The notes beneath the pieces are model-generated. The model made no database searches, had not been told where the DNA came from, and saw nothing but the letters and a program-made list of their open reading frames with translations. 52,214 nt of DNA from an uncultured Lachnospiraceae bacterium (GTDB lineage: Bacteria > Bacillota > Clostridia > Lachnospirales > Lachnospiraceae), in NCBI GenBank assembly GCA_902767015.1, contig CACXFV010000157.1, positions 1-52,214 on the forward strand. Direction: 5' to 3'. Below, one piece after another: positions 1 to 52,214 of this stretch (its first letter is position 1; each line of letters begins with the position of its first letter). The position numbers and the translations under genes were made by a program.

Positions 1-93
1 AAACGAATATCCAAAACGAATATCCAACCTTCAACTTACGACTATCATACACAGGTGACAGTTCTCCATGGCATTCATAAACATGCGGAATCG
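1..93. other. Window edge downstream of recX, with a short tandem repeat
   Basis: This is the stretch beyond the recX stop codon. It opens with two head-to-tail copies of a 13-base unit containing ACGAATATCC (about positions 1-25). I see no clear terminator hairpin and no start of another gene, so the recA-recX transcript may continue past the window edge. Confidence 0.4.
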
Positions 94-726
94 TTATAAA
101 CTACTTGTCTGCATATTGGTATAAACACTCATAATTTCATCATACTTAAAACCTTTTCTTAATAAAGATGCAACTATTTTACTCAGGTTATTCTTATCTT
201 TTTTATCAAAATCGTACTTTTTCTTATAAAACTCCTTCTTAATCAGATTTTCCTGTTTTAATCTGTACTCCTCATCATCTCTGCAGTATGCCTCAAAACT
301 TTTGCTTATTACAGCTTTATCAATCCCCTTTGATATAAGCACACTGTAAATTCGTTTCTCACTCTTTGAGGACATGTTATATTTAATATAATTTTCAGCA
401 AATCGGCTGTCACTTAGATATCCCATTGTTTCATATTCATCTATTACTCTGTCGATTATCATAGCCGGATAATAATTCTGTCTGAGCCTCACTTTCAAAT
501 CATGAATTGTCTTATCCGACCTGCCGAGAATGTATGCTGTTCTCTCTCTGCATCTTTTCAATATAATCTTAAGAATATCCACATACATGCTATTCTCAAG
601 CTCATTTCCCTTTTCAATTCCAAATCTTCTGATCTCTGACCTGTAAAGTGCAAATGCAGGCTCTTCATCCAGATAAATAAGACTTTTTTTTGAATCAAGC
701 TTTTTTATTTCGGTAACCAACATCAT
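94..726 (-). CDS. recX: Regulatory protein RecX
   Basis: RecX family proteins bind RecA and its filaments and limit RecA activity. This 210-residue protein has the all-helical, Arg/Lys-rich RecX layout. Its central part around residues 65-110 ([16 protein letters not shown], then a stretch ending [13 protein letters not shown]) matches the conserved RecX core repeat. The gene starts at a doubled ATG whose first codon overlaps the recA stop in an ATGA arrangement, so it is translationally coupled to recA and shares its SOS-controlled promoter. The length is normal for the family. Identity rests on the core motif and on position directly behind recA, which is the usual Firmicute or actinobacterial arrangement. 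Confidence 0.9.
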
Positions 727-1838
727 TCATTATTCTCTTTCTCCTGCTTCTGGGCTGTACTCTTCACACTCTTCTTACTCGTATCATCTGCATTATCTGC
801 CAAGGTATCCGCACCGCTTTCTGAAGCCTCCTCTTTATCAGAAACACCCAGCGAAAACTTCTCTCGCACTGCCTGATCCACCTCCGCCATCATCTCCGGA
901 TTATTGAGCAGTGTCAGCTTCGCATTTTCTCTTCCCTGTCCGATTTTCTCTCCTTTGTAGGAATACCACGCACCACTCTTATTAATAATATTATTCTCTG
1001 CTGCCAGATCCAGAATATCTCCTTCTCTTGATATTCCCTTGCCAAACATAATATCAAACTCTGCTTCCTTAAACGGAGGTGCCACCTTGTTCTTCACTAC
1101 TTTCACTTTAACCCTGTTACCAATTACCTCTCCCCCCTGTTTAATGGCCTCTACTCTTCTGACATCTAATCTGATGCTGGAATAAAACTTAAGGGCACGA
1201 CCGCCTGTCGTTGTCTCCGGATTACCAAACATCACGCCCACTTTCTCACGGAGCTGATTGATAAAGACTACAATGCAGTTCGACTTACTGGTAATAGCCG
1301 TCAGTTTTCTTAATGCCTGTGACATAAGTCTTGCATGAAGACCTACATGTGAATCACCCATATCTCCCTCAATCTCTGCCTTAGGAACTAATGCTGCTAC
1401 CGAATCTATAATAATAATATCTACTGCGCCGGAACGGACAAAGGTCTCGGTTATCTCAAGTGCCTGTTCACCAAAATCCGGCTGCGAAATATACAGATTA
1501 TCAATGTCAACTCCTATCGCCCTTGCATATATAGGATCGAGTGCATGCTCTGCGTCTATAAATCCGGCTATCCCTCCGCGCTTCTGCACTTCCGCTATCA
1601 TATGTAGTGCAACGGTAGTTTTTCCACTCGATTCCGGACCATATATCTCAACAATTCTACCTTTTGGGACACCTCCCAAACCAAGTGCAACATCAAGACT
1701 TAAAGCACCTGTAGGAATAGTCTCTATGTTCATTGCCGCCTTAGGATCACCAAGCTTCATAACGGAACCTTTACCATGGTCCTTCTCTATCTGTGATATC
1801 GCTGCTTCTAATGCCTTTAATTTATCGTTATTATCCAT
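723..1838 (-). CDS. recA: Recombinase RecA
   Basis: RecA is the DNA-dependent ATPase for homologous recombination and for triggering LexA self-cleavage. Visible signatures are the Walker A motif GPESSGKTT (about residues 67-75), the Walker B region [21 protein letters not shown], and the family motif [15 protein letters not shown] highly charged, variable C-terminal tail of about 45 residues ends in QEKENNE. I prefer the ATG at 1838: an in-frame TTG lies two codons upstream, but the only purine-rich site (GGG) sits 8 bases before the ATG and too close to the TTG. The ribosome site is weak for so abundant a protein. The gene has its own promoter with a LexA box and overlaps recX by 4 bases. 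Confidence 0.98.
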
Positions 1839-1865
1839 ATTCAATACCCAATGCCATTCGTAATT

Positions 1866-1916
1866 CTACGTTCCTGCCTTCTCACAATATCCGACTGTAA
1901 ATATGGCAGTATGCAT
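1866..1916 (-). other. Possible 16-codon upstream ORF in the recA leader
   Basis: Within the recA 5' leader, an ATG at 1916 preceded by AAAGGAAT opens a 16-codon frame (MHTAIFTVGYCEKAGT). It closes with TAG at 1866, in the same frame as recA and 27 bases before the recA ATG. The Shine-Dalgarno spacing is short, so it may not be translated. If it is, reinitiation could feed recA, which has only a weak site of its own. Confidence 0.25.
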
Positions 1917-1972
1917 ATTCCTTTCTATAATAATTATGATTAAAATGATGATAACCTCTTTATCTCATCTCA

Positions 1973-1986
1973 CGAACACTTGTTCG
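1973..1986. promoter_or_regulatory. LexA operator (SOS box) of recA
   Basis: CGAACACTTGTTCG is a perfect inverted repeat (CGAAC, four bases, GTTCG). It matches the GAAC-N4-GTTC core of the Bacillus-type SOS box. It lies 10 bases downstream of the recA -10 element, where bound LexA would block initiation. Confidence 0.92.
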
Positions 1987-1996
1987 TTGTGTACTA

Positions 1997-2025
1997 ATAA
2001 TACTGTATAACTCACAATTTGTCAA
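1997..2025 (-). promoter_or_regulatory. recA promoter (sigma-A type)
   Basis: Read on the minus strand, TTGACA (2020-2025) and TATTAT (1997-2002) are separated by exactly 17 bases. The -35 is a perfect consensus and the -10 matches 5 of 6. Transcription would begin near 1990, beside the LexA box, leaving a leader of about 150 nt before recA. Confidence 0.88.
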
Positions 2026-2040
2026 TACACTATTATTAAC

Positions 2041-2373
2041 TTTTAACAGCTGCCTGCGAACAGTACCAATAGACTACTGTTCAGCTAAGCAACAGTTAAA
2101 CTTGAATAAACGCTTATTCTATTATTTCCCTTCTTATCTTGTTATGAATGGGCTTTTATGATTATTTATGGTGTCAATCAATTATCCTATATTGTCTATT
2201 ATAATCCCGGAAATAAATTTGTCAATAGGTTAATTAATATAATATTAATATGACATATGTAATCAAAAATAATAAATCACATATCGCACCAATGTAACCC
2301 AAAACATATCACATACAACAAAAGTATTTACCCCAAAATCATCTTACAAAAATATCACACACGAAGTATTCCA
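2041..2373. other. AT-rich intergenic DNA with a hairpin, upstream of recA
   Basis: About 330 bases carry no convincing gene. The only clear structure is an inverted repeat at 2058-2082 (GAACAGTA, a 9-base loop, TACTGTTC). It is extended outward by AGCT/AGCT and TTAAC/GTTAA arms reaching about 2043-2099. No T-run follows on either strand, so it is not an obvious terminator. The rest is very AT-rich. Confidence 0.5.
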
Positions 2374-2406
2374 TAAAAAACAGGCTTGAATTTATACCTT
2401 CAAGCC
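2374..2406 (-). terminator. Intrinsic terminator after the lipase-like gene
   Basis: On the minus strand GGCTTGAA pairs with TTCAAGCC (8 bp, 8-base loop) and is followed by TGTTTTTT. It lies 80 bases past the stop codon of the gene ending at 2487. Confidence 0.85.
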
Positions 2407-2486
2407 CAACTATTTATAATACCTTTTTATTTTTCACCCGTAATGTACCACAGCACAGGCATAAAAACGCAAAAGTCATCGGCAGA

Positions 2487-3554
2487 TTACAAGTTACGCC
2501 AAAAATAACACAGAGCAATTTTTAACAGCCGGATGACATATTGCCTTGATTTCAGCAAAAAAACAAAAAATAAAACAAATGACCGAAAATATCCCAGCAG
2601 GTTCTGATTGGCAAATTGTGTCCAATTCTTAATACCGCCTGCCGTAAAACAGTCAAACATATTATCCACAATTATTTTTCTCTCCTCCAATGATATTTCT
2701 GCCAGCCATGCTTCAATAATGCATTGCCTCCATTTAGAAAAATAACTCATTTTTTCCTCTACCAGCGTTCCCTCACTGATAATCCAGTTATCCATATAGT
2801 GCTGAAAAAAACCTCTTTTACTTGTTTTAATCACCTTAATGTTGGTATCATTATTAAATAAAAGACCAATGATGGTATGCTTAGGAACGATTTTTATCGT
2901 CTTGTTCCCAATAAGAGCATACCTGGATTCTTCCAATAAATTTTCACAGATTCCCGGACCATCATTATTATAGATTGCCGTGATATCCTGCTTCAGCTCA
3001 TCATGGCACATAACCGAACTGTACACTGCCAATAATCCGCCTTTCGAGTGCCCTCCGATGATATTACATTTTCCCCTGTCTATTACCTTTTCCAGATATT
3101 TGACAGCAAGTCTCTGGGAAAGTGTAACCCTATAGGCGATGGAAAAATCCTCTTTCCATCCATGCATAGTTCCATCCGTTCCCCTGAAAGCGATATAATT
3201 CATCGTATCATTAAGCCTGATTTTGAGTGCCGCAAACTGGATATGTTCTCCATCAGAAATACTGACATAATGGGATAGTTTGCAATTTCTGAATCTTTTA
3301 GATGCCGCCATGTAACCAAATAATTTTACAGGATGTACTAAAAATCTGCCCATAATGGTACGTTGCCTGCTCTCCCCCTTAAATTTATCAAACGCCTCAC
3401 GAACACTGATTTCACTGCCATCTTCTGCAACAATATCGTCAAGGTTATAATAGACAAATTCAGAAAGAACAAGATTATCCACATCATTAAACGGCATAGT
3501 CTCAAAAGTATTGTCTCTGTTTTTTATCACATAAGTCACAAAATTATCTTTCAT
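2487..3554 (-). CDS. Lipase-like alpha/beta hydrolase (Mbeg1/DUF2974 type)
   Basis: This is a predicted serine hydrolase of 355 residues. The nucleophile elbow GGHSKGG lies at about residues 165-171, just after a class-3-lipase-like strand (MNYIAFRGTDGTMHGWKEDF). This pattern matches the Mbeg1-like/DUF2974 family, whose substrates are mostly unknown. The C-terminus carries a strongly hydrophobic segment (SFVLFFVFLLK) that may contact the membrane. I chose the ATG at 3554, which has GGAGAG in front; a longer frame starts at 3611 but would overlap the upstream gene by 68 bases. With the chosen start the overlap is 11 bases, so it is coupled to the acyltransferase-like gene before it. A strong terminator follows. 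Confidence 0.7.
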   Translation of the reverse strand: MKDNFVTYVIKNRDNTFETMPFNDVDNLVLSEFVYYNLDDIVAEDGSEISVREAFDKFKGESRQRTIMGRFLVHPVKLFGYMAASKRFRNCKLSHYVSISDGEHIQFAALKIRLNDTMNYIAFRGTDGTMHGWKEDFSIAYRVTLSQRLAVKYLEKVIDRGKCNIIGGHSKGGLLAVYSSVMCHDELKQDITAIYNNDGPGICENLLEESRYALIGNKTIKIVPKHTIIGLLFNNDTNIKVIKTSKRGFFQHYMDNWIISEGTLVEEKMSYFSKWRQCIIEAWLAEISLEERKIIVDNMFDCFTAGGIKNWTQFANQNLLGYFRSFVLFFVFLLKSRQYVIRLLKIALCYFWRNL

Positions 3555-4818
3555 AATTCTCTCCGTTTCGGAGCAATTGATGTATTTTTCCGCCATATTC
3601 CACTTGCTCAAATGGTATCCCCAGTTGTAAAAGCATCTCTTCCAGCTTTTTCTCCAAAACCGTCGTATTGCCGTTATTGGTCAGACTAAGCCGTAAGGTA
3701 TCCCGATAGGAAATAACCGCACAGTTATACTGCGTTTGGTATCTCGTACTCAGCAAAAAGTCAACTTCGTCGATATACGAAGTCATATCCTCCGGAAATG
3801 TAGCTACCCCAAAATTCGACAATGTCATACACGTTTTTCCCCCTGTCACCTTATATGCCGACTGCACCAGTGTCCGTTTAAACCGAAGAGGGAGCTTGGC
3901 AAAAAGTATATTATTTTGAAGTTTTTCATTTCTATATATCTGATTTTCCAGATATTTTCTACTTTTCTGCCATTTTATCTGTTTTTGAAGCTCCGGCAGG
4001 ATATCCTCAAGACAGCCATTTCCAAAATTCTTTATGACAGGTGTTACATAGAGAGAAAAATTTCTCAATGTTTTTTCAGAAAATATGCTTCTTAAATTGA
4101 CGGCAACCATCATGGCAATTTTCCGCTTATCATTTTGCTTTTCGAGGCGCATATGATATACTGCCAAAAATAGGATTCCGGTCAGCAACTCTGTCACAGA
4201 GCAGCGATATTGGCGTGTCACATTTTTTATTTTCTTCACACTCATACTATATGTCACTGTCCGATTCCCTACTCTGACATATCTGTATGGAAAATGATAA
4301 TACTGTCCCAGTTTTACGTTAAATACACCATAATGAAAAATACCATGCTTTGGATAACAGTCCTGCCATATATTTTTTCTGTTCAATACGATATCATTTC
4401 TCTGTACTTCAGACGGATACCGATAGTGGAGATATCTGTTGATTAGTGCCTTCATAAAAGTAAAGGCACCAACTGCATCCGTCAATCCATGAAAAAATTC
4501 TACTGCAATCTGATTATCACGAAAGAGCACCTGTATGGCATATTGGCTGATATTTCGAAAAGTGACTGACTTCAATAATTCATAGCGGTCAGCATGAATC
4601 TTCAAGCCCTTTTTAACCGGCTTGATTCTGTAAAATAACCGGGACGGCGTAAGTCTTGCACCTATCAGCGGAAATTCAGGAAGAACCTCATCTGCTGCCC
4701 GCTGCAGAATTTTGGTATCAACCTTTTCCCTCAGTGTCACAGACAATCTGAAATTATTAATATTTTTATCATTCATCATATAGGAATGAATCACTCCGGT
4801 ATGGTCTGGTGTATACAT
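3544..4818 (-). CDS. Condensation/alcohol-acetyltransferase-like acyltransferase
   Basis: This 424-residue protein resembles the CoA-dependent acyltransferase superfamily (condensation domains, alcohol acetyltransferases, PapA5-like). It has HGLTDA at about residues 109-114 in the place of the catalytic HHxxxDG, preceded by an FRNISQYAIQVLFRDNQIAVEF strand region. A later NFGVATFPEDM stretch resembles the family's DFG-like loop region. The final Gly of the motif is Ala and the first His is Phe, so activity is not certain. The start is the ATG at 4818 with GAGAGGA 6 bases upstream, rather than the longer in-frame extension. It overlaps the lipase-like gene, which suggests that one makes and the other cleaves or remodels an ester. 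The substrate is unknown. Confidence 0.62.
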   Translation of the reverse strand: MYTPDHTGVIHSYMMNDKNINNFRLSVTLREKVDTKILQRAADEVLPEFPLIGARLTPSRLFYRIKPVKKGLKIHADRYELLKSVTFRNISQYAIQVLFRDNQIAVEFFHGLTDAVGAFTFMKALINRYLHYRYPSEVQRNDIVLNRKNIWQDCYPKHGIFHYGVFNVKLGQYYHFPYRYVRVGNRTVTYSMSVKKIKNVTRQYRCSVTELLTGILFLAVYHMRLEKQNDKRKIAMMVAVNLRSIFSEKTLRNFSLYVTPVIKNFGNGCLEDILPELQKQIKWQKSRKYLENQIYRNEKLQNNILFAKLPLRFKRTLVQSAYKVTGGKTCMTLSNFGVATFPEDMTSYIDEVDFLLSTRYQTQYNCAVISYRDTLRLSLTNNGNTTVLEKKLEEMLLQLGIPFEQVEYGGKIHQLLRNGENYER

Positions 4819-4853
4819 AATGTTTCCTCTCAAGCACAACGATTCACACATTC

Positions 4854-4891
4854 AAAAAGATGGCTGTCTACAGTATGATACTGTGACAGCC
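4854..4891 (-). terminator. Intrinsic terminator after the CobL-like gene
   Basis: On the minus strand GGCTGTC pairs with GACAGCC and is extended inward by ACAGTA/TACTGT with one bulged base. TCTTTTTG follows. It separates the CobL-like gene from the acyltransferase/lipase pair. Only 35 bases remain before the acyltransferase start, so the pair may depend partly on read-through. Confidence 0.8.
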
Positions 4892-4939
4892 GTATAAGTT
4901 TTCGTCTGAATCATGAAGCGTAAACTGTTAGTAACCGGT

Positions 4940-5845
4940 TTATTCTCCTGCCTTACCTGTAATAATCCAAGGCGCCGGCTGTGTATTATAGGTGTGCTTA
5001 CTGGTAAGCTTTGATACCGTAATCTGCATAATCTCAGAATCCCATATTCCCAACTCAGCGCACAGCTTAGGCATTGCTGCTGCCACAATAAAATCCAGTG
5101 TATAGATTACAAACTCCATATTCGGGTTCAGCTTCAAAAGACATTTCATCTCCTGCTCCATACTGGCAGAAGCCACCAGCATCGTGACATCAGGTACCGG
5201 CAGTCCCTTCATTGTCTCCTCATCCACATGGTCAATGATTGTCACATTGTTGAGACCAAACTGACCAACATTATCCTCCAGCGTTCTTCTGTCTCTCGAA
5301 TTATATTCTACTGCAATAACGGTTCCCTCTCCATCAAGAATGGCAGCCTCTACTGCTATGGACTCTCCCGATATCACACAGATGTTCTTTCCGTCATTAA
5401 TCTGCATCTTTGACAAGATAACGGTTCTAATCTCTGAACCCACATAACGTACGGAACCATAGGCAAGCTCTCTGTTATCTATTCCAAATTTAATCGTAGT
5501 TCTCGCATTAGGATTGAGAACCAACATTCCGGCTGATGCATTGATGCCTCTGTCAATCATATCAGCTACTTTGCTCTCTTTAATAGGACCTGTCGGCTCG
5601 CTTCCGTCATTATAGATAACCTTACATTCTCCCAATCCTGCACTGAACATACGATAAAATATGTCATCATGTCCTGCCTCGGTAAAAACCAACACACTCC
5701 TGTGGGCCTCCACTGCCGGAATCAAATTCTTGTTTTTCTTTGTAATATCCAATATTTTGACATGCTCTAAATCGACCTCTGTATTATCCGAAAAATACTG
5801 TAGCCATGCCAATACATGAGAATTATTAAAAATACCGTTCTCCAT
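4940..5845 (-). CDS. Shortened CobL/CbiET-like protein (precorrin methyltransferase homologue)
   Basis: The 301-residue protein aligns by eye with precorrin-6Y C5,15-methyltransferase. Residues about 45-130 resemble the C-terminal half of CbiE (a VLVFTEAGHDDIFYRMFSAGLG stretch, then an ERLGGP-like NDGSEPTGPI). Residues about 135-300 resemble CbiT (EIRTVILSKMQI followed by the methyltransferase fold). Two things are odd. The N-terminal half of CbiE, with its SAM-binding GxGPG, is missing. The CbiT glycine motif, normally DxGAGTGS, is reduced to VISGESIAVEAA. No other cobalamin gene is nearby. It may be a repurposed or inactive homologue. The start is the ATG at 5845 with AAAGGGG upstream. Confidence 0.6.
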   Translation of the reverse strand: MENGIFNNSHVLAWLQYFSDNTEVDLEHVKILDITKKNKNLIPAVEAHRSVLVFTEAGHDDIFYRMFSAGLGECKVIYNDGSEPTGPIKESKVADMIDRGINASAGMLVLNPNARTTIKFGIDNRELAYGSVRYVGSEIRTVILSKMQINDGKNICVISGESIAVEAAILDGEGTVIAVEYNSRDRRTLEDNVGQFGLNNVTIIDHVDEETMKGLPVPDVTMLVASASMEQEMKCLLKLNPNMEFVIYTLDFIVAAAMPKLCAELGIWDSEIMQITVSKLTSKHTYNTQPAPWIITGKAGE

Positions 5846-5914
5846 CTGTAAATTCCCCTTTCTGTAGTATCTAAAAGCTTGGTTCTGAATTGCTATTTTT
5901 ATTCTATCACACTT

Positions 5915-5930
5915 AATGCAAAATTGCATT
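5915..5930. repeat. Inverted repeat upstream of the CobL-like gene
   Basis: AATGCAA and TTGCATT are perfect 7-base arms around AA. The repeat lies just past the stop of the zinc-ribbon gene and about 70 bases before the CobL-like start. It could be an operator; there is no T-run to make it a terminator. Confidence 0.4.
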
Positions 5931-5936
5931 CATGTT

Positions 5937-6479
5937 TTATAACTTATTTCCACAATATGGACAAAAACCTATCTTACTGTTAATCTTTGCACCACACTTA
6001 CTGCAGTTTTTCTGTTCCTCAACAATAACCTCGCCATTATAAACATAACTGTTATTGCCTCTTTCATTTCCCGCATCATAATAGCTTCCCTGTCCGTTGT
6101 AGGAATATCCTTCCCCTGTATTCTGCGTTGTCCCCTCACCGCCAAAGCCTTCATTATCATATCCACCGTTATTATAATAATTCCGGTTTCCGCTTTGTCC
6201 GTTATAATAGTTTGGATTCCCGTTCTGTCCGTTATAATAATTCTGATTGTTATACGGATTGTTATAATAATGATTGCCATAGTTACTACCATAGTTATTG
6301 TTGCTTCCGAATTTAATAATCAAAAGCAGACCTATTACTCCCGTTATGCCAAAAAATCCCAGCAACGCGTAAACACCATTCTTATCATATTTTTTTGCAA
6401 TAAGATAGCACACAACAATAAACAGTACTCTCATAAACAGGCTGAATACACTTATCAACAAATCAACATTCATTGACAT
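5937..6479 (-). CDS. Small membrane protein with Asn/Tyr/Gly-rich linker and C-terminal zinc ribbon
   Basis: No specific family is recognised. From the chosen start (ATG at 6479, with GAAAGGA upstream) the protein has two hydrophobic segments: LLISVFSLFMRVLFIVVCYLI, and a second around ALLGFFGITGVIGLLLII. A long low-complexity region rich in N, Y and G follows, including repeats of the type YYNGQNGN. It ends in a four-cysteine zinc ribbon of the form CxxC-x10-CxxC (CSKCGAK then CPYCGNK). This resembles the many zinc-ribbon 'double zinc ribbon/DZR-like' membrane proteins of Clostridia. It lies 26 bases behind the Nudix gene, so it is in the same operon. Its role is unknown. Confidence 0.65.
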   Translation of the reverse strand: MSMNVDLLISVFSLFMRVLFIVVCYLIAKKYDKNGVYALLGFFGITGVIGLLLIIKFGSNNNYGSNYGNHYYNNPYNNQNYYNGQNGNPNYYNGQSGNRNYYNNGGYDNEGFGGEGTTQNTGEGYSYNGQGSYYDAGNERGNNSYVYNGEVIVEEQKNCSKCGAKINSKIGFCPYCGNKL

Positions 6480-6505
6480 CACCTTTCCTTTCAAACAGAT
6501 TTTTA

Positions 6506-6961
6506 TCACTTCAATATTTTATTCTCCAGCGCCAACAACTTTTCATGAAAATAATCAATTCTATTCAGTCCTGCCGACCACAGGTACACCTGATCCACAT
6601 ATCCAAGTTCCTCTAATGAAAGCCATGCCACACCTACAATGCTCTGCTCCTCTTGTGAAAGCTCCGGATCGGTGCCTTTACCCGGCACAGCATCTTCATC
6701 TATTTCCACCAGATAAGTATGCACCTCACCTCTGTTCTCCGGTTTATACTGCACAGACAATTTTCTGATTATCCTGCCTTCCACCAGACTTTCTTCCTTT
6801 AATTCCCTTAGTGCTGCCTGCTCACAGCTTTCTCCCTGTTCAATTCCTCCTCCCGGCAGACAATAAAACTCTCTTCCAAGCATCTTATGCTTTACCATCA
6901 ATATTTTATCATATCTCACCACTAAAGCCTGAACTCTGTCTCTTCTCGTCGTCTGTTCCAT
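6506..6961 (-). CDS. Nudix hydrolase
   Basis: Nudix enzymes hydrolyse nucleoside diphosphates linked to another group. The 151-residue protein has the Nudix box with the G-x5-E-x7-RE-x2-EE pattern: G38, E44, R52, E53, E56 and E57. The Gly normally found after the last Glu pair is Leu59. An N-terminal strand VQALVVRYDKILMVKH and a C-terminal VAWLSLEELG segment complete the fold. The start is the ATG at 6961 with AAGGGAG 6 bases upstream. It sits 33 bases behind the GH25 gene. The substrate cannot be told from sequence, though oxidised or sugar nucleotides are common. Confidence 0.88.
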   Translation of the reverse strand: MEQTTRRDRVQALVVRYDKILMVKHKMLGREFYCLPGGGIEQGESCEQAALRELKEESLVEGRIIRKLSVQYKPENRGEVHTYLVEIDEDAVPGKGTDPELSQEEQSIVGVAWLSLEELGYVDQVYLWSAGLNRIDYFHEKLLALENKILK

Positions 6962-6994
6962 GCTAATCTCCCTTCCAAAACATTTCACAACAGG

Positions 6995-8332
6995 TTACTC
7001 CATAAAACTGATATTCATATCAACACCACCGGTAATACCATCAATGCTGCCATTTTCACTGTACTGCCACATCGTAATTTTATATGGAAAATATAGGTCT
7101 TCATCATAGTAAGCAAACCATTTATCATATTTCTCCAGCTTAGCCATATCAAGTGACATCGTATACCATTTCAGGTTGGCATAAATTCCCGGTGTATAGC
7201 CTGCCTTTCTGACATGCTCACAAAATGCTATTGCAATCTCTGTTCTCTCTCCCACGCTGAGTGAATCTGTTCTTTCTGCATCATTCGGTATGTCCTCGGT
7301 GTCAAAATAAACCGGGTAGGTGATATCGTAATCTTTAATCATATTAAGCACAAACTCAGCTTCCTCCACCGCCTCTTCAATGGTAATCGCCTCAGAGAAA
7401 AAATACACACCTACCTTAATACCTGCCTTTAATGCTCCTTCGATATTTTTCTTCGCATACTCGTCCTCCACCATGGCTCCTGTGCCATAGCCTCTGTAGC
7501 CTACTCTGACAATGGCATATTCCACACCACTTTTTTTCACTTTATCCCAGTCAATATTCTCTTGAAATCTGGATACATCGATGCCCTTATGAGAACAAAC
7601 CTTATCATTCTCTACATAGGTAATCTCACCATTATCAGCCTTTTTAATCTTATTATTATCAATATCATTCTTCTCGATAGAATCAATAATCGGGATAAAC
7701 ATGTATCTGTTACCATGAAATACCACTATCTCCTCCGGAAATATCTTTCTGAGCATCTTAAGTGTTCCCTCATTATTGGTCATATAGCTTTTAATCAAAG
7801 GCTTTAAATCAGCAGCAGTATATTCTTCTTTAATAAAATAATTCTTATCTGTATCAATGATTACCGTTCCATCTTCGCCTCCATCTGATGCCAAAGATGA
7901 TAATTCGGATTTTGAAGCACTCACCGCCTCACTCGCCCCAATTCCGGTAACGGCACTGCCTGACACCTTATCATCCTTTCTTTTACCATAATAAAGTCCG
8001 ATACACATCACGCATGCTGTTATCGCCGCCACAGTCACTACCGCAGAATATATCTTTAAAAATCCAGATGTCTTCCTTTTTTCAGGCTTCGGTGCAATAT
8101 CCTGTCCGCCATCAAATACCTGCTTCAGATATTGCATATCCATATCCCTCTTAATCTCTTCAGAAATATCACTCTTGATATCCGTATAAATCTCCTTTTT
8201 CATATTGCTGTATATATCAGCCTTTATATTCTCGTATAAATCATTCTCATATAAATCATTCTCATATAAGTCTTTTTCATATAAATTATTTTCATCATAT
8301 GTACCATTATCCCGATAGTTATCACTTTTCAT
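6995..8332 (-). CDS. Membrane-anchored GH25 lysozyme-like muramidase
   Basis: The protein (445 residues) begins with a charged cytoplasmic region containing four DLYEN-type pentads. One transmembrane helix follows at about residues 93-113 (IYSAVVTVAAITACVMCIGL). The C-terminal half is a glycosyl hydrolase family 25 domain starting at HKGIDVSRFQ (about 248), with the acidic pair YFDTED near 342. It ends with the typical MWQYSENGSIDGI and VDMN motifs. GH25 enzymes cleave the MurNAc-GlcNAc bond of peptidoglycan, so this is an exported type II membrane hydrolase acting on the wall. The start has GAGGAA 7 bases upstream, and a promoter lies just upstream. The pentad repeat is encoded by 15-bp DNA repeats. 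Confidence 0.88.
   Translation of the reverse strand: MKSDNYRDNGTYDENNLYEKDLYENDLYENDLYENIKADIYSNMKKEIYTDIKSDISEEIKRDMDMQYLKQVFDGGQDIAPKPEKRKTSGFLKIYSAVVTVAAITACVMCIGLYYGKRKDDKVSGSAVTGIGASEAVSASKSELSSLASDGGEDGTVIIDTDKNYFIKEEYTAADLKPLIKSYMTNNEGTLKMLRKIFPEEIVVFHGNRYMFIPIIDSIEKNDIDNNKIKKADNGEITYVENDKVCSHKGIDVSRFQENIDWDKVKKSGVEYAIVRVGYRGYGTGAMVEDEYAKKNIEGALKAGIKVGVYFFSEAITIEEAVEEAEFVLNMIKDYDITYPVYFDTEDIPNDAERTDSLSVGERTEIAIAFCEHVRKAGYTPGIYANLKWYTMSLDMAKLEKYDKWFAYYDEDLYFPYKITMWQYSENGSIDGITGGVDMNISFME
8228..8287. repeat. Four 15-bp tandem repeats encoding DLYEN pentads
   Basis: Four imperfect copies of a 15-base unit (consensus ATTCTCATATAAATC) lie inside the GH25 gene and encode NLYEK/DLYEN repeats. 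The unit is a multiple of three, so copy-number change would keep the frame. Confidence 0.8.
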
Positions 8333-8369
8333 ATTGACATTCCTCTTCTTAAGCCACTCGTATTCCTTT

Positions 8370-8398
8370 ATTATACCTGTAAACTATCCTATAGGCAA
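8370..8398 (-). promoter_or_regulatory. Predicted promoter of the GH25-Nudix-zinc ribbon operon
   Basis: On the minus strand TTGCCT (8393-8398) and TATAAT (8370-8375) are 17 bases apart, immediately after the Hsp70 stop codon. The -10 is a perfect consensus and the -35 matches 4 of 6. Confidence 0.6.
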
Positions 8399-8405
8399 TA
8401 GTCTG

Positions 8406-10094
8406 TTACTCATTCTCAATCTCATCAAGAATATTTTTGAATTTTTCAGTAGCATCAGCAATTTTCTCTTTGTCATACCCATCCAGTGCTCTTGAAAATT
8501 CTGTAATAGCCCTGTCCAAAATGGTTCGATTATAGCCAAGTGTTTCCTCATAGAGACGCTCTCCTCTAAAAAGAAGTCTTTTGTTAACCTCCTCATCTCT
8601 CGGAAGAATTTTGAGATAGCTCAGCTCTTCAAATCGCTTTTCAATTTCCTCCTTTGTCATATCGCTGTCCTCACGTTGTATGATCAGCTTCTTTTCTTCA
8701 TTGGTAGAAACCACCTTTACAATAACCTCAAGAATAGAATTAATATCATAGGTGTATGTCACTTCTACACTTTCCTCTCCAGCCTTTGCTTTGGGAATGG
8801 TAACATTAATTTCACCGAGGTACAGATTATTCTTTGCAAACCGGCTCTCACCCTGCAGCACCTTGACTCTTACCTTTGTCTGATTGTCTGACGAGGTATA
8901 TAAAGTCTCACGTCTGCTCACCGGAATGACTGTGTTTCTCTCTATTATAGGGCAAAAATGACCACTCTCCTTCGTATTCTCATCTATATCCACTACCACT
9001 TCTGTTCCAAGGGTAAACGGACACACATCCGTCAGCACGACCTCCTTTAGCATTTCGTTCCTGTCTTTTATCGCTGCCTGCATCGCCGCCCCCAACGCAA
9101 CCACCTCATCAGGATTCAGAGAAATATTCGGAAACTTGCCAAACAGTCTTCCCACAAACTTTCTGACAAGTGGGAGCTTTGTGGCGCCCCCCACCATAAT
9201 AACCTCGTCAATCTGTGAAAGCTTTATACCGGCATCCTTTAAACTTCTCTCTACCGGTCTTTGAATCTTGTCAAATAAGCTACTGCATTCTTTTTTATAT
9301 TCTTCAATGGACAGTGACATTTCAACTACTTTGTCACCTATGGTACATTTCATAACTGAGGTATTACTTTCAGAAAACTGCTCTTTACATATATTGGCCT
9401 GCTTTCTAATATGTGCAAGCTCCTTATCTGACAGCTTGTTCTCATCAATTTCATTTTTCTCAATAAACAGCTTATAAATGACATCCGTAAAATCCTCACC
9501 GCCAAGATAATTGTCACCTGCTACTGCCCGCACCTCCATAATATTATGGTACAACTCAAGAATAGAAACATCAAATGTTCCACCACCCAGATCAAACACC
9601 AGAAATCTGGTATTAGCCTCTTTTTGGGTAATACCGTATGCCACTGCCGCGGCTGTCGGTTCATTGATAATCCTGTCTACTTTAAATCCCGCCAGTTCGC
9701 CTGCACGCTTTGTCGCTTTTCTCTGACTGTCATTAAAATAGGCCGGAACACTGATGACCGCCTCTGAAATCTCACAACCCAAATAGGCTTGTGCATCCTC
9801 TTTCAATGCTTTTAAGATAAATGAGGCAATCTCCTCCGCTTTGTACTTTTTTCCCTGCAAAATAAATTCTTTTTCTGTCCCCATAGCTCTTTTAAATACT
9901 TCAACCGTACTGTCGGGATACTTGATTTTTCTCTCTCTCGCAGTTTTTCCGACATATACTGTATTATTCTCATCCATGCTGACAACAGACGGGGTAAGAT
10001 TTTCGCCGAGACGATTTTTAATTATTTTCGCCTCACCATTTTCATAATAAGCCACAAGACTGTTTGTCGTACCTAAGTCAATTCCTATCGTCAT
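8406..10094 (-). CDS. HscC-like Hsp70 chaperone
   Basis: This is an Hsp70-family ATPase chaperone of 562 residues. The N-terminal nucleotide-binding domain shows all three signatures: GIDLGTTNS at the start, [12 protein letters not shown] near residue 175, and [11 protein letters not shown] near 305. The substrate-binding part begins around [10 protein letters not shown], and the usual DnaK C-terminal tail is absent. Length and layout fit the short HscC-type paralogues rather than the housekeeping DnaK. It starts 50 bases after a large J-domain/TPR gene behind a near-perfect AGGAGGTG site, so the two are very likely a dedicated chaperone/co-chaperone pair. No GrpE is nearby. Confidence 0.9.
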
Positions 10095-10144
10095 CTTTTA
10101 CACCTCCTGCATATTGCCAATGTCCTTTTATTACCACTGCAATT

Positions 10145-13100
10145 TTAATTGTTATTCTTCATCCGTATTCTCTCATACTCTATTTTGTACATGGCATCTG
10201 CCTTGCAAAGCTCTTTTGCCTTCTCATAATATTTTGATGCTTCCTGAAGATTTCCCATTAATTCTAAAAGCACTGCTTTTGTAAATACTGCTTCACTACA
10301 CTGTTTAGAATCACAATATTGACATTTCTTTATAACCATTGCCTGTTCTAACAACTTCATGGCAGCAGCAAAGTCTCCCTTTTCCATGCATACCGCCGCC
10401 TTTCTGACTAAGATATATGGTCTGTTATTAATTGTCTTACGGCTCTCAAAAGAAACTATCTCGTCTTCCAGTTTTTTCACTATCGCCTGCATATTTGGCT
10501 GATTATATTTAATTTTATCATATTCTTTGTCCCGTAACTCAAACAGAAATCTTAACAGAACAACATCCCAGCCATCCTCACTATTCAGATTTTTCGTCAA
10601 ATAATGATCTATCAGAATCCTTAAATCTGTTTTTGTAAAATCCTTTTTAAAATAACTTCCAAATATTCCACCATGTCCGTTTGACTTATGATTACTTTTG
10701 TATAACCTGATAAATATATGATATAGCTCCAGCTTCCACATATCTGCATTCTGTCTTCCCTCTTCCGGTCCGGTATAAATCTCTTCAATGATTTTTGATG
10801 CTTCCTCTATTCTTCCCATCAGGATATAGCACTTGCAGATTTTGTGTATTTCTTTATACTTAGCATATTGAATATTTTTCCTTTTCAGGCTTTCTATGTA
10901 CAGACGATAACCGTCAAGCGCCTCCTGGTAGTTACCGCACATCTCAAAAACACGTGCAAAATTATTATTCGGCTCCTTTGCCCTGTCTCTGTACTCTCTT
11001 GCATTCTCCAACGCTTTTTCTTCGTCGCCGATTCTCGTATAGGCTGTTGCCAGCAAATGATAAATGTATAGCTTTGGTTCTGGATATGTCTTTTCAAGAG
11101 CCGTCTGATAGTACTCTATTCCTTTTTCCTCCTGCTCATCATACACATACACATCACCCATAGCAGTATATGCAAACACAGCCATCTCGCTATCTGCATC
11201 CAAGTCAATACATTTTTTATAATCCCTTATGGCCTCCTCAAATTGATTCATATTGGCATAAGCATAGCCTCTGTCATAATAAATTCTGGCATCCGGCATG
11301 ATTTTCAACTGCCTTGTATAATATTCAACTTCCTTTTCATATTCTTTTAAAACGCCGTAAATCTCGCCAAGCCTTGCATTAACGCTCAAATGATAGGGTT
11401 TTTCTTCACTGAGCTTATTGAGACATTCCATTGCTTCCTTGTACTCTCTTCTGTGTTTTAACAACATTGCTTTCGTATATAATGCATCCTCAGACACCGG
11501 ATTATACTCTAGCGCTCTGTTGATATAGTCAAATGCCTTTTTTTCCTCCTGCTCTTTATAATAGATAATGGCTGCCTCATAATAGAGTCTGGAGAGAAAT
11601 TTATTCTTTCTTAATTTGCTGATATCGGCATCATGCTCCGTGGAACTCTCTGACATCTTTTCAAGTATCTTCTTTTCTTCATCCTCAATCAATCTTTGTA
11701 TTACCTTCAGTGCTTCTTTTCGTTCTCCCCGCTCTGCCGCTATGACGGCCTCCTGCATATCAATTTCTTCATATTTGACATCATTCTCTTTCAAATACTT
11801 AAGAACCTTCTCGGCCTCGTCATATTCATCAATTCTCATGTAACACTTTATTTTTTCCATATAAATCTTAAGATCATAGGGCTCAATTCTGATGGCATTC
11901 TCATACTCTGCTGCAGCATCCCTGATATATCCCATCTCATAAAGTGCCTGTGCCCTGAAGATATGTCCCTCTACGGAGTTGGCATCACAACGGAAGATAT
12001 CATCACATACTGCCATGACATCTTCATATTTTTTCCTCCTGAATAAAATCCTTGCTTTGTATTCATATACATCAATGTCATTTATTCCCGTGGCAAGCGC
12101 CTTCTTCAGATATTCCTCTATCTCCTCATCGCTTTTACCCAGCCCACACAATGCATAAGCGGTATACAAATAGGAATAGACTAATCCTTTCCGTAAATGG
12201 GTTGTCTCCTCTGTTCCATCCTCCTTCAGATTCTCTGTACCTTGAATCCATTTCTCAAGATATGGCATTGCCTTCTCATACGCTTCGTCATAGATGTAGC
12301 AGCAACCCATGATATGATTATACTCTATCAGATTATTGTTACTTTCCCCAGGGTTTACCTTTTTCAGTATATTCATGGCATTTTCTGTCTTTAATAACTG
12401 ATATTGGTTCTTTGCATACCGGATTGCCTTGTCTGCATTGTCCGGGTCTTCCTTATATTCTTTTTCGTATTTTTCACTTAAATTTTCAACACAGTCATTA
12501 ATCTTCTGACCGATATAATTGGTCTTATGAAGGTCAAAAGTCTTATCATATGCCTTTCTGGCTTCCTCATATCTCTCTGCGGCAAAATATACCTCACCGA
12601 GTTCAAAATTCACTTCATAATAGTCCGGCTCCATATCAAGTATCTGCCTGTAATATTCTACTGCCTTATCAAATTCTTTCTCCATGGCATACAAAATACC
12701 TGAATAGCGCAGCACTTGAATATCCTTAGGATACTGTTCTAACAAAAAACCCATTAAAAGCTCTGCTTTTTTGTAATCTTTTGCAGCTATATAATAGCGC
12801 ACCTCACATATATCTCTGTAAGGATGATATATACGAAGCTCGTCCATTTTATCAATACATTCCCTGACCTCATCATTCTTTCCTGCTGAAGCGCAGTTGT
12901 ATGCCCGATTGCATAGCATCAGATAATCGTCATACTTTGTCCCGCCTTTGCTCTTAAGCCTGTCCAAATCTACAAATTCCCTGTATTGAATGTTATCTAT
13001 CACACCCCTGTCGATATATTCCACCGGAAATTTTTCATAAAGCTCCTCTTTGTATTCTGTGAGCATAAATTTATGATCTAATAAAATCCATACCTTCTGA

Positions 13101-13495
13101 GGCAGATAGTTGTGGTCCATCAGATAACGAAGTAAGGCATCTCTTGCCGCTGTTTTCGTATCCAACGAAAAACATACATCATCCTCCAGTAGCTTTTCCC
13201 AATTATCTATATCCTTTCTCTTATTGATATCACTGTATACTGCATCAATCTGTGCAAGCCACCTTCCTATCGGTGTGTCCTCGAACTGACTTCCTGCATC
13301 TTCTTCACTTTTCTCTTTATCCACATCCTCCGGGGCATCTGCCAGATGCATTGCATCATCATATGCCTGGCGAAGCTCCATAAATCCTTTCTGATCATCC
13401 TCCGGATTAACTAAAACCAGTCTGCTTCTATAGGCATCTCTTATGACATTCTTATCTTTTGTCTTTTCTATTCCGAGTATTTTCCAAATATCCAT
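10145..13495 (-). CDS. J-domain protein with long TPR array
   Basis: This 1116-residue protein starts with a J-like domain (residues 1-50: MDIWKILGIEKTKDKN, then AYRSRLVLVNPEDDQKGF and AYDDAM). About 1000 residues of tetratricopeptide-like helical repeats follow (for example EFDKAVEYYRQILDMEPDYYE and REYKEAMECLNKLSEEKPYH). The catalytic HPD tripeptide of normal J domains, which stimulates Hsp70 ATPase, is replaced by NPE at residues 30-32. There is no signal peptide. The HscC-like Hsp70 lies 50 bases downstream, so this is probably its client-recruiting partner, with the TPR part binding other proteins. The start has GAGAGGA 6 bases upstream, and a consensus promoter lies about 87 bases before it. 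Confidence 0.85.
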   Translation of the reverse strand: MDIWKILGIEKTKDKNVIRDAYRSRLVLVNPEDDQKGFMELRQAYDDAMHLADAPEDVDKEKSEEDAGSQFEDTPIGRWLAQIDAVYSDINKRKDIDNWEKLLEDDVCFSLDTKTAARDALLRYLMDHNYLPQKVWILLDHKFMLTEYKEELYEKFPVEYIDRGVIDNIQYREFVDLDRLKSKGGTKYDDYLMLCNRAYNCASAGKNDEVRECIDKMDELRIYHPYRDICEVRYYIAAKDYKKAELLMGFLLEQYPKDIQVLRYSGILYAMEKEFDKAVEYYRQILDMEPDYYEVNFELGEVYFAAERYEEARKAYDKTFDLHKTNYIGQKINDCVENLSEKYEKEYKEDPDNADKAIRYAKNQYQLLKTENAMNILKKVNPGESNNNLIEYNHIMGCCYIYDEAYEKAMPYLEKWIQGTENLKEDGTEETTHLRKGLVYSYLYTAYALCGLGKSDEEIEEYLKKALATGINDIDVYEYKARILFRRKKYEDVMAVCDDIFRCDANSVEGHIFRAQALYEMGYIRDAAAEYENAIRIEPYDLKIYMEKIKCYMRIDEYDEAEKVLKYLKENDVKYEEIDMQEAVIAAERGERKEALKVIQRLIEDEEKKILEKMSESSTEHDADISKLRKNKFLSRLYYEAAIIYYKEQEEKKAFDYINRALEYNPVSEDALYTKAMLLKHRREYKEAMECLNKLSEEKPYHLSVNARLGEIYGVLKEYEKEVEYYTRQLKIMPDARIYYDRGYAYANMNQFEEAIRDYKKCIDLDADSEMAVFAYTAMGDVYVYDEQEEKGIEYYQTALEKTYPEPKLYIYHLLATAYTRIGDEEKALENAREYRDRAKEPNNNFARVFEMCGNYQEALDGYRLYIESLKRKNIQYAKYKEIHKICKCYILMGRIEEASKIIEEIYTGPEEGRQNADMWKLELYHIFIRLYKSNHKSNGHGGIFGSYFKKDFTKTDLRILIDHYLTKNLNSEDGWDVVLLRFLFELRDKEYDKIKYNQPNMQAIVKKLEDEIVSFESRKTINNRPYILVRKAAVCMEKGDFAAAMKLLEQAMVIKKCQYCDSKQCSEAVFTKAVLLELMGNLQEASKYYEKAKELCKADAMYKIEYERIRMKNNN

Positions 13496-13581
13496 ATCGT
13501 ATCCTCTCGCTTACTTCCATCAAACTCACAGGATGATGAACGACAATATTAGTTATCATCTATATTACAAATTATTTTTTT

Positions 13582-13610
13582 ATTATAATCTAATTGATTT
13601 CTAATTACAA
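13582..13610 (-). promoter_or_regulatory. Promoter of the J-domain/Hsp70 operon
   Basis: On the minus strand TTGTAA (13605-13610) and a perfect TATAAT (13582-13587) are 17 bases apart. No CIRCE repeat (TTAGCACTC-N9-GAGTGCTAA) is visible, so HrcA control is not indicated. Confidence 0.75.
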
Positions 13611-13902
13611 CTTGTTTTCTAAATCATCTTTTTCGCAAATACAGCAAGCATCCATTCAGCATAGCAACTCCTCCATGGCGGTTTTGTTACCAAGTTATTG
13701 CTTTTTAATCAAAAAATGCGACCTATAAAACGCCAACTCTGATTTTTATATTTTATCACAGTTTAGAATATAAATAAAGAGACTCTCTTCCTGCAAAGCA
13801 CAATATAATCATGCTATGTTACCATTCACAGACAATGTCAGTAACTTAAGCAGATATCCGTCAGACAGTTGAGCCTATATTGGGTTGTGTGGGCTGATAT
13901 AA
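13611..13902. other. Intergenic DNA with possible gene debris
   Basis: No intact gene is seen. On the minus strand a very good ribosome site (ATGGAGGAGTTGCT) precedes an ATG at 13662, but the frame closes after 12 codons (to 13624). On the plus strand a short open segment near 13862-13890 reads QTVEPILGCVG, which faintly recalls transposase C-termini. Both look like debris of lost genes. Confidence 0.35.
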
Positions 13903-14088
13903 AGTTTCATATTAACACAGAATAACCGCTATTTAGGTGGGTATCATTTAATAAAATTGGATTTTGATATTAACAATAATGTAGAGATACCCGAACTTGT
14001 ACTGGGTAAAAAGAACTATGGCAATTTGTGTTCTGTAACTAATTTTACAAATCTGTCATATGAATATTATCTCAATAAAGCAAATTAA
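13903..14088 (+). pseudogene. 3' fragment of a decayed plus-strand gene
   Basis: A 61-codon open segment without a good start reads in coding style (LGGYHLIKLDFDINNN, VEIPELVLGKKNYG) and ends with TAA at 14088. An in-frame stop (TAA at 13900) cuts it off upstream. An intrinsic terminator pointing the same way follows at 14150. I do not recognise the family. It is the only plus-strand coding trace in the window, which fits the tail end of an old inserted or degraded gene. Confidence 0.4.
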
Positions 14089-14149
14089 AGATGAATATGA
14101 AAATAAAATTTAAAATTATTGAAGCTTAAATAAATCTTATCAATCATTA

Positions 14150-14183
14150 TAGGGAATGTCTCAATATGACATTCCCTATTTTT
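14150..14183 (+). terminator. Intrinsic terminator on the plus strand
   Basis: TAGGGAATGTC and GACATTCCCTA form an 11-bp stem with a 7-base loop, followed by TTTTT. It sits about 60 bases after the decayed plus-strand fragment and is probably that gene's old terminator. It opposes the tRNA transcript. Confidence 0.8.
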
Positions 14184-14295
14184 ACGATTTTATATAACAC
14201 ACTTACTTCTTTATAATATACAAAATATACTTATATGCTTTTGAATACTATAAATTTTCTAAAAATGAAACCATTGAAAATAAAGCATTTCAAAA

Positions 14296-14368
14296 AGCTA
14301 GCAACGGGAATCGAACCCGTGACCTCTTCACTACCAATGAAGTGCGCTACCTACTGTGCCATGCCAGC
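14296..14368 (-). tRNA. tRNA-Thr (anticodon GGT)
   Basis: A 73-base cloverleaf fits on the minus strand. The acceptor is GCTGGCA/TGCTAGC with one G-T pair. The anticodon stem is CTTCA/TGAAG around loop TTGGTAG, giving anticodon GGT (reads ACC and ACT). The T arm is ACGGG-TTCGATT-CCCGT. The D stem GCAC/GCGC carries one A-C mismatch at its third pair. The 3' CCA is not encoded; T-rich sequence follows directly. It has its own promoter upstream. Confidence 0.95.
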
Positions 14369-14410
14369 TTATGGATAACAGCTTCAAACTATTTTCCAAT
14401 CACAGATACT

Positions 14411-14439
14411 ACTATACCTAATTTCTTTGTTTTTGTCAA
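14411..14439 (-). promoter_or_regulatory. tRNA-Thr promoter
   Basis: On the minus strand TTGACA (14434-14439) and TATAGT (14411-14416) are 17 bases apart, about 43 bases before the tRNA 5' end. Confidence 0.85.
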
Positions 14440-14504
14440 CTACTATTTTCCATCCTAAAAACTGGTATAAAGCTCCCTTTTCATTAATTCAAAACCGCAG
14501 TTAC

Positions 14505-14562
14505 TAAAAAGGAAAGAGACCGGCTTGGCAGATAACATATTTCTGCCAAGCCAGTCTCTTTC
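14505..14562 (-). terminator. Strong intrinsic terminator after the HtrA gene
   Basis: Two 21-base arms (14512-14532 and 14542-14562) pair with a single G-T wobble around a 9-base loop. A T-run follows on the minus strand (CTTTTT). The hairpin begins 20 bases past the protease stop codon and closes the glycan-locus transcript. Confidence 0.92.
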
Positions 14563-14581
14563 TTATAAGTCTGCTTCGCGC

Positions 14582-16108
14582 TTAATCCATCGCGCCTCCC
14601 AGTGTAACCTCCACTTCTTTTTCAACATATTCCTTATCTTTTAAGTATTGCACTGTCAATGTAACCTTTGTTCCCTTTTCATAATACTCCAGTCTCTCCT
14701 GAAGTTCTTCCATAGATTCTACATCCTCGCCATTGACGGCAGTGATAATATCTGACTTTTCAATACCTGCTTTATCAGCCGCACCATTCTCAATTACCTC
14801 TACGACAAGAACACCTACAGGCGCATTATATGCCGCTGATAATTCTTCTGTCACATCTCTGCCATAGATATTAACATATCCTTTTTTACTGGCATCTACC
14901 TTAGTAAGCGTTTCTCTATTCATCAAATCTTCAATAATATCTTTTACTTCTGAAACCGGTATGGCAAATCCCATTCCCTCTACAGAAGAAGAAGAATACT
15001 TTGCCGCATTGATTCCAATTACCTCGCCGTTGATATTCAGTAATGCACCACCGCTGTTACCCGGATTAATAGCCGCATCGGTCTGTATCAGCGTCATTGT
15101 CCGATCCTCGTATGAAAACTCTCTGTCAAGGGCACTGACAACACCTGTGGTAACGGACTGCCCATATCCCAGTGCATTTCCTATGGCAATGGTTCCCTCG
15201 CCAACCTTTAAGGCATCAGAATCCCCCAGTGTTGCTATCTTGATTGCATCAAGGGTAGAATCCTTGATATCAGACAGTTTAATAGATACTACCGCCAAAT
15301 CATTGGCAGAATTAGTTCCTTTCACATAGGCATCAACTGTCTCATCATCAATAAACTGCACCTGAAGTGTATCCGCATCCTCCACAACATGATTATTCGT
15401 CACAACAAGTAATTCTGTATCATTCTGACCAATAATAATACCGGAACCTGCACCTGTCTGCTCCTGATATCCTCCATCATCAAAGCCGTAGAAGCCAAAC
15501 CAGTTGCTATATCCCGACTGAACCATCTGCGTGCTTGTGATAGCAACAATAGACGGCATCACATTCTCTACAACCTGTGATACATCTGCTACAATTGTCT
15601 GGCCGTTATCTGCTTTCGATATGGAAGTCTGCAACGCAGCCGCTGTGCCGGCAGAAGAAGATGTAGTGGTCGGTGCAATTTTCATATTGATTCTGTCCGA
15701 CGCACTGTTATTCTGATGAAACATACCAAGGGCATCCCCTGTCACATACATGGTTCCCAATGCGATAACACCAAAAACTGCTGCACCTGCCACAAATCTC
15801 ACCGTCTTAAATACAATACCATGTCCATTGCCGGCACTATTCTGTTTTCTCGCCATTTTTCTTTCATTTTTCTTAGCCTGCTTCGCCATCCGTTTCTCGA
15901 ATTTAGCCTTCTCGAACTCTGCCTGCTGTCTTGCATACCTTTGCTGCTCTGTCTCGGCAGAATAAATATGACCTAAATAACCGTTTGTATCATTGGACGG
16001 TTCTAAATAACTATTATTCATATGGGCATTACCCGATAAATTATTCTCCCCTTCCTCACCGGTTTGCAAATTTTTGTTTTCCATTTGTTCATTATATTCT
16101 TCTGACAT
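14582..16108 (-). CDS. HtrA/DegP-type membrane serine protease with PDZ domain
   Basis: This 508-residue S1C protease has a long charged cytoplasmic N-terminus with an Ala/Lys/Glu-rich helix (EKRMAKQAKK). One transmembrane helix follows near residues 98-122 (AGAAVFGVIALGTMYV), then the trypsin-like domain. The catalytic triad is His near 238 (TNNHVVED), Asp near 269 (NDLAVV) and Ser near 351 (NPGNSGGALL). A single PDZ domain occupies about residues 405-500. It would act outside the membrane on misfolded or secreted proteins. AAGGAGG precedes the start. A terminator separates it from the LCP gene upstream, so it should have its own promoter, which I could not place clearly. Confidence 0.93.
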   Translation of the reverse strand: MSEEYNEQMENKNLQTGEEGENNLSGNAHMNNSYLEPSNDTNGYLGHIYSAETEQQRYARQQAEFEKAKFEKRMAKQAKKNERKMARKQNSAGNGHGIVFKTVRFVAGAAVFGVIALGTMYVTGDALGMFHQNNSASDRINMKIAPTTTSSSAGTAAALQTSISKADNGQTIVADVSQVVENVMPSIVAITSTQMVQSGYSNWFGFYGFDDGGYQEQTGAGSGIIIGQNDTELLVVTNNHVVEDADTLQVQFIDDETVDAYVKGTNSANDLAVVSIKLSDIKDSTLDAIKIATLGDSDALKVGEGTIAIGNALGYGQSVTTGVVSALDREFSYEDRTMTLIQTDAAINPGNSGGALLNINGEVIGINAAKYSSSSVEGMGFAIPVSEVKDIIEDLMNRETLTKVDASKKGYVNIYGRDVTEELSAAYNAPVGVLVVEVIENGAADKAGIEKSDIITAVNGEDVESMEELQERLEYYEKGTKVTLTVQYLKDKEYVEKEVEVTLGGAMD

Positions 16109-16242
16109 AATAACTACCTCCTTGTTGCTTTCGCTAATTATTATTTGTATTTATGTATTTGTTATTATGTATCATATCAGCTATTTGTGTTTAAATTGTG
16201 TTTTGACAGTGAAAAAAAAGTGTCTCTTTGCGGTTTTACAAC

Positions 16243-16268
16243 AAAAAAAGGCCCGAAAGCCTTTTTTT
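16243..16268 (-). terminator. Intrinsic terminator after the LCP gene
   Basis: Seven A, GGC, a TTCG-containing loop, GGCC and seven T form an 11-bp stem. The symmetric A/T tracts let it work in either direction. It lies 20 bases after the LCP stop codon. Confidence 0.85.
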
Positions 16269-16287
16269 GTCATTACCATTATTTTCA

Positions 16288-17631
16288 TTAACGATAGCCG
16301 TAATCATAAGCGTTATAATTGTCATCATTATCACTGTTATAGCGACTGTCATTATCGTCATTGTCATAGCGGCTGTCATCATCATCGCTTTCAATATCGT
16401 TATGATATCCGTAATCATCCTCTCTATCCTCTGCAAGCTTCACCGTTGGAATACCGGTATATGTCTCCAGGTAGTCGCTGATATTATTAACCGTATCGCT
16501 CGGTAAATAATTCTTTTCATCAAACAAAAACTCATGAAGCTTTGTAACATTATACGACAAGCCCTGAGCAACCACCATACTTGCACCATTGATGGTCGGA
16601 GTATCACAGGTAAATGGAAATCCCTCACTTCCCGAAAGTGAGAAATCAATCAATGTAGGAATCAAATCCATTACTTCATCAAAAGAAAGACTGGTTCCTA
16701 TAATCTTTTCATCCTCGGTATTATAGTTCAGTATCGTATTAGCGATGTTAAGAACCTGTCCTACACCTGCGTCCTTCGCCTTGGCAACAAGCTTCTTGAT
16801 GACTGAACGCTGCCTTGCCGTTCTACCCATATCATTGTTATACACGGTTCCATCTTCATCATAAAATGCCACATACCTGATACGGCAATATGCCGTAGCC
16901 TGAAGTCCCGTCAGATGTACATTCTCCCCCCATTCTGATAAATCAGGTGTATCCATTCCCGTTATCAGTCTTGTCTCTGTCAAATAACCGTTCACATAAA
17001 ACTGTTCATCAGAAGTCAGATTAACCTCTATTCCTCCCAATGCATCAATAATATTGGCAATACCGTTAAAATTCACGACTACATAATCTGTTATATTCAA
17101 ATCAAGATTTGTATTTAACATATTAATCGCACACTCAGGTCCCGCTTTAAAAAACGCCGAATTACATTTGGTATAGCTGACATCCCCATCTTCATCAACA
17201 ATCTTAAGCATGGTATCTCTGTAGACAGATGCCATTTTTACCTCGTGTGTTTTATTATTGATGCTCATGACGATAATTGTGTCACTGTGTGCGCTATCAT
17301 CAAATTCGCTTCCTCTGGAATCAATACCAAACAGGGCAATACTCCTGTATGTCTCGATTTCCTCTGACAAGCCCTCATTGACAACTACCTTTTCTTTATC
17401 ATAGTTTGTATCCTGTACCTTCTCTACGTAATCCTTTTTGGTTGTGTTATTAAGATACATTCTTACTAACGGATTGGTGGCAAAATAGGAGATAAATCCT
17501 TTCTTATCGACCTTCATCCATACATAGAATACTGTCATTATGAGATAAACCACCACTACCAGCGATTCAAGTCCCAATACTATCTTTTTCCATATCGGTA
17601 TTTTCTTATTTTTTTTCTTGTTATTCTTCAT
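16288..17631 (-). CDS. LCP-family (LytR-CpsA-Psr) glycopolymer transferase
   Basis: LCP proteins move lipid-linked glycopolymers onto peptidoglycan outside the cell. The 447-residue protein has a Lys-rich N-terminus and one transmembrane helix (about residues 15-40). The LCP core includes SIALFGIDSRG near residue 95, SDTIIVMSINNKTHEVKM, the Arg-bearing ASVYRDTM, and RIRYV plus MGRTARQR further on. The C-terminal 45 residues or so are an Asp/Asn/Tyr-rich tail encoded by repetitive DNA (16288-16430). I use the ATG at 17631 with AAAGGG upstream. It follows the priming sugar transferase by 41 bases, so it probably attaches this locus's polymer to the wall. Confidence 0.92.
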   Translation of the reverse strand: MKNNKKKNKKIPIWKKIVLGLESLVVVVYLIMTVFYVWMKVDKKGFISYFATNPLVRMYLNNTTKKDYVEKVQDTNYDKEKVVVNEGLSEEIETYRSIALFGIDSRGSEFDDSAHSDTIIVMSINNKTHEVKMASVYRDTMLKIVDEDGDVSYTKCNSAFFKAGPECAINMLNTNLDLNITDYVVVNFNGIANIIDALGGIEVNLTSDEQFYVNGYLTETRLITGMDTPDLSEWGENVHLTGLQATAYCRIRYVAFYDEDGTVYNNDMGRTARQRSVIKKLVAKAKDAGVGQVLNIANTILNYNTEDEKIIGTSLSFDEVMDLIPTLIDFSLSGSEGFPFTCDTPTINGASMVVAQGLSYNVTKLHEFLFDEKNYLPSDTVNNISDYLETYTGIPTVKLAEDREDDYGYHNDIESDDDDSRYDNDDNDSRYNSDNDDNYNAYDYGYR

Positions 17632-17672
17632 AAAAACCCTTTCCTGCCTTCTATCATCAATAAGCACTCTTA

Positions 17673-19076
17673 TTAATAAGCATTTTTATTAATAAAGCCT
17701 TTAAAAATCGTCAGAAACATAATCTTAAAATCAAGTCCCAATGTCCAGTTCTCAATATAATACAAATCACAGTCTATCCTTTTTCTAATGGAGGTGTCGC
17801 CCCGGTATCCGTTAATCTGTGCCCAGCCCGTCAAGCCCGGTCTCACCTGATGCTTTATCATATATCTCGGAATCTCTTCCTTGAACTTTTCAACAAAAAA
17901 CGGTCGTTCCGGCCGCGGTCCCACAATGCTCATCTCTCCTTTAAGGATATTAAACAACTGCGGAAGCTCATCAAGGCTTGTCCGTCTTAGAATCTTTCCT
18001 ATTCCTGTTACTCTCGGGTCATCCTTCACCGTCCAGGCCTTTTTCTCCTCACTTGCCTCCTGCACCTTCATCGTTCTGAACTTATACATCATAAACGGTT
18101 CATTTCTGAGCCCTACCCTCTCCTGTTTAAAAATCAACGGTCCCTTTGAAGTGAACTTCACGAGACAGGCAATGACAACCAGTAACGGTGACAATACCAC
18201 AATGCCGCAAAATGAACCGATTATATCTATTAATCGTTTAATCATTGCATTAAAGGTATTGGACAACGGCACATATCTTATATTAACCACCGGCAACCCC
18301 ATCAGATCCTCTGTATAAGGTCTTGACGGTATAATATTGTTATAATCAGGTACAAACTGCGTGTGCACTCCTGATTTTTCACACATATTCACAAGCTTTT
18401 CAAGCTTACTGTACTCACTTAATCCCAACGTAATGGCAATCTCATCAAGATTGTTCTGCGCCAGTAAATCAAGCAATATATCCGTCTTTCCCAAAACCTT
18501 GGCTCCATTATAATCTGTTCCGGGTGCTACATTGTCATCAAGAATGCCATGAATCTGATATCCCCATTGTGGAAACATTCGGATTCTGTCAATATAGGCC
18601 TCTGCCGCTCTGCTGTATCCCACCAAAAGGATATGCTTCATATTGAATCCGCTTTTTCTCATGAAATGTAAAATAATCCTGATGGACATTCGCATTCCCG
18701 TCTCAAAAAATACATTAATCACAAAAAAGATAAACAACATTTCTCGCGAAAAATGGGATTCTCCGGTGATATAAAGTACAGCCAGAAAAATCATCAGCCC
18801 CAGAATATTAGCCTTTATAATATTGCCGACTTCTAATCTTCTTCCCTGCACCCTTTTTGATGTATACATGTGGAAAGCCAGATATAACAGTATATATCCG
18901 GGTACAATCCCCCACATAGCCATCATATAGGCATTAAACGAAAGCCTGCTTCCGCTATGGTCAAACAAATCCGTCTTAAACTTTAAAAACCACGACAATA
19001 AATATGACAATTCAATAGTTAATATATCTAAAAGTAAGTGTAACCGATTAAAATATTTTTGGTTATCTTTTATCAT
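17673..19076 (-). CDS. Polyprenyl-phosphate sugar-1-phosphate transferase (WbaP/CpsE type)
   Basis: This enzyme starts a repeat unit by moving a sugar-1-phosphate (often glucose or galactose) onto undecaprenyl phosphate. The 467 residues comprise four or five N-terminal membrane helices and a nucleotide-binding-like middle domain (HILLVGYSRAAEAYIDRI). One more helix follows near 280-300, then the C-terminal bacterial sugar transferase domain with KFRTMK, RRTSLDELPQLFNILKGEMS and VGPRPERPFF. The C-terminal WAQINGYRGDTS is also typical. It is the first gene after a long leader and heads a run with LCP. The ribosome site GGAG is 12 bases from the ATG, which is rather far. Sugar specificity cannot be told. 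Confidence 0.93.
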   Translation of the reverse strand: MIKDNQKYFNRLHLLLDILTIELSYLLSWFLKFKTDLFDHSGSRLSFNAYMMAMWGIVPGYILLYLAFHMYTSKRVQGRRLEVGNIIKANILGLMIFLAVLYITGESHFSREMLFIFFVINVFFETGMRMSIRIILHFMRKSGFNMKHILLVGYSRAAEAYIDRIRMFPQWGYQIHGILDDNVAPGTDYNGAKVLGKTDILLDLLAQNNLDEIAITLGLSEYSKLEKLVNMCEKSGVHTQFVPDYNNIIPSRPYTEDLMGLPVVNIRYVPLSNTFNAMIKRLIDIIGSFCGIVVLSPLLVVIACLVKFTSKGPLIFKQERVGLRNEPFMMYKFRTMKVQEASEEKKAWTVKDDPRVTGIGKILRRTSLDELPQLFNILKGEMSIVGPRPERPFFVEKFKEEIPRYMIKHQVRPGLTGWAQINGYRGDTSIRKRIDCDLYYIENWTLGLDFKIMFLTIFKGFINKNAY

Positions 19077-19287
19077 ATTATAAGTTTACTCCAATCTAAA
19101 TGGTTTTATTAATACAAATATAATATTTATTCAATAATCACAAATTTCTCTTCCCGCCGAATATATGCTGACAAAACCATACAGATACCGTCTTCGTCAG
19201 ATCATCTTTCCCCTAACCCCGGTCACGGTACAGCGACGCAAAGAACTGTAAAAATATCCCTGCCCGACATATTTTCACACTTTTTTT
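19077..19287 (-). other. Long 5' leader of the priming transferase gene
   Basis: From the predicted start near 19281 the transcript runs about 205 nt before the first codon. It can form local stems on the minus strand: ACAG/CTGT, then TACCGT/ACGGTA enclosing a G-rich stretch (GACCGGGGTTAGGGG), and CTGAC/GTCAG. I matched it to no known riboswitch consensus. It has no ORF of note. Confidence 0.4.
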
Positions 19288-19316
19288 ATAATACAACAGT
19301 TGCTAAAAAATGACAA
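19288..19316 (-). promoter_or_regulatory. Promoter of the priming transferase-LCP operon
   Basis: On the minus strand TTGTCA (19311-19316) and TATTAT (19288-19293) are 17 bases apart; each matches consensus at 5 of 6. Confidence 0.8.
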
Positions 19317-19410
19317 TCACTTTTGCACTTTTTTACATTTTTTTTACAGAAAAGAGGGAAGGCACGCGCTCTTTTCTGCCACTATGATTTCGCTCCGGCT
19401 TTTTCTGTGT

Positions 19411-19443
19411 AAAAAAAATGCGCGCATGTGCGCACACTTTTTT
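19411..19443 (-). terminator. Intrinsic terminator overlapping the rmlB stop
   Basis: GTGCGC and GCGCGC pair (one G-T) around a 4-base loop on the minus strand, followed by eight T. It begins at the rmlB stop codon. Confidence 0.82.
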
Positions 19444-20527
19444 ATTTATCTTTATACATTTCTTCATAATACTTCTGGTAATCGCCACTTGTTACATTCT
19501 TCATCCAATCTTCATGCTCAAAGAACCACTTAATCGTAAGTTTGATGCCGTCTTTAAACATAGTCTCCGGGTACCAGCCGAGATCCTCCTTTATCTTGTC
19601 AGGTGCTATGGCATATCTTCTGTCATGTCCCTTTCTGTCCTCAACATACGTAATCAAATCTCTGTTAATATGGACCTTTCTCTCATCATCCTCCGGAAGC
19701 ATCTCATTGAGTGTATCAAGGATAATCTCTATGATCTCTATATTCTGCTTCTCATTGTGACCGCCGATATTGTATTCTTCAAATAATTTTCCCTGCTCCT
19801 GCACCATATCAATGGCTTTTGCATGATCCTCCACATACAGCCAGTCACGTACATTCTTACCGTCACCATATACAGGCAGCTTCTTTCCCTGCAGTGCATT
19901 ATTGATAATAAGCGGAATCAGCTTCTCCGGGAACTGGTATGGTCCGTAATTATTACTGCAGTTGGTGATATTAGCCGGAAACTTGTAGGTATCCATATAT
20001 GCTTTCACAAGAAAATCTGAAGACGCTTTACTTGCAGAATACGGACTATGCGGATCATATGGAGTTGTCTCATAGAAAAATGCCTTGTCATCATCAGGAA
20101 GCGAACCGTATACCTCATCTGTTGAAACATGTAAAAACTTTTTTCCCTCCTTAAATGTTCCGTCAGGCAATTCCCATGCTTCTTTCGCACAATTAAGCAT
20201 GACAGCAGTTCCCAATACATTTGTCTGTACAAATACTTCAGGATTCTTAATACTTCTGTCAACATGACTCTCTGCTGCAAAATGTACGACTCTGTCAATA
20301 TCATTCTCTGCAAATATTTTTCTAATGGCATCTTTATCGCAGATATCAGCCTTCACAAATTCGTAATTATCTCTATCCTCTATATCCTTTAAATTCTCCA
20401 GATTTCCTGCGTATGTCAGCTTGTCCACATTAATGATCTTAATCCCATTATCATACTTCTTAAACATATAGTGTATATAATTTGAGCCTATAAAACCAGC
20501 GCCTCCTGTAACCAAATACGTTCTCAT
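19442..20527 (-). CDS. rfbB: dTDP-glucose 4,6-dehydratase
   Basis: RmlB/RfbB converts dTDP-glucose to dTDP-4-keto-6-deoxyglucose with tightly bound NAD. This 361-residue extended SDR has GGAGFIGSNY at the N-terminus for NAD. It also has VHFAAESHVDRSI, the active-site STDEVYGSLPDD with its Asp-Glu pair, and YSASKASSD with the catalytic Tyr-Lys. The RDWLYVEDHAKAI motif is typical of the family. The ATG at 20527 has GGAGG 7 bases upstream; a GTG lies one codon before it. The product can feed both RmlC (toward rhamnose) and the WecE-like aminotransferase elsewhere in the window. It has its own predicted promoter. Confidence 0.97.
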   Translation of the reverse strand: MRTYLVTGGAGFIGSNYIHYMFKKYDNGIKIINVDKLTYAGNLENLKDIEDRDNYEFVKADICDKDAIRKIFAENDIDRVVHFAAESHVDRSIKNPEVFVQTNVLGTAVMLNCAKEAWELPDGTFKEGKKFLHVSTDEVYGSLPDDDKAFFYETTPYDPHSPYSASKASSDFLVKAYMDTYKFPANITNCSNNYGPYQFPEKLIPLIINNALQGKKLPVYGDGKNVRDWLYVEDHAKAIDMVQEQGKLFEEYNIGGHNEKQNIEIIEIILDTLNEMLPEDDERKVHINRDLITYVEDRKGHDRRYAIAPDKIKEDLGWYPETMFKDGIKLTIKWFFEHEDWMKNVTSGDYQKYYEEMYKDK

Positions 20528-20612
20528 CACATTTCCTCCAAAAATATTATTTCATTAACTTTGTAAAACTATCTTCAAAACAATTTCAAAGCTTTACATC
20601 ATAATAAGCTTT

Positions 20613-20641
20613 ATTCTAAAGCATATCCCTTCAAATTGCAA
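20613..20641 (-). promoter_or_regulatory. Predicted rfbB promoter
   Basis: On the minus strand TTGCAA (20636-20641) and TAGAAT (20613-20618) are 17 bases apart, upstream of rfbB. Confidence 0.5.
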
Positions 20642-20685
20642 CCTCTTTCTCAATCATCCCGTTACAATATTGATTGAAAGCCTTT

Positions 20686-21684
20686 TTAAAAAAGTCTGTT
20701 GACCAGTTCAATATCCATATGCCTTTTTGCATAGTCTCTTACATATAATAATGCTGCTTTGATCAGTTGTTTTTCAATTTCTATATAATTAGACAAATGT
20801 CTGCTGTCATATCTGACTTTTTTTAATGTATGCATCCTGCGCATTCCCTCTTTGAAGCCTTCCCTATACTCATCACCAAATCCAAGCCTCTTAAAAAACA
20901 AATACTTCGTCAGAAATCCCGCGGCAAGAAAAGGCATATTGATGGCAAGCTGTAAAAATGGCATATTCTTATATATCATATAAACATTATTTCTTGCAGC
21001 AAGTCTCACTTTGAATGCATTGTATTGGGAACCGCTGGTACCGCTTCCAACATGATATACAACAGCCTTTGCACAGAACAGATTCCTGTAACCATGAATC
21101 CTGGCTCTGTAACCTAAATCCATGTCTTCAAGATAAGCAAAATGTTTTAAATCAAACATGCCAATCTCATCCAGTATTTTTTTTCTATAGATTGCAGCAC
21201 CGGCACATGCTGAAAATACTTCCATATCCTCCGTGTAGTTTTCTGTTCTCTGTCCTACCCCCTGCTGAAAACCCCATCCAAAGATGGAATACATATCACC
21301 TGCGTCATCCATAATGGTTCTGTCATTAAAGTTAATCATTTTACTGCTGACAGAAAAGATATCCTCTGATTTTTCAATTGCCTTTACAAGCTCCCGGACA
21401 AAATGAGGTGCCACCTCTGTATCATTATTTAATAATATCACATACGGAGTGTCAGACAATTCTATCCCTTTATTTACTGCAGCACTAAAGCCATAATTCT
21501 TCTTGAGCCTTACAAGCTTTACTTCTTTATAATTCTCTTTAATATACTCATAACTGCCGTCTTCTGAGGCATTATCAATCACAAGTGTCTCAAAATCCCT
21601 GTCACTTTGCAATCTGAGGGCATCAAGACATGTCTTGACAAATCTCTGTCCGTTATAATTCGGAATCACTACCGTAGCTTTCAT
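20686..21684 (-). CDS. Family 2 glycosyltransferase (rhamnosyltransferase-like)
   Basis: This 332-residue GT-A enzyme begins VVIPNYNGQRFV. It has the nucleotide-binding VIDNASEDGS and the metal-binding LLNNDTEV in place of the DxD motif. A GAAIYRKKILDEIGMFD stretch and YLEDMDLGYRARIHGY carry the catalytic-base ED. This pattern is typical of dTDP-rhamnose-using WbbL/RfbF-type transferases. It has no membrane helix apart from a hydrophobic patch near residue 250. It lies between rmlC and rmlB with CGGAGGA before the start. That context supports a rhamnose or related donor but does not prove it. Confidence 0.85.
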   Translation of the reverse strand: MKATVVIPNYNGQRFVKTCLDALRLQSDRDFETLVIDNASEDGSYEYIKENYKEVKLVRLKKNYGFSAAVNKGIELSDTPYVILLNNDTEVAPHFVRELVKAIEKSEDIFSVSSKMINFNDRTIMDDAGDMYSIFGWGFQQGVGQRTENYTEDMEVFSACAGAAIYRKKILDEIGMFDLKHFAYLEDMDLGYRARIHGYRNLFCAKAVVYHVGSGTSGSQYNAFKVRLAARNNVYMIYKNMPFLQLAINMPFLAAGFLTKYLFFKRLGFGDEYREGFKEGMRRMHTLKKVRYDSRHLSNYIEIEKQLIKAALLYVRDYAKRHMDIELVNRLF

Positions 21685-21703
21685 TGTCTTCCTCCGTTAT
21701 TGT

Positions 21704-22270
21704 CTATCCCTGATTTTTATTCTTTGTATATTCTTTGATTCCACCCCATTTTGTATCTTTGTCGGAAATAGTCAGCTCCATTCCCTCCTCTATCGGCCAT
21801 TCCACCCCGATATCCGGATCGTTCCATGCAAGACCACCCTCATCATTTGGGTGATAAAAGTCTGTACACTTATATGCAAACTCTGCCGTGTCTGACAAAA
21901 CCAAAAATCCATGTGCAAAATTCTTTGGTATAAAGAACTGCTTCTTATTTTCTGCAGATAATCTGACGCCATGCCATTTGCCATATGTAGCAGAGCCTTC
22001 CCGCAAATCCACTGCAACATCAAAGACTTCCCCGCTCACAACTCTTACAAGCTTATCCTGTGCAAACTCTTTTTGAAAATGAAGTCCACGAAGCACTCCC
22101 TTCTTAGAGCTTGACTGATTATCCTGCACAAATGCCCTATCAATACCTGCTTCTTTAAAATCATTGTAATTATAGGTTTCCATAAAGTAACCGCGTTCAT
22201 CTCCGAACACTGTCGGTGTTATAATTTTTAAACCTTCTATCTCACATGTCTCTACTGTAATCTTTCCCAT
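21704..22270 (-). CDS. rfbC: dTDP-4-dehydrorhamnose 3,5-epimerase
   Basis: RmlC epimerises dTDP-4-keto-6-deoxyglucose at C3 and C5. This 188-residue cupin shows VFGDERGYFMETYN and FVQDNQSSSKKGVLRGLHFQ. The latter carries the catalytic His of the RGLHFQ motif. VSGEVFDVAVDLR and IPKNFAHGFLVLSD are also typical. The start at 22270 has GAGGAAAACA directly before it; a longer reading frame upstream lacks a ribosome site. It is 99 bases from rmlA and 19 bases from the GT2 downstream. No rmlD reductase is seen in this window. Confidence 0.96.
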   Translation of the reverse strand: MGKITVETCEIEGLKIITPTVFGDERGYFMETYNYNDFKEAGIDRAFVQDNQSSSKKGVLRGLHFQKEFAQDKLVRVVSGEVFDVAVDLREGSATYGKWHGVRLSAENKKQFFIPKNFAHGFLVLSDTAEFAYKCTDFYHPNDEGGLAWNDPDIGVEWPIEEGMELTISDKDTKWGGIKEYTKNKNQG

Positions 22271-22369
22271 TGTTTTCCTCATTTCTGCGCTGCTTTTTGT
22301 TTCTATCAGGTTCGTGGCGGCAACGCACAGACACAAACCTTCGAAGTAAAATAATCGAAAATTTTTTCA

Positions 22370-23239
22370 CTATAAACCATTGGCAACATCTACAAGATAC
22401 TGTCCATAAGCCGTCTTCAAAAGTGGCTGTGCAAGAGCTAAGAGCTGTTCCTTATTAATAAAACCTCTCTTATAGGCAATCTCTTCAATACAGGATATAT
22501 AAAGTCCCTGCCGCTTCTGATATGCCGCCACAAAGTCCGCTGCATCAAGCAACATATCATGATTGCCCGTGTCAAGCCATGCAAATCCTCTTCCCAAAGT
22601 CTCTACCATCAGTGTACCTCTGTTCAAATATTCATTGTTGACCGCCGTAATCTCTATCTCACCTCTGGCAGACGGCTTCACATTCTTCGCAATCTCCACC
22701 ACATCATTGTCATAGAAATAAAGGCCCGGAACAGCATAATTTGATTTAGGTTTTTCCGGCTTTTCCTCGATAGAAAGTGCCTTTCCCATTTCATCAAATT
22801 CTACCACGCCGTATTCTCTCGGATCCTTTACATAATAACCAAAAATCGTAGCGCCCTTATCTCTTGCCGCTGCATTTTTCAGAACCTTTGAAAAACTCTG
22901 TCCATAGAAAATATTATCTCCCAACACCAGCGCCACATTGTCACTGCCGATAAATTTTTCTCCTACAATAAAGGCATCTGCAAGACCTCTCGGTGTCTCC
23001 TGAACGGCATAGGAAAATTCCATGCCAAGCTGCTCACCTGTTCCAAACAGTTCCTCAAAGACAGGCAAATCCCTCGGTGTTGATATAATCAATACCTCCC
23101 TTATCCCTGCAAGCATCAATGTGGATAAGGGATAATATATCATCGGTTTGTCATAAACCGGCATAATCTGTTTTGACACTGCTTTTGTCAACGGATATAA
23201 ACGTGTTCCTGAACCACCTGCTAAAATAATACCTTTCAT
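22370..23239 (-). CDS. rfbA: Glucose-1-phosphate thymidylyltransferase
   Basis: RmlA makes dTDP-glucose from glucose-1-phosphate and dTTP. The 289-residue protein has the signature [19 protein letters not shown], then [21 protein letters not shown] and the [20 protein letters not shown] motif. This is normal for the RmlA subgroup. The ribosome site before the ATG is weak (GTAAGAG). The upstream 160 bases hold a small hairpin (CACAG/CTGTG near 23300) but no clear promoter. It supplies dTDP-glucose to RmlB. Confidence 0.97.
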
Positions 23240-23402
23240 CTCTTACATCATACTATCACAGATTTTGCGATATTCACAACTCACTGTCATATCATATCCA
23301 CAGATACCTGTGATATTCTCCTTTCTATTTTATACTGTCAGAACCATTTCCTGACATGAATGTTGCCCTGAAGCTATCATCGCTATTGAGCATTGATTTT
23401 AT

Positions 23403-25676
23403 TTACTGTCCCTCTGACATATATATCATCTTAATGTCAATGCCCAGATTCCTGGTATCTGTACTGTCACTTACCGATGCCGGCAAAAACGTGTTATCGG
23501 TAATCCTGATACTCTCTATATGTCGTATCCCTGTAAGTGGAAAAATCAAACAGTCATCCTTTACTCTGTATGCCCGGATGTCCTTTACATCATTGACATT
23601 CAAAACCAGGTCAAGCATATCATACAATTCGTTTTTCAGATAGTAATTATCATATCCATATCGTTTGATGATCAGAACATCTCCTGCAGCACAGTCAATA
23701 TCAAGATTTTCAAAGGAAATGCTCTCTGATGCCCATCCGTCGTCATATATCGTTCCTGAAGAGACTTTCTTTCCCTTGCTGTAGATAATCCCTCTTATAC
23801 TGCCAAAATCATCTAACAGCGTGTCAATGTTATAGCTATAAAATTCAAATGATTTATCATATGTCTTTTTAGGAACTTCTCCATAATTTTCTCCCAGCTT
23901 ATCATAAGAGACCTGATATAAAAATGTAGCATTTTCATAGTTACTTTCTGAGAGATAAATATAATTCTCATATCCCTTTTCATGCATATAATCATTTACT
24001 CTCTCAAGATAAGATGTCTTAATCGGAATAAATTCCTGCTTGCAATAAGAGAGTAAGGAGGATACATTAAAGCTGATATCCTCATCATAAAAAATATATT
24101 TCACATGATTCCGGTCAAGCTGCACCGAGGTATCTACTGCTGATATATCCAGACCTTTGTACTCCACAATCTGTTCTGAATCAAAAAACAGATTGGCCGA
24201 GATGATAAGACAGGCAACGGAGAGAATGATTGTCACATGCTCCTCTGTCTTTTTCATCAATACCACAAAACTGATAAACAATACCGGAATCAAAATATTA
24301 TAGTATCTTCTCAGTCCCCAATACAACTGCGGAGAATTGCCAAAGGCAATAAAGAAATAACAATATGCCAAAAAAATTCCCATCAGAAAGGCATTTGGCA
24401 AAAAGGCAATCTCCTCATCCCGCTGAACCTTATAAAGCCCCAGCAATCCTCCAATGATTATTACGGAAGGAAACACCATAAACAACATATCAAAAGCATC
24501 CTCCACATAAGTTCTGATATACTGTTCTTGAATCTCTGCCATCTGATACTGCGTGACTATGTTATCCCTAAAGGCAAACAAAGCAAAGACCACACCCAGA
24601 GCAACCAACACAAATGATACAAAATAGGATCTGTAAAACTCCGGAAACTTTTTCCAGAACCTTTTAATCCCTATTCCGGCAATCCATCCGATTATCAGTA
24701 TAGGAATTGAAAATCTCAGTATCTTCATATCATTCTTGGTAATTCTGTCATAATAAATCCAATAGGTCTTTGAAAAAACAAATACTTCCACACAACCAAG
24801 CACAGTCGCTGCTGCCGCCCACTTCTCACTGATATGGCACAATAGCACAATGGCAATAAACATTACCAGCACATAGTCTATTCTGGCACTGTAGAGAGAC
24901 AAAATCGTCAGCACCATCGCCCACACCGGTGTGTGCTCACTGTCATCCAACATCAATGCCATCATCAGAACCAGCAGTAATGCCGATGGTTCCGAATAGC
25001 TTCCTCTGCCAAACCATACAATCAGGGGCGCTATCATAAAGGCAATCGTACAGACGACATTCGCAATACTGTGTGCCTTTTTGGTCAGTCTTTTTAAGAG
25101 CTCATACAACAGCAATGCGTTCAGCATCATAATGACTGTCTGCCCGTAAAAGGCCATACGCTTTTCAAACATGCCAAACATCACATAAAAATAAGTTCCC
25201 CCCGGATAAAAATCCGTATATAACTTGCCATCTCTTATCTGGGTTCCATTCTGTATTTCCGCATAGCCATCCTGCAGTTTTAATACACCCTCCGTGGTCA
25301 TTTCCTCATATAAATCCATTGGCTTATATACTGTGCCATAATTTAACAGATTCATGGTCTTGAGCATATATAATGAAGGATCCTGTCTTAATTCAAGCAC
25401 CGGAGAATAACTCATATAAATGGCTGCACTCACAATAAATATGACACCATAGGCCAGCAACTCTCTCACACCTCCGATGTCAAACAGCTTTGACCGAAGC
25501 ATCAATATGCCAAATACCAGCGATAGAATGACAATCAGCAGCCAGATTACAATCGTAAACTTTATATCAAAAAAGGCGCAGATAGTCCCTACCAATGGCG
25601 AAATCAGAAACATCCCTGAAAAAAAGAACATACAACCTCTCAAAAACTGCACAAATCCGTTAAAAAACTTTTCCAT
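23403..25676 (-). CDS. Large polytopic membrane protein, GT-C glycosyltransferase-like
   Basis: This 757-residue protein has about a dozen hydrophobic helices in its first 520 residues and a soluble C-terminal domain of about 230 residues. An early extracytoplasmic loop carries LELRQDPSLYMLKTMNL, with an Asp placed as in the catalytic loop of GT-C enzymes (PMT, GT39/GT83 types). These use polyprenyl-phosphate sugars outside the membrane. Exact family membership is not recognised. It could be a GT-C transferase that decorates the polymer, or a polymerase-like enzyme; no other Wzy-type gene is evident in the window. AGGAG precedes the start, and it follows the GT2 gene by 20 bases. Confidence 0.6.
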   Translation of the reverse strand: MEKFFNGFVQFLRGCMFFFSGMFLISPLVGTICAFFDIKFTIVIWLLIVILSLVFGILMLRSKLFDIGGVRELLAYGVIFIVSAAIYMSYSPVLELRQDPSLYMLKTMNLLNYGTVYKPMDLYEEMTTEGVLKLQDGYAEIQNGTQIRDGKLYTDFYPGGTYFYVMFGMFEKRMAFYGQTVIMMLNALLLYELLKRLTKKAHSIANVVCTIAFMIAPLIVWFGRGSYSEPSALLLVLMMALMLDDSEHTPVWAMVLTILSLYSARIDYVLVMFIAIVLLCHISEKWAAAATVLGCVEVFVFSKTYWIYYDRITKNDMKILRFSIPILIIGWIAGIGIKRFWKKFPEFYRSYFVSFVLVALGVVFALFAFRDNIVTQYQMAEIQEQYIRTYVEDAFDMLFMVFPSVIIIGGLLGLYKVQRDEEIAFLPNAFLMGIFLAYCYFFIAFGNSPQLYWGLRRYYNILIPVLFISFVVLMKKTEEHVTIILSVACLIISANLFFDSEQIVEYKGLDISAVDTSVQLDRNHVKYIFYDEDISFNVSSLLSYCKQEFIPIKTSYLERVNDYMHEKGYENYIYLSESNYENATFLYQVSYDKLGENYGEVPKKTYDKSFEFYSYNIDTLLDDFGSIRGIIYSKGKKVSSGTIYDDGWASESISFENLDIDCAAGDVLIIKRYGYDNYYLKNELYDMLDLVLNVNDVKDIRAYRVKDDCLIFPLTGIRHIESIRITDNTFLPASVSDSTDTRNLGIDIKMIYMSEGQ

Positions 25677-25696
25677 ATATGATTCTCCTGCTTACG

Positions 25697-26884
25697 TTAA
25701 AAAGAAGCCTTTCTTCCCATTATGATTTTTAATGAGGCAAGGGTTCCTCTTAGTTTTACCTTGTTTTTTTCACACACTGACTGTTTACACTGCTTTAAAA
25801 AGAATTTGATATATTTTTTTGTTGAAATATTCTTTTTGATAAACAGCAATTTATTTCGATATACGTGATAGACAAAAAAAGGAGACCACTCCGTACTGCT
25901 GCCGGTATGGATATGCCGTACAACAGATGTCGGACAATACATAATCTTCTTGCCAAGCTTCTTTATCCGGTAGGATAAATCAGTATCCTCATAATACATG
26001 AAGAACCTCTCATCAAATCCGCCGCACTGTTCAAAATCCTCTTTCAGCATGATAATAGACGCACCACAGCCGTTATTAATCTCATATGGCTGATTGAATT
26101 TTTCTCCATCCGGCTCACAAAAGCCGATATCGTATCCATCATAATTTTCATTGATGCCGGAGCCCGCATTTTGAATCAGTGTATATTGCCGGGTACGGAT
26201 AAACTCTCTGTCAAGCTTAATCCGCATCTTGGAGGCAGCCATGCTCTGATGTTCTGAAAAATCAATTGTGGCACCCTCATCAAATTCTTTTACAATGATA
26301 TCAATCGTATAATCCCTGACCTGCTCTAACAGAGGAATAGAAATCTCTGTGTGTCCAAAACAGACTACTTCTTTCTCATAGCACAATGCATTCCGGCAGA
26401 ATTTATTGTCTATCATATATTCTATTCCGTTGATTCTGATTTTTCTCTTTATTATCACTTTATCCTTTGTGGTAAATGTCATCTTGATAAAATCATAGAA
26501 AAATACAAGCTTTGAATTGACCATTCCATACTCCGGATTCTGCACAATAAAATGATATATTTCAGAGAGCCAGTTCTCATCAACAGCCGTGTCATTATTC
26601 AGCAGTATAACATACTTACCCTCTGCATTTTTAATGCCGAGATTATTTCCTCCTGCAAAGCCCAGGTTCTGCTCTGATTCTACGATTTTAAGGTGACACT
26701 TGTCTGCATAGCCGCTGTTTCTCAGATACGTCACAGAGTCATCATCAGAATGATTATCCTCAAAGACAACTTCAAATGTAAAATCCTCGTGCTTGATTTT
26801 CACAATGGATGCAAATAATTGATCAATATATTTTTTTCCGTTATAATTCACCAAAATTATGGAAACATCATATTTGTAACTCAT
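25697..26884 (-). CDS. Family 2 glycosyltransferase with an internal insertion
   Basis: This GT-A enzyme of 395 residues has VSIILVNYNGKKYI, FEDNHSDDDS, a GGNNLGIKNAEG segment and LLNNDTAVDENWL for donor and metal binding. It also has the late GGFDERFFMYYEDTDLSYRIKKLG motif with the catalytic ED. Between these, about residues 135-235 form an insertion of some 90 residues absent from ordinary GT2 proteins (including RDYTIDIIVKEFDEG). The insertion might bind acceptor or a partner. The start, with GAGAGG upstream, overlaps the GT4 gene before it by 17 bases, so the two are co-translated. Confidence 0.83.
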   Translation of the reverse strand: MSYKYDVSIILVNYNGKKYIDQLFASIVKIKHEDFTFEVVFEDNHSDDDSVTYLRNSGYADKCHLKIVESEQNLGFAGGNNLGIKNAEGKYVILLNNDTAVDENWLSEIYHFIVQNPEYGMVNSKLVFFYDFIKMTFTTKDKVIIKRKIRINGIEYMIDNKFCRNALCYEKEVVCFGHTEISIPLLEQVRDYTIDIIVKEFDEGATIDFSEHQSMAASKMRIKLDREFIRTRQYTLIQNAGSGINENYDGYDIGFCEPDGEKFNQPYEINNGCGASIIMLKEDFEQCGGFDERFFMYYEDTDLSYRIKKLGKKIMYCPTSVVRHIHTGSSTEWSPFFVYHVYRNKLLFIKKNISTKKYIKFFLKQCKQSVCEKNKVKLRGTLASLKIIMGRKASF

Positions 26885-28079
26885 TAAATACCTCTCTATG
26901 CCTCTTATAAAAATGTTCTATAGAATACTCCTTTGACCGCTTGGCAGAAAGCACCGCCATTTTTCTTCTAAGCTCATCATCATCAATCAATTTCTTTGTG
27001 TTTTCAACACATTCCTTCTCGTTATCCCACCGGAAACCGTTCTTGCCGTTCTCTACCGTTTCCTTTTGTCCGCCTTTATTGATGACCACAGGAACAGCGC
27101 CAAAACTCATTGCCTCCACTGTGGTAATACCAAAATGCTCCATCTTCTCCGGCTCAACACTCTCATCAATGCCGTAACCGGTGCCATGCCAGAATATCTT
27201 TGCCTTTCCGTATAACTCCATGAGTTTTGAATACTCACAATTTTCATGAATAAACACATTATCTACCGTCGCTGCAAGCTTTTTAATCTTATCCAGATAT
27301 TCCATATCTGCCGGCAGATTGGATACTGCCCCTACCAAATGATACTGATATGTCTTGAATACCTCCTGATGATTAACGAAAAATTCCACCATTTCCAACT
27401 GCTTCTTACTGTGGGCTGCCACAAAAAATCTTCCCACACTGATGATTATGTTCTCTTTTTTACTCTCGTCATACCTTCCCACAATATCAGCCTCATTAAA
27501 CACCGGCGGATAGATTACCTTCTCTTTTCTGTGAGGTTTCCAATACTGTGCCAGCCAGTGATTAGTATATTTGGAATTTGAGACAATTGAATCGTAACTA
27601 TTGAAGAACCTGAAATCCATATACCTTGAAACCACTTTGTCAGCCAATGAATGGTTCATTTCATTAATGTACCTGTGTGGCGGAAACATACACTGATACA
27701 TATTGACCTTTGCTTTACCTATATGCTTGCTCAAAAACATAAAGTTGATAAACAAGTCATATTCCTTTGTAATATCCTCCACCATCTTTTTATTCTTAAA
27801 AGACTCAAGCTTATTCTTTGGCATCACCAAATCCATTTTTCTGATTTTAGTCTTCTTGAGATTCAATCCAAACTGCCTGTTGACATCCTCTATGGTCACA
27901 TAGTCTTCATCATTAATATCAACCTCATTATAATTGTGTACCAATATATCAATATCAACCTTATAATTGTAATATTCCTCAATAAACTGGCACAGATATC
28001 CCATATGTTTTTCTCCACCGCCAAGGGTTGGAATATACGGATTTAGTATCAGTACCTTCCTGATTTTTTTCTTGTTCAT
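26868..28079 (-). CDS. Family 4 glycosyltransferase
   Basis: This retaining GT-B enzyme of 403 residues has the N-terminal VLILNPYIPTLGGGEKHM glycine-rich loop. It also has IISVGRFFVAAHSKKQ for the donor domain, and the C-terminal EKMEHFGITTVEAMSFGAVPVVINKGGQKE with the E-x7-E type donor-binding pattern. GT4 members commonly use GDP-mannose, and GDP-mannose genes lie upstream in the same direction, so it may be a mannosyltransferase. That is inference. GGAGGGAT precedes the start, 3 bases after the methyltransferase stop. Confidence 0.85.
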   Translation of the reverse strand: MNKKKIRKVLILNPYIPTLGGGEKHMGYLCQFIEEYYNYKVDIDILVHNYNEVDINDEDYVTIEDVNRQFGLNLKKTKIRKMDLVMPKNKLESFKNKKMVEDITKEYDLFINFMFLSKHIGKAKVNMYQCMFPPHRYINEMNHSLADKVVSRYMDFRFFNSYDSIVSNSKYTNHWLAQYWKPHRKEKVIYPPVFNEADIVGRYDESKKENIIISVGRFFVAAHSKKQLEMVEFFVNHQEVFKTYQYHLVGAVSNLPADMEYLDKIKKLAATVDNVFIHENCEYSKLMELYGKAKIFWHGTGYGIDESVEPEKMEHFGITTVEAMSFGAVPVVINKGGQKETVENGKNGFRWDNEKECVENTKKLIDDDELRRKMAVLSAKRSKEYSIEHFYKRHREVFNELQI

Positions 28080-28082
28080 TTT

Positions 28083-29567
28083 TCATCCCTCCTGCCTTTT
28101 CTCTTTTTTATCACCGCTTGTTGCTGATTTAGTCTGCTTTTTGGCAGAATCCTTTTTTTGTCCCGTTTTACCACTCTGATTTTGTCTGTTATGCTTCTCC
28201 TGACGCTTTGCTTTCATCTTTTCTTCTATCTTGTACAATACCTTCACCGGCAGCACCTTCATAACAAACTCTCTGTACTCTCTTAAATAATCCGCCTCAG
28301 AGTTTAATCTTCTGATTATTTCATCCTTTTCCTCTGTAAGTCTTCCGATTTCTTCCTGTCTTTGCTTTTCTTTTTCCTCAAGCCTCTCTCTCTGCTCGCA
28401 GATATAGTTTTCTTTTTCCTCAAGCCTCTCTCTCTGCTCGCAGATATAGTTTTCTTTCTGCTCTATCGTTATTCTTCTTTCTTCACACATCTTTATCAGT
28501 TTTTGAAGAAAGTCCTCATTTCCAATTTTCTCTGCGTCAACGACACGATAGCGGATGCTTACTTCATTGCAATTCTCTACCTCATAGTACATCTGTGAAT
28601 CATCATCATTAAAATAATAACTATTACCTGACAGATAATATGCGCTGGTACTCCCACATTGAAGCTCTGAACCGGTTCCGTCACTATTACTGCCTGTCAC
28701 CGACACTATTTCTATGATACATTTTTTATTTAACGGGTCAAATCTCAGTTTTCTTGTACCCGATGGAATCTTAATCTGAAGCTCATGTAATCTGCCATCA
28801 GGGATAATTATCTCTTTATTCTCATTTTCTCCGTCAAAAAAATACTGTGCATAATAATAATCAGTATAATACTGAATCCTGTCGATATTTCTCACCTTCT
28901 GTGAAGGTGACACCTTGTAGACAAACTGATAGATTTCTGCCATTTTTCTGGTTTTAAGAGCCAGCGGATTCACATGCTTTATTTCTTCATAGGTATTCTT
29001 AAACTCATTAAAGCCAACCTGCGTATAGGTGGCACACTTCATATCAACATATAAAGAAAGCCTCTTTAGCATATTCTCTATGTTATCATAAGTAAAGAAT
29101 CTTACATGCGTATTGTCAAGGAGACCTGTATCCTTGTACTCAAATTTATTGTCAAGCAGGTCAATGATGATGGAATTATGTGCAATATTAGGCAGAGACA
29201 TAATAATATATCCCTCCGGCTTCAACATCTGCTTTGCACACTCTAACACCTTTTCGCCGGAAAACAAATGTTCTAAAACGTCTGCAAATAAAATATAATC
29301 AAAGCTCACGCCTTTAAACCTGACAGTCCACTCATAATCCTCAATATTTCCTATCACATAATCCTTTGCATACTGAGCTGCCATTTTCCCCGCCTGTTCA
29401 TCCAGCTCTACGATATAAACCTCACAGTTCATTTCCTCCTTGAGATACTTTGTAAGCCTTCCGCTTGCCGGTCCAAATTCCAGTATGGTAGAATCAGGTT
29501 CTATCTCACTGATCATAATGGACATTGTATTCTCAAAATCAAAATTAATCTCGGTTTCATATTTCAC
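28083..29567 (-). CDS. SAM methyltransferase with C-terminal coiled coil (WbdD-like candidate)
   Basis: Residues about 20-200 form a class I methyltransferase: STILEFGPASGRLTKYL binds SAM, VYIVELDEQAGKMA follows, and FDYILFADVLEHL is motif II. A beta-rich middle region of about 150 residues follows. Residues about 355-425 are a charged coiled coil with a perfectly duplicated 14-residue block starting ENYICEQRERLEEK. A basic Lys/Gln tail ends the protein. The GTG at 29567 (AGGAG 10 bases upstream) is preferred; an ATG at 29606 is in frame but has no site and would overlap the ABC gene. The position right after Wzm/Wzt matches E. coli WbdD, which caps the chain and measures it. No kinase domain is seen here. 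Confidence 0.8.
   Translation of the reverse strand: MKYETEINFDFENTMSIMISEIEPDSTILEFGPASGRLTKYLKEEMNCEVYIVELDEQAGKMAAQYAKDYVIGNIEDYEWTVRFKGVSFDYILFADVLEHLFSGEKVLECAKQMLKPEGYIIMSLPNIAHNSIIIDLLDNKFEYKDTGLLDNTHVRFFTYDNIENMLKRLSLYVDMKCATYTQVGFNEFKNTYEEIKHVNPLALKTRKMAEIYQFVYKVSPSQKVRNIDRIQYYTDYYYAQYFFDGENENKEIIIPDGRLHELQIKIPSGTRKLRFDPLNKKCIIEIVSVTGSNSDGTGSELQCGSTSAYYLSGNSYYFNDDDSQMYYEVENCNEVSIRYRVVDAEKIGNEDFLQKLIKMCEERRITIEQKENYICEQRERLEEKENYICEQRERLEEKEKQRQEEIGRLTEEKDEIIRRLNSEADYLREYREFVMKVLPVKVLYKIEEKMKAKRQEKHNRQNQSGKTGQKKDSAKKQTKSATSGDKKEKRQEG
28371..28454. repeat. Perfect 42-bp tandem duplication in the coiled coil
   Basis: Positions 28371-28412 and 28413-28454 are identical. Each copy encodes 14 residues (two heptads), so the duplication keeps both the frame and the coiled-coil register. 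Confidence 0.95.
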
Positions 29568-29574
29568 TTGACTA

Positions 29575-30822
29575 TCATCTCCTATTTTCACCACTAACCC
29601 ATTCATGGCTTAATACTGTAATTCCCTCTGCTATATAATCCATTTCCACAAAAAATTCCTTATACCTTGTCCTATAATCAATGGGGGCTGTCGCCGTCTG
29701 ATCAAAGATGGCCGCGTCCATATAATAACTGCCCCCTACCAGATTAAAGCTCTTATACTGCAACACAATGGAATTAAGTCCCTTTTTCCACGGCACCTTA
29801 ACCTTGTCTAACAAGGTATTCACGCCACATATATAGAGATTATCAATTCGCAGGATGGACAGACCGATGACAGGATTTTTAATCTCTGTGTCATTGACAT
29901 AGTAAGTAATCTTCGCATTGACTGTCTCTCCGTGTTTTATATTTTCAAGTATTTTCCCTTTTCTGTCAAGTAACTCCACTGATTTTATCTCAGCAATATC
30001 AATATCTTCATCCGTACTCTTTATTTCCGTATCCGCCTTCTCTCCCGCCTGCTCATCGTCACCATTTAAAACATTCTGGTCTACATCAAGCAGCTTTAAA
30101 AAATCAAGATAACGATCCGTGATAATATCGGTATCACCATCATCCACCAATTTACCCTCATTCAGCCAGATACAACGGTCACAGAAACGCTTTATCATGT
30201 TGGTATCATGGCTGACAAATATGATAGTAACCCCTTTATTCTTAAATTCCATAAATTTATCCATACACTTAAGCTGGAATCTTACATCCCCTACTGCCAG
30301 AGCTTCATCAACAATCAGTATCTCAGGATCTACACTGACGGCAACGGCAAAGGCAAGTCGAACAAACATACCACTGGAATATGTCTTTACCGGCTGGTAT
30401 ATATGTTCCCCAATATCAGCGAATTTTATGATATCATCAAGCTTTGCATCCATCTGTTCTTTCGTAAAACCATTGATTGTTCCGTTGAGATAGATATTTT
30501 CAATCCCTGTGTATTCATTATTAAAACCGGCGCCAAGCTCTAACAGTGCTGCAATCCTGCCATTCACAATGCATTCGCCGGAATTCGGGGTCAGCACACC
30601 GGTAAGAATCTTTAATACTGTCGATTTTCCCGAACCATTCTTTCCCACGATTCCAATGGATTCTCCCTTTTGGATGGAAAAAGACACATCATCAAGAGCA
30701 TAGAAATCCTTATGAAGCTTTTTACGTGTGAGATTGAGTGCTTCCTTCACTCTGTCCGACGGCTTGTCATACATCTTATAAATCTTGGTAATGTTCTTTA
30801 TCTCAATACTATTTTCACTCAT
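29575..30822 (-). CDS. ABC exporter ATPase with C-terminal cargo domain (Wzt type)
   Basis: This ATPase powers export of a polyprenyl-linked polysaccharide. The N-terminal domain has GKNGSGKS (Walker A), the YSSGM signature in place of LSGGQ as in Wzt/TagH proteins, ILIVDEALAVGD (Walker B) and FVSHD (H loop). After a charged linker (about 235-275) comes a beta-sandwich-like C-terminal domain of about 140 residues of the Wzt type. That domain recognises the modified end of the glycan in E. coli O8/O9a. The ATG at 30822 is used; its ribosome site is weak (GGAAG). It is 22 bases behind the permease. Confidence 0.93.
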   Translation of the reverse strand: MSENSIEIKNITKIYKMYDKPSDRVKEALNLTRKKLHKDFYALDDVSFSIQKGESIGIVGKNGSGKSTVLKILTGVLTPNSGECIVNGRIAALLELGAGFNNEYTGIENIYLNGTINGFTKEQMDAKLDDIIKFADIGEHIYQPVKTYSSGMFVRLAFAVAVSVDPEILIVDEALAVGDVRFQLKCMDKFMEFKNKGVTIIFVSHDTNMIKRFCDRCIWLNEGKLVDDGDTDIITDRYLDFLKLLDVDQNVLNGDDEQAGEKADTEIKSTDEDIDIAEIKSVELLDRKGKILENIKHGETVNAKITYYVNDTEIKNPVIGLSILRIDNLYICGVNTLLDKVKVPWKKGLNSIVLQYKSFNLVGGSYYMDAAIFDQTATAPIDYRTRYKEFFVEMDYIAEGITVLSHEWVSGENRR

Positions 30823-30844
30823 AACGCTTCCAACACAATCCTTT

Positions 30845-31672
30845 CTACAGAACATCTGCAAAATGTGGCTTCAGTTTTTTGTATACAGAGGTACTGATGG
30901 CAAAACAGAACAGTACCACCAGCCAGAAATAGATGGTCATCTTATAATGCTGCCAGAAACCTATCTTATAGAGAAAGCAATCCCGATATCCCTGTACAAT
31001 GTAGTACATCGGATTGAATCGAAGTACGGTAACCACACCCGGATAATCCACAAATTTTCCAATGGTGCCACATGCCGTGCCGTCAATCGGATACATAATC
31101 GGAGTAAACCACATGGCAAACTGCAACACAATATTGACTATCTGTGCAAGATCCTTAAAAAAGACTGTGATAGACGATATAAAATAGGACAAGGCCAGTG
31201 AAAGTGCAAATACACAAAGTGTATAATACAATGCCTGAAGGACATAAAAAGTAGGCCAGTAACCATAGATACAACTAATCACGATGACAAGACCGATAAA
31301 AAAAATATGCACAAAAAAAGACGATATGATTTTAACCATCGGAATAATGCTGATTTTGAATACCACCTTCTTGACGATATAAGAGTATTCAATCAGACTG
31401 TTGGAAGAACTGTTAAGGGCTTCATTAAAAAAAATCCACGGACAGATTCCTGCCACCAGCCACAAAAGGTACGGCTCCTGCAACTCTCCTGCCGGATTAT
31501 CCTTAATACCACTTCCAAATACAATCCAGTAGATGGCAATTGTCACTAACGGCTGCACAAAAGCCCATATCACGCCCAGATAAGAGCCTGCGAATCTATT
31601 CTTAAAATCATTTTTTGCCAGATTCAAAATCATTGACCTGCTGTGATATAAATCCTTTACTAGAAACACCAA
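30845..31672 (-). CDS. ABC polysaccharide export permease (Wzm/TagG type)
   Basis: This 275-residue permease of the ABC-2 family has six hydrophobic helices. It also has the family's N-terminal motif RFAGSYLGVIWAFVQPL, and FAMWFTPIMYP then LRFNPMYYIVQGYRD near the C-terminus. The predicted start is TTG at 31672 with AGGAGG 7 bases upstream; a GTG codon follows immediately. It is 11 bases after ManA and 22 before Wzt, so the transporter pair is expressed with the GDP-mannose genes. Confidence 0.93.
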   Translation of the reverse strand: MVFLVKDLYHSRSMILNLAKNDFKNRFAGSYLGVIWAFVQPLVTIAIYWIVFGSGIKDNPAGELQEPYLLWLVAGICPWIFFNEALNSSSNSLIEYSYIVKKVVFKISIIPMVKIISSFFVHIFFIGLVIVISCIYGYWPTFYVLQALYYTLCVFALSLALSYFISSITVFFKDLAQIVNIVLQFAMWFTPIMYPIDGTACGTIGKFVDYPGVVTVLRFNPMYYIVQGYRDCFLYKIGFWQHYKMTIYFWLVVLFCFAISTSVYKKLKPHFADVL

Positions 31673-31683
31673 TCCGATACCTC

Positions 31684-33216
31684 CTATATTTCAGTAATAA
31701 CCATTTCACAGTTGCCATGGATATATGCCACGCCTTTACCGGCAGTGATAAACAGGCTTTCACCTCTGTGAAACTCAATTTTTTCATCTTCCAATGTTAT
31801 CTCTCCCTCTCCGCCTACACAGACAATTGCCAAAAAAGACTTGTCCGTCAGCACAAGAGACATCTCTTCTTCTATGCGATAACTGACGCAATTAAAATAC
31901 TTGCAATGCGCCAACTGTCTGACAGTATTACCACCTATCTCCTGATTAGTAGCTTTCGTGAGTGGATTATCATATTGATGATAATCTAACACGTCAATGG
32001 CTTTGTCTACGTGAAGCTCACGCCTGTTGCCATTCTTATCTTTCCTGTCATAATCATATAGGCGGTATGTGCAGTTCGAACTCTGTTGTATCTCACATAT
32101 CATAATGCCCGCACCAATGGCATGTACAGTTCCCGCCTTAATGAAAAATACATCGCCCTTCTTTGCCGGCACCCAGTTTAATATCTCAAGAATGGTATTA
32201 TCCTCTATCCTTTTTCTCACTTCTCCGGCAGATGTCTCTCTGTTAAAGCCGCAGTAGATACCGGCACCCTCATCAGCCTCTAAGATATACCACATCTCAT
32301 TTTTGCCATATTCATTTTCATTGACAAGGGCATATTCATCATTCGGATGCACTTGAATCGACAACGGATTTTTGGCATCAATAAACTTAATCAATATCGG
32401 AAAATCACTCATAAACCGACATTTCCAGCCAAGTGCCTCTCCTCCCGGCCTGCCAAGGAACTCTGCCAGTGTCATGCCCGCATATTTTCCTTCCGCAACT
32501 GTACTTAATCCGTCAGGATGTGCTGACACCTCCCAGCTCTCTGCCACGATATCCAATGTCGTCTTCTTACCAAATATCTCGCGAAGCTTTGTGCCTCCCC
32601 ACAGATAATCCTTAAATGCCGGAGACAGCTTTACCATGACCGGTTTCAAAGCCTGCGTCACCTTTTCCGTCTCTGCCCCACTCTGTTTTCCTGCTGTTAT
32701 CAAAATCTTTTCTGCCAAAGTCACTTCATCGATATTCGCAAACAAATCATCACAAAGGTCTTCCTTTATGGAATGAAAGACATCTGCCTTCAACAGATAT
32801 ATTCCCATATCATAACTTTGCCCGTCATTTTCGACACCAAGATGGCATATCTTCCCTCTGTTCATGCTCCGGATTGCCTCTAACATACCCTTCTTATAGT
32901 CAACTCCTGAAGGATGATATCCGGCAGGATTGACTCTTTCTTCATCAAATACTATGATTCCCTCTTGTGGTTGAAGCTCTTGACAGATGTTATCCATGAT
33001 TTGCTTTTTTGTCAGACAGGAGGTATCTATCCATCGATAAGCAATATCCGATATCTCACGGATTTCCTGTTCTATCTCTGACCTTTCCTTACCGGCAGCT
33101 GCAATAAGATACTCGTCACAATAAGACATATTCATTAATACAATATCCCTACACGAGAAAACGGAAGCCGTACTCTTTAAATGACTGCCATCAGTGGGTA
33201 AAACAACACACTTCAT
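31684..33216 (-). CDS. manA: Mannose-6-phosphate isomerase with extra N-terminal domain
   Basis: Type I ManA interconverts fructose-6-phosphate and mannose-6-phosphate. The enzyme part starts near residue 195 (LSPAFKDYLWGGTKLREIFG). It shows the zinc site SIQVHPNDEYA, EMWYILEA and KAGTVHAIG, then CEIQQSSNCTYRLYDYDR. The first 190 residues are not part of normal ManA. They include a GIYLLKADVFHSIKEDL segment like the end of sugar nucleotidyltransferase domains, but no G-x-GxR start motif, so it may be a degenerate or regulatory domain. The ATG at 33216 has GGAG 7 bases upstream. Together with ManC and the mutase it completes a route to GDP-mannose. Confidence 0.88.
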   Translation of the reverse strand: MKCVVLPTDGSHLKSTASVFSCRDIVLMNMSYCDEYLIAAAGKERSEIEQEIREISDIAYRWIDTSCLTKKQIMDNICQELQPQEGIIVFDEERVNPAGYHPSGVDYKKGMLEAIRSMNRGKICHLGVENDGQSYDMGIYLLKADVFHSIKEDLCDDLFANIDEVTLAEKILITAGKQSGAETEKVTQALKPVMVKLSPAFKDYLWGGTKLREIFGKKTTLDIVAESWEVSAHPDGLSTVAEGKYAGMTLAEFLGRPGGEALGWKCRFMSDFPILIKFIDAKNPLSIQVHPNDEYALVNENEYGKNEMWYILEADEGAGIYCGFNRETSAGEVRKRIEDNTILEILNWVPAKKGDVFFIKAGTVHAIGAGIMICEIQQSSNCTYRLYDYDRKDKNGNRRELHVDKAIDVLDYHQYDNPLTKATNQEIGGNTVRQLAHCKYFNCVSYRIEEEMSLVLTDKSFLAIVCVGGEGEITLEDEKIEFHRGESLFITAGKGVAYIHGNCEMVITEI

Positions 33217-33337
33217 AATCAATCTCCATTTCTAAAATCATTCTTTCAATCGCAACAGTCCGGTAAACTGTCATTTTCAAATCACCATTTGCAAAATATC
33301 TTCTGCTGGTCTGTATTCGCATTTACACAAAATCTGC

Positions 33338-33364
33338 AAAAACAAGGTGAAGAACCGCCTTGTT
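33338..33364 (-). terminator. Weak intrinsic terminator after the phosphohexomutase
   Basis: AACAAGG and CCTTGTT pair on the minus strand around a 10-base loop and run into TTTTTG. The stem is only 7 bp, so read-through to manA is likely. Confidence 0.6.
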
Positions 33365-33389
33365 AATTTGCTTTTATTCATCAATATCT

Positions 33390-35150
33390 TTAACCGGCAT
33401 TCACAAGATTGAGGAGTGCCTCCTTTAACTGCTTCATCTTTTCCTTTGAGTCCTCTAAAGAATCTCCCTTTACACCTACATAAAACTTAATCTTTGGTTC
33501 TGTTCCTGATGGTCGTACACAACACCAGCCTTCATTCTCAAATTCATAATAAATGACATTGGAATTTGGCAGTCCCGTCTTTGTGACCTTCCCTGTTACA
33601 TAGTCAACTCGCTTATCCTCCTTGTAATCTCTCTGTGCCAATACCTTGAAATTACCAATATTCTTAATCGGATGATTTCTCATGCCTGCGATAATGTCCT
33701 GAATTTTGGCAGCGCCGTCTGCTCCCTTCATCGTAATCGCTACCAGATCCTCACAGTAATAACCATATTTTTCATATATTCTCAGCATCTGATCCCACAG
33801 TGTCAGACCCTTTTCTTTGTAATATGCTGCTGCCTCACAAAGTGCCATTACAGCAACGCAGGCATCCTTATCTCTGGAATGGGTACCTACAAGACAGCCA
33901 TAACTTTCCTCATATCCGAATAAAAACTCATAAGCACCCGGCTCATTCTTTGCTTTTCTCTCCTCGAAAAACTTAATCTGTTCACCAATATATTTAAAGC
34001 CTGTCAGCACTTCAATCAACGTAATACCATATTCTTTGACAATGGCACCTGCCATCTCTGAAGAAACGATTGTCTTTACAAGAGCACCGTCTTTTCGGTT
34101 CTCAGGTAAAAGACCTAACTCCTGTTTTCTGGAAAGCTCATATTCCGCAATTAAAAGACCTGACATATTTCCAGTGAAGGATACATACTCTCCTGTCTTG
34201 CTATCCTTCGCATAGACGCCCAACCGGTCAGCATCCGGATCTGTTGCAAGAACAATATCGGCATCTACCTCTCTTGCCAGTTTAAGTGCCAGGGTAAACG
34301 CTTTCGGATCCTCCGGATTCGGATACTCGAGCGTAGGAAAATCTCCGTCAGGCTTCTCCTGCTCCGCAACCACATAAACATTCGTGAAGCCAAGTTCCTT
34401 TAACACCCTTCTTACCGGAACATTACCGGTACCACAAAACGGTGTATATACAATCGTAAACTGTGAAGCCATATTCTTAATTGAGTCAGGACTCAGCACT
34501 AATTTCTTTAATTCCTCCATATACCGGTCATCAATCTCTTTGCCGATGGTATGATAAAGCCCCTTCTCCTGCGCTGTTTTTCTATCAATCTTTTTAATGG
34601 TGGACAAATCTGTAATGTTATTAATCTCTCCGATAATCTCATTTGCCGCATTGTCAGTAATCTGTGAGCCGTCTTCACCATAAACCTTATATCCGTTATA
34701 TTCCGGCGGATTGTGACTTGCCGTGATAACGATACCTGCCACACAACCCAACTCTCTTAACGCAAAAGACAATTCCGGTGTCGGTCTCAAACTGTCAAAC
34801 CGATATGTCTTAATTCCGTTTGCATTCAGACACAGTGCTGCAGCCTCCGAAAACTCAATAGACATATGTCTGGAATCATAGGCGATGGCAACCCCTTTAT
34901 CTGCACCATTATTCTTCAAAATATAATTTGCCAATCCCTGTGTTGCCTTTGTCACGGTATAAATATTCATACGATTGGTTCCTGCACCGATCACACCTCT
35001 CAGTCCACCGGTTCCAAAGGACAAATCCTTGTAAAATCTGTCTTCTATCTCTTTATCATCTGTAATCGCTTTCAATTCTTCTCTCGTATTCTCGTCAAAA
35101 ATCTCACTCTCACACCAAAAATTGTACTTTTCTAAATATTCTGCTTTCAT
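33390..35150 (-). CDS. Phosphoglucomutase/phosphomannomutase (alpha-D-phosphohexomutase)
   Basis: This 586-residue mutase moves phosphate between C1 and C6 of hexoses. It has the phosphoserine loop VITASHNPPEYNGYKVY, the metal loop ATDPDADRLGVY, sugar loop GYEESYG and phosphate-binding RPSGTEPKIKFY. The length and LSFGTGGLRG start resemble the PGM2-type of clostridia. Placed between manC and manA, it most likely makes mannose-1-phosphate here and may also make glucose-1-phosphate for RmlA and Ugd. AGAGG precedes the start, and a weak terminator follows. Confidence 0.93.
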   Translation of the reverse strand: MKAEYLEKYNFWCESEIFDENTREELKAITDDKEIEDRFYKDLSFGTGGLRGVIGAGTNRMNIYTVTKATQGLANYILKNNGADKGVAIAYDSRHMSIEFSEAAALCLNANGIKTYRFDSLRPTPELSFALRELGCVAGIVITASHNPPEYNGYKVYGEDGSQITDNAANEIIGEINNITDLSTIKKIDRKTAQEKGLYHTIGKEIDDRYMEELKKLVLSPDSIKNMASQFTIVYTPFCGTGNVPVRRVLKELGFTNVYVVAEQEKPDGDFPTLEYPNPEDPKAFTLALKLAREVDADIVLATDPDADRLGVYAKDSKTGEYVSFTGNMSGLLIAEYELSRKQELGLLPENRKDGALVKTIVSSEMAGAIVKEYGITLIEVLTGFKYIGEQIKFFEERKAKNEPGAYEFLFGYEESYGCLVGTHSRDKDACVAVMALCEAAAYYKEKGLTLWDQMLRIYEKYGYYCEDLVAITMKGADGAAKIQDIIAGMRNHPIKNIGNFKVLAQRDYKEDKRVDYVTGKVTKTGLPNSNVIYYEFENEGWCCVRPSGTEPKIKFYVGVKGDSLEDSKEKMKQLKEALLNLVNAG

Positions 35151-35209
35151 ACATTACCTCTTTACTTAATACTAATTTACATAAAAATTACTTTATATTG
35201 AATATCAGG

Positions 35210-36289
35210 CTATAACAGCTCTGTTCTTCCATCCTCATTCAAACGGTCAACCACCAGCTTGACATCCTGCGCCCTGTCCTTAGGGCACACCATAATGGCA
35301 TCCTCTGTCTCGACAACGATTAGATTATCAATTCCCACTGTCGCTATCAGTCGTTTGGATGAACTGATAATACTGTTCGTTGTATCAATGGCGATACTGT
35401 CACCCACGATTACATTGCCATCCTCATTCTCATCATGCAGTACATTCAGCATATCAAAGCTTCCGACGTCGTTCCATCCAAATTCTCCCGGTACTACCAA
35501 AACATCCCCACCGGCTGCACTAGGCTCTAAAATGGCATAATCCACTGATATCTTTCTGATGTTCGGATATATTTCCTGAATTACCTCTGCTTCCCTGTCT
35601 GTCTCTAAGGCATCCATTATTTTTATAAGCTCCTCATAGATATCAGGAATGTACTGTTTAAATTTTTCCAGTATCACGGAAGCTTTCCAGATAAACATTC
35701 CGCTGTTCCATGCATAATTTCCTGACTCTACATACTCTATCGCCGTCTCAAGATCAGGCTTTTCTTTAAACTCCTTCACCGGCTTGTATTCCTCAGGCTC
35801 ATCCATATCATATTTAATGTAACCATAGCCTGTGGCCGGAAAAGTTGGCGTGATACCGATCGTTACCAACTTATCTGTTTTCGCTGCTGCATCAGTTGCC
35901 ACTTCTATAATCCTTGTGAATTCCTTTGTATCTTTTATATACGCATCTGACGGTGTGATCACCATGATACCGTCGCCGTACTTCTTTAATACTTCCACAG
36001 CTGCATACCCTATACATGCTGCTGTATTTCTGGCGGATGGTTCTGCTAAAATATGATCTTCTGCCACTCTGCCATCAACGGCCTCTTTCATTGTGGATAC
36101 CTGCGACTGATTTGTCACAATAAAAATATCCTTCGTAGGAATCGAAAAAGCTAATCTGTCGATGGACTCATTGACCATCAGATCATTTCCACTAAGATTT
36201 AAAAGCTGCTTCGGTCTTTTTTGTCTTGACATCGGCCAGAATCTGGTTCCTCCGCCGCCTGCCATAATTACACCATACATTTTCTCCAT
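35210..36289 (-). CDS. manC: Mannose-1-phosphate guanylyltransferase
   Basis: ManC makes GDP-mannose from mannose-1-phosphate and GTP. The 359-residue protein has MAGGGGTRFWPMSRQKRPKQ at the start, then EPSARNTAACIGYAAV, VITPSDAYI and GYGYIKYD. FKEKPD and NSGMFIWK are also typical of the family. It lacks the C-terminal isomerase domain of bifunctional ManC enzymes, which is supplied by the separate manA gene. AAAGG lies 7 bases before the ATG. It heads the GDP-mannose/ABC export module behind a recognisable promoter. Confidence 0.96.
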   Translation of the reverse strand: MEKMYGVIMAGGGGTRFWPMSRQKRPKQLLNLSGNDLMVNESIDRLAFSIPTKDIFIVTNQSQVSTMKEAVDGRVAEDHILAEPSARNTAACIGYAAVEVLKKYGDGIMVITPSDAYIKDTKEFTRIIEVATDAAAKTDKLVTIGITPTFPATGYGYIKYDMDEPEEYKPVKEFKEKPDLETAIEYVESGNYAWNSGMFIWKASVILEKFKQYIPDIYEELIKIMDALETDREAEVIQEIYPNIRKISVDYAILEPSAAGGDVLVVPGEFGWNDVGSFDMLNVLHDENEDGNVIVGDSIAIDTTNSIISSSKRLIATVGIDNLIVVETEDAIMVCPKDRAQDVKLVVDRLNEDGRTELL

Positions 36290-36384
36290 GAATTAACCTT
36301 TTCCTTTCTATCTCTATATCATACATTCAAGAACGCCAACGATATTCCTGCTGTCGGTCTTTCTATTCATGCTTTAACTATTGT

Positions 36385-36413
36385 ATGATATAATTTTATC
36401 ACTCAAAAATCAA
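36385..36413 (-). promoter_or_regulatory. Predicted promoter of the manC-pgm-manA-wzm-wzt module
   Basis: On the minus strand TTGATT (36408-36413) and TATCAT (36385-36390) are 17 bases apart, about 100 bases before manC. Confidence 0.55.
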
Positions 36414-36432
36414 GTATTTTATGTGTTTTAAA

Positions 36433-37572
36433 CTAAAAACATGATAAAATTTTTTCCAGACTTTCTCTTATTTTTGATGCAAATATCACAAATCCCCACC
36501 TTGTGGAACTATCCGTCACCACATCATTTTTTGTAATCTCACTTTCAAATACTACGGTCTCGGGGTAAGCTGCAATGTGATCCTTAACCTGTTGATAATC
36601 TTTCTGGTTAAAAATAAATTTAATGGCAGCATTTTGTGGTTCGCTGACCCTTGTAAAATCCGGCTCTTTCCCCATTGCCACATCGATTACCATCTTCACA
36701 AAATCATACCCTGTCGAAAGCTCCACCAGATTGGAACCGATACAGTCTCCCCCCATTCTGGCACCGATCTCTATGATCTTAACATTGGCATCCCGGTCAA
36801 TCTTAAATTCTGAATGGGAAGCACCATTTTTGATTTTTAATGCATCCAATGCCTTTAATATCGTAAGATGAACTTTTTTTAACATCTCTTCCGTCAATCC
36901 GGCAGGCTCGATATGCCCGGTCTCAATAAAATGAGGCGCACCTGTAGTATATTTTTTTGTGACGGTCAGAATACTGTGGTTTCCCCTACAGGAAATGGCC
37001 TCGCAGCTATACTCTTCCCCTTCTATATATTCCTCAACGATGGCACTCTTTTCAAAAGAATCTTTTACCGAACACCTGACAGCCTCACTGATCTCTTCGT
37101 AATGAGTGATCTTCGTAATCCCCCTGCTGCCGGAACGATCCGTAGGCTTTACAATAGCAGGAAGCTTCAGGAGTTCTCGATAATCTACCTCTTCCTCCGC
37201 TTTCTGCTTATAGAATGCCGGAACGCTGATCCCATTATCCTTCAGACATTTTCTCATTTCATATTTATTGGTGGTTACTCTGACACATTCCTCATCATTA
37301 CAAGGCAGTCCCAATTTGGTCGCTACATAGTTAACAGTAATTGCTGCCAGGTCAGATGCGATACTTACCACCGCCACCGGCTTAATCTTCAGACATTCCT
37401 GATAAATCTGCTCCTTTTCCACAATACTGACAGGATAAAAGAAATCTGCCGTCCTCTCTCCAACAGAGCCGTCACGCCATGCAAAAACATGGGTCTCATA
37501 CCCCAGCTCCTTCGCTTTTAAAATCAGAGGATTTTGAAAATCATTTGCTCCAATGATCACAATTTTATCCAT
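36433..37572 (-). CDS. ATP-grasp ligase (carboxylate-amine ligase family)
   Basis: This 379-residue ATP-grasp enzyme would join a carboxylic acid to an amine using ATP. It begins with a PurK-like pre-ATP-grasp fold (KIVIIGANDFQNPLILKAKELGY). The grasp domain has LPAIVKPTDRSGSRGITKI and VEEYIEGEEYSCEAI, and the metal site is in FKIDRDANVKIIEIGARMGGD. Its exact substrate is not recognised. It overlaps the acyltransferase by 8 bases and sits in a module with the amino-sugar aminotransferase and WecF-like enzymes. A plausible job is acylating the 4-amino group of a sugar nucleotide, in place of the missing WecD acetyltransferase. That is inference. Confidence 0.8.
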   Translation of the reverse strand: MDKIVIIGANDFQNPLILKAKELGYETHVFAWRDGSVGERTADFFYPVSIVEKEQIYQECLKIKPVAVVSIASDLAAITVNYVATKLGLPCNDEECVRVTTNKYEMRKCLKDNGISVPAFYKQKAEEEVDYRELLKLPAIVKPTDRSGSRGITKITHYEEISEAVRCSVKDSFEKSAIVEEYIEGEEYSCEAISCRGNHSILTVTKKYTTGAPHFIETGHIEPAGLTEEMLKKVHLTILKALDALKIKNGASHSEFKIDRDANVKIIEIGARMGGDCIGSNLVELSTGYDFVKMVIDVAMGKEPDFTRVSEPQNAAIKFIFNQKDYQQVKDHIAAYPETVVFESEITKNDVVTDSSTRWGFVIFASKIRESLEKILSCF

Positions 37573-38683
37573 GCTTTACCTCTTTTCTGTCCTTGATAAG
37601 ACATCGATTTACTAACTGCTGATAATGTACTGTTGCTTTCAATTTTGCCACTGCCAGTCCCACTGACCAGCAAAAAAAAATAATCACTGCCACCTTACAT
37701 TTGTCATTCACGAAAGATACGCCACTCATGATGGATAGGATGCTGATATGAAACATATAGATATCCGAAGAACATTCTCCAAAACTCTTCAACAATTCCG
37801 ACACATTAGGTATTCTGCTAAAGAAACAGACTGAAACAAAAATAACTGTCACTGCAAAAAAAGGATCCACGATCAGACAATATCGACATCTGATTACAAA
37901 CATACCGGTCATGACAATCAATGCCAGTCCTTTTACCGGTAAAACTTTCGAATAGCGGACAAACATTGAAAACAGATCATATTCTGCACATATCATTCCT
38001 AACACAAATGAGAAAAGATAAAACAATTCCCTGTCTGTGTGCCGGTCAAATCCTTGTCGTATCTGGTACAAAATCCATGGGGAGTATGTACCCAAAGCCA
38101 AAACAATTGCTCCTATGATTTTTCCCTTTTCTAATATCAGATTCATAACAGGAAACAGAAAATAGCACACAAAAATGGCTTCCATGAACCACCACGCACC
38201 TACAAGGGTGGGTGTCACTTCATATAAATTATAAAGGTCAAAAAAATCTTTCATCAGATAGAGGACTCCCTGTCTGCCACTGCCATATAGATTCTTAAGC
38301 ACTCCGCCTCTCATCAGAAACAACAGCATGCACATGAGATAAATCAGCCAAAAGGAAAACAACAGTTTTACAATATGGTTATAGACGAACTTGCAATATA
38401 ACAGCACTTTCTTCTTTTCTGATGCTTCATGAGAATGATGATGCCATGTATGCTGCCAGCTTCTCATGATTCCATAGCCGCTTAACACCATGAAAATACT
38501 GACACATACCTTACAGGCTGTGGCAATCACCATTTTTCTGTTATCAAAAGAGAGCGTCACAGGCAGCCCCGGGTTATTGGAGATAAAATGATGGATGATC
38601 ATCATTATCACCGCTATCCCTTTTACTATCTGCGTATCATCTTTTGAAAAAATCGCTCTCGTTGTCTTATCTTCCTGATTCAT
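37565..38683 (-). CDS. Acyltransferase-3 family membrane protein
   Basis: This 372-residue protein with about ten hydrophobic helices belongs to the acyltransferase-3 (OafA/NodX) family, which often O-acetylates surface glycans. The N-terminal motif IVKGIAVIMMIIHHF carries the expected His pair. FMVLSGYGIMRS and TLVGAWWFMEAIFVCYFLFP are also characteristic. There is no C-terminal SGNH domain. AAAGG precedes the start, one base after the SDR stop, and it overlaps the ATP-grasp gene. It probably acetylates the glycan made here. Confidence 0.85.
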   Translation of the reverse strand: MNQEDKTTRAIFSKDDTQIVKGIAVIMMIIHHFISNNPGLPVTLSFDNRKMVIATACKVCVSIFMVLSGYGIMRSWQHTWHHHSHEASEKKKVLLYCKFVYNHIVKLLFSFWLIYLMCMLLFLMRGGVLKNLYGSGRQGVLYLMKDFFDLYNLYEVTPTLVGAWWFMEAIFVCYFLFPVMNLILEKGKIIGAIVLALGTYSPWILYQIRQGFDRHTDRELFYLFSFVLGMICAEYDLFSMFVRYSKVLPVKGLALIVMTGMFVIRCRYCLIVDPFFAVTVIFVSVCFFSRIPNVSELLKSFGECSSDIYMFHISILSIMSGVSFVNDKCKVAVIIFFCWSVGLAVAKLKATVHYQQLVNRCLIKDRKEVKHG

Positions 38684-38684
38684 T

Positions 38685-39701
38685 TTAATCCTTTTCTCTC
38701 TCGCTGATTAACTTATCAAACCTTCCCAATTCCAGTTCCTTTTTATAATCGATCATAATATCTTTATAAGATGTGTACTTAGGTTCGAAACCAAAATCTC
38801 TCTTTGCCTTTGACATGTCGAACAGGAAAGAAGGAGTATTATTAGGCTTATCCGGTCTGTATACAATCTTAGACGGGTTTTGGGCATTGCCAAACACCTC
38901 AATGATTGCCTTAACCTGTTCCTCCAGATCCAACTCTGTGCCGGATGTCATATTATACAGACCATAGGTCTTGTCCGACTGTAATGCCAGATAAAATGCT
39001 TCCGCAACATCCTTAACATAGATGATATCCCTTGCAATATGTGGATCTCCCCATATTTCAATATCTTTGCCGGCCTCTGCATTTTCAATAAATGTCTGAA
39101 TACCTGATTTGTATTTCTTTCCATTTACATAAATGGTAGAATGTGGTCCCACACCATAAACAGGTGGAAGGCGGAAGGTTGCACACTGCATACCATGCTG
39201 CTGGCTATAATACTCCATGATATCATTTGCCGTATTTTTGGAAATAACATAAACCGCATGATCTCCTATATACCTGAAATTTCTAGGCTCCTCCTCTGTC
39301 AGTGCCACTCCTTTTTTCCATGAATTGAAAACATCTGCGTAAGAAGAAGTTGAAATCAGTTTTTTAATCTTATTCTTTCTGCAATATTCTAACACATTGA
39401 TGGTTCCGATCACATTGACATTGATATAATCATCTGCATTTTCATCTACGTCAATATCCACTTTTACATTTGCCGGTAAAAGTCCTGCCAGAAGGATAAC
39501 TCCCTCTACACCATCCTTTGGAAGTTTATCAAAATCCGCCTTATTTGTAATATCCAGTTCTACAAACTCAGCTCCCATGTTCTCAAGAACTGTTCCAAGA
39601 TTTTTGTTTCTTCCTGTTGCGATGACTTTTTTATTTTCATTCAACAGTTTTTCAACAGTATACATTCCAATAAAACCTGTGGCACCAATTACGATGATCA
39701 T
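38685..39701 (-). CDS. NAD-dependent epimerase/dehydratase (extended SDR)
   Basis: This extended SDR of about 338 residues has GATGFIGMYTVEKL for NAD(P). It also has the active-site Ser stretch STSSYADVF, the catalytic pair YVISKNTA, and a C-terminal RDIIYVKDVAEAFYLAL motif. The substrate is probably a sugar nucleotide; it could be a 4-ketoreductase or epimerase acting on the RmlB product. It is not a typical RmlD. The ATG at 39701 or a GTG at 39710 could be the start; both have purine-rich sites. It lies between the aminotransferase and the acyltransferase-3 gene, after an 86-base polypurine gap. Confidence 0.82.
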   Translation of the reverse strand: MIIVIGATGFIGMYTVEKLLNENKKVIATGRNKNLGTVLENMGAEFVELDITNKADFDKLPKDGVEGVILLAGLLPANVKVDIDVDENADDYINVNVIGTINVLEYCRKNKIKKLISTSSYADVFNSWKKGVALTEEEPRNFRYIGDHAVYVISKNTANDIMEYYSQQHGMQCATFRLPPVYGVGPHSTIYVNGKKYKSGIQTFIENAEAGKDIEIWGDPHIARDIIYVKDVAEAFYLALQSDKTYGLYNMTSGTELDLEEQVKAIIEVFGNAQNPSKIVYRPDKPNNTPSFLFDMSKAKRDFGFEPKYTSYKDIMIDYKKELELGRFDKLISEREKD

Positions 39702-39796
39702 GCTTTTCACCCTATTATTCCTTTCTTTTGATTTATCTTGATTTCTCTATATTTTTATCTTTTTTATTTTTATCTTCTTTTTTCCGATCTGCCGGA

Positions 39797-40921
39797 TCAC
39801 ATTCTGTGATAAAACTCAATGACCTTATCTGAAATAAAATCCACCTGCTCTAAGGTAAGAGAATAGAACATGGGAAGTCTTAATAATCTTTCACTTTCTC
39901 TTGTGGTATAGACATCTTCTCCTGAAAAACGACCATATTTCTTGCCGGCCGGTGCAGAATGCAGCGGAACATAATGAAATACCGACTGAATGCCCTTTTC
40001 TTTTAAATAGGCAATTAATTTTGTTCTCTCCTCTAAGTCTCTTGCTTTGATATAAAACATATGCGCATTGTGCACACAATCCTCAGGGATATATGGTCTT
40101 TCAATCTGTTTTACATCCTGAAGATTTGTATTGTATCTGTTCCAAAGTGCCAGTCGATGGTCATTGATCTCATCTGCTACCTTAAGCTGTGCATAGAGAT
40201 AAGCTGCATTCAGCTCGCTTGGCAGATAAGAGGAACCGGCATCAACCCATGTATATTTATCAATCTGTCCTCTGAAAAATTTACTTCTGTTGGTACCTTT
40301 TTCTCTGATGATCTCGGCTCTTTCAACATTTTCTTCATCACGTATCAGAAGTGCGCCACCTTCTCCCATACTGTAATTCTTTGTTTCATGAAAGCTAAAA
40401 CAGCCAAAATCTCCCATGGTTCCCAGTGCTTTTCCTTTGTATGTACTCATAACACCCTGGGCTGCATCTTCTATCACCATCAAATCATGCTCCTTTGCAA
40501 TCTGCATGATCTTATCCATCTCACAAGATACACCTGCATAATGAACCGGCACAATGGCTTTTGTTTTTTCAGTAATGGCATTTTCTATGAGATTCTCATC
40601 AATATTCATGGTTTTTGGATTGATATCAACAAATACAGCCGTTGCCCCCCGAAGCACAAAGGCATCTGCGGTTGACACAAACGTGTAGGAAGGCATGATG
40701 ATTTCATCCCCCTCCCCGACATTAGAAAGAATTGCTGCCATTTCTGTGGCATGAGTACAGGAGGTTGTCAACAATGCTTTTTTGGTACCTGTTCTCTCTT
40801 CTATCCATTCATTACATTTGTGAGTGAATTCTCCATCACCACATATTTTTTTATTGTCAATTGCCTTTTTGATATATTCAAATTCCTTTCCCGTATAGGG
40901 AGCTTCATTAAAATTAATCAT
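39797..40921 (-). CDS. dTDP-4-amino-4,6-dideoxygalactose transaminase-like enzyme (WecE/RffA type)
   Basis: This PLP enzyme of the DegT/DnrJ/EryC1/StrS family (374 residues) would aminate dTDP-4-keto-6-deoxyglucose to dTDP-Fuc4N. It has VEDAAQ-like VIEDAAQGVM, the PLP lysine in FHETKNYSMGEGGAL, and the WecE-specific block REKGTNRSKFFRG then DKYTWVDAGSSYLPSEL. Its substrate can come from RmlA and RmlB in this window. The ATG at 40921 has AAAGGAG upstream. It overlaps the flippase gene by 8 bases and sits close to the WecF-like gene, the same trio as in the enterobacterial common antigen locus. Confidence 0.9.
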   Translation of the reverse strand: MINFNEAPYTGKEFEYIKKAIDNKKICGDGEFTHKCNEWIEERTGTKKALLTTSCTHATEMAAILSNVGEGDEIIMPSYTFVSTADAFVLRGATAVFVDINPKTMNIDENLIENAITEKTKAIVPVHYAGVSCEMDKIMQIAKEHDLMVIEDAAQGVMSTYKGKALGTMGDFGCFSFHETKNYSMGEGGALLIRDEENVERAEIIREKGTNRSKFFRGQIDKYTWVDAGSSYLPSELNAAYLYAQLKVADEINDHRLALWNRYNTNLQDVKQIERPYIPEDCVHNAHMFYIKARDLEERTKLIAYLKEKGIQSVFHYVPLHSAPAGKKYGRFSGEDVYTTRESERLLRLPMFYSLTLEQVDFISDKVIEFYHRM

Positions 40922-42185
40922 CAACAATCTCCTTTCCGTTAACAATATAATAAACACTGACGATATATAATATCAGAACGATCATGGCAAGAATACCACC
41001 ATAAAACAAGCAGAGCCCCTTCAACAGATATCGTTCCAAAATCCTGCCTCCTAAAACAAATAATACCAAACTGGCTATAGAAAAGACAATCAGAAAAATT
41101 TTCTGTTTTCTCAGCATGATCACCACCATATATAAAAGATTTATGATGGCAAGAAATCCTCCTGAAACCAGCATTAGCAGAAGTTCGGTACTGTAATCAT
41201 CAAGGGAAATGCCATATATCAACCCTAAAATTTTTCTTCCGATCAGCTGTGCAAACCCACAGCCAAATGTCACAATACCAATCACCATCATGATCAATCT
41301 GTTGATACTGCGAATCAGCTTCTGATCCTCATGGGCAGCACGCATGATGGCCAGTTTATTTAAGACAGGATTAAACACAAAATTACTCAGCAATGTAACC
41401 ACATAAATCGTTAAAAATAAGATATTAAAAATGGTTTGCTCTTCATCATCAATGGCCGCATCAATAATATACTTAGGTGCATTGCTGATATACATCAACA
41501 GAAAAGCCGCAACAAAGATAGGAACACAGCCCCCCAGAAGAGACAACACCTTTTTGCGATTGACCTCACTCTTCTCATAATACTTTTTAGGGATCATGTT
41601 CAGTATCACAAATAGAACAAAGCTCACTGCCACATCCAGCATTACCGTAAAAGAAAGATTATTTGTTCCCACATATAAAACAAAAAACAACAGGATAAAC
41701 ATACAATTTCTGATGGACCATATTTTGGAAGCAATATCCAATCTTCCCACCTGCTGTAATCTGCTATGCAGCACATCCTCATAAGACTCTATGATCTTAT
41801 AGACACAGATCAGGGTAACGACAACAGCCTTACTGCTTGCATAATCTTTCCAAAAAATACTATAGATGATATAACCTACGGAACTGACAATCATAGCAGT
41901 GATCGTAATATTTCTTGAATAGAGATACTCGCTGAATGTATTCTTCTCATTGATATCTGTTACCTGATAATTTCTCATGCCAAATTTTCCTATGGTCATC
42001 ATCAGATTGGCGATAGAAAAACCAATGGCGATAAAGCTTGCTTCCTTCACATTTCCACTTCTGGTGATGACTAACATCAAAAGCATACTTTGAAAGGAAT
42101 TGGACATTGCTGCCACCATATTCCAAAAATAAGTACTTTTCGCAACATTCTTGCTGTTTAATATAAAATTTGATAATGCTTTCAT
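40914..42185 (-). CDS. Wzx-type lipid-linked oligosaccharide flippase
   Basis: This 423-residue protein with about 12 hydrophobic helices shows the polysaccharide-transporter (MOP/Wzx) pattern: an N-terminal NMVAAMSNSFQSMLLMLVI helix, then SFIAIGFSIANLMMTIGKFGMRNYQV. It would turn a polyprenyl-pyrophosphate-linked unit to the outside. The ATG at 42185 has AGGGAA before it; a longer frame upstream lacks support. It lies between the WecF-like and WecE-like genes with almost no spacing. Confidence 0.87.
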   Translation of the reverse strand: MKALSNFILNSKNVAKSTYFWNMVAAMSNSFQSMLLMLVITRSGNVKEASFIAIGFSIANLMMTIGKFGMRNYQVTDINEKNTFSEYLYSRNITITAMIVSSVGYIIYSIFWKDYASSKAVVVTLICVYKIIESYEDVLHSRLQQVGRLDIASKIWSIRNCMFILLFFVLYVGTNNLSFTVMLDVAVSFVLFVILNMIPKKYYEKSEVNRKKVLSLLGGCVPIFVAAFLLMYISNAPKYIIDAAIDDEEQTIFNILFLTIYVVTLLSNFVFNPVLNKLAIMRAAHEDQKLIRSINRLIMMVIGIVTFGCGFAQLIGRKILGLIYGISLDDYSTELLLMLVSGGFLAIINLLYMVVIMLRKQKIFLIVFSIASLVLFVLGGRILERYLLKGLCLFYGGILAMIVLILYIVSVYYIVNGKEIVDD

Positions 42186-42199
42186 ACTGTTTTCCCTGT

Positions 42200-43258
42200 T
42201 TATGACTGAAATACTTTTTCCCAGCATTCTTTTGATAACTGAGGATCTCTGATTTCCGCCACCTTATTCTTATTGCTCAACAGACTTTCATAAGAATCAC
42301 TCTCAAAGAAATCCCAATCTTCTTCCTCACTATTATGAACCTTAATATTTTTCTTTTCAAAATAATCCCATAAAGTTGAACAAGGTCTTATATAGATTTT
42401 CTTACCATTGCCGAGAAGTGTCAGTGTATTGCTGAAAGCTTCCTGTCTGTCATGATAGAAAAAGGCGATATCAAGTCCCTCTAACATCTTATTGTATTCT
42501 TCCAGAGGCATAAAATCTTTGACAGGAATAAATCTGTCCCCAAATAATTCCTTTCCCTTTTTCTCAACTTTTTCCACATACTTTGCACTTCCCCCGTAGG
42601 ATAACGGACAGGTAATGGTCATGGTGCCATTATCATTTTTCTTCAAAACATCCAATGCCTCTAAGTGATGATTGGATACACTGGCAGAATTACCAAGGAG
42701 GACAGTATTTAACTTCTCTTTGTACGCAATCTCGGATTTCTCATTGACATCCGAATTATACGGATAGGACATTCCTTTTGCAAGAATCAGTTCCGCATCC
42801 ATCTTATACCATTCTACCGCCAGATCATAGTCCGCTTCCACATTCGTGATAATATGCTTCACATTCTTTAAAGCCTTTTTCCTTACCTGCTCATACAATT
42901 TCAGAAGAGGGTTTTTCATATTCATACATTGTGTAAAATACAGGTCTTTTCCCCAGATGACCCAATAAAATTTTTCTGTCACCTTCATACGAAACATAAG
43001 CATAATCAATAAAACCGGTGAGGCAAGGGAATGAATAATGATCTTATCAGATTTTTTCATTAACCGATACAATCTCAGATGCTTTGCCGGTGATACAAAA
43101 CTCGAAAAGATTACTTTATTATGCTCTTTCTGAAGCTGACCGCTGCTCTTTCCATAATGAAACACAATGTGCTTCTTCATGTTAAAACCACAGTCTTTTA
43201 AAAATTTAATATAATACACAGAGAATTTTTCCTGCTTATTAAAAATATGAAGAACCAT
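42200..43258 (-). CDS. Fuc4NAc transferase-like protein (WecF family, GT56)
   Basis: WecF adds 4-acetamido-4,6-dideoxygalactose to a lipid-linked disaccharide. This 352-residue protein has KFYWVIWGKDLY near residue 98, equivalent to the FWHIWGADLY motif. It also has TVLLGNSASVSNHHLEAL near 186 and a CPLSYGG stretch. The FMPLEEYNKMLEGLDIAFFYHDRQ segment is characteristic of the family. The start codon overlaps the stop of the GtrB-like gene by one base (TAATG). With WecE-like and Wzx-like genes directly downstream, it supports a Fuc4N-type sugar in the product. The real acceptor is unknown. Confidence 0.85.
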   Translation of the reverse strand: MVLHIFNKQEKFSVYYIKFLKDCGFNMKKHIVFHYGKSSGQLQKEHNKVIFSSFVSPAKHLRLYRLMKKSDKIIIHSLASPVLLIMLMFRMKVTEKFYWVIWGKDLYFTQCMNMKNPLLKLYEQVRKKALKNVKHIITNVEADYDLAVEWYKMDAELILAKGMSYPYNSDVNEKSEIAYKEKLNTVLLGNSASVSNHHLEALDVLKKNDNGTMTITCPLSYGGSAKYVEKVEKKGKELFGDRFIPVKDFMPLEEYNKMLEGLDIAFFYHDRQEAFSNTLTLLGNGKKIYIRPCSTLWDYFEKKNIKVHNSEEEDWDFFESDSYESLLSNKNKVAEIRDPQLSKECWEKVFQS

Positions 43259-44208
43259 TAGCGATCCTCCTTATCATAATCAATTTTTCTGACATGATAC
43301 TGTATGTCTTCTAATAGTTTTCTGTTTTTAGCAGTAATATCAGATAATAATCCAATGACAAAGGTCATAAATCCCATCATCATCAATGTGCTGCCAAGAA
43401 TCAGTGACTGCATATGTCCTTCACCGTCTCCGCCAAAGAAAAAAATCAGATATCTGATATCAATTGCCAGACCAATCAAAAATGGTATCAATGCAATCAA
43501 AGAAAATGTCTTCAATGGGGAGTACATAATATAAGCCCGCAGAATTGTCACCATGGATTTCTTTACATATCCCATCATGCTGTTGAATAATCTCGACGGT
43601 CTTAATTCACCATTTGTCCTGATAGGAACAGAGGTCTGTGCAATTTTATTTCTTCCCGCCTGAACAATTGTCTCTAATGTGTAGGTATATTCATTTGTTA
43701 CATTAAGTCTTAATGCCGCATCTCTGCTAAATGCCCTGAAACCGCTGGGTGCATCCGGAATATCGGAATTAGAAGCCTTTCTCACTACCCAGCTTCCAAA
43801 ATGCTGTAACTTTTTCTTAATCGGAGAAAAATGCTCTGTCTGGTCAATCGGTCTCTCACCAATCACAATATCTGTCTTTCCTTCTAAGATAGGTCTCACA
43901 ATCTTCTCAATATCATCTGCCACATACTGATTATCAGCATCCGTATTAACAATGATATCCGCTCCATTTCTTAAACAGGCATCAATTCCCGCCATAAATC
44001 CATGAGCAAGACCTTTATTTCTCTTAAAATTAACTACATAATTCACGCCCCAGTTTCTTGCGACCTCCACTGTATTATCCTTGCTTCCGTCATTAATAAT
44101 AAGATATTCTATTTCATCTATTCCCTCTATATGCTTTGGCAGATCATTAAGGGCAATCTCCAGTGTCTCCGCCTCATTATAACATGGTATCTGAATTATT
44201 AACTTCAT
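43258..44208 (-). CDS. Polyprenyl-phosphate glycosyltransferase (GT2, GtrB/DPM1-like)
   Basis: This 316-residue GT2 begins IIQIPCYNEAETL, with IINDGSKDNT and VNTDADNQY as donor and metal motifs. The catalytic domain ends near residue 220. Two membrane helices follow (FSLIALIPFLIGLAI and LGSTLMMMGFMTFVIGLL). That layout is typical of enzymes that load a single sugar onto polyprenyl phosphate. It might instead be a repeat-unit transferase held at the membrane. It starts 50 bases after Ugd and is coupled to the WecF-like gene. Confidence 0.87.
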   Translation of the reverse strand: MKLIIQIPCYNEAETLEIALNDLPKHIEGIDEIEYLIINDGSKDNTVEVARNWGVNYVVNFKRNKGLAHGFMAGIDACLRNGADIIVNTDADNQYVADDIEKIVRPILEGKTDIVIGERPIDQTEHFSPIKKKLQHFGSWVVRKASNSDIPDAPSGFRAFSRDAALRLNVTNEYTYTLETIVQAGRNKIAQTSVPIRTNGELRPSRLFNSMMGYVKKSMVTILRAYIMYSPLKTFSLIALIPFLIGLAIDIRYLIFFFGGDGEGHMQSLILGSTLMMMGFMTFVIGLLSDITAKNRKLLEDIQYHVRKIDYDKEDR

Positions 44209-44258
44209 CTTCTATCCATTCCTTTCACTTCCCTTAAAGAGAACTTTTATACTGTTCC

Positions 44259-45425
44259 TTAATCACGGGAAAATATATCTCTTGTATAGACCTTGTCCTT
44301 CACGTCGGACAACTCCTCTGTCACTCTGTTCGCAACAATCACATCACTTATCTTTTTAAATTCTTCCATATCTCTTATCACCCTCGAACGGAAGAAACTG
44401 TCTTCCTTCAGTGCCGGCTCATATACCACCACTTCAACACCCTTTGCTTTAATCCTCTTCATGACTCCCTGTATTGAGGATTGCCTGAAATTATCCGAAT
44501 TATTCTTCATTGTCAATCTGTATACACCTACAACATCAGGTTTTTTCTTTAATATCATATTTGCAATATGGTCTTTTCTTGTCCGGTTGGCATCCACGAT
44601 AGCACCCATGATATTATTAGGCACATCAGCATAATTGGTCAGCAGCTGCTTGGTATCCTTCGGGAGGCAATAACCGCCATAGCCGAAGGATGGATTATTA
44701 TAATGATTGCCGATACGAGGATCAAGTCCGATACCGTCAATAATCTGTTTTGTATCAAGCCCTCTTATTTCTGCATAGGTATCAAGCTCATTAAAGAAAG
44801 CTACACGCATCGCAAGATAGGTATTGGCAAATAGTTTGATAGACTCTGCCTCTGTAGAATTGGTATATAAGACAGTAATATCTTCCTTCTTTGCTCCCTG
44901 CTTTAAAAGGCCTGCGAACTTCTCTGCTCTCTCAGATTTCTCACCCACAATGATTCTGGAAGGATATAAATTATCATATAAGGCATGTCCCTCTCTCAAA
45001 AACTCCGGTGAAAACATAATATTATCAATATGATACTTTTCTTTTATCTGACTGGTATATCCTACCGGAACGGTAGATTTAATTACCATTGTTGCCTGTG
45101 GATTAAGTGCCAATACTGTCTCAATAACATCCTCTACACTTGAGGTATCAAAATAATTCTTCTCCGGGTCATAATTGGTCGGTGTGGATATGATGACAAA
45201 ATCTGCTCCTTCATAAGCAAGCTTCTTATCAATTGTTGCGGTAAGATTTAATTCCTTCGTAGTAAGATATTCCGTAATCTCTTTATCTACAATCGGCGAA
45301 ATTTTATTGTTAATCATATCCGCCTTTTCCTTTATCACATCCAATGCCACCACTTCATTATTCTGCGCCAGCAAAATGGCATTTGACAACCCTACATAAC
45401 CGACTCCTGCAACTGCTATCTTCAT
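44259..45425 (-). CDS. UDP-glucose 6-dehydrogenase
   Basis: Ugd oxidises UDP-glucose (or a related UDP-sugar) to the uronic acid with two NAD. The 388-residue protein has the NAD motif [15 protein letters not shown], then STPTNYD and [10 protein letters not shown]. The [20 protein letters not shown] stretch contains the substrate motif. The catalytic Cys sits in [16 protein letters not shown]. The [12 protein letters not shown] segment is in the C-terminal domain. Specificity could also be UDP-ManNAc, but no WecB-like epimerase is present. GAGAGGA lies 10 bases before the ATG, and a promoter lies about 90 bases upstream. Confidence 0.92.
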
Positions 45426-45512
45426 TTTATCATTTCCTCTCTCATTATTGCTAACTTACAAACGATTAATGTAAATCTTTGCTTTTTTCACACTTATCAG
45501 CAACGACTTGAC

Positions 45513-45541
45513 ATTATAACACTAAGTTTCTACGATTACAA
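45513..45541 (-). promoter_or_regulatory. Predicted promoter of the ugd-led operon
   Basis: On the minus strand TTGTAA (45536-45541) and a perfect TATAAT (45513-45518) are 17 bases apart. The hexamers are the same as those of the J-domain/Hsp70 operon. Confidence 0.72.
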
Positions 45542-45549
45542 GACCAATC

Positions 45550-46428
45550 TTAAAGCTTTCCTATTCTGTAACCAACAAATTTAAAGCCGCTTCCGATAAT
45601 AAAATCGGGAATATAATACCACTTTCCTTGCTTTATCAAATAGGAAATTCCACTTTTAAGCAGCTTCATTCCCTCATTTTCCGATTTTAATTGTCCAAAA
45701 ATATCTTTGAATTTTTTCTGTGACCTTCCAATATCAATGTTCCTTCTGAACTGCTGAAGATAGGAATAATTGTGGGAATGTATTACCTTCGCCTTGGAGG
45801 CATAATATACCTTTTTCCCCGCCATAATAGCACCATAGGCAAATATCATATCTTCATTAAAATCCGTCTCTTGAAAGCCGCCAAGCCGGATATGCTCCTC
45901 ACGCCTGTAAGCGGCACATACATCGGAACAAAATATATTCTTAATACCCAATGTCTCAAAGGTATCTTTTGTCTTTACCATATCCCTGTCCGGATAATTA
46001 AAGGAGCGAACATATCTCTCAACCAGACGGCAATCCTTTCTCGGAAGTTGTCTTGCATATGCAACGCATACCCCTTCATCTTCAAATGGTGCTAATAAAT
46101 TTTCTACCATATACTCATCTGCCGGTATGGCATCCTGGGTCATCATAATAACAAATTCAGCAGAAGATAAGGACATTCCCTTATTTCTTGTCAATCCATG
46201 ATTAAATTCACTCTGCTTGATATCCTTTATGATGATTTTTTCCAAATCACTGTCTCTCAGCCTGCTGAGCAGTTCTCTCACTGAATACCCTTTGCATTGT
46301 GTCTGAATAATAATAATATTATGAATACTGCAGGTCTGCCTCAACAATCTTTCAATCAACTTTCTAAACTCTTTTTCCGGCTTATATACAGGTATCACAA
46401 CATCGACCAATGGATATCTCTTTTTCAT
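45550..46428 (-). CDS. Family 2 glycosyltransferase (rhamnosyltransferase-like)
   Basis: This GT-A enzyme of 292 residues begins VDVVIPVYKPEKEF. It has HGLTRNKGMSLSSAEFVIMMTQDAIPAD, where TQDA replaces the usual DxD. It also has SDVCAAYRREEHIRLGGFQETDFNEDM, with the catalytic-base ED region. The TQDA form is common in rhamnosyltransferases that use dTDP-L-rhamnose. The ATG at 46428 with GAGG upstream is preferred over a 12-codon extension. The region before it contains a marginal promoter (TTGACA at 46485-46490, TATGCT at 46460-46465, 19-base spacing). It is the first glycan gene after glmM. Confidence 0.82.
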   Translation of the reverse strand: MKKRYPLVDVVIPVYKPEKEFRKLIERLLRQTCSIHNIIIIQTQCKGYSVRELLSRLRDSDLEKIIIKDIKQSEFNHGLTRNKGMSLSSAEFVIMMTQDAIPADEYMVENLLAPFEDEGVCVAYARQLPRKDCRLVERYVRSFNYPDRDMVKTKDTFETLGIKNIFCSDVCAAYRREEHIRLGGFQETDFNEDMIFAYGAIMAGKKVYYASKAKVIHSHNYSYLQQFRRNIDIGRSQKKFKDIFGQLKSENEGMKLLKSGISYLIKQGKWYYIPDFIIGSGFKFVGYRIGKL

Positions 46429-46459
46429 GCTAATCCTCATTTCCAGGCAGTCCGTTACC

Positions 46460-46490
46460 AGCATACCTTTTAGTAATATCTAATTGTCAA
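46460..46490 (-). promoter_or_regulatory. Marginal promoter before the first glycan gene
   Basis: A perfect TTGACA (46485-46490) is followed on the minus strand, 19 bases later, by TATGCT (46460-46465). The spacing is longer than usual. Confidence 0.3.
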
Positions 46491-46582
46491 AGGCTGCCGC
46501 AATGAAAGAAGTCTGGTTTCTTCTCTCCATGCGACAGTCCCGTTTTCTTTCCACCATGCCGGATATCCGGTTGCACAGTAAC

Positions 46583-47920
46583 CTAACCACAGATACGATT
46601 AACTACTTCCACAACCTCATCCACATATTTTTTACACAATTCATCACTGCCTGCCTCTACCATAACTCTGACAAGCGGTTCTGTTCCACTTGGTCTTAAC
46701 AAAAGTCTTCCATCATCACCAAGCTCTTTGGAAACTTTTTGTTCCACTTCTTTTAATCTGTCATCCTCCATAACCCGCTTTTTATCTTTCACTCTCACAT
46801 TAATCAATAACTGTGGATATATTCTCAATTCTCTTGTCAGTTCACTCAATGTCGCCTTACTCTCCAGCACCGCCTCCATAATTTTGAGTGAAGTAAGAAT
46901 ACCATCTCCCGTGGTAGCATGCTTACTGAAAATAATGTGTCCTGATTGCTCCCCTCCAAGACAATACCCATTCTTCATCATATTCTCACATACATACTTA
47001 TCCCCCACTGCCGTTTTCTCATAACCGATACCTGCAACATCAAGTGCCTTATAAAGACCGATATTAGACATAACCGTAGTGACAATCTTATCGTGGTTCA
47101 GCTGCTCATGATTTCTCATGTATACACCGCATACATACATGATGGCATCTCCATCTACCACTTCACCTTTCTCATTGACGGCAATACATCTGTCTGCATC
47201 ACCATCATAGGCAAAACCGGCATCTAATTCATTTTCCCTGACAAACTGCTGTAAATTTTCGATATGTGTAGAACCACATTTTTCATTTATATTGACGCCA
47301 TCAGGCTGATTGGCAATGACATATGTTTTTGCCCCTAACGCGTCAAAGACATTCTTTGCGATGGCGGAGGCACTTCCGTTAGAGCAGTCTAATCCGATTT
47401 TCTTTCCCTCAAACGAACGTGTTGCAATCGAAATCAGATACCCTACATACCTGTTCCGTCCCAGAGAATAATCAATTGTCTTACCAATATTATCCTTTAA
47501 AGCCAGCGGCAACTCCTCTATTTCACCATCTATGTAGCGCTCTATCTGCGCCTCCACTTCTGCTTCAAGTTTTTTACCCTCACAATTGATTACCTTAATG
47601 CCATTATCATAAAAGGGATTGTGGCTTGCCGAAATCATGACACCTGCGTCAAAGCCATCCGTACGCACCACATATGAAACACTCGGTGTCGTTGTGACAT
47701 GTAAAAGATATACATCCGCGCCGGACGCAGTCATTCCTGCTACAAGTGCATATTCAAACATATAGCTGCTGATTCTTGTATCTTTACCGATGACAAGCCT
47801 TGCCTTATGCTCCTTAGAATAATACCATCCTAAAAAACGGCCTACCTTGTATGCATGCTCTACAGTAAGCGTCACATTTGCTTCTCCACGAAAACCATCT
47901 GTACCAAAATACTTTCCCAT
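46583..47920 (-). CDS. glmM: Phosphoglucosamine mutase
   Basis: GlmM converts glucosamine-6-phosphate to glucosamine-1-phosphate for UDP-GlcNAc and peptidoglycan. The 445-residue protein starts MGKYFGTDGFRGEAN. It has the phosphoserine loop MISASHNPFYDNGIK, metal loop AYDGDADRCIAV, GGEQSGHI for sugar binding and RPSGTEPLVRVM for phosphate. AAGG precedes the start, 28 bases after the HPr-like gene. It ends the cda operon. In other Firmicutes GlmM binds CdaA and lowers c-di-AMP synthesis, so the arrangement fits a known regulatory trio. A perfect CCGGATATCCGG palindrome lies just past the stop. Confidence 0.97.
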   Translation of the reverse strand: MGKYFGTDGFRGEANVTLTVEHAYKVGRFLGWYYSKEHKARLVIGKDTRISSYMFEYALVAGMTASGADVYLLHVTTTPSVSYVVRTDGFDAGVMISASHNPFYDNGIKVINCEGKKLEAEVEAQIERYIDGEIEELPLALKDNIGKTIDYSLGRNRYVGYLISIATRSFEGKKIGLDCSNGSASAIAKNVFDALGAKTYVIANQPDGVNINEKCGSTHIENLQQFVRENELDAGFAYDGDADRCIAVNEKGEVVDGDAIMYVCGVYMRNHEQLNHDKIVTTVMSNIGLYKALDVAGIGYEKTAVGDKYVCENMMKNGYCLGGEQSGHIIFSKHATTGDGILTSLKIMEAVLESKATLSELTRELRIYPQLLINVRVKDKKRVMEDDRLKEVEQKVSKELGDDGRLLLRPSGTEPLVRVMVEAGSDELCKKYVDEVVEVVNRICG

Positions 47921-47948
47921 ATCTGCCTTCTGTGCTTACGCACTCCTC

Positions 47949-48212
47949 CTATTCTATTATATTGCGCTCTAAAAAAGCGACTATTCTTTGCATTGCCTCG
48001 CTCTCACTCTCCCCGTCGCACTCTATCACTACTTCCTCCCCACATTTTACATTCGCTGCAAGAACAGAAAGAAAACTTTTCATATCTGTCACCGAATGCT
48101 CCTTTTTCAATGTAATCTTACATGGGTATTCCATCGCTATCGCTGTGATTTTTTCTGCCGGTCTGAAATGAAGTCCTGACCCAATCCCAACCATTACCTT
48201 TTGTACTATCAT
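47949..48212 (-). CDS. HPr-family phosphocarrier protein
   Basis: This 87-residue HPr-like protein has the PTS phosphorylation site His15 in GLHFRPA (usually GLHARPA). It has Ser46 exactly where HPr kinase acts (DMKSFLSVLAANV). A GEEVVIECDGESESEAMQRI stretch replaces the usual C-terminal helix region. Both regulatory residues are kept, so it could act in sugar transport or carbon regulation. No other PTS gene is nearby. It lies between cdaR and glmM, an unusual place, suggesting a link between carbon state and c-di-AMP or wall precursor synthesis. AAGG lies 8 bases before the ATG. Confidence 0.88.
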   Translation of the reverse strand: MIVQKVMVGIGSGLHFRPAEKITAIAMEYPCKITLKKEHSVTDMKSFLSVLAANVKCGEEVVIECDGESESEAMQRIVAFLERNIIE

Positions 48213-48297
48213 AGCTTACACCTTCTATCCTTACCGGTTATGCACCCTTCTCTTTTCATGTTGAAGCAATTGACTACAAAAAAGACAACCGTTCTAT

Positions 48298-49644
48298 TTA
48301 CTCCTGTACCGTAGCCTGCCCTTCATCCGTCATCGGTACATCTGTCTCCGTCTGGACAACCGTTGACGTACTGCTGTTTGTGGTCTCTAAAACCTCCGAC
48401 GCTGTCGTATCCTCCTCTATCTTCGTCAGATAAACATAAACGCTGACATCATTCGTCACTCTCAGATTCTCCGGCACCGTAAACTTCAAAATCACCTCAT
48501 TATTTCCCTCAACAGTATTTTTCAAATCCACATATGGCTGCAGATTATTGACGCTAAAACTGCTCTGGTTCTTTTCCAGTCCCACCAGTGTCACACTGAC
48601 ACTTCTACTGGTAATCTCCGCTGTGTATCCATCCGGAATATTAATCTTATCAATGTCACTGATTGGAATACGATAAGTATTCGTGATAAGCGGTTCAACT
48701 TTTGCCGTAATCTTCACAATGGAATCGCTACTGTTACAGAGATAGACACCATCTGGAAGCAGCGCCGAGATATCCGCCTCCACGGATATATTTGTCTGCG
48801 CATCCGTGACATTCAGCAATTCATCCGGCAGGACAATACTTTCCACCTGTGCCGCCGACGGTCCTGCAATTTTCACCGTGGTCTTGTCTGTCGTAACCTC
48901 CGTAATCTCGTAACCGCTTGCTACCTCTCCTGTATAACCACATTTCAGTGGAACCTCCCGCACCTGATAAATATTGGCGGTATAATCTACAGAGCTGACA
49001 CTGAAAGAAACCTGCGAATCCAACTTCATCTCTGTTCCACTGTCTGTATAACCTTTTAAGTCAAGTGCCATCTGGAAATCCTGTGTCCTTCCCGACAGAT
49101 CGATTTTCGCTCTGACAGAATTAATCTGATTGACTATCGATTCCGGTCCCTTTAATGTCACATTTTGAGGAGATATTCCCTCCTTGGCAAGATAGTAGGC
49201 ACTGGAAACCTCTGCCGCATGGTAAATCTGCACCTCATAATTTTTTTCGATAACCTGCTCAATATCTAGCTTCATCGTCATTGTCTTTAAGGTAATCTCA
49301 CAACTTTTATCATATTTGGAATTTCTAAACTGCACATATATGGGAACTGCGTCAACATTTGACTTTTCACTAAAAGGGGCATAGGCATAAAAATACTCTT
49401 TAGTCATTTTGTCAACCATGGAGCGCGGTCCCTTCACTGACACAATCACTTCTTTTCCCGAAGTAACCTCATATACCTGAGAATTATTCGTAACTACATC
49501 TTCATCAAGAATCGTCACCGGTATCCCCTGAATGGTTCTTGTGATATCCGGATCATCAATATTAACCACAATAATCCATAGTGCTATGGCAAATAACAGA
49601 GATATTAATTTAAATCCGATATTATTTGTTAATATCTTTTTCAT
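48298..49644 (-). CDS. cdaR: CdaA regulatory protein (YbbR domains)
   Basis: CdaR is a membrane-anchored extracytoplasmic protein that modulates the diadenylate cyclase CdaA. The 448-residue protein has an N-terminal signal-anchor helix (NNIGFKLISLLFAIALWIIVVNI). YbbR-type beta domains follow, visible as repeats such as IQGIPVTILD, VSVKGPRSMVDKM, VTLKGPESIVNQI and VKIAGPSAAQVESI. A Thr/Ser/Glu-rich C-terminal tail ends it. The ATG at 49644 has GGGGAG upstream and overlaps cdaA by 23 bases. Confidence 0.92.
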   Translation of the reverse strand: MKKILTNNIGFKLISLLFAIALWIIVVNIDDPDITRTIQGIPVTILDEDVVTNNSQVYEVTSGKEVIVSVKGPRSMVDKMTKEYFYAYAPFSEKSNVDAVPIYVQFRNSKYDKSCEITLKTMTMKLDIEQVIEKNYEVQIYHAAEVSSAYYLAKEGISPQNVTLKGPESIVNQINSVRAKIDLSGRTQDFQMALDLKGYTDSGTEMKLDSQVSFSVSSVDYTANIYQVREVPLKCGYTGEVASGYEITEVTTDKTTVKIAGPSAAQVESIVLPDELLNVTDAQTNISVEADISALLPDGVYLCNSSDSIVKITAKVEPLITNTYRIPISDIDKINIPDGYTAEITSRSVSVTLVGLEKNQSSFSVNNLQPYVDLKNTVEGNNEVILKFTVPENLRVTNDVSVYVYLTKIEEDTTASEVLETTNSSTSTVVQTETDVPMTDEGQATVQE

Positions 49645-50506
49645 TATGCTTTCTCCCCTTCCATATTTTGAATTTTTTGCCATCTATGTTCTTATTCTGA
49701 AGTTTTTCAAGCTCATGTCTTAATGTCTCTCCGTCAATATTGGTCGTCAGATTTCCAAACTTTGCGATAGAAACCTTTCCTGTCTCCTCCGATACAATAA
49801 TCGTCAGACTGTCTGTCACTTCACTAACACCCACTCCTGCACGATGTCTGGTTCCCAGCTCTTTACTCAGCTCCATGTTATCTGACAAGGGAAGATAACA
49901 GGTTGCCGATACAATCCTGTCTCCTTTCACAATAACAGCACCATCATGCAACGGTGTATTGTGTTCAAAAATATTGATTAAAAGCTGGTTGCTGATTTCC
50001 GCATCTATCGCAATCCCCGTTCTCTCATACTCTGCCAGCTTAATCTCGTTCTCAATGACAATCAGCGCACCGGTCTTATGCTTTGCAAGCTCATAAGATG
50101 CCTTAATCAGTTCATTAATCGTTCTGTTGCTGAATTTCTCTGTGTTATTCTTGGCATCATCAAACGTAAATATCTGATTCAAAAACCTTTTTCTTCCAAG
50201 CTGCTCCAGTGCCTTGCGGAATTCCGGCTGAAAAACGATGATTAAAGCTATAATCCCCACATTAAAGGTTTTATCCGCTATCCATAATATCGTGGTTAAA
50301 TTAAATATTGTGGCAATAAGCACAAAAGCAAGAAGAATTATAATTCCCTTAAAAAGCATCCATGCCCGTGTGCTCTTAATCCACACCATAACCTCATACA
50401 CCAGAAACGCAATGATAATAATCTCCACCGCATCTGTCGCTGAAAATTTCGGTACCGTCATATATTTATCCATAAATGCAGCCAGATTTTGTAATATTTG
50501 CTGCAT
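49622..50506 (-). CDS. cdaA: Diadenylate cyclase CdaA
   Basis: CdaA makes the second messenger c-di-AMP from two ATP. The 294-residue protein has three N-terminal membrane helices (about residues 20-95: AVEIIIIAFLVYEVMVWI, LFKGIIILLAFVLIATIF, VGIIALIIVF) and a cytoplasmic DAC domain. The catalytic motifs are HDGAVIV near residue 187 and GTRHRAGVGVSE near 220. The start at 50506 has AAGGA upstream. c-di-AMP controls potassium and osmolyte balance and affects wall strength, which fits the cdaR and glmM neighbours. Confidence 0.97.
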   Translation of the reverse strand: MQQILQNLAAFMDKYMTVPKFSATDAVEIIIIAFLVYEVMVWIKSTRAWMLFKGIIILLAFVLIATIFNLTTILWIADKTFNVGIIALIIVFQPEFRKALEQLGRKRFLNQIFTFDDAKNNTEKFSNRTINELIKASYELAKHKTGALIVIENEIKLAEYERTGIAIDAEISNQLLINIFEHNTPLHDGAVIVKGDRIVSATCYLPLSDNMELSKELGTRHRAGVGVSEVTDSLTIIVSEETGKVSIAKFGNLTTNIDGETLRHELEKLQNKNIDGKKFKIWKGRKHNEKDINK

Positions 50507-50565
50507 ATAACCACTTCCTTGCACATAATAATCGATTTATTGTTTTCTTTTTTCTATAACTGCCT

Positions 50566-51510
50566 TTATCTTCTGCTTCTTTTAACATTAATATGCTTAA
50601 CCTTTACATCAGTAGCAGTCACCTTAATCTTCGGTATCGCCTTGACATAATAGTAATAGTCATCATCCTCAAATTGCGTATACTCCGTTGCCGAATAATC
50701 AACCGCCAGCACGAATACCTGTAATATACAGGAAAGAATGATAGATAGCAGTGAAAAAGCACAAACCAGCCACAACTTAAAAATTCCATCAACCTCAAGT
50801 ACATAGACGGCGGACAAAATGATAATCGCTTCCACAATGCCTGCTGCAATCAGCCCTATCGTTGATGAATTGTCTATGGAGAGCCGTTTCACACCATAGG
50901 CAATCAATCCTGCCGCCACAAAGGCAATAATCAATATCATCATTTCCTTATTAGAGAATAAATCTGTGATAAAGGAACTGATTCTCTCAACTCCCTTTGT
51001 ACTTACCCCATTAAAAATCAAGACAGCCTCCGCCTTGGAATATTGCATAATATAGAATGTTACCGTTCCAAATATCATAGGGATAATCGCTGCCGGTGTC
51101 ATAGCAGTCCCCACAAGCAGCGGCATGATAAACGGTATCTTTATGACGCACAGAATCGTCATTAGCATCATCACATACCCATATCTTGAAGAGAAACGGA
51201 AATACACAAGATACATAATAATATAAATCAGCACCACCACCAAAGCCATCTCCGGCGATATGCTGTACATATTAAGAATCGTTACCAGAGAATTAATCAG
51301 TACAATCAGATTAAACGGTAAAACACTGCATATCACAGAAAGAACAACTATGATAAATTTATTGCTTACCACAGAGGAATATCCTATATACGAATCAATC
51401 ATCAGTAACGATGTCAATGTCAGAGTAAATTTGATAACCGGCAAAATGTAACGTGAATACCGGCTATAAATCCTTCTTAAGTTTTCTTTAATATTCAAAA
51501 GTAATGTCAT
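50566..51510 (-). CDS. Polytopic membrane protein of unknown function
   Basis: I do not recognise this family. The protein is about 314 residues with seven or eight hydrophobic helices (for example KFIIVVLSVICSVLPFNLIVLI, MALVVVLIYIIMYLVYF, and MMILIIAFVAAGLIAYGVKRL). A short cytoplasmic Tyr/Asp-rich and then basic tail (YTQFEDDDYYYYVKA, ending NVKRSRR) completes it. The ATG at 51510 gives a Shine-Dalgarno spacing of 11 bases; one at 51519 is also in frame but only 2 bases from GGGAGG. It is co-directional with cdaA, 59 bases upstream, and overlaps the small membrane gene before it. It could be a partner of the c-di-AMP system. Confidence 0.7.
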   Translation of the reverse strand: MTLLLNIKENLRRIYSRYSRYILPVIKFTLTLTSLLMIDSYIGYSSVVSNKFIIVVLSVICSVLPFNLIVLINSLVTILNMYSISPEMALVVVLIYIIMYLVYFRFSSRYGYVMMLMTILCVIKIPFIMPLLVGTAMTPAAIIPMIFGTVTFYIMQYSKAEAVLIFNGVSTKGVERISSFITDLFSNKEMMILIIAFVAAGLIAYGVKRLSIDNSSTIGLIAAGIVEAIIILSAVYVLEVDGIFKLWLVCAFSLLSIILSCILQVFVLAVDYSATEYTQFEDDDYYYYVKAIPKIKVTATDVKVKHINVKRSRR

Positions 51511-51940
51511 CAGTGCCATTTCCTCCCAGTTTTGTTTCGCTCTTATTTTTTTCTTCCCTCTTATACATCAGATACAATTCTTTCAGATTATCTGAATATC
51601 CCTTATTCTTTTCCTGCATACCGATATACTTCACCGAGTATACCATATACGTTATCAGCATATATATGATAAATACAATCACGTAAATCACTAACAGCTT
51701 AATACCAAGATTCATCAGTTTGATACTGATGAGCTGCTTGACAAAAAACTCCAGTCTTTGCAGAACGCATAATGCCACTACCAGAATATAGGCTACCGTA
51801 ACCACTACTGCTGCCTTTATCATATTCAGACTCACATAGTCTCTCTTGCTGTATTTATTACACTTAATTGCCTCTTTTCCCTCACCTTGCTCATAAATCG
51901 CCAGTTTGGTCATCAGTTTAATCTTGTCTTCATTAAGCAT
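51488..51940 (-). CDS. Small two-helix membrane protein of unknown function
   Basis: Not recognised. The 150-residue protein has a charged N-terminus (NEDKIKLMTKLAIYEQGEGKEAI). Two hydrophobic helices lie at about residues 42-62 (KAAVVVTVAYILVVALCVL) and 77-104 (LVIYVIVFIIYMLITYMVY). A charged, probably cytoplasmic C-terminal helix (ENLYLMYKREEKN-like) ends it. GAGG precedes the start and a consensus -10 lies upstream, so it heads the cda operon. Its 3' end overlaps the next membrane gene by about 20 bases. Confidence 0.65.
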   Translation of the reverse strand: MLNEDKIKLMTKLAIYEQGEGKEAIKCNKYSKRDYVSLNMIKAAVVVTVAYILVVALCVLQRLEFFVKQLISIKLMNLGIKLLVIYVIVFIIYMLITYMVYSVKYIGMQEKNKGYSDNLKELYLMYKREEKNKSETKLGGNGTDDITFEY

Positions 51941-51982
51941 AATTCACCTCATCATCTATTATAAAAAATAACATATCGATTT

Positions 51983-51988
51983 ATTATA
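51983..51988 (-). promoter_or_regulatory. Predicted -10 element of the cda operon
   Basis: A perfect TATAAT preceded by TG (TGTGATATAAT) is seen on the minus strand about 43 bases before the first gene. No good -35 lies 17 bases upstream, so this may be an extended -10 promoter. Confidence 0.45.
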
Positions 51989-52045
51989 TCACATTTAACC
52001 GAATTAATCTATCATTTTTTCTAATATTGAGGTTTTTAATTAGCC

Positions 52046-52138
52046 GGACTTTTGATATCTGCTCAAAGTCTTTCATAAATGGACTTTGGGCAGATATCAT
52101 TTAGTCCAGGTTATTAAAAAACGATATACTAGTATATC
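52046..52138. repeat. Long hairpin and adjacent 16-bp palindrome
   Basis: Arms at 52054-52070 and 52082-52098 pair over 17 bases with one G-T around an 11-base loop, enclosed by GGACT/AGTCC (52046-52050 and 52103-52107). A perfect palindrome GATATACTAGTATATC follows at 52123-52138. Neither structure ends in a T-run. They lie upstream of the cda operon and could be a regulatory or repeat element. Confidence 0.55.
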
Positions 52139-52214
52139 ATAAATTAAGTTTCTGATACTTTCAATTTGTTCAAACCAAGCATTTCCAAGGATTCTCAGTA
52201 TTTGTTTCAATCAG

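Follow-up and report, generated by a model that had tools for sequence, protein, structure and literature searches.

Putative ABC-transporter-dependent surface-glycan cluster with a methyltransferase–coiled-coil chain terminator in an uncultured Lachnospiraceae bacterium

The gene cluster described here, located in a 52,214-nucleotide stretch of DNA from an uncultured Lachnospiraceae bacterium (contig CACXFV010000157.1; the whole stretch is referred to as the window), probably encodes a surface-glycan system that depends on an ABC transporter and has a capping terminator (probability about 0.68). The best reading of the sequence is an ABC-exported, end-methylated and length-controlled polymer built on the WbdD/Wzt plan. 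In the proposed mechanism, the WbaP-type transferase would start the chain on undecaprenyl phosphate, and the GT4 and GT2 enzymes, together with other glycosyltransferases of the cluster, would elongate it by adding mannose and, probably, rhamnose. The candidate terminator, MTcc, would be held at the membrane via its C-terminal end, with the methyltransferase at the far end of the coil; when the growing chain attains a length that lets it reach the methyltransferase, its non-reducing end would be methylated and growth would stop. The cargo domain of Wzt would read the capped end, Wzm and Wzt would export the chain, and the LCP ligase may then join it to the wall. The spacer length is predicted to shift by tandem duplications of whole heptads.

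All genes named in a preliminary description of the region are found on the minus strand in the order given there and nearly contiguous, as borne out by their coordinates and by Pfam and NCBIfam matches (Table 1). The likeness to the E. coli operons noted in that description also holds: the window follows the order of E. coli HS (O9), manC-rfbK-wzm-wzt-wbdD-wbdA-GT4-wbdC, apart from an inserted manA and different glycosyltransferases. The juxtaposition of wzt and the methyltransferase gene is more than chance, since the two are at most 200 bp apart in 65 of 80 related loci, in Lachnospiraceae, Enterococcus, Paenibacillus, Aneurinibacillus, Campylobacterales and others; in 62 of these 65 the Wzt protein has the length needed to include a cargo domain. 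One related locus (L038) belongs to a strain of Diplocloster agilis, a relative that can be grown in the laboratory. The earlier reading of the region as an export system stands as far as terminator and exporter are concerned, a terminator gene lying beside wzt in both Firmicutes and Campylobacterota. As a Gram-positive counterpart of the E. coli system it is already known in kind: the methyltransferase WsaE of Geobacillus stearothermophilus NRS 2004/3a is a published Gram-positive candidate chain terminator that occurs with Wzm/Wzt, according to the part of its description in PMC2943079.

Table 1. Annotated features of the cluster, in window coordinates
Feature	Position	Strand	Evidence
manC, mannose-1-phosphate guanylyltransferase	35210..36289	-	GMP_PMI, TIGR01479 1e-100, slightly below curated cut-off
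Phosphohexomutase, PGM/PMM type	33390..35150	-	Pfam PGM_PMM I-IV
manA, mannose-6-phosphate isomerase	31684..33222	-	TIGR00218 4e-49
wzm, ABC permease, short form	30845..31672	-	PF01061 (ABC2_membrane) 1e-17; 28.5% to E. coli HS Wzm
wzt, ABC ATPase with C-terminal cargo domain	29575..30861	-	PF00005 (ABC_tran), PF14524; 37.5% to HS Wzt
Wzt_C cargo domain, low-scoring class (65 bits)	29638..29994	-	PF14524, 6e-17
MTcc, proposed chain terminator and ruler	28083..29606	-	Methyltransf_23 1e-14; 507 aa
Middle beta domain (predicted), ~residues 240-365	28512..28889	-	Homologous to domain in larger terminators and long Wzm proteins
Coiled-coil region, ~residues 366-447	28266..28511	-	Heptad register and periodicity; weak PDB coiled-coil matches, E 0.06 and above
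Perfect 42-bp tandem duplication, 2.2 copies	28366..28457	-	TRF 100% match; 42/42 identical
GT4 glycosyltransferase, candidate mannosyltransferase	26868..28079	-	Glycos_transf_1
GT2 glycosyltransferase	25697..26884	-	Glycos_transf_2
757-aa protein, probably membrane	23403..25676	-	By eye; no Pfam match over cut-off
rmlA	22370..23239	-	Assigned by eye from sequence
rmlC	21704..22336	-	Assigned by eye from sequence
GT2, weak rhamnosyltransferase-family match	20686..21684	-	TIGR01556 4e-11, below cut-off
rmlB	19442..20530	-	By eye; weak dehydratase-family matches
WbaP-type polyprenyl-phosphate sugar transferase, likely initiator	17673..19076	-	PF02397 9e-72
LytR-CpsA-Psr (LCP) ligase, candidate wall-attachment enzyme	16288..17667	-	PF03816 6e-32

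MTcc consists of a methyltransferase, a beta domain and a coiled coil. No kinase family of Pfam matched its 507 residues, in agreement with the preliminary description; the further proposal that a beta-rich domain takes the place of the kinase was not sustained. The same domain occurs in larger terminators that combine a methyltransferase with a kinase-like part, where it is present in five of seven aligned proteins (hhalign 99.6%), one of them from the genus of the window, and it is therefore no substitute for a kinase. Moreover, the E. coli O8 WbdD also lacks a kinase in the account excerpted from PMC3482155. The domain, predicted from its sequence to be beta-rich, is found in long Wzm proteins as well, and its role is probably glycan binding. 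It matched none of the 25 Pfam families listed for 47 relatives. Two other identities were rejected by hhalign, namely a homologue of Wzt_C (probability 0.9%) and a degenerate WbdD-type kinase (0.2%).

The larger terminators match in 102 of 200 Lachnospiraceae genomes, one match being MTcc itself. The second part of these proteins, of which the 826-aa L134 is the type, is termed kinase-like by analogy with the literature and from residues D458, N463 and D476, conserved in all seven aligned proteins; library and PDB sequence searches with it gave no match, and it has no similarity to the WbdD kinase. In two of the seven (L140 and L148) the beta domain is largely missing, and in four (L142-L145) it is followed by no coil. 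Among the 80 relatives of MTcc, 19 are at least 700 aa long; of four such proteins scanned, L026, L046 and L055 have the order MT-GT2-GT2 and L051 carries GT4 and GT2. The window MTcc stops after the coil, with no fused GT2 domains. By blastp it gave no match to HS WbdD under E 0.1, and its methyltransferase reached an hhalign probability of 80% against WbdD over 95 columns, a level that many class I methyltransferases may reach. By analogy, MTcc is a putative terminator of the kinase-less type, at most O8-like, and also WsaE-like.

The coiled coil proposed in the preliminary description is supported by the heptad register: in the best of seven registers, hydrophobic residues occupy 13 of 24 a/d positions vs 10 of 62 elsewhere. 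In a Fourier test the 3.5-residue periodicity exceeded that of shuffled sequences (p about 0.001, a value inflated by the tandem duplication); the test is weak, region 460-600 of WbdD being undetected by it (p 0.19). The 42-bp duplication inside the putative ruler was overlooked in the preliminary description; its unit encodes 14 residues, equal to two coil heptads. Among the MTcc coils ten tandem arrays were counted, eight with a period of 21 or 42 and two with a non-heptad period; one further array (L086, period 18, nt 3380-3415), which lies in a fused glycosyltransferase part, was left out, and with it the count is 8/11. The eight arrays belong to 8 of 81 MTcc genes and to two phyla (Firmicutes and Campylobacterota), and these periods are found in none of the eight TRF rows of 446 neighbouring genes. 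Judged from these sequences, the spacer seems to change in length by tandem duplication of whole heptads.

The chance is appreciable, if short of even, that the 42-bp duplication has no effect on chain length and is either a neutral accident of repetitive coil DNA or an error of metagenome assembly. Coiled-coil DNA is repeat-prone, and the window belongs to an assembly of 168 contigs; however, the same periods recur in two phyla and are absent from the neighbouring genes, and non-heptad arrays are the fewer, as expected if register matters. The extension of the preferred reading to a genetically adjustable ruler has a low probability. Under this proposal, exact heptad units would be gained or lost by strand slippage, shifting the modal length of a methyl-capped wall glycan step by step; gut Lachnospiraceae would in this way vary polymer length as a contingency trait, and the matching class of Wzt cargo domain would restrict export to correctly capped chains. 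The genome collections used hold one genome per species. All 48 full-length rows of E. coli O9 wbdD that were inspected agree in length, and the HS O9 gene differs from the window MTcc in having no tandem repeats in the coil. Several relatives (e.g., L030 and L032) have hardly any coil or none, ending soon past the beta domain, so that a ruler is not universal; the table of coil lengths across relatives is rough, the domain envelope sometimes extending into the coil. Finally, the C-terminal end of the window MTcc is without the SxSWKxTxPxR motif of some relatives, and it shows no clear version of the post-coil motif that WbdD has in common with some relatives.

The description of the exported polymer as a mannan is not supported by comparison with related loci. 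ManC was found in the fetched flanks of just three of 80 loci, vs 34 with at least two of rmlA, rmlB and rmlC, and the window cluster itself has all three rml genes, with rmlD on a different contig of the same genome. Mannose in the polymer is nevertheless plausible. ManC occurs only with the GT4/GT2 subtype (3/8 vs 0/72 loci, p 0.0007), a GT4 homologue being present in eight of the 80 loci, and the sole PDB match of the GT4 profile below 1e-6 is annotated as "first mannosyl transferase (wbaZ-1)" (8e-8). The phosphohexomutase is more likely to be a general mutase than a dedicated manB, as a locus of the same genus (L012/L036) has the mutase without an adjacent manC. A GDP-fucose route was rejected, as no Gmd was found over the cut-off in the genome and the sole match was RmlB. 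No WbdA-like dual glycosyltransferase/polymerase was seen in the cluster, the best match of a window glycosyltransferase to WbdA having E 0.01.

It is a real possibility, at less than even chances, that the product is a rhamnan-type wall glycan, with manC and manA serving another use (for instance separate glycan genes at 36-46 kb) and GT4 using another donor. The prevalence of rml genes over ManC speaks for this, as does the single copy of manC found in the genome, which could supply all needs for GDP-mannose; however, all three related loci with ManC share the same GT4/GT2 pair, and the PDB match of GT4 points to mannose.

The pairing of exporter and terminator accords with the model of an exporter that reads a capped end. 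The nearest PDB chain to the window Wzt is 8dku, an ABC transporter (A. aeolicus Wzt). High-scoring Wzt_C domains were found with a larger terminator in 93 cases and with MTcc in none, and low-scoring ones in 0 and 9, respectively; in genomes outside the discovery set the counts were 82:0 vs 0:6 (p 2e-9), statistics that overstate independence, as linked genes are co-inherited. Thus the Wzt_C class tracks the terminator class, and the classes do not cross in the sample. The class boundary was placed at 90 bits, in a gap from 83 to 102 bits; two later Wzt_C places, at 93 and 95 bits, have neither terminator beside them. The count excludes MTcc places with E above 1e-40 and one larger-terminator row (G128) that overlaps the MTcc gene itself via the shared beta domain. 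Both terminator types are present in the genus of the window, and one genome (G062) has both pairs at separate places. At 41 of 143 Wzt_C places neither type lies within 6 kb. In addition, Wzt is shorter than 380 aa in six related loci, and end recognition by its cargo domain is unlikely there. It is improbable that MTcc is a decorating O-methyltransferase acting along a mannose or rhamnose polymer, with a coil that serves just to tether it to the membrane or GT4 and chain length set otherwise: the highly variable and in some relatives nearly absent coil would suit such an enzyme, but in most loci a long Wzt is closely linked to it, and this linkage and the split of Wzt_C classes by terminator type are what is expected if the exporter reads the chain end.

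The cap-and-export logic has been worked out mainly for Gram-negative O antigens and one Gram-positive S-layer system. By homology, it would operate in roughly every second genome sampled from the Lachnospiraceae, a major family of the gut. The two versions of the terminator, with and without the kinase-like part, each with its own class of cargo domain, form a natural data set for asking what an exporter recognises in a glycan. Where putative rulers consist of exact heptad repeats, natural alleles allow a direct test of the length-control model, and such rulers hint at a way for a commensal to adjust how long its wall glycan is. New in this analysis are the status of the beta domain relative to the kinase, its occurrence in long Wzm proteins, the pairing of Wzt_C and terminator classes, and the heptad duplications.

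Several described systems share parts of this plan. The Geobacillus S-layer glycan system (WsaE, WsaF, WsaP, Wzm and Wzt) is likewise Gram-positive, with WbaP-type initiation, rml genes and Wzm/Wzt; the window differs in its GT4/GT2 pair, GDP-mannose genes and nearby LCP ligase. In the published layout (PMC2943079), WsaE has the MT-GT2-GT2 order of three of the four scanned long relatives of MTcc, and its N-terminal methyltransferase is proposed to form a 2-O-methyl rhamnose cap, with methylation in vitro reported to be independent of chain length. Judged by that layout, the window terminator is set apart by being separate from the glycosyltransferases and by having a beta domain and a coil. 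The E. coli O8/O9a polymannan system (WbdD, WbdA and Wzt with a CBM) shares the order manC-mutase-wzm-wzt-terminator-glycosyltransferases, and the O9a WbdD coil acts as a ruler in the excerpts of PMC3482155 and PMC5082667; the extra beta domain and rml genes distinguish the window, as does the lack of a visible WbdA-like polymerase. ORF6 of Klebsiella pneumoniae O7 is laid out as methyltransferase-kinase-CBM-coiled coil-GT2-GT2 in the relevant portion of PMC11231755. On that layout, MTcc resembles it in having a methyltransferase and a putatively CBM-like domain ahead of the coil, and the larger terminators of the family resemble it too; MTcc differs in having no kinase-like part. In-frame heptad tandem repeats are shared with Helicobacter pylori FutA/FutB, in which the number of repeats sets which O-antigen lengths get modified (PMC2583950, in part). 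These are fucosyltransferases acting on LPS and not exporter-paired chain terminators; within-species differences in copy number are documented for H. pylori but not for MTcc.

Some details of the individual genes are as follows. The start of wzt is probably the ATG at 30822. An alternative start of MTcc, the GTG at 29567, aligns with the starts of several homologues (MKY...), and the extent 28083-29567 is therefore as likely as the longer open reading frame. The window Wzm is without the N-terminal domain found in long Wzm proteins. ManA has an additional N-terminal region of ~190 residues without a Pfam match, its Pfam match beginning at residue 196. Finally, the 757-aa protein also adjoins the terminator–exporter module in another locus (L018).

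The gene content and order suggested in the preliminary description are confirmed on the minus strand of the window: manC, a phosphohexomutase gene, manA, wzm, wzt, MTcc (the methyltransferase, beta-domain and coiled-coil protein proposed as chain terminator and ruler), GT4 and GT2, with the family matches expected from their names and with neighbouring genes close or overlapping from manA through GT2. That description, a Gram-positive counterpart of the O8/O9a-type mannan exporter with a beta domain in the place of the kinase, was right as to the kind of system; the mannan and the exchange of kinase for beta domain were not upheld, and an earlier Gram-positive example exists. What emerges as new is a two-class exporter-terminator pairing in a gut family, a shared beta domain and a putative heptad-quantised ruler. 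Wzt ends in the cargo domain Wzt_C (PF14524, 6e-17), and its nearest solved relative, aligned over residues 19-385, is the ABC transporter chain 8dku_A, which we take to be the Wzt of Aquifex aeolicus. Located 3' of GT2 on the same strand are genes for a 757-aa protein, RmlA, RmlC, a GT2, RmlB, a WbaP-type initiator and an LCP ligase, the rml names being our own, given from sequence. The genome has rmlD on another contig and, as far as found, a single copy of manC; no Gmd match in it reached the cut-off. We infer methylation and its position, the sugars, length control and wall attachment.

Features of the window and of L134, a same-genus locus with a larger terminator
Feature	Location	Strand	Remarks
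MTcc	window 28083-29606	-	methyltransferase, beta domain, coiled coil
Tandem duplication in MTcc coil	window 28366-28457		perfect, 42-bp unit, 2.2 copies
757-aa protein	window 23403-25676	-	looks like membrane protein; C-terminal part soluble-looking; no Pfam match over cut-off
ManA	window 31684-33222	-	additional N-terminal region of ~190 residues without Pfam match
Second glycan gene set	window 36433-44208	-	ATP-grasp, acyltransferase, epimerase, DegT aminotransferase, Wzx-like membrane protein (no Pfam match), GT56 (Fuc4NAc-transferase family), GT2
Glycosyltransferase	L134 7958-11029		1,023 aa; two GT2 stretches, WsaF N- and C-terminal domains
Larger terminator	L134 11051-13531		826 aa; methyltransferase, kinase-like region, beta domain, coil (judged by eye)

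The O9 locus of E. coli HS has the order manC-rfbK-wzm-wzt-wbdD-wbdA-GT4-wbdC, and the window proteins compare with their HS counterparts at 37.5% (Wzt), 28.5% (Wzm) and 36% (ManC). The window GT4 matches the HS GT4 (labelled WbdB) over 103 residues only, and MTcc has no blastp match below E 0.1 to the HS terminator WbdD. The two loci share their gene plan, but MTcc is not a close relative of WbdD. The missing kinase is no departure from the prototype pair, since the WbdD of E. coli O8 is itself described as kinase-less (PMC3482155). Among Gram-positive bacteria there is a precedent in WsaE of Geobacillus stearothermophilus, described as joining two glycosyltransferases to an N-terminal methyltransferase; its cluster includes Wzm/Wzt, and WsaE is proposed to cap a rhamnan (PMC2943079). 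In the literature covered, which mostly excludes subscription journals, we found no description of such a system in Lachnospiraceae or Clostridia. Through its WsaF domains, the L134 glycosyltransferase connects such clusters with the synthesis of S-layer rhamnan.

Genome contigs were scanned for relatives of MTcc. Of the 127 recovered, the analysis retained the best 80, which belong to Lachnospiraceae, Enterococcus, Paenibacillus, Aneurinibacillus, Campylobacterales and a small number of other groups. Among these best 80 loci, Wzt is present in 74 and lies at most 200 bp from MTcc in 65; it is shorter than 380 aa in 6 of the 74 and in 3 of the 65. The fetched flanks of the same 80 contain two or more of rmlA/B/C in 34 loci versus ManC in 3, contrary to the mannan proposal, the window-type GT4 in 8, and no ManA homologue. 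All ManC loci belong to the GT4 loci (Fisher 0.0007, kinship being ignored), two of which, L018 and L020, end at contig ends, and the GT4 profile has one PDB match below 1e-6, annotated 'first mannosyl transferase (wbaZ-1)'. This makes it likely that mannose is among the sugars of the GT4/GT2 subtype; a homopolymeric mannan is not indicated. Proteins of at least 700 aa account for 19 of the best 80, and four of them were scanned with Pfam: behind the methyltransferase, L026, L046 and L055 have two GT2 stretches, and L051 has a GT4 and a GT2. Nine Enterococcus loci (L046, L052, L062, L068-L072 and L078) encode MTcc-containing proteins of about 1,055-1,096 aa, adjoining wzm-wzt and with rml genes nearby; L046 is the one of them that was scanned.

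A beta-domain profile built from MTcc residues about 234-368 matches 59 of the best 80 MTcc proteins, and no Pfam family for it was visible among the 25 of 82 families listed. By profile comparison it shows no kinship with Wzt_C (0.9%). The domain matches the N-terminal, presumably extracytoplasmic, domain of long Wzm proteins of at least 430 aa (hhalign 91.9%, E 7e-7), which make up 14 of the 72 Wzm in related loci; the window Wzm is of the short form. Compared directly, the beta domain of the larger terminators and the Wzm domain reach only 13%. One candidate glycan-binding domain may occupy both sides of the membrane, in the terminator and in long Wzm. The larger terminator of L134 carries the same beta domain as MTcc (hhalign 99.6%, E 4e-24). 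Residues D458, N463 and D476 of the kinase-like region are invariant in all seven aligned larger terminators, of which L140 and L148 retain little of the beta domain and L142-L145 show no coil behind it. Pfam and PDB sequence searches gave the kinase-like part no name; the K. pneumoniae O7 terminator is described with a likewise unannotated kinase, plus a CBM before or around its coil (PMC11231755). Since larger terminators with a kinase-like part also carry the beta domain, it does not stand in for a kinase, and MTcc is the kinase-free version.

In the first genome set of 60 relatives, Wzt_C was found in 25 and a larger-terminator match in 14, Wzt_C being low-scoring beside MTcc and high-scoring beside the larger terminator. 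The second sample drew 200 genomes from the family, with close to one for each genus. Here Wzt_C occurs in 121; MTcc was matched in 19 at 1e-10 (11 places in 10 genomes at E <=1e-40) and the larger terminator in 102 at 1e-10, some matches covering part only and one of them (G128) being the beta domain of an MTcc. We counted 143 Wzt_C places, with a class boundary of 90 bits and a partner window of 6 kb. At or above the boundary (n=111), a larger terminator is nearby in 93 cases, MTcc in none and neither in 18, whereas below it (n=32) MTcc is nearby in 9, the larger terminator in none and neither in 23, these absences being soft because at most 4 to 7 candidates were scored per genome. The Fisher test gives 4e-13, genes inherited together not being independent, and the partition holds without the first 60 genomes (82:0 versus 0:6, p 2e-9). 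The pairing is not one clade against another, because one genome (G062) holds both pairs at separate places, its MTcc match having an internal stop, and the genus of the window also holds both types (G001, G004 and G005 versus G000, G006, G007 and G008). Larger terminators adjoin high-scoring Wzt_C and often have the beta domain; several genomes encode their methyltransferase part and their kinase-like part in two distinct, adjacent frames. A third kind of Wzt_C partner may exist: L137 (G017, contig C40) has a low-class Wzt_C without MTcc, and no methyltransferase was seen among ORFs of at least 200 aa in the first 9 kb of this contig, which starts at wzt.

The duplicated unit in the MTcc coil encodes KENYICEQRERLEE twice, its 14 residues being two heptads; with about 1 nm per heptad (PMC5082667), this amounts to some 2 nm of added length. 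In the nearest relative (L010/L018) the unit occurs once, in diverged form. Between the window and L018, identities are 176/233 in the methyltransferase, 72/132 in the beta domain and 30/64 with 18 gaps in the coil, and reach 86% for GT4, 80% for GT2 and 90% for Wzt; within this single pair, the putative ruler is the part that changes fastest. TRF (score at least 60) detected 10 arrays in the coils of 81 MTcc genes, with period 21 or 42 in eight (the window, L029, L045, L049, L051, L057, L076 and L086) and other periods in L035 and L043, while 446 further genes from these loci gave 8 rows (four genes), none with a period divisible by 21. The binomial chance of 8 in-frame periods in 10 is 6e-6. 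Because selection for coil register alone would produce this bias, it speaks for the coil and is no proof of adjustable length. A known case in which the number of heptad repeats sets the glycan lengths modified is described for H. pylori fucosyltransferases (PMC2583950). Matches to HS wbdD occur in 263 of 5,426 E. coli genomes and cover at least 80% of the gene in 210; 48 of the 60 matches listed are full-length, and each of these is exactly 2,127 bases long. HS wbdD lacks arrays of period 21 or 42. Coils with heptad repeats occur in the MTcc family; none was observed in the O9 prototype. Some MTcc relatives have little or no coil.

The C-terminal end of the window MTcc, FVMKVLPVKVLYKIEEK, might, at a guess, be a membrane anchor. 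A loose SxSWKxTxPxR-like end pattern gives hits in 22 of the best 80 relatives, a number of which are unconvincing, and the WbdD sequence has a comparable stretch after its coil. Finally, the 757-aa protein adjoins the module both in the window and in L018, and the order of the second glycan gene set is mostly kept in the same-genus loci L012/L036.
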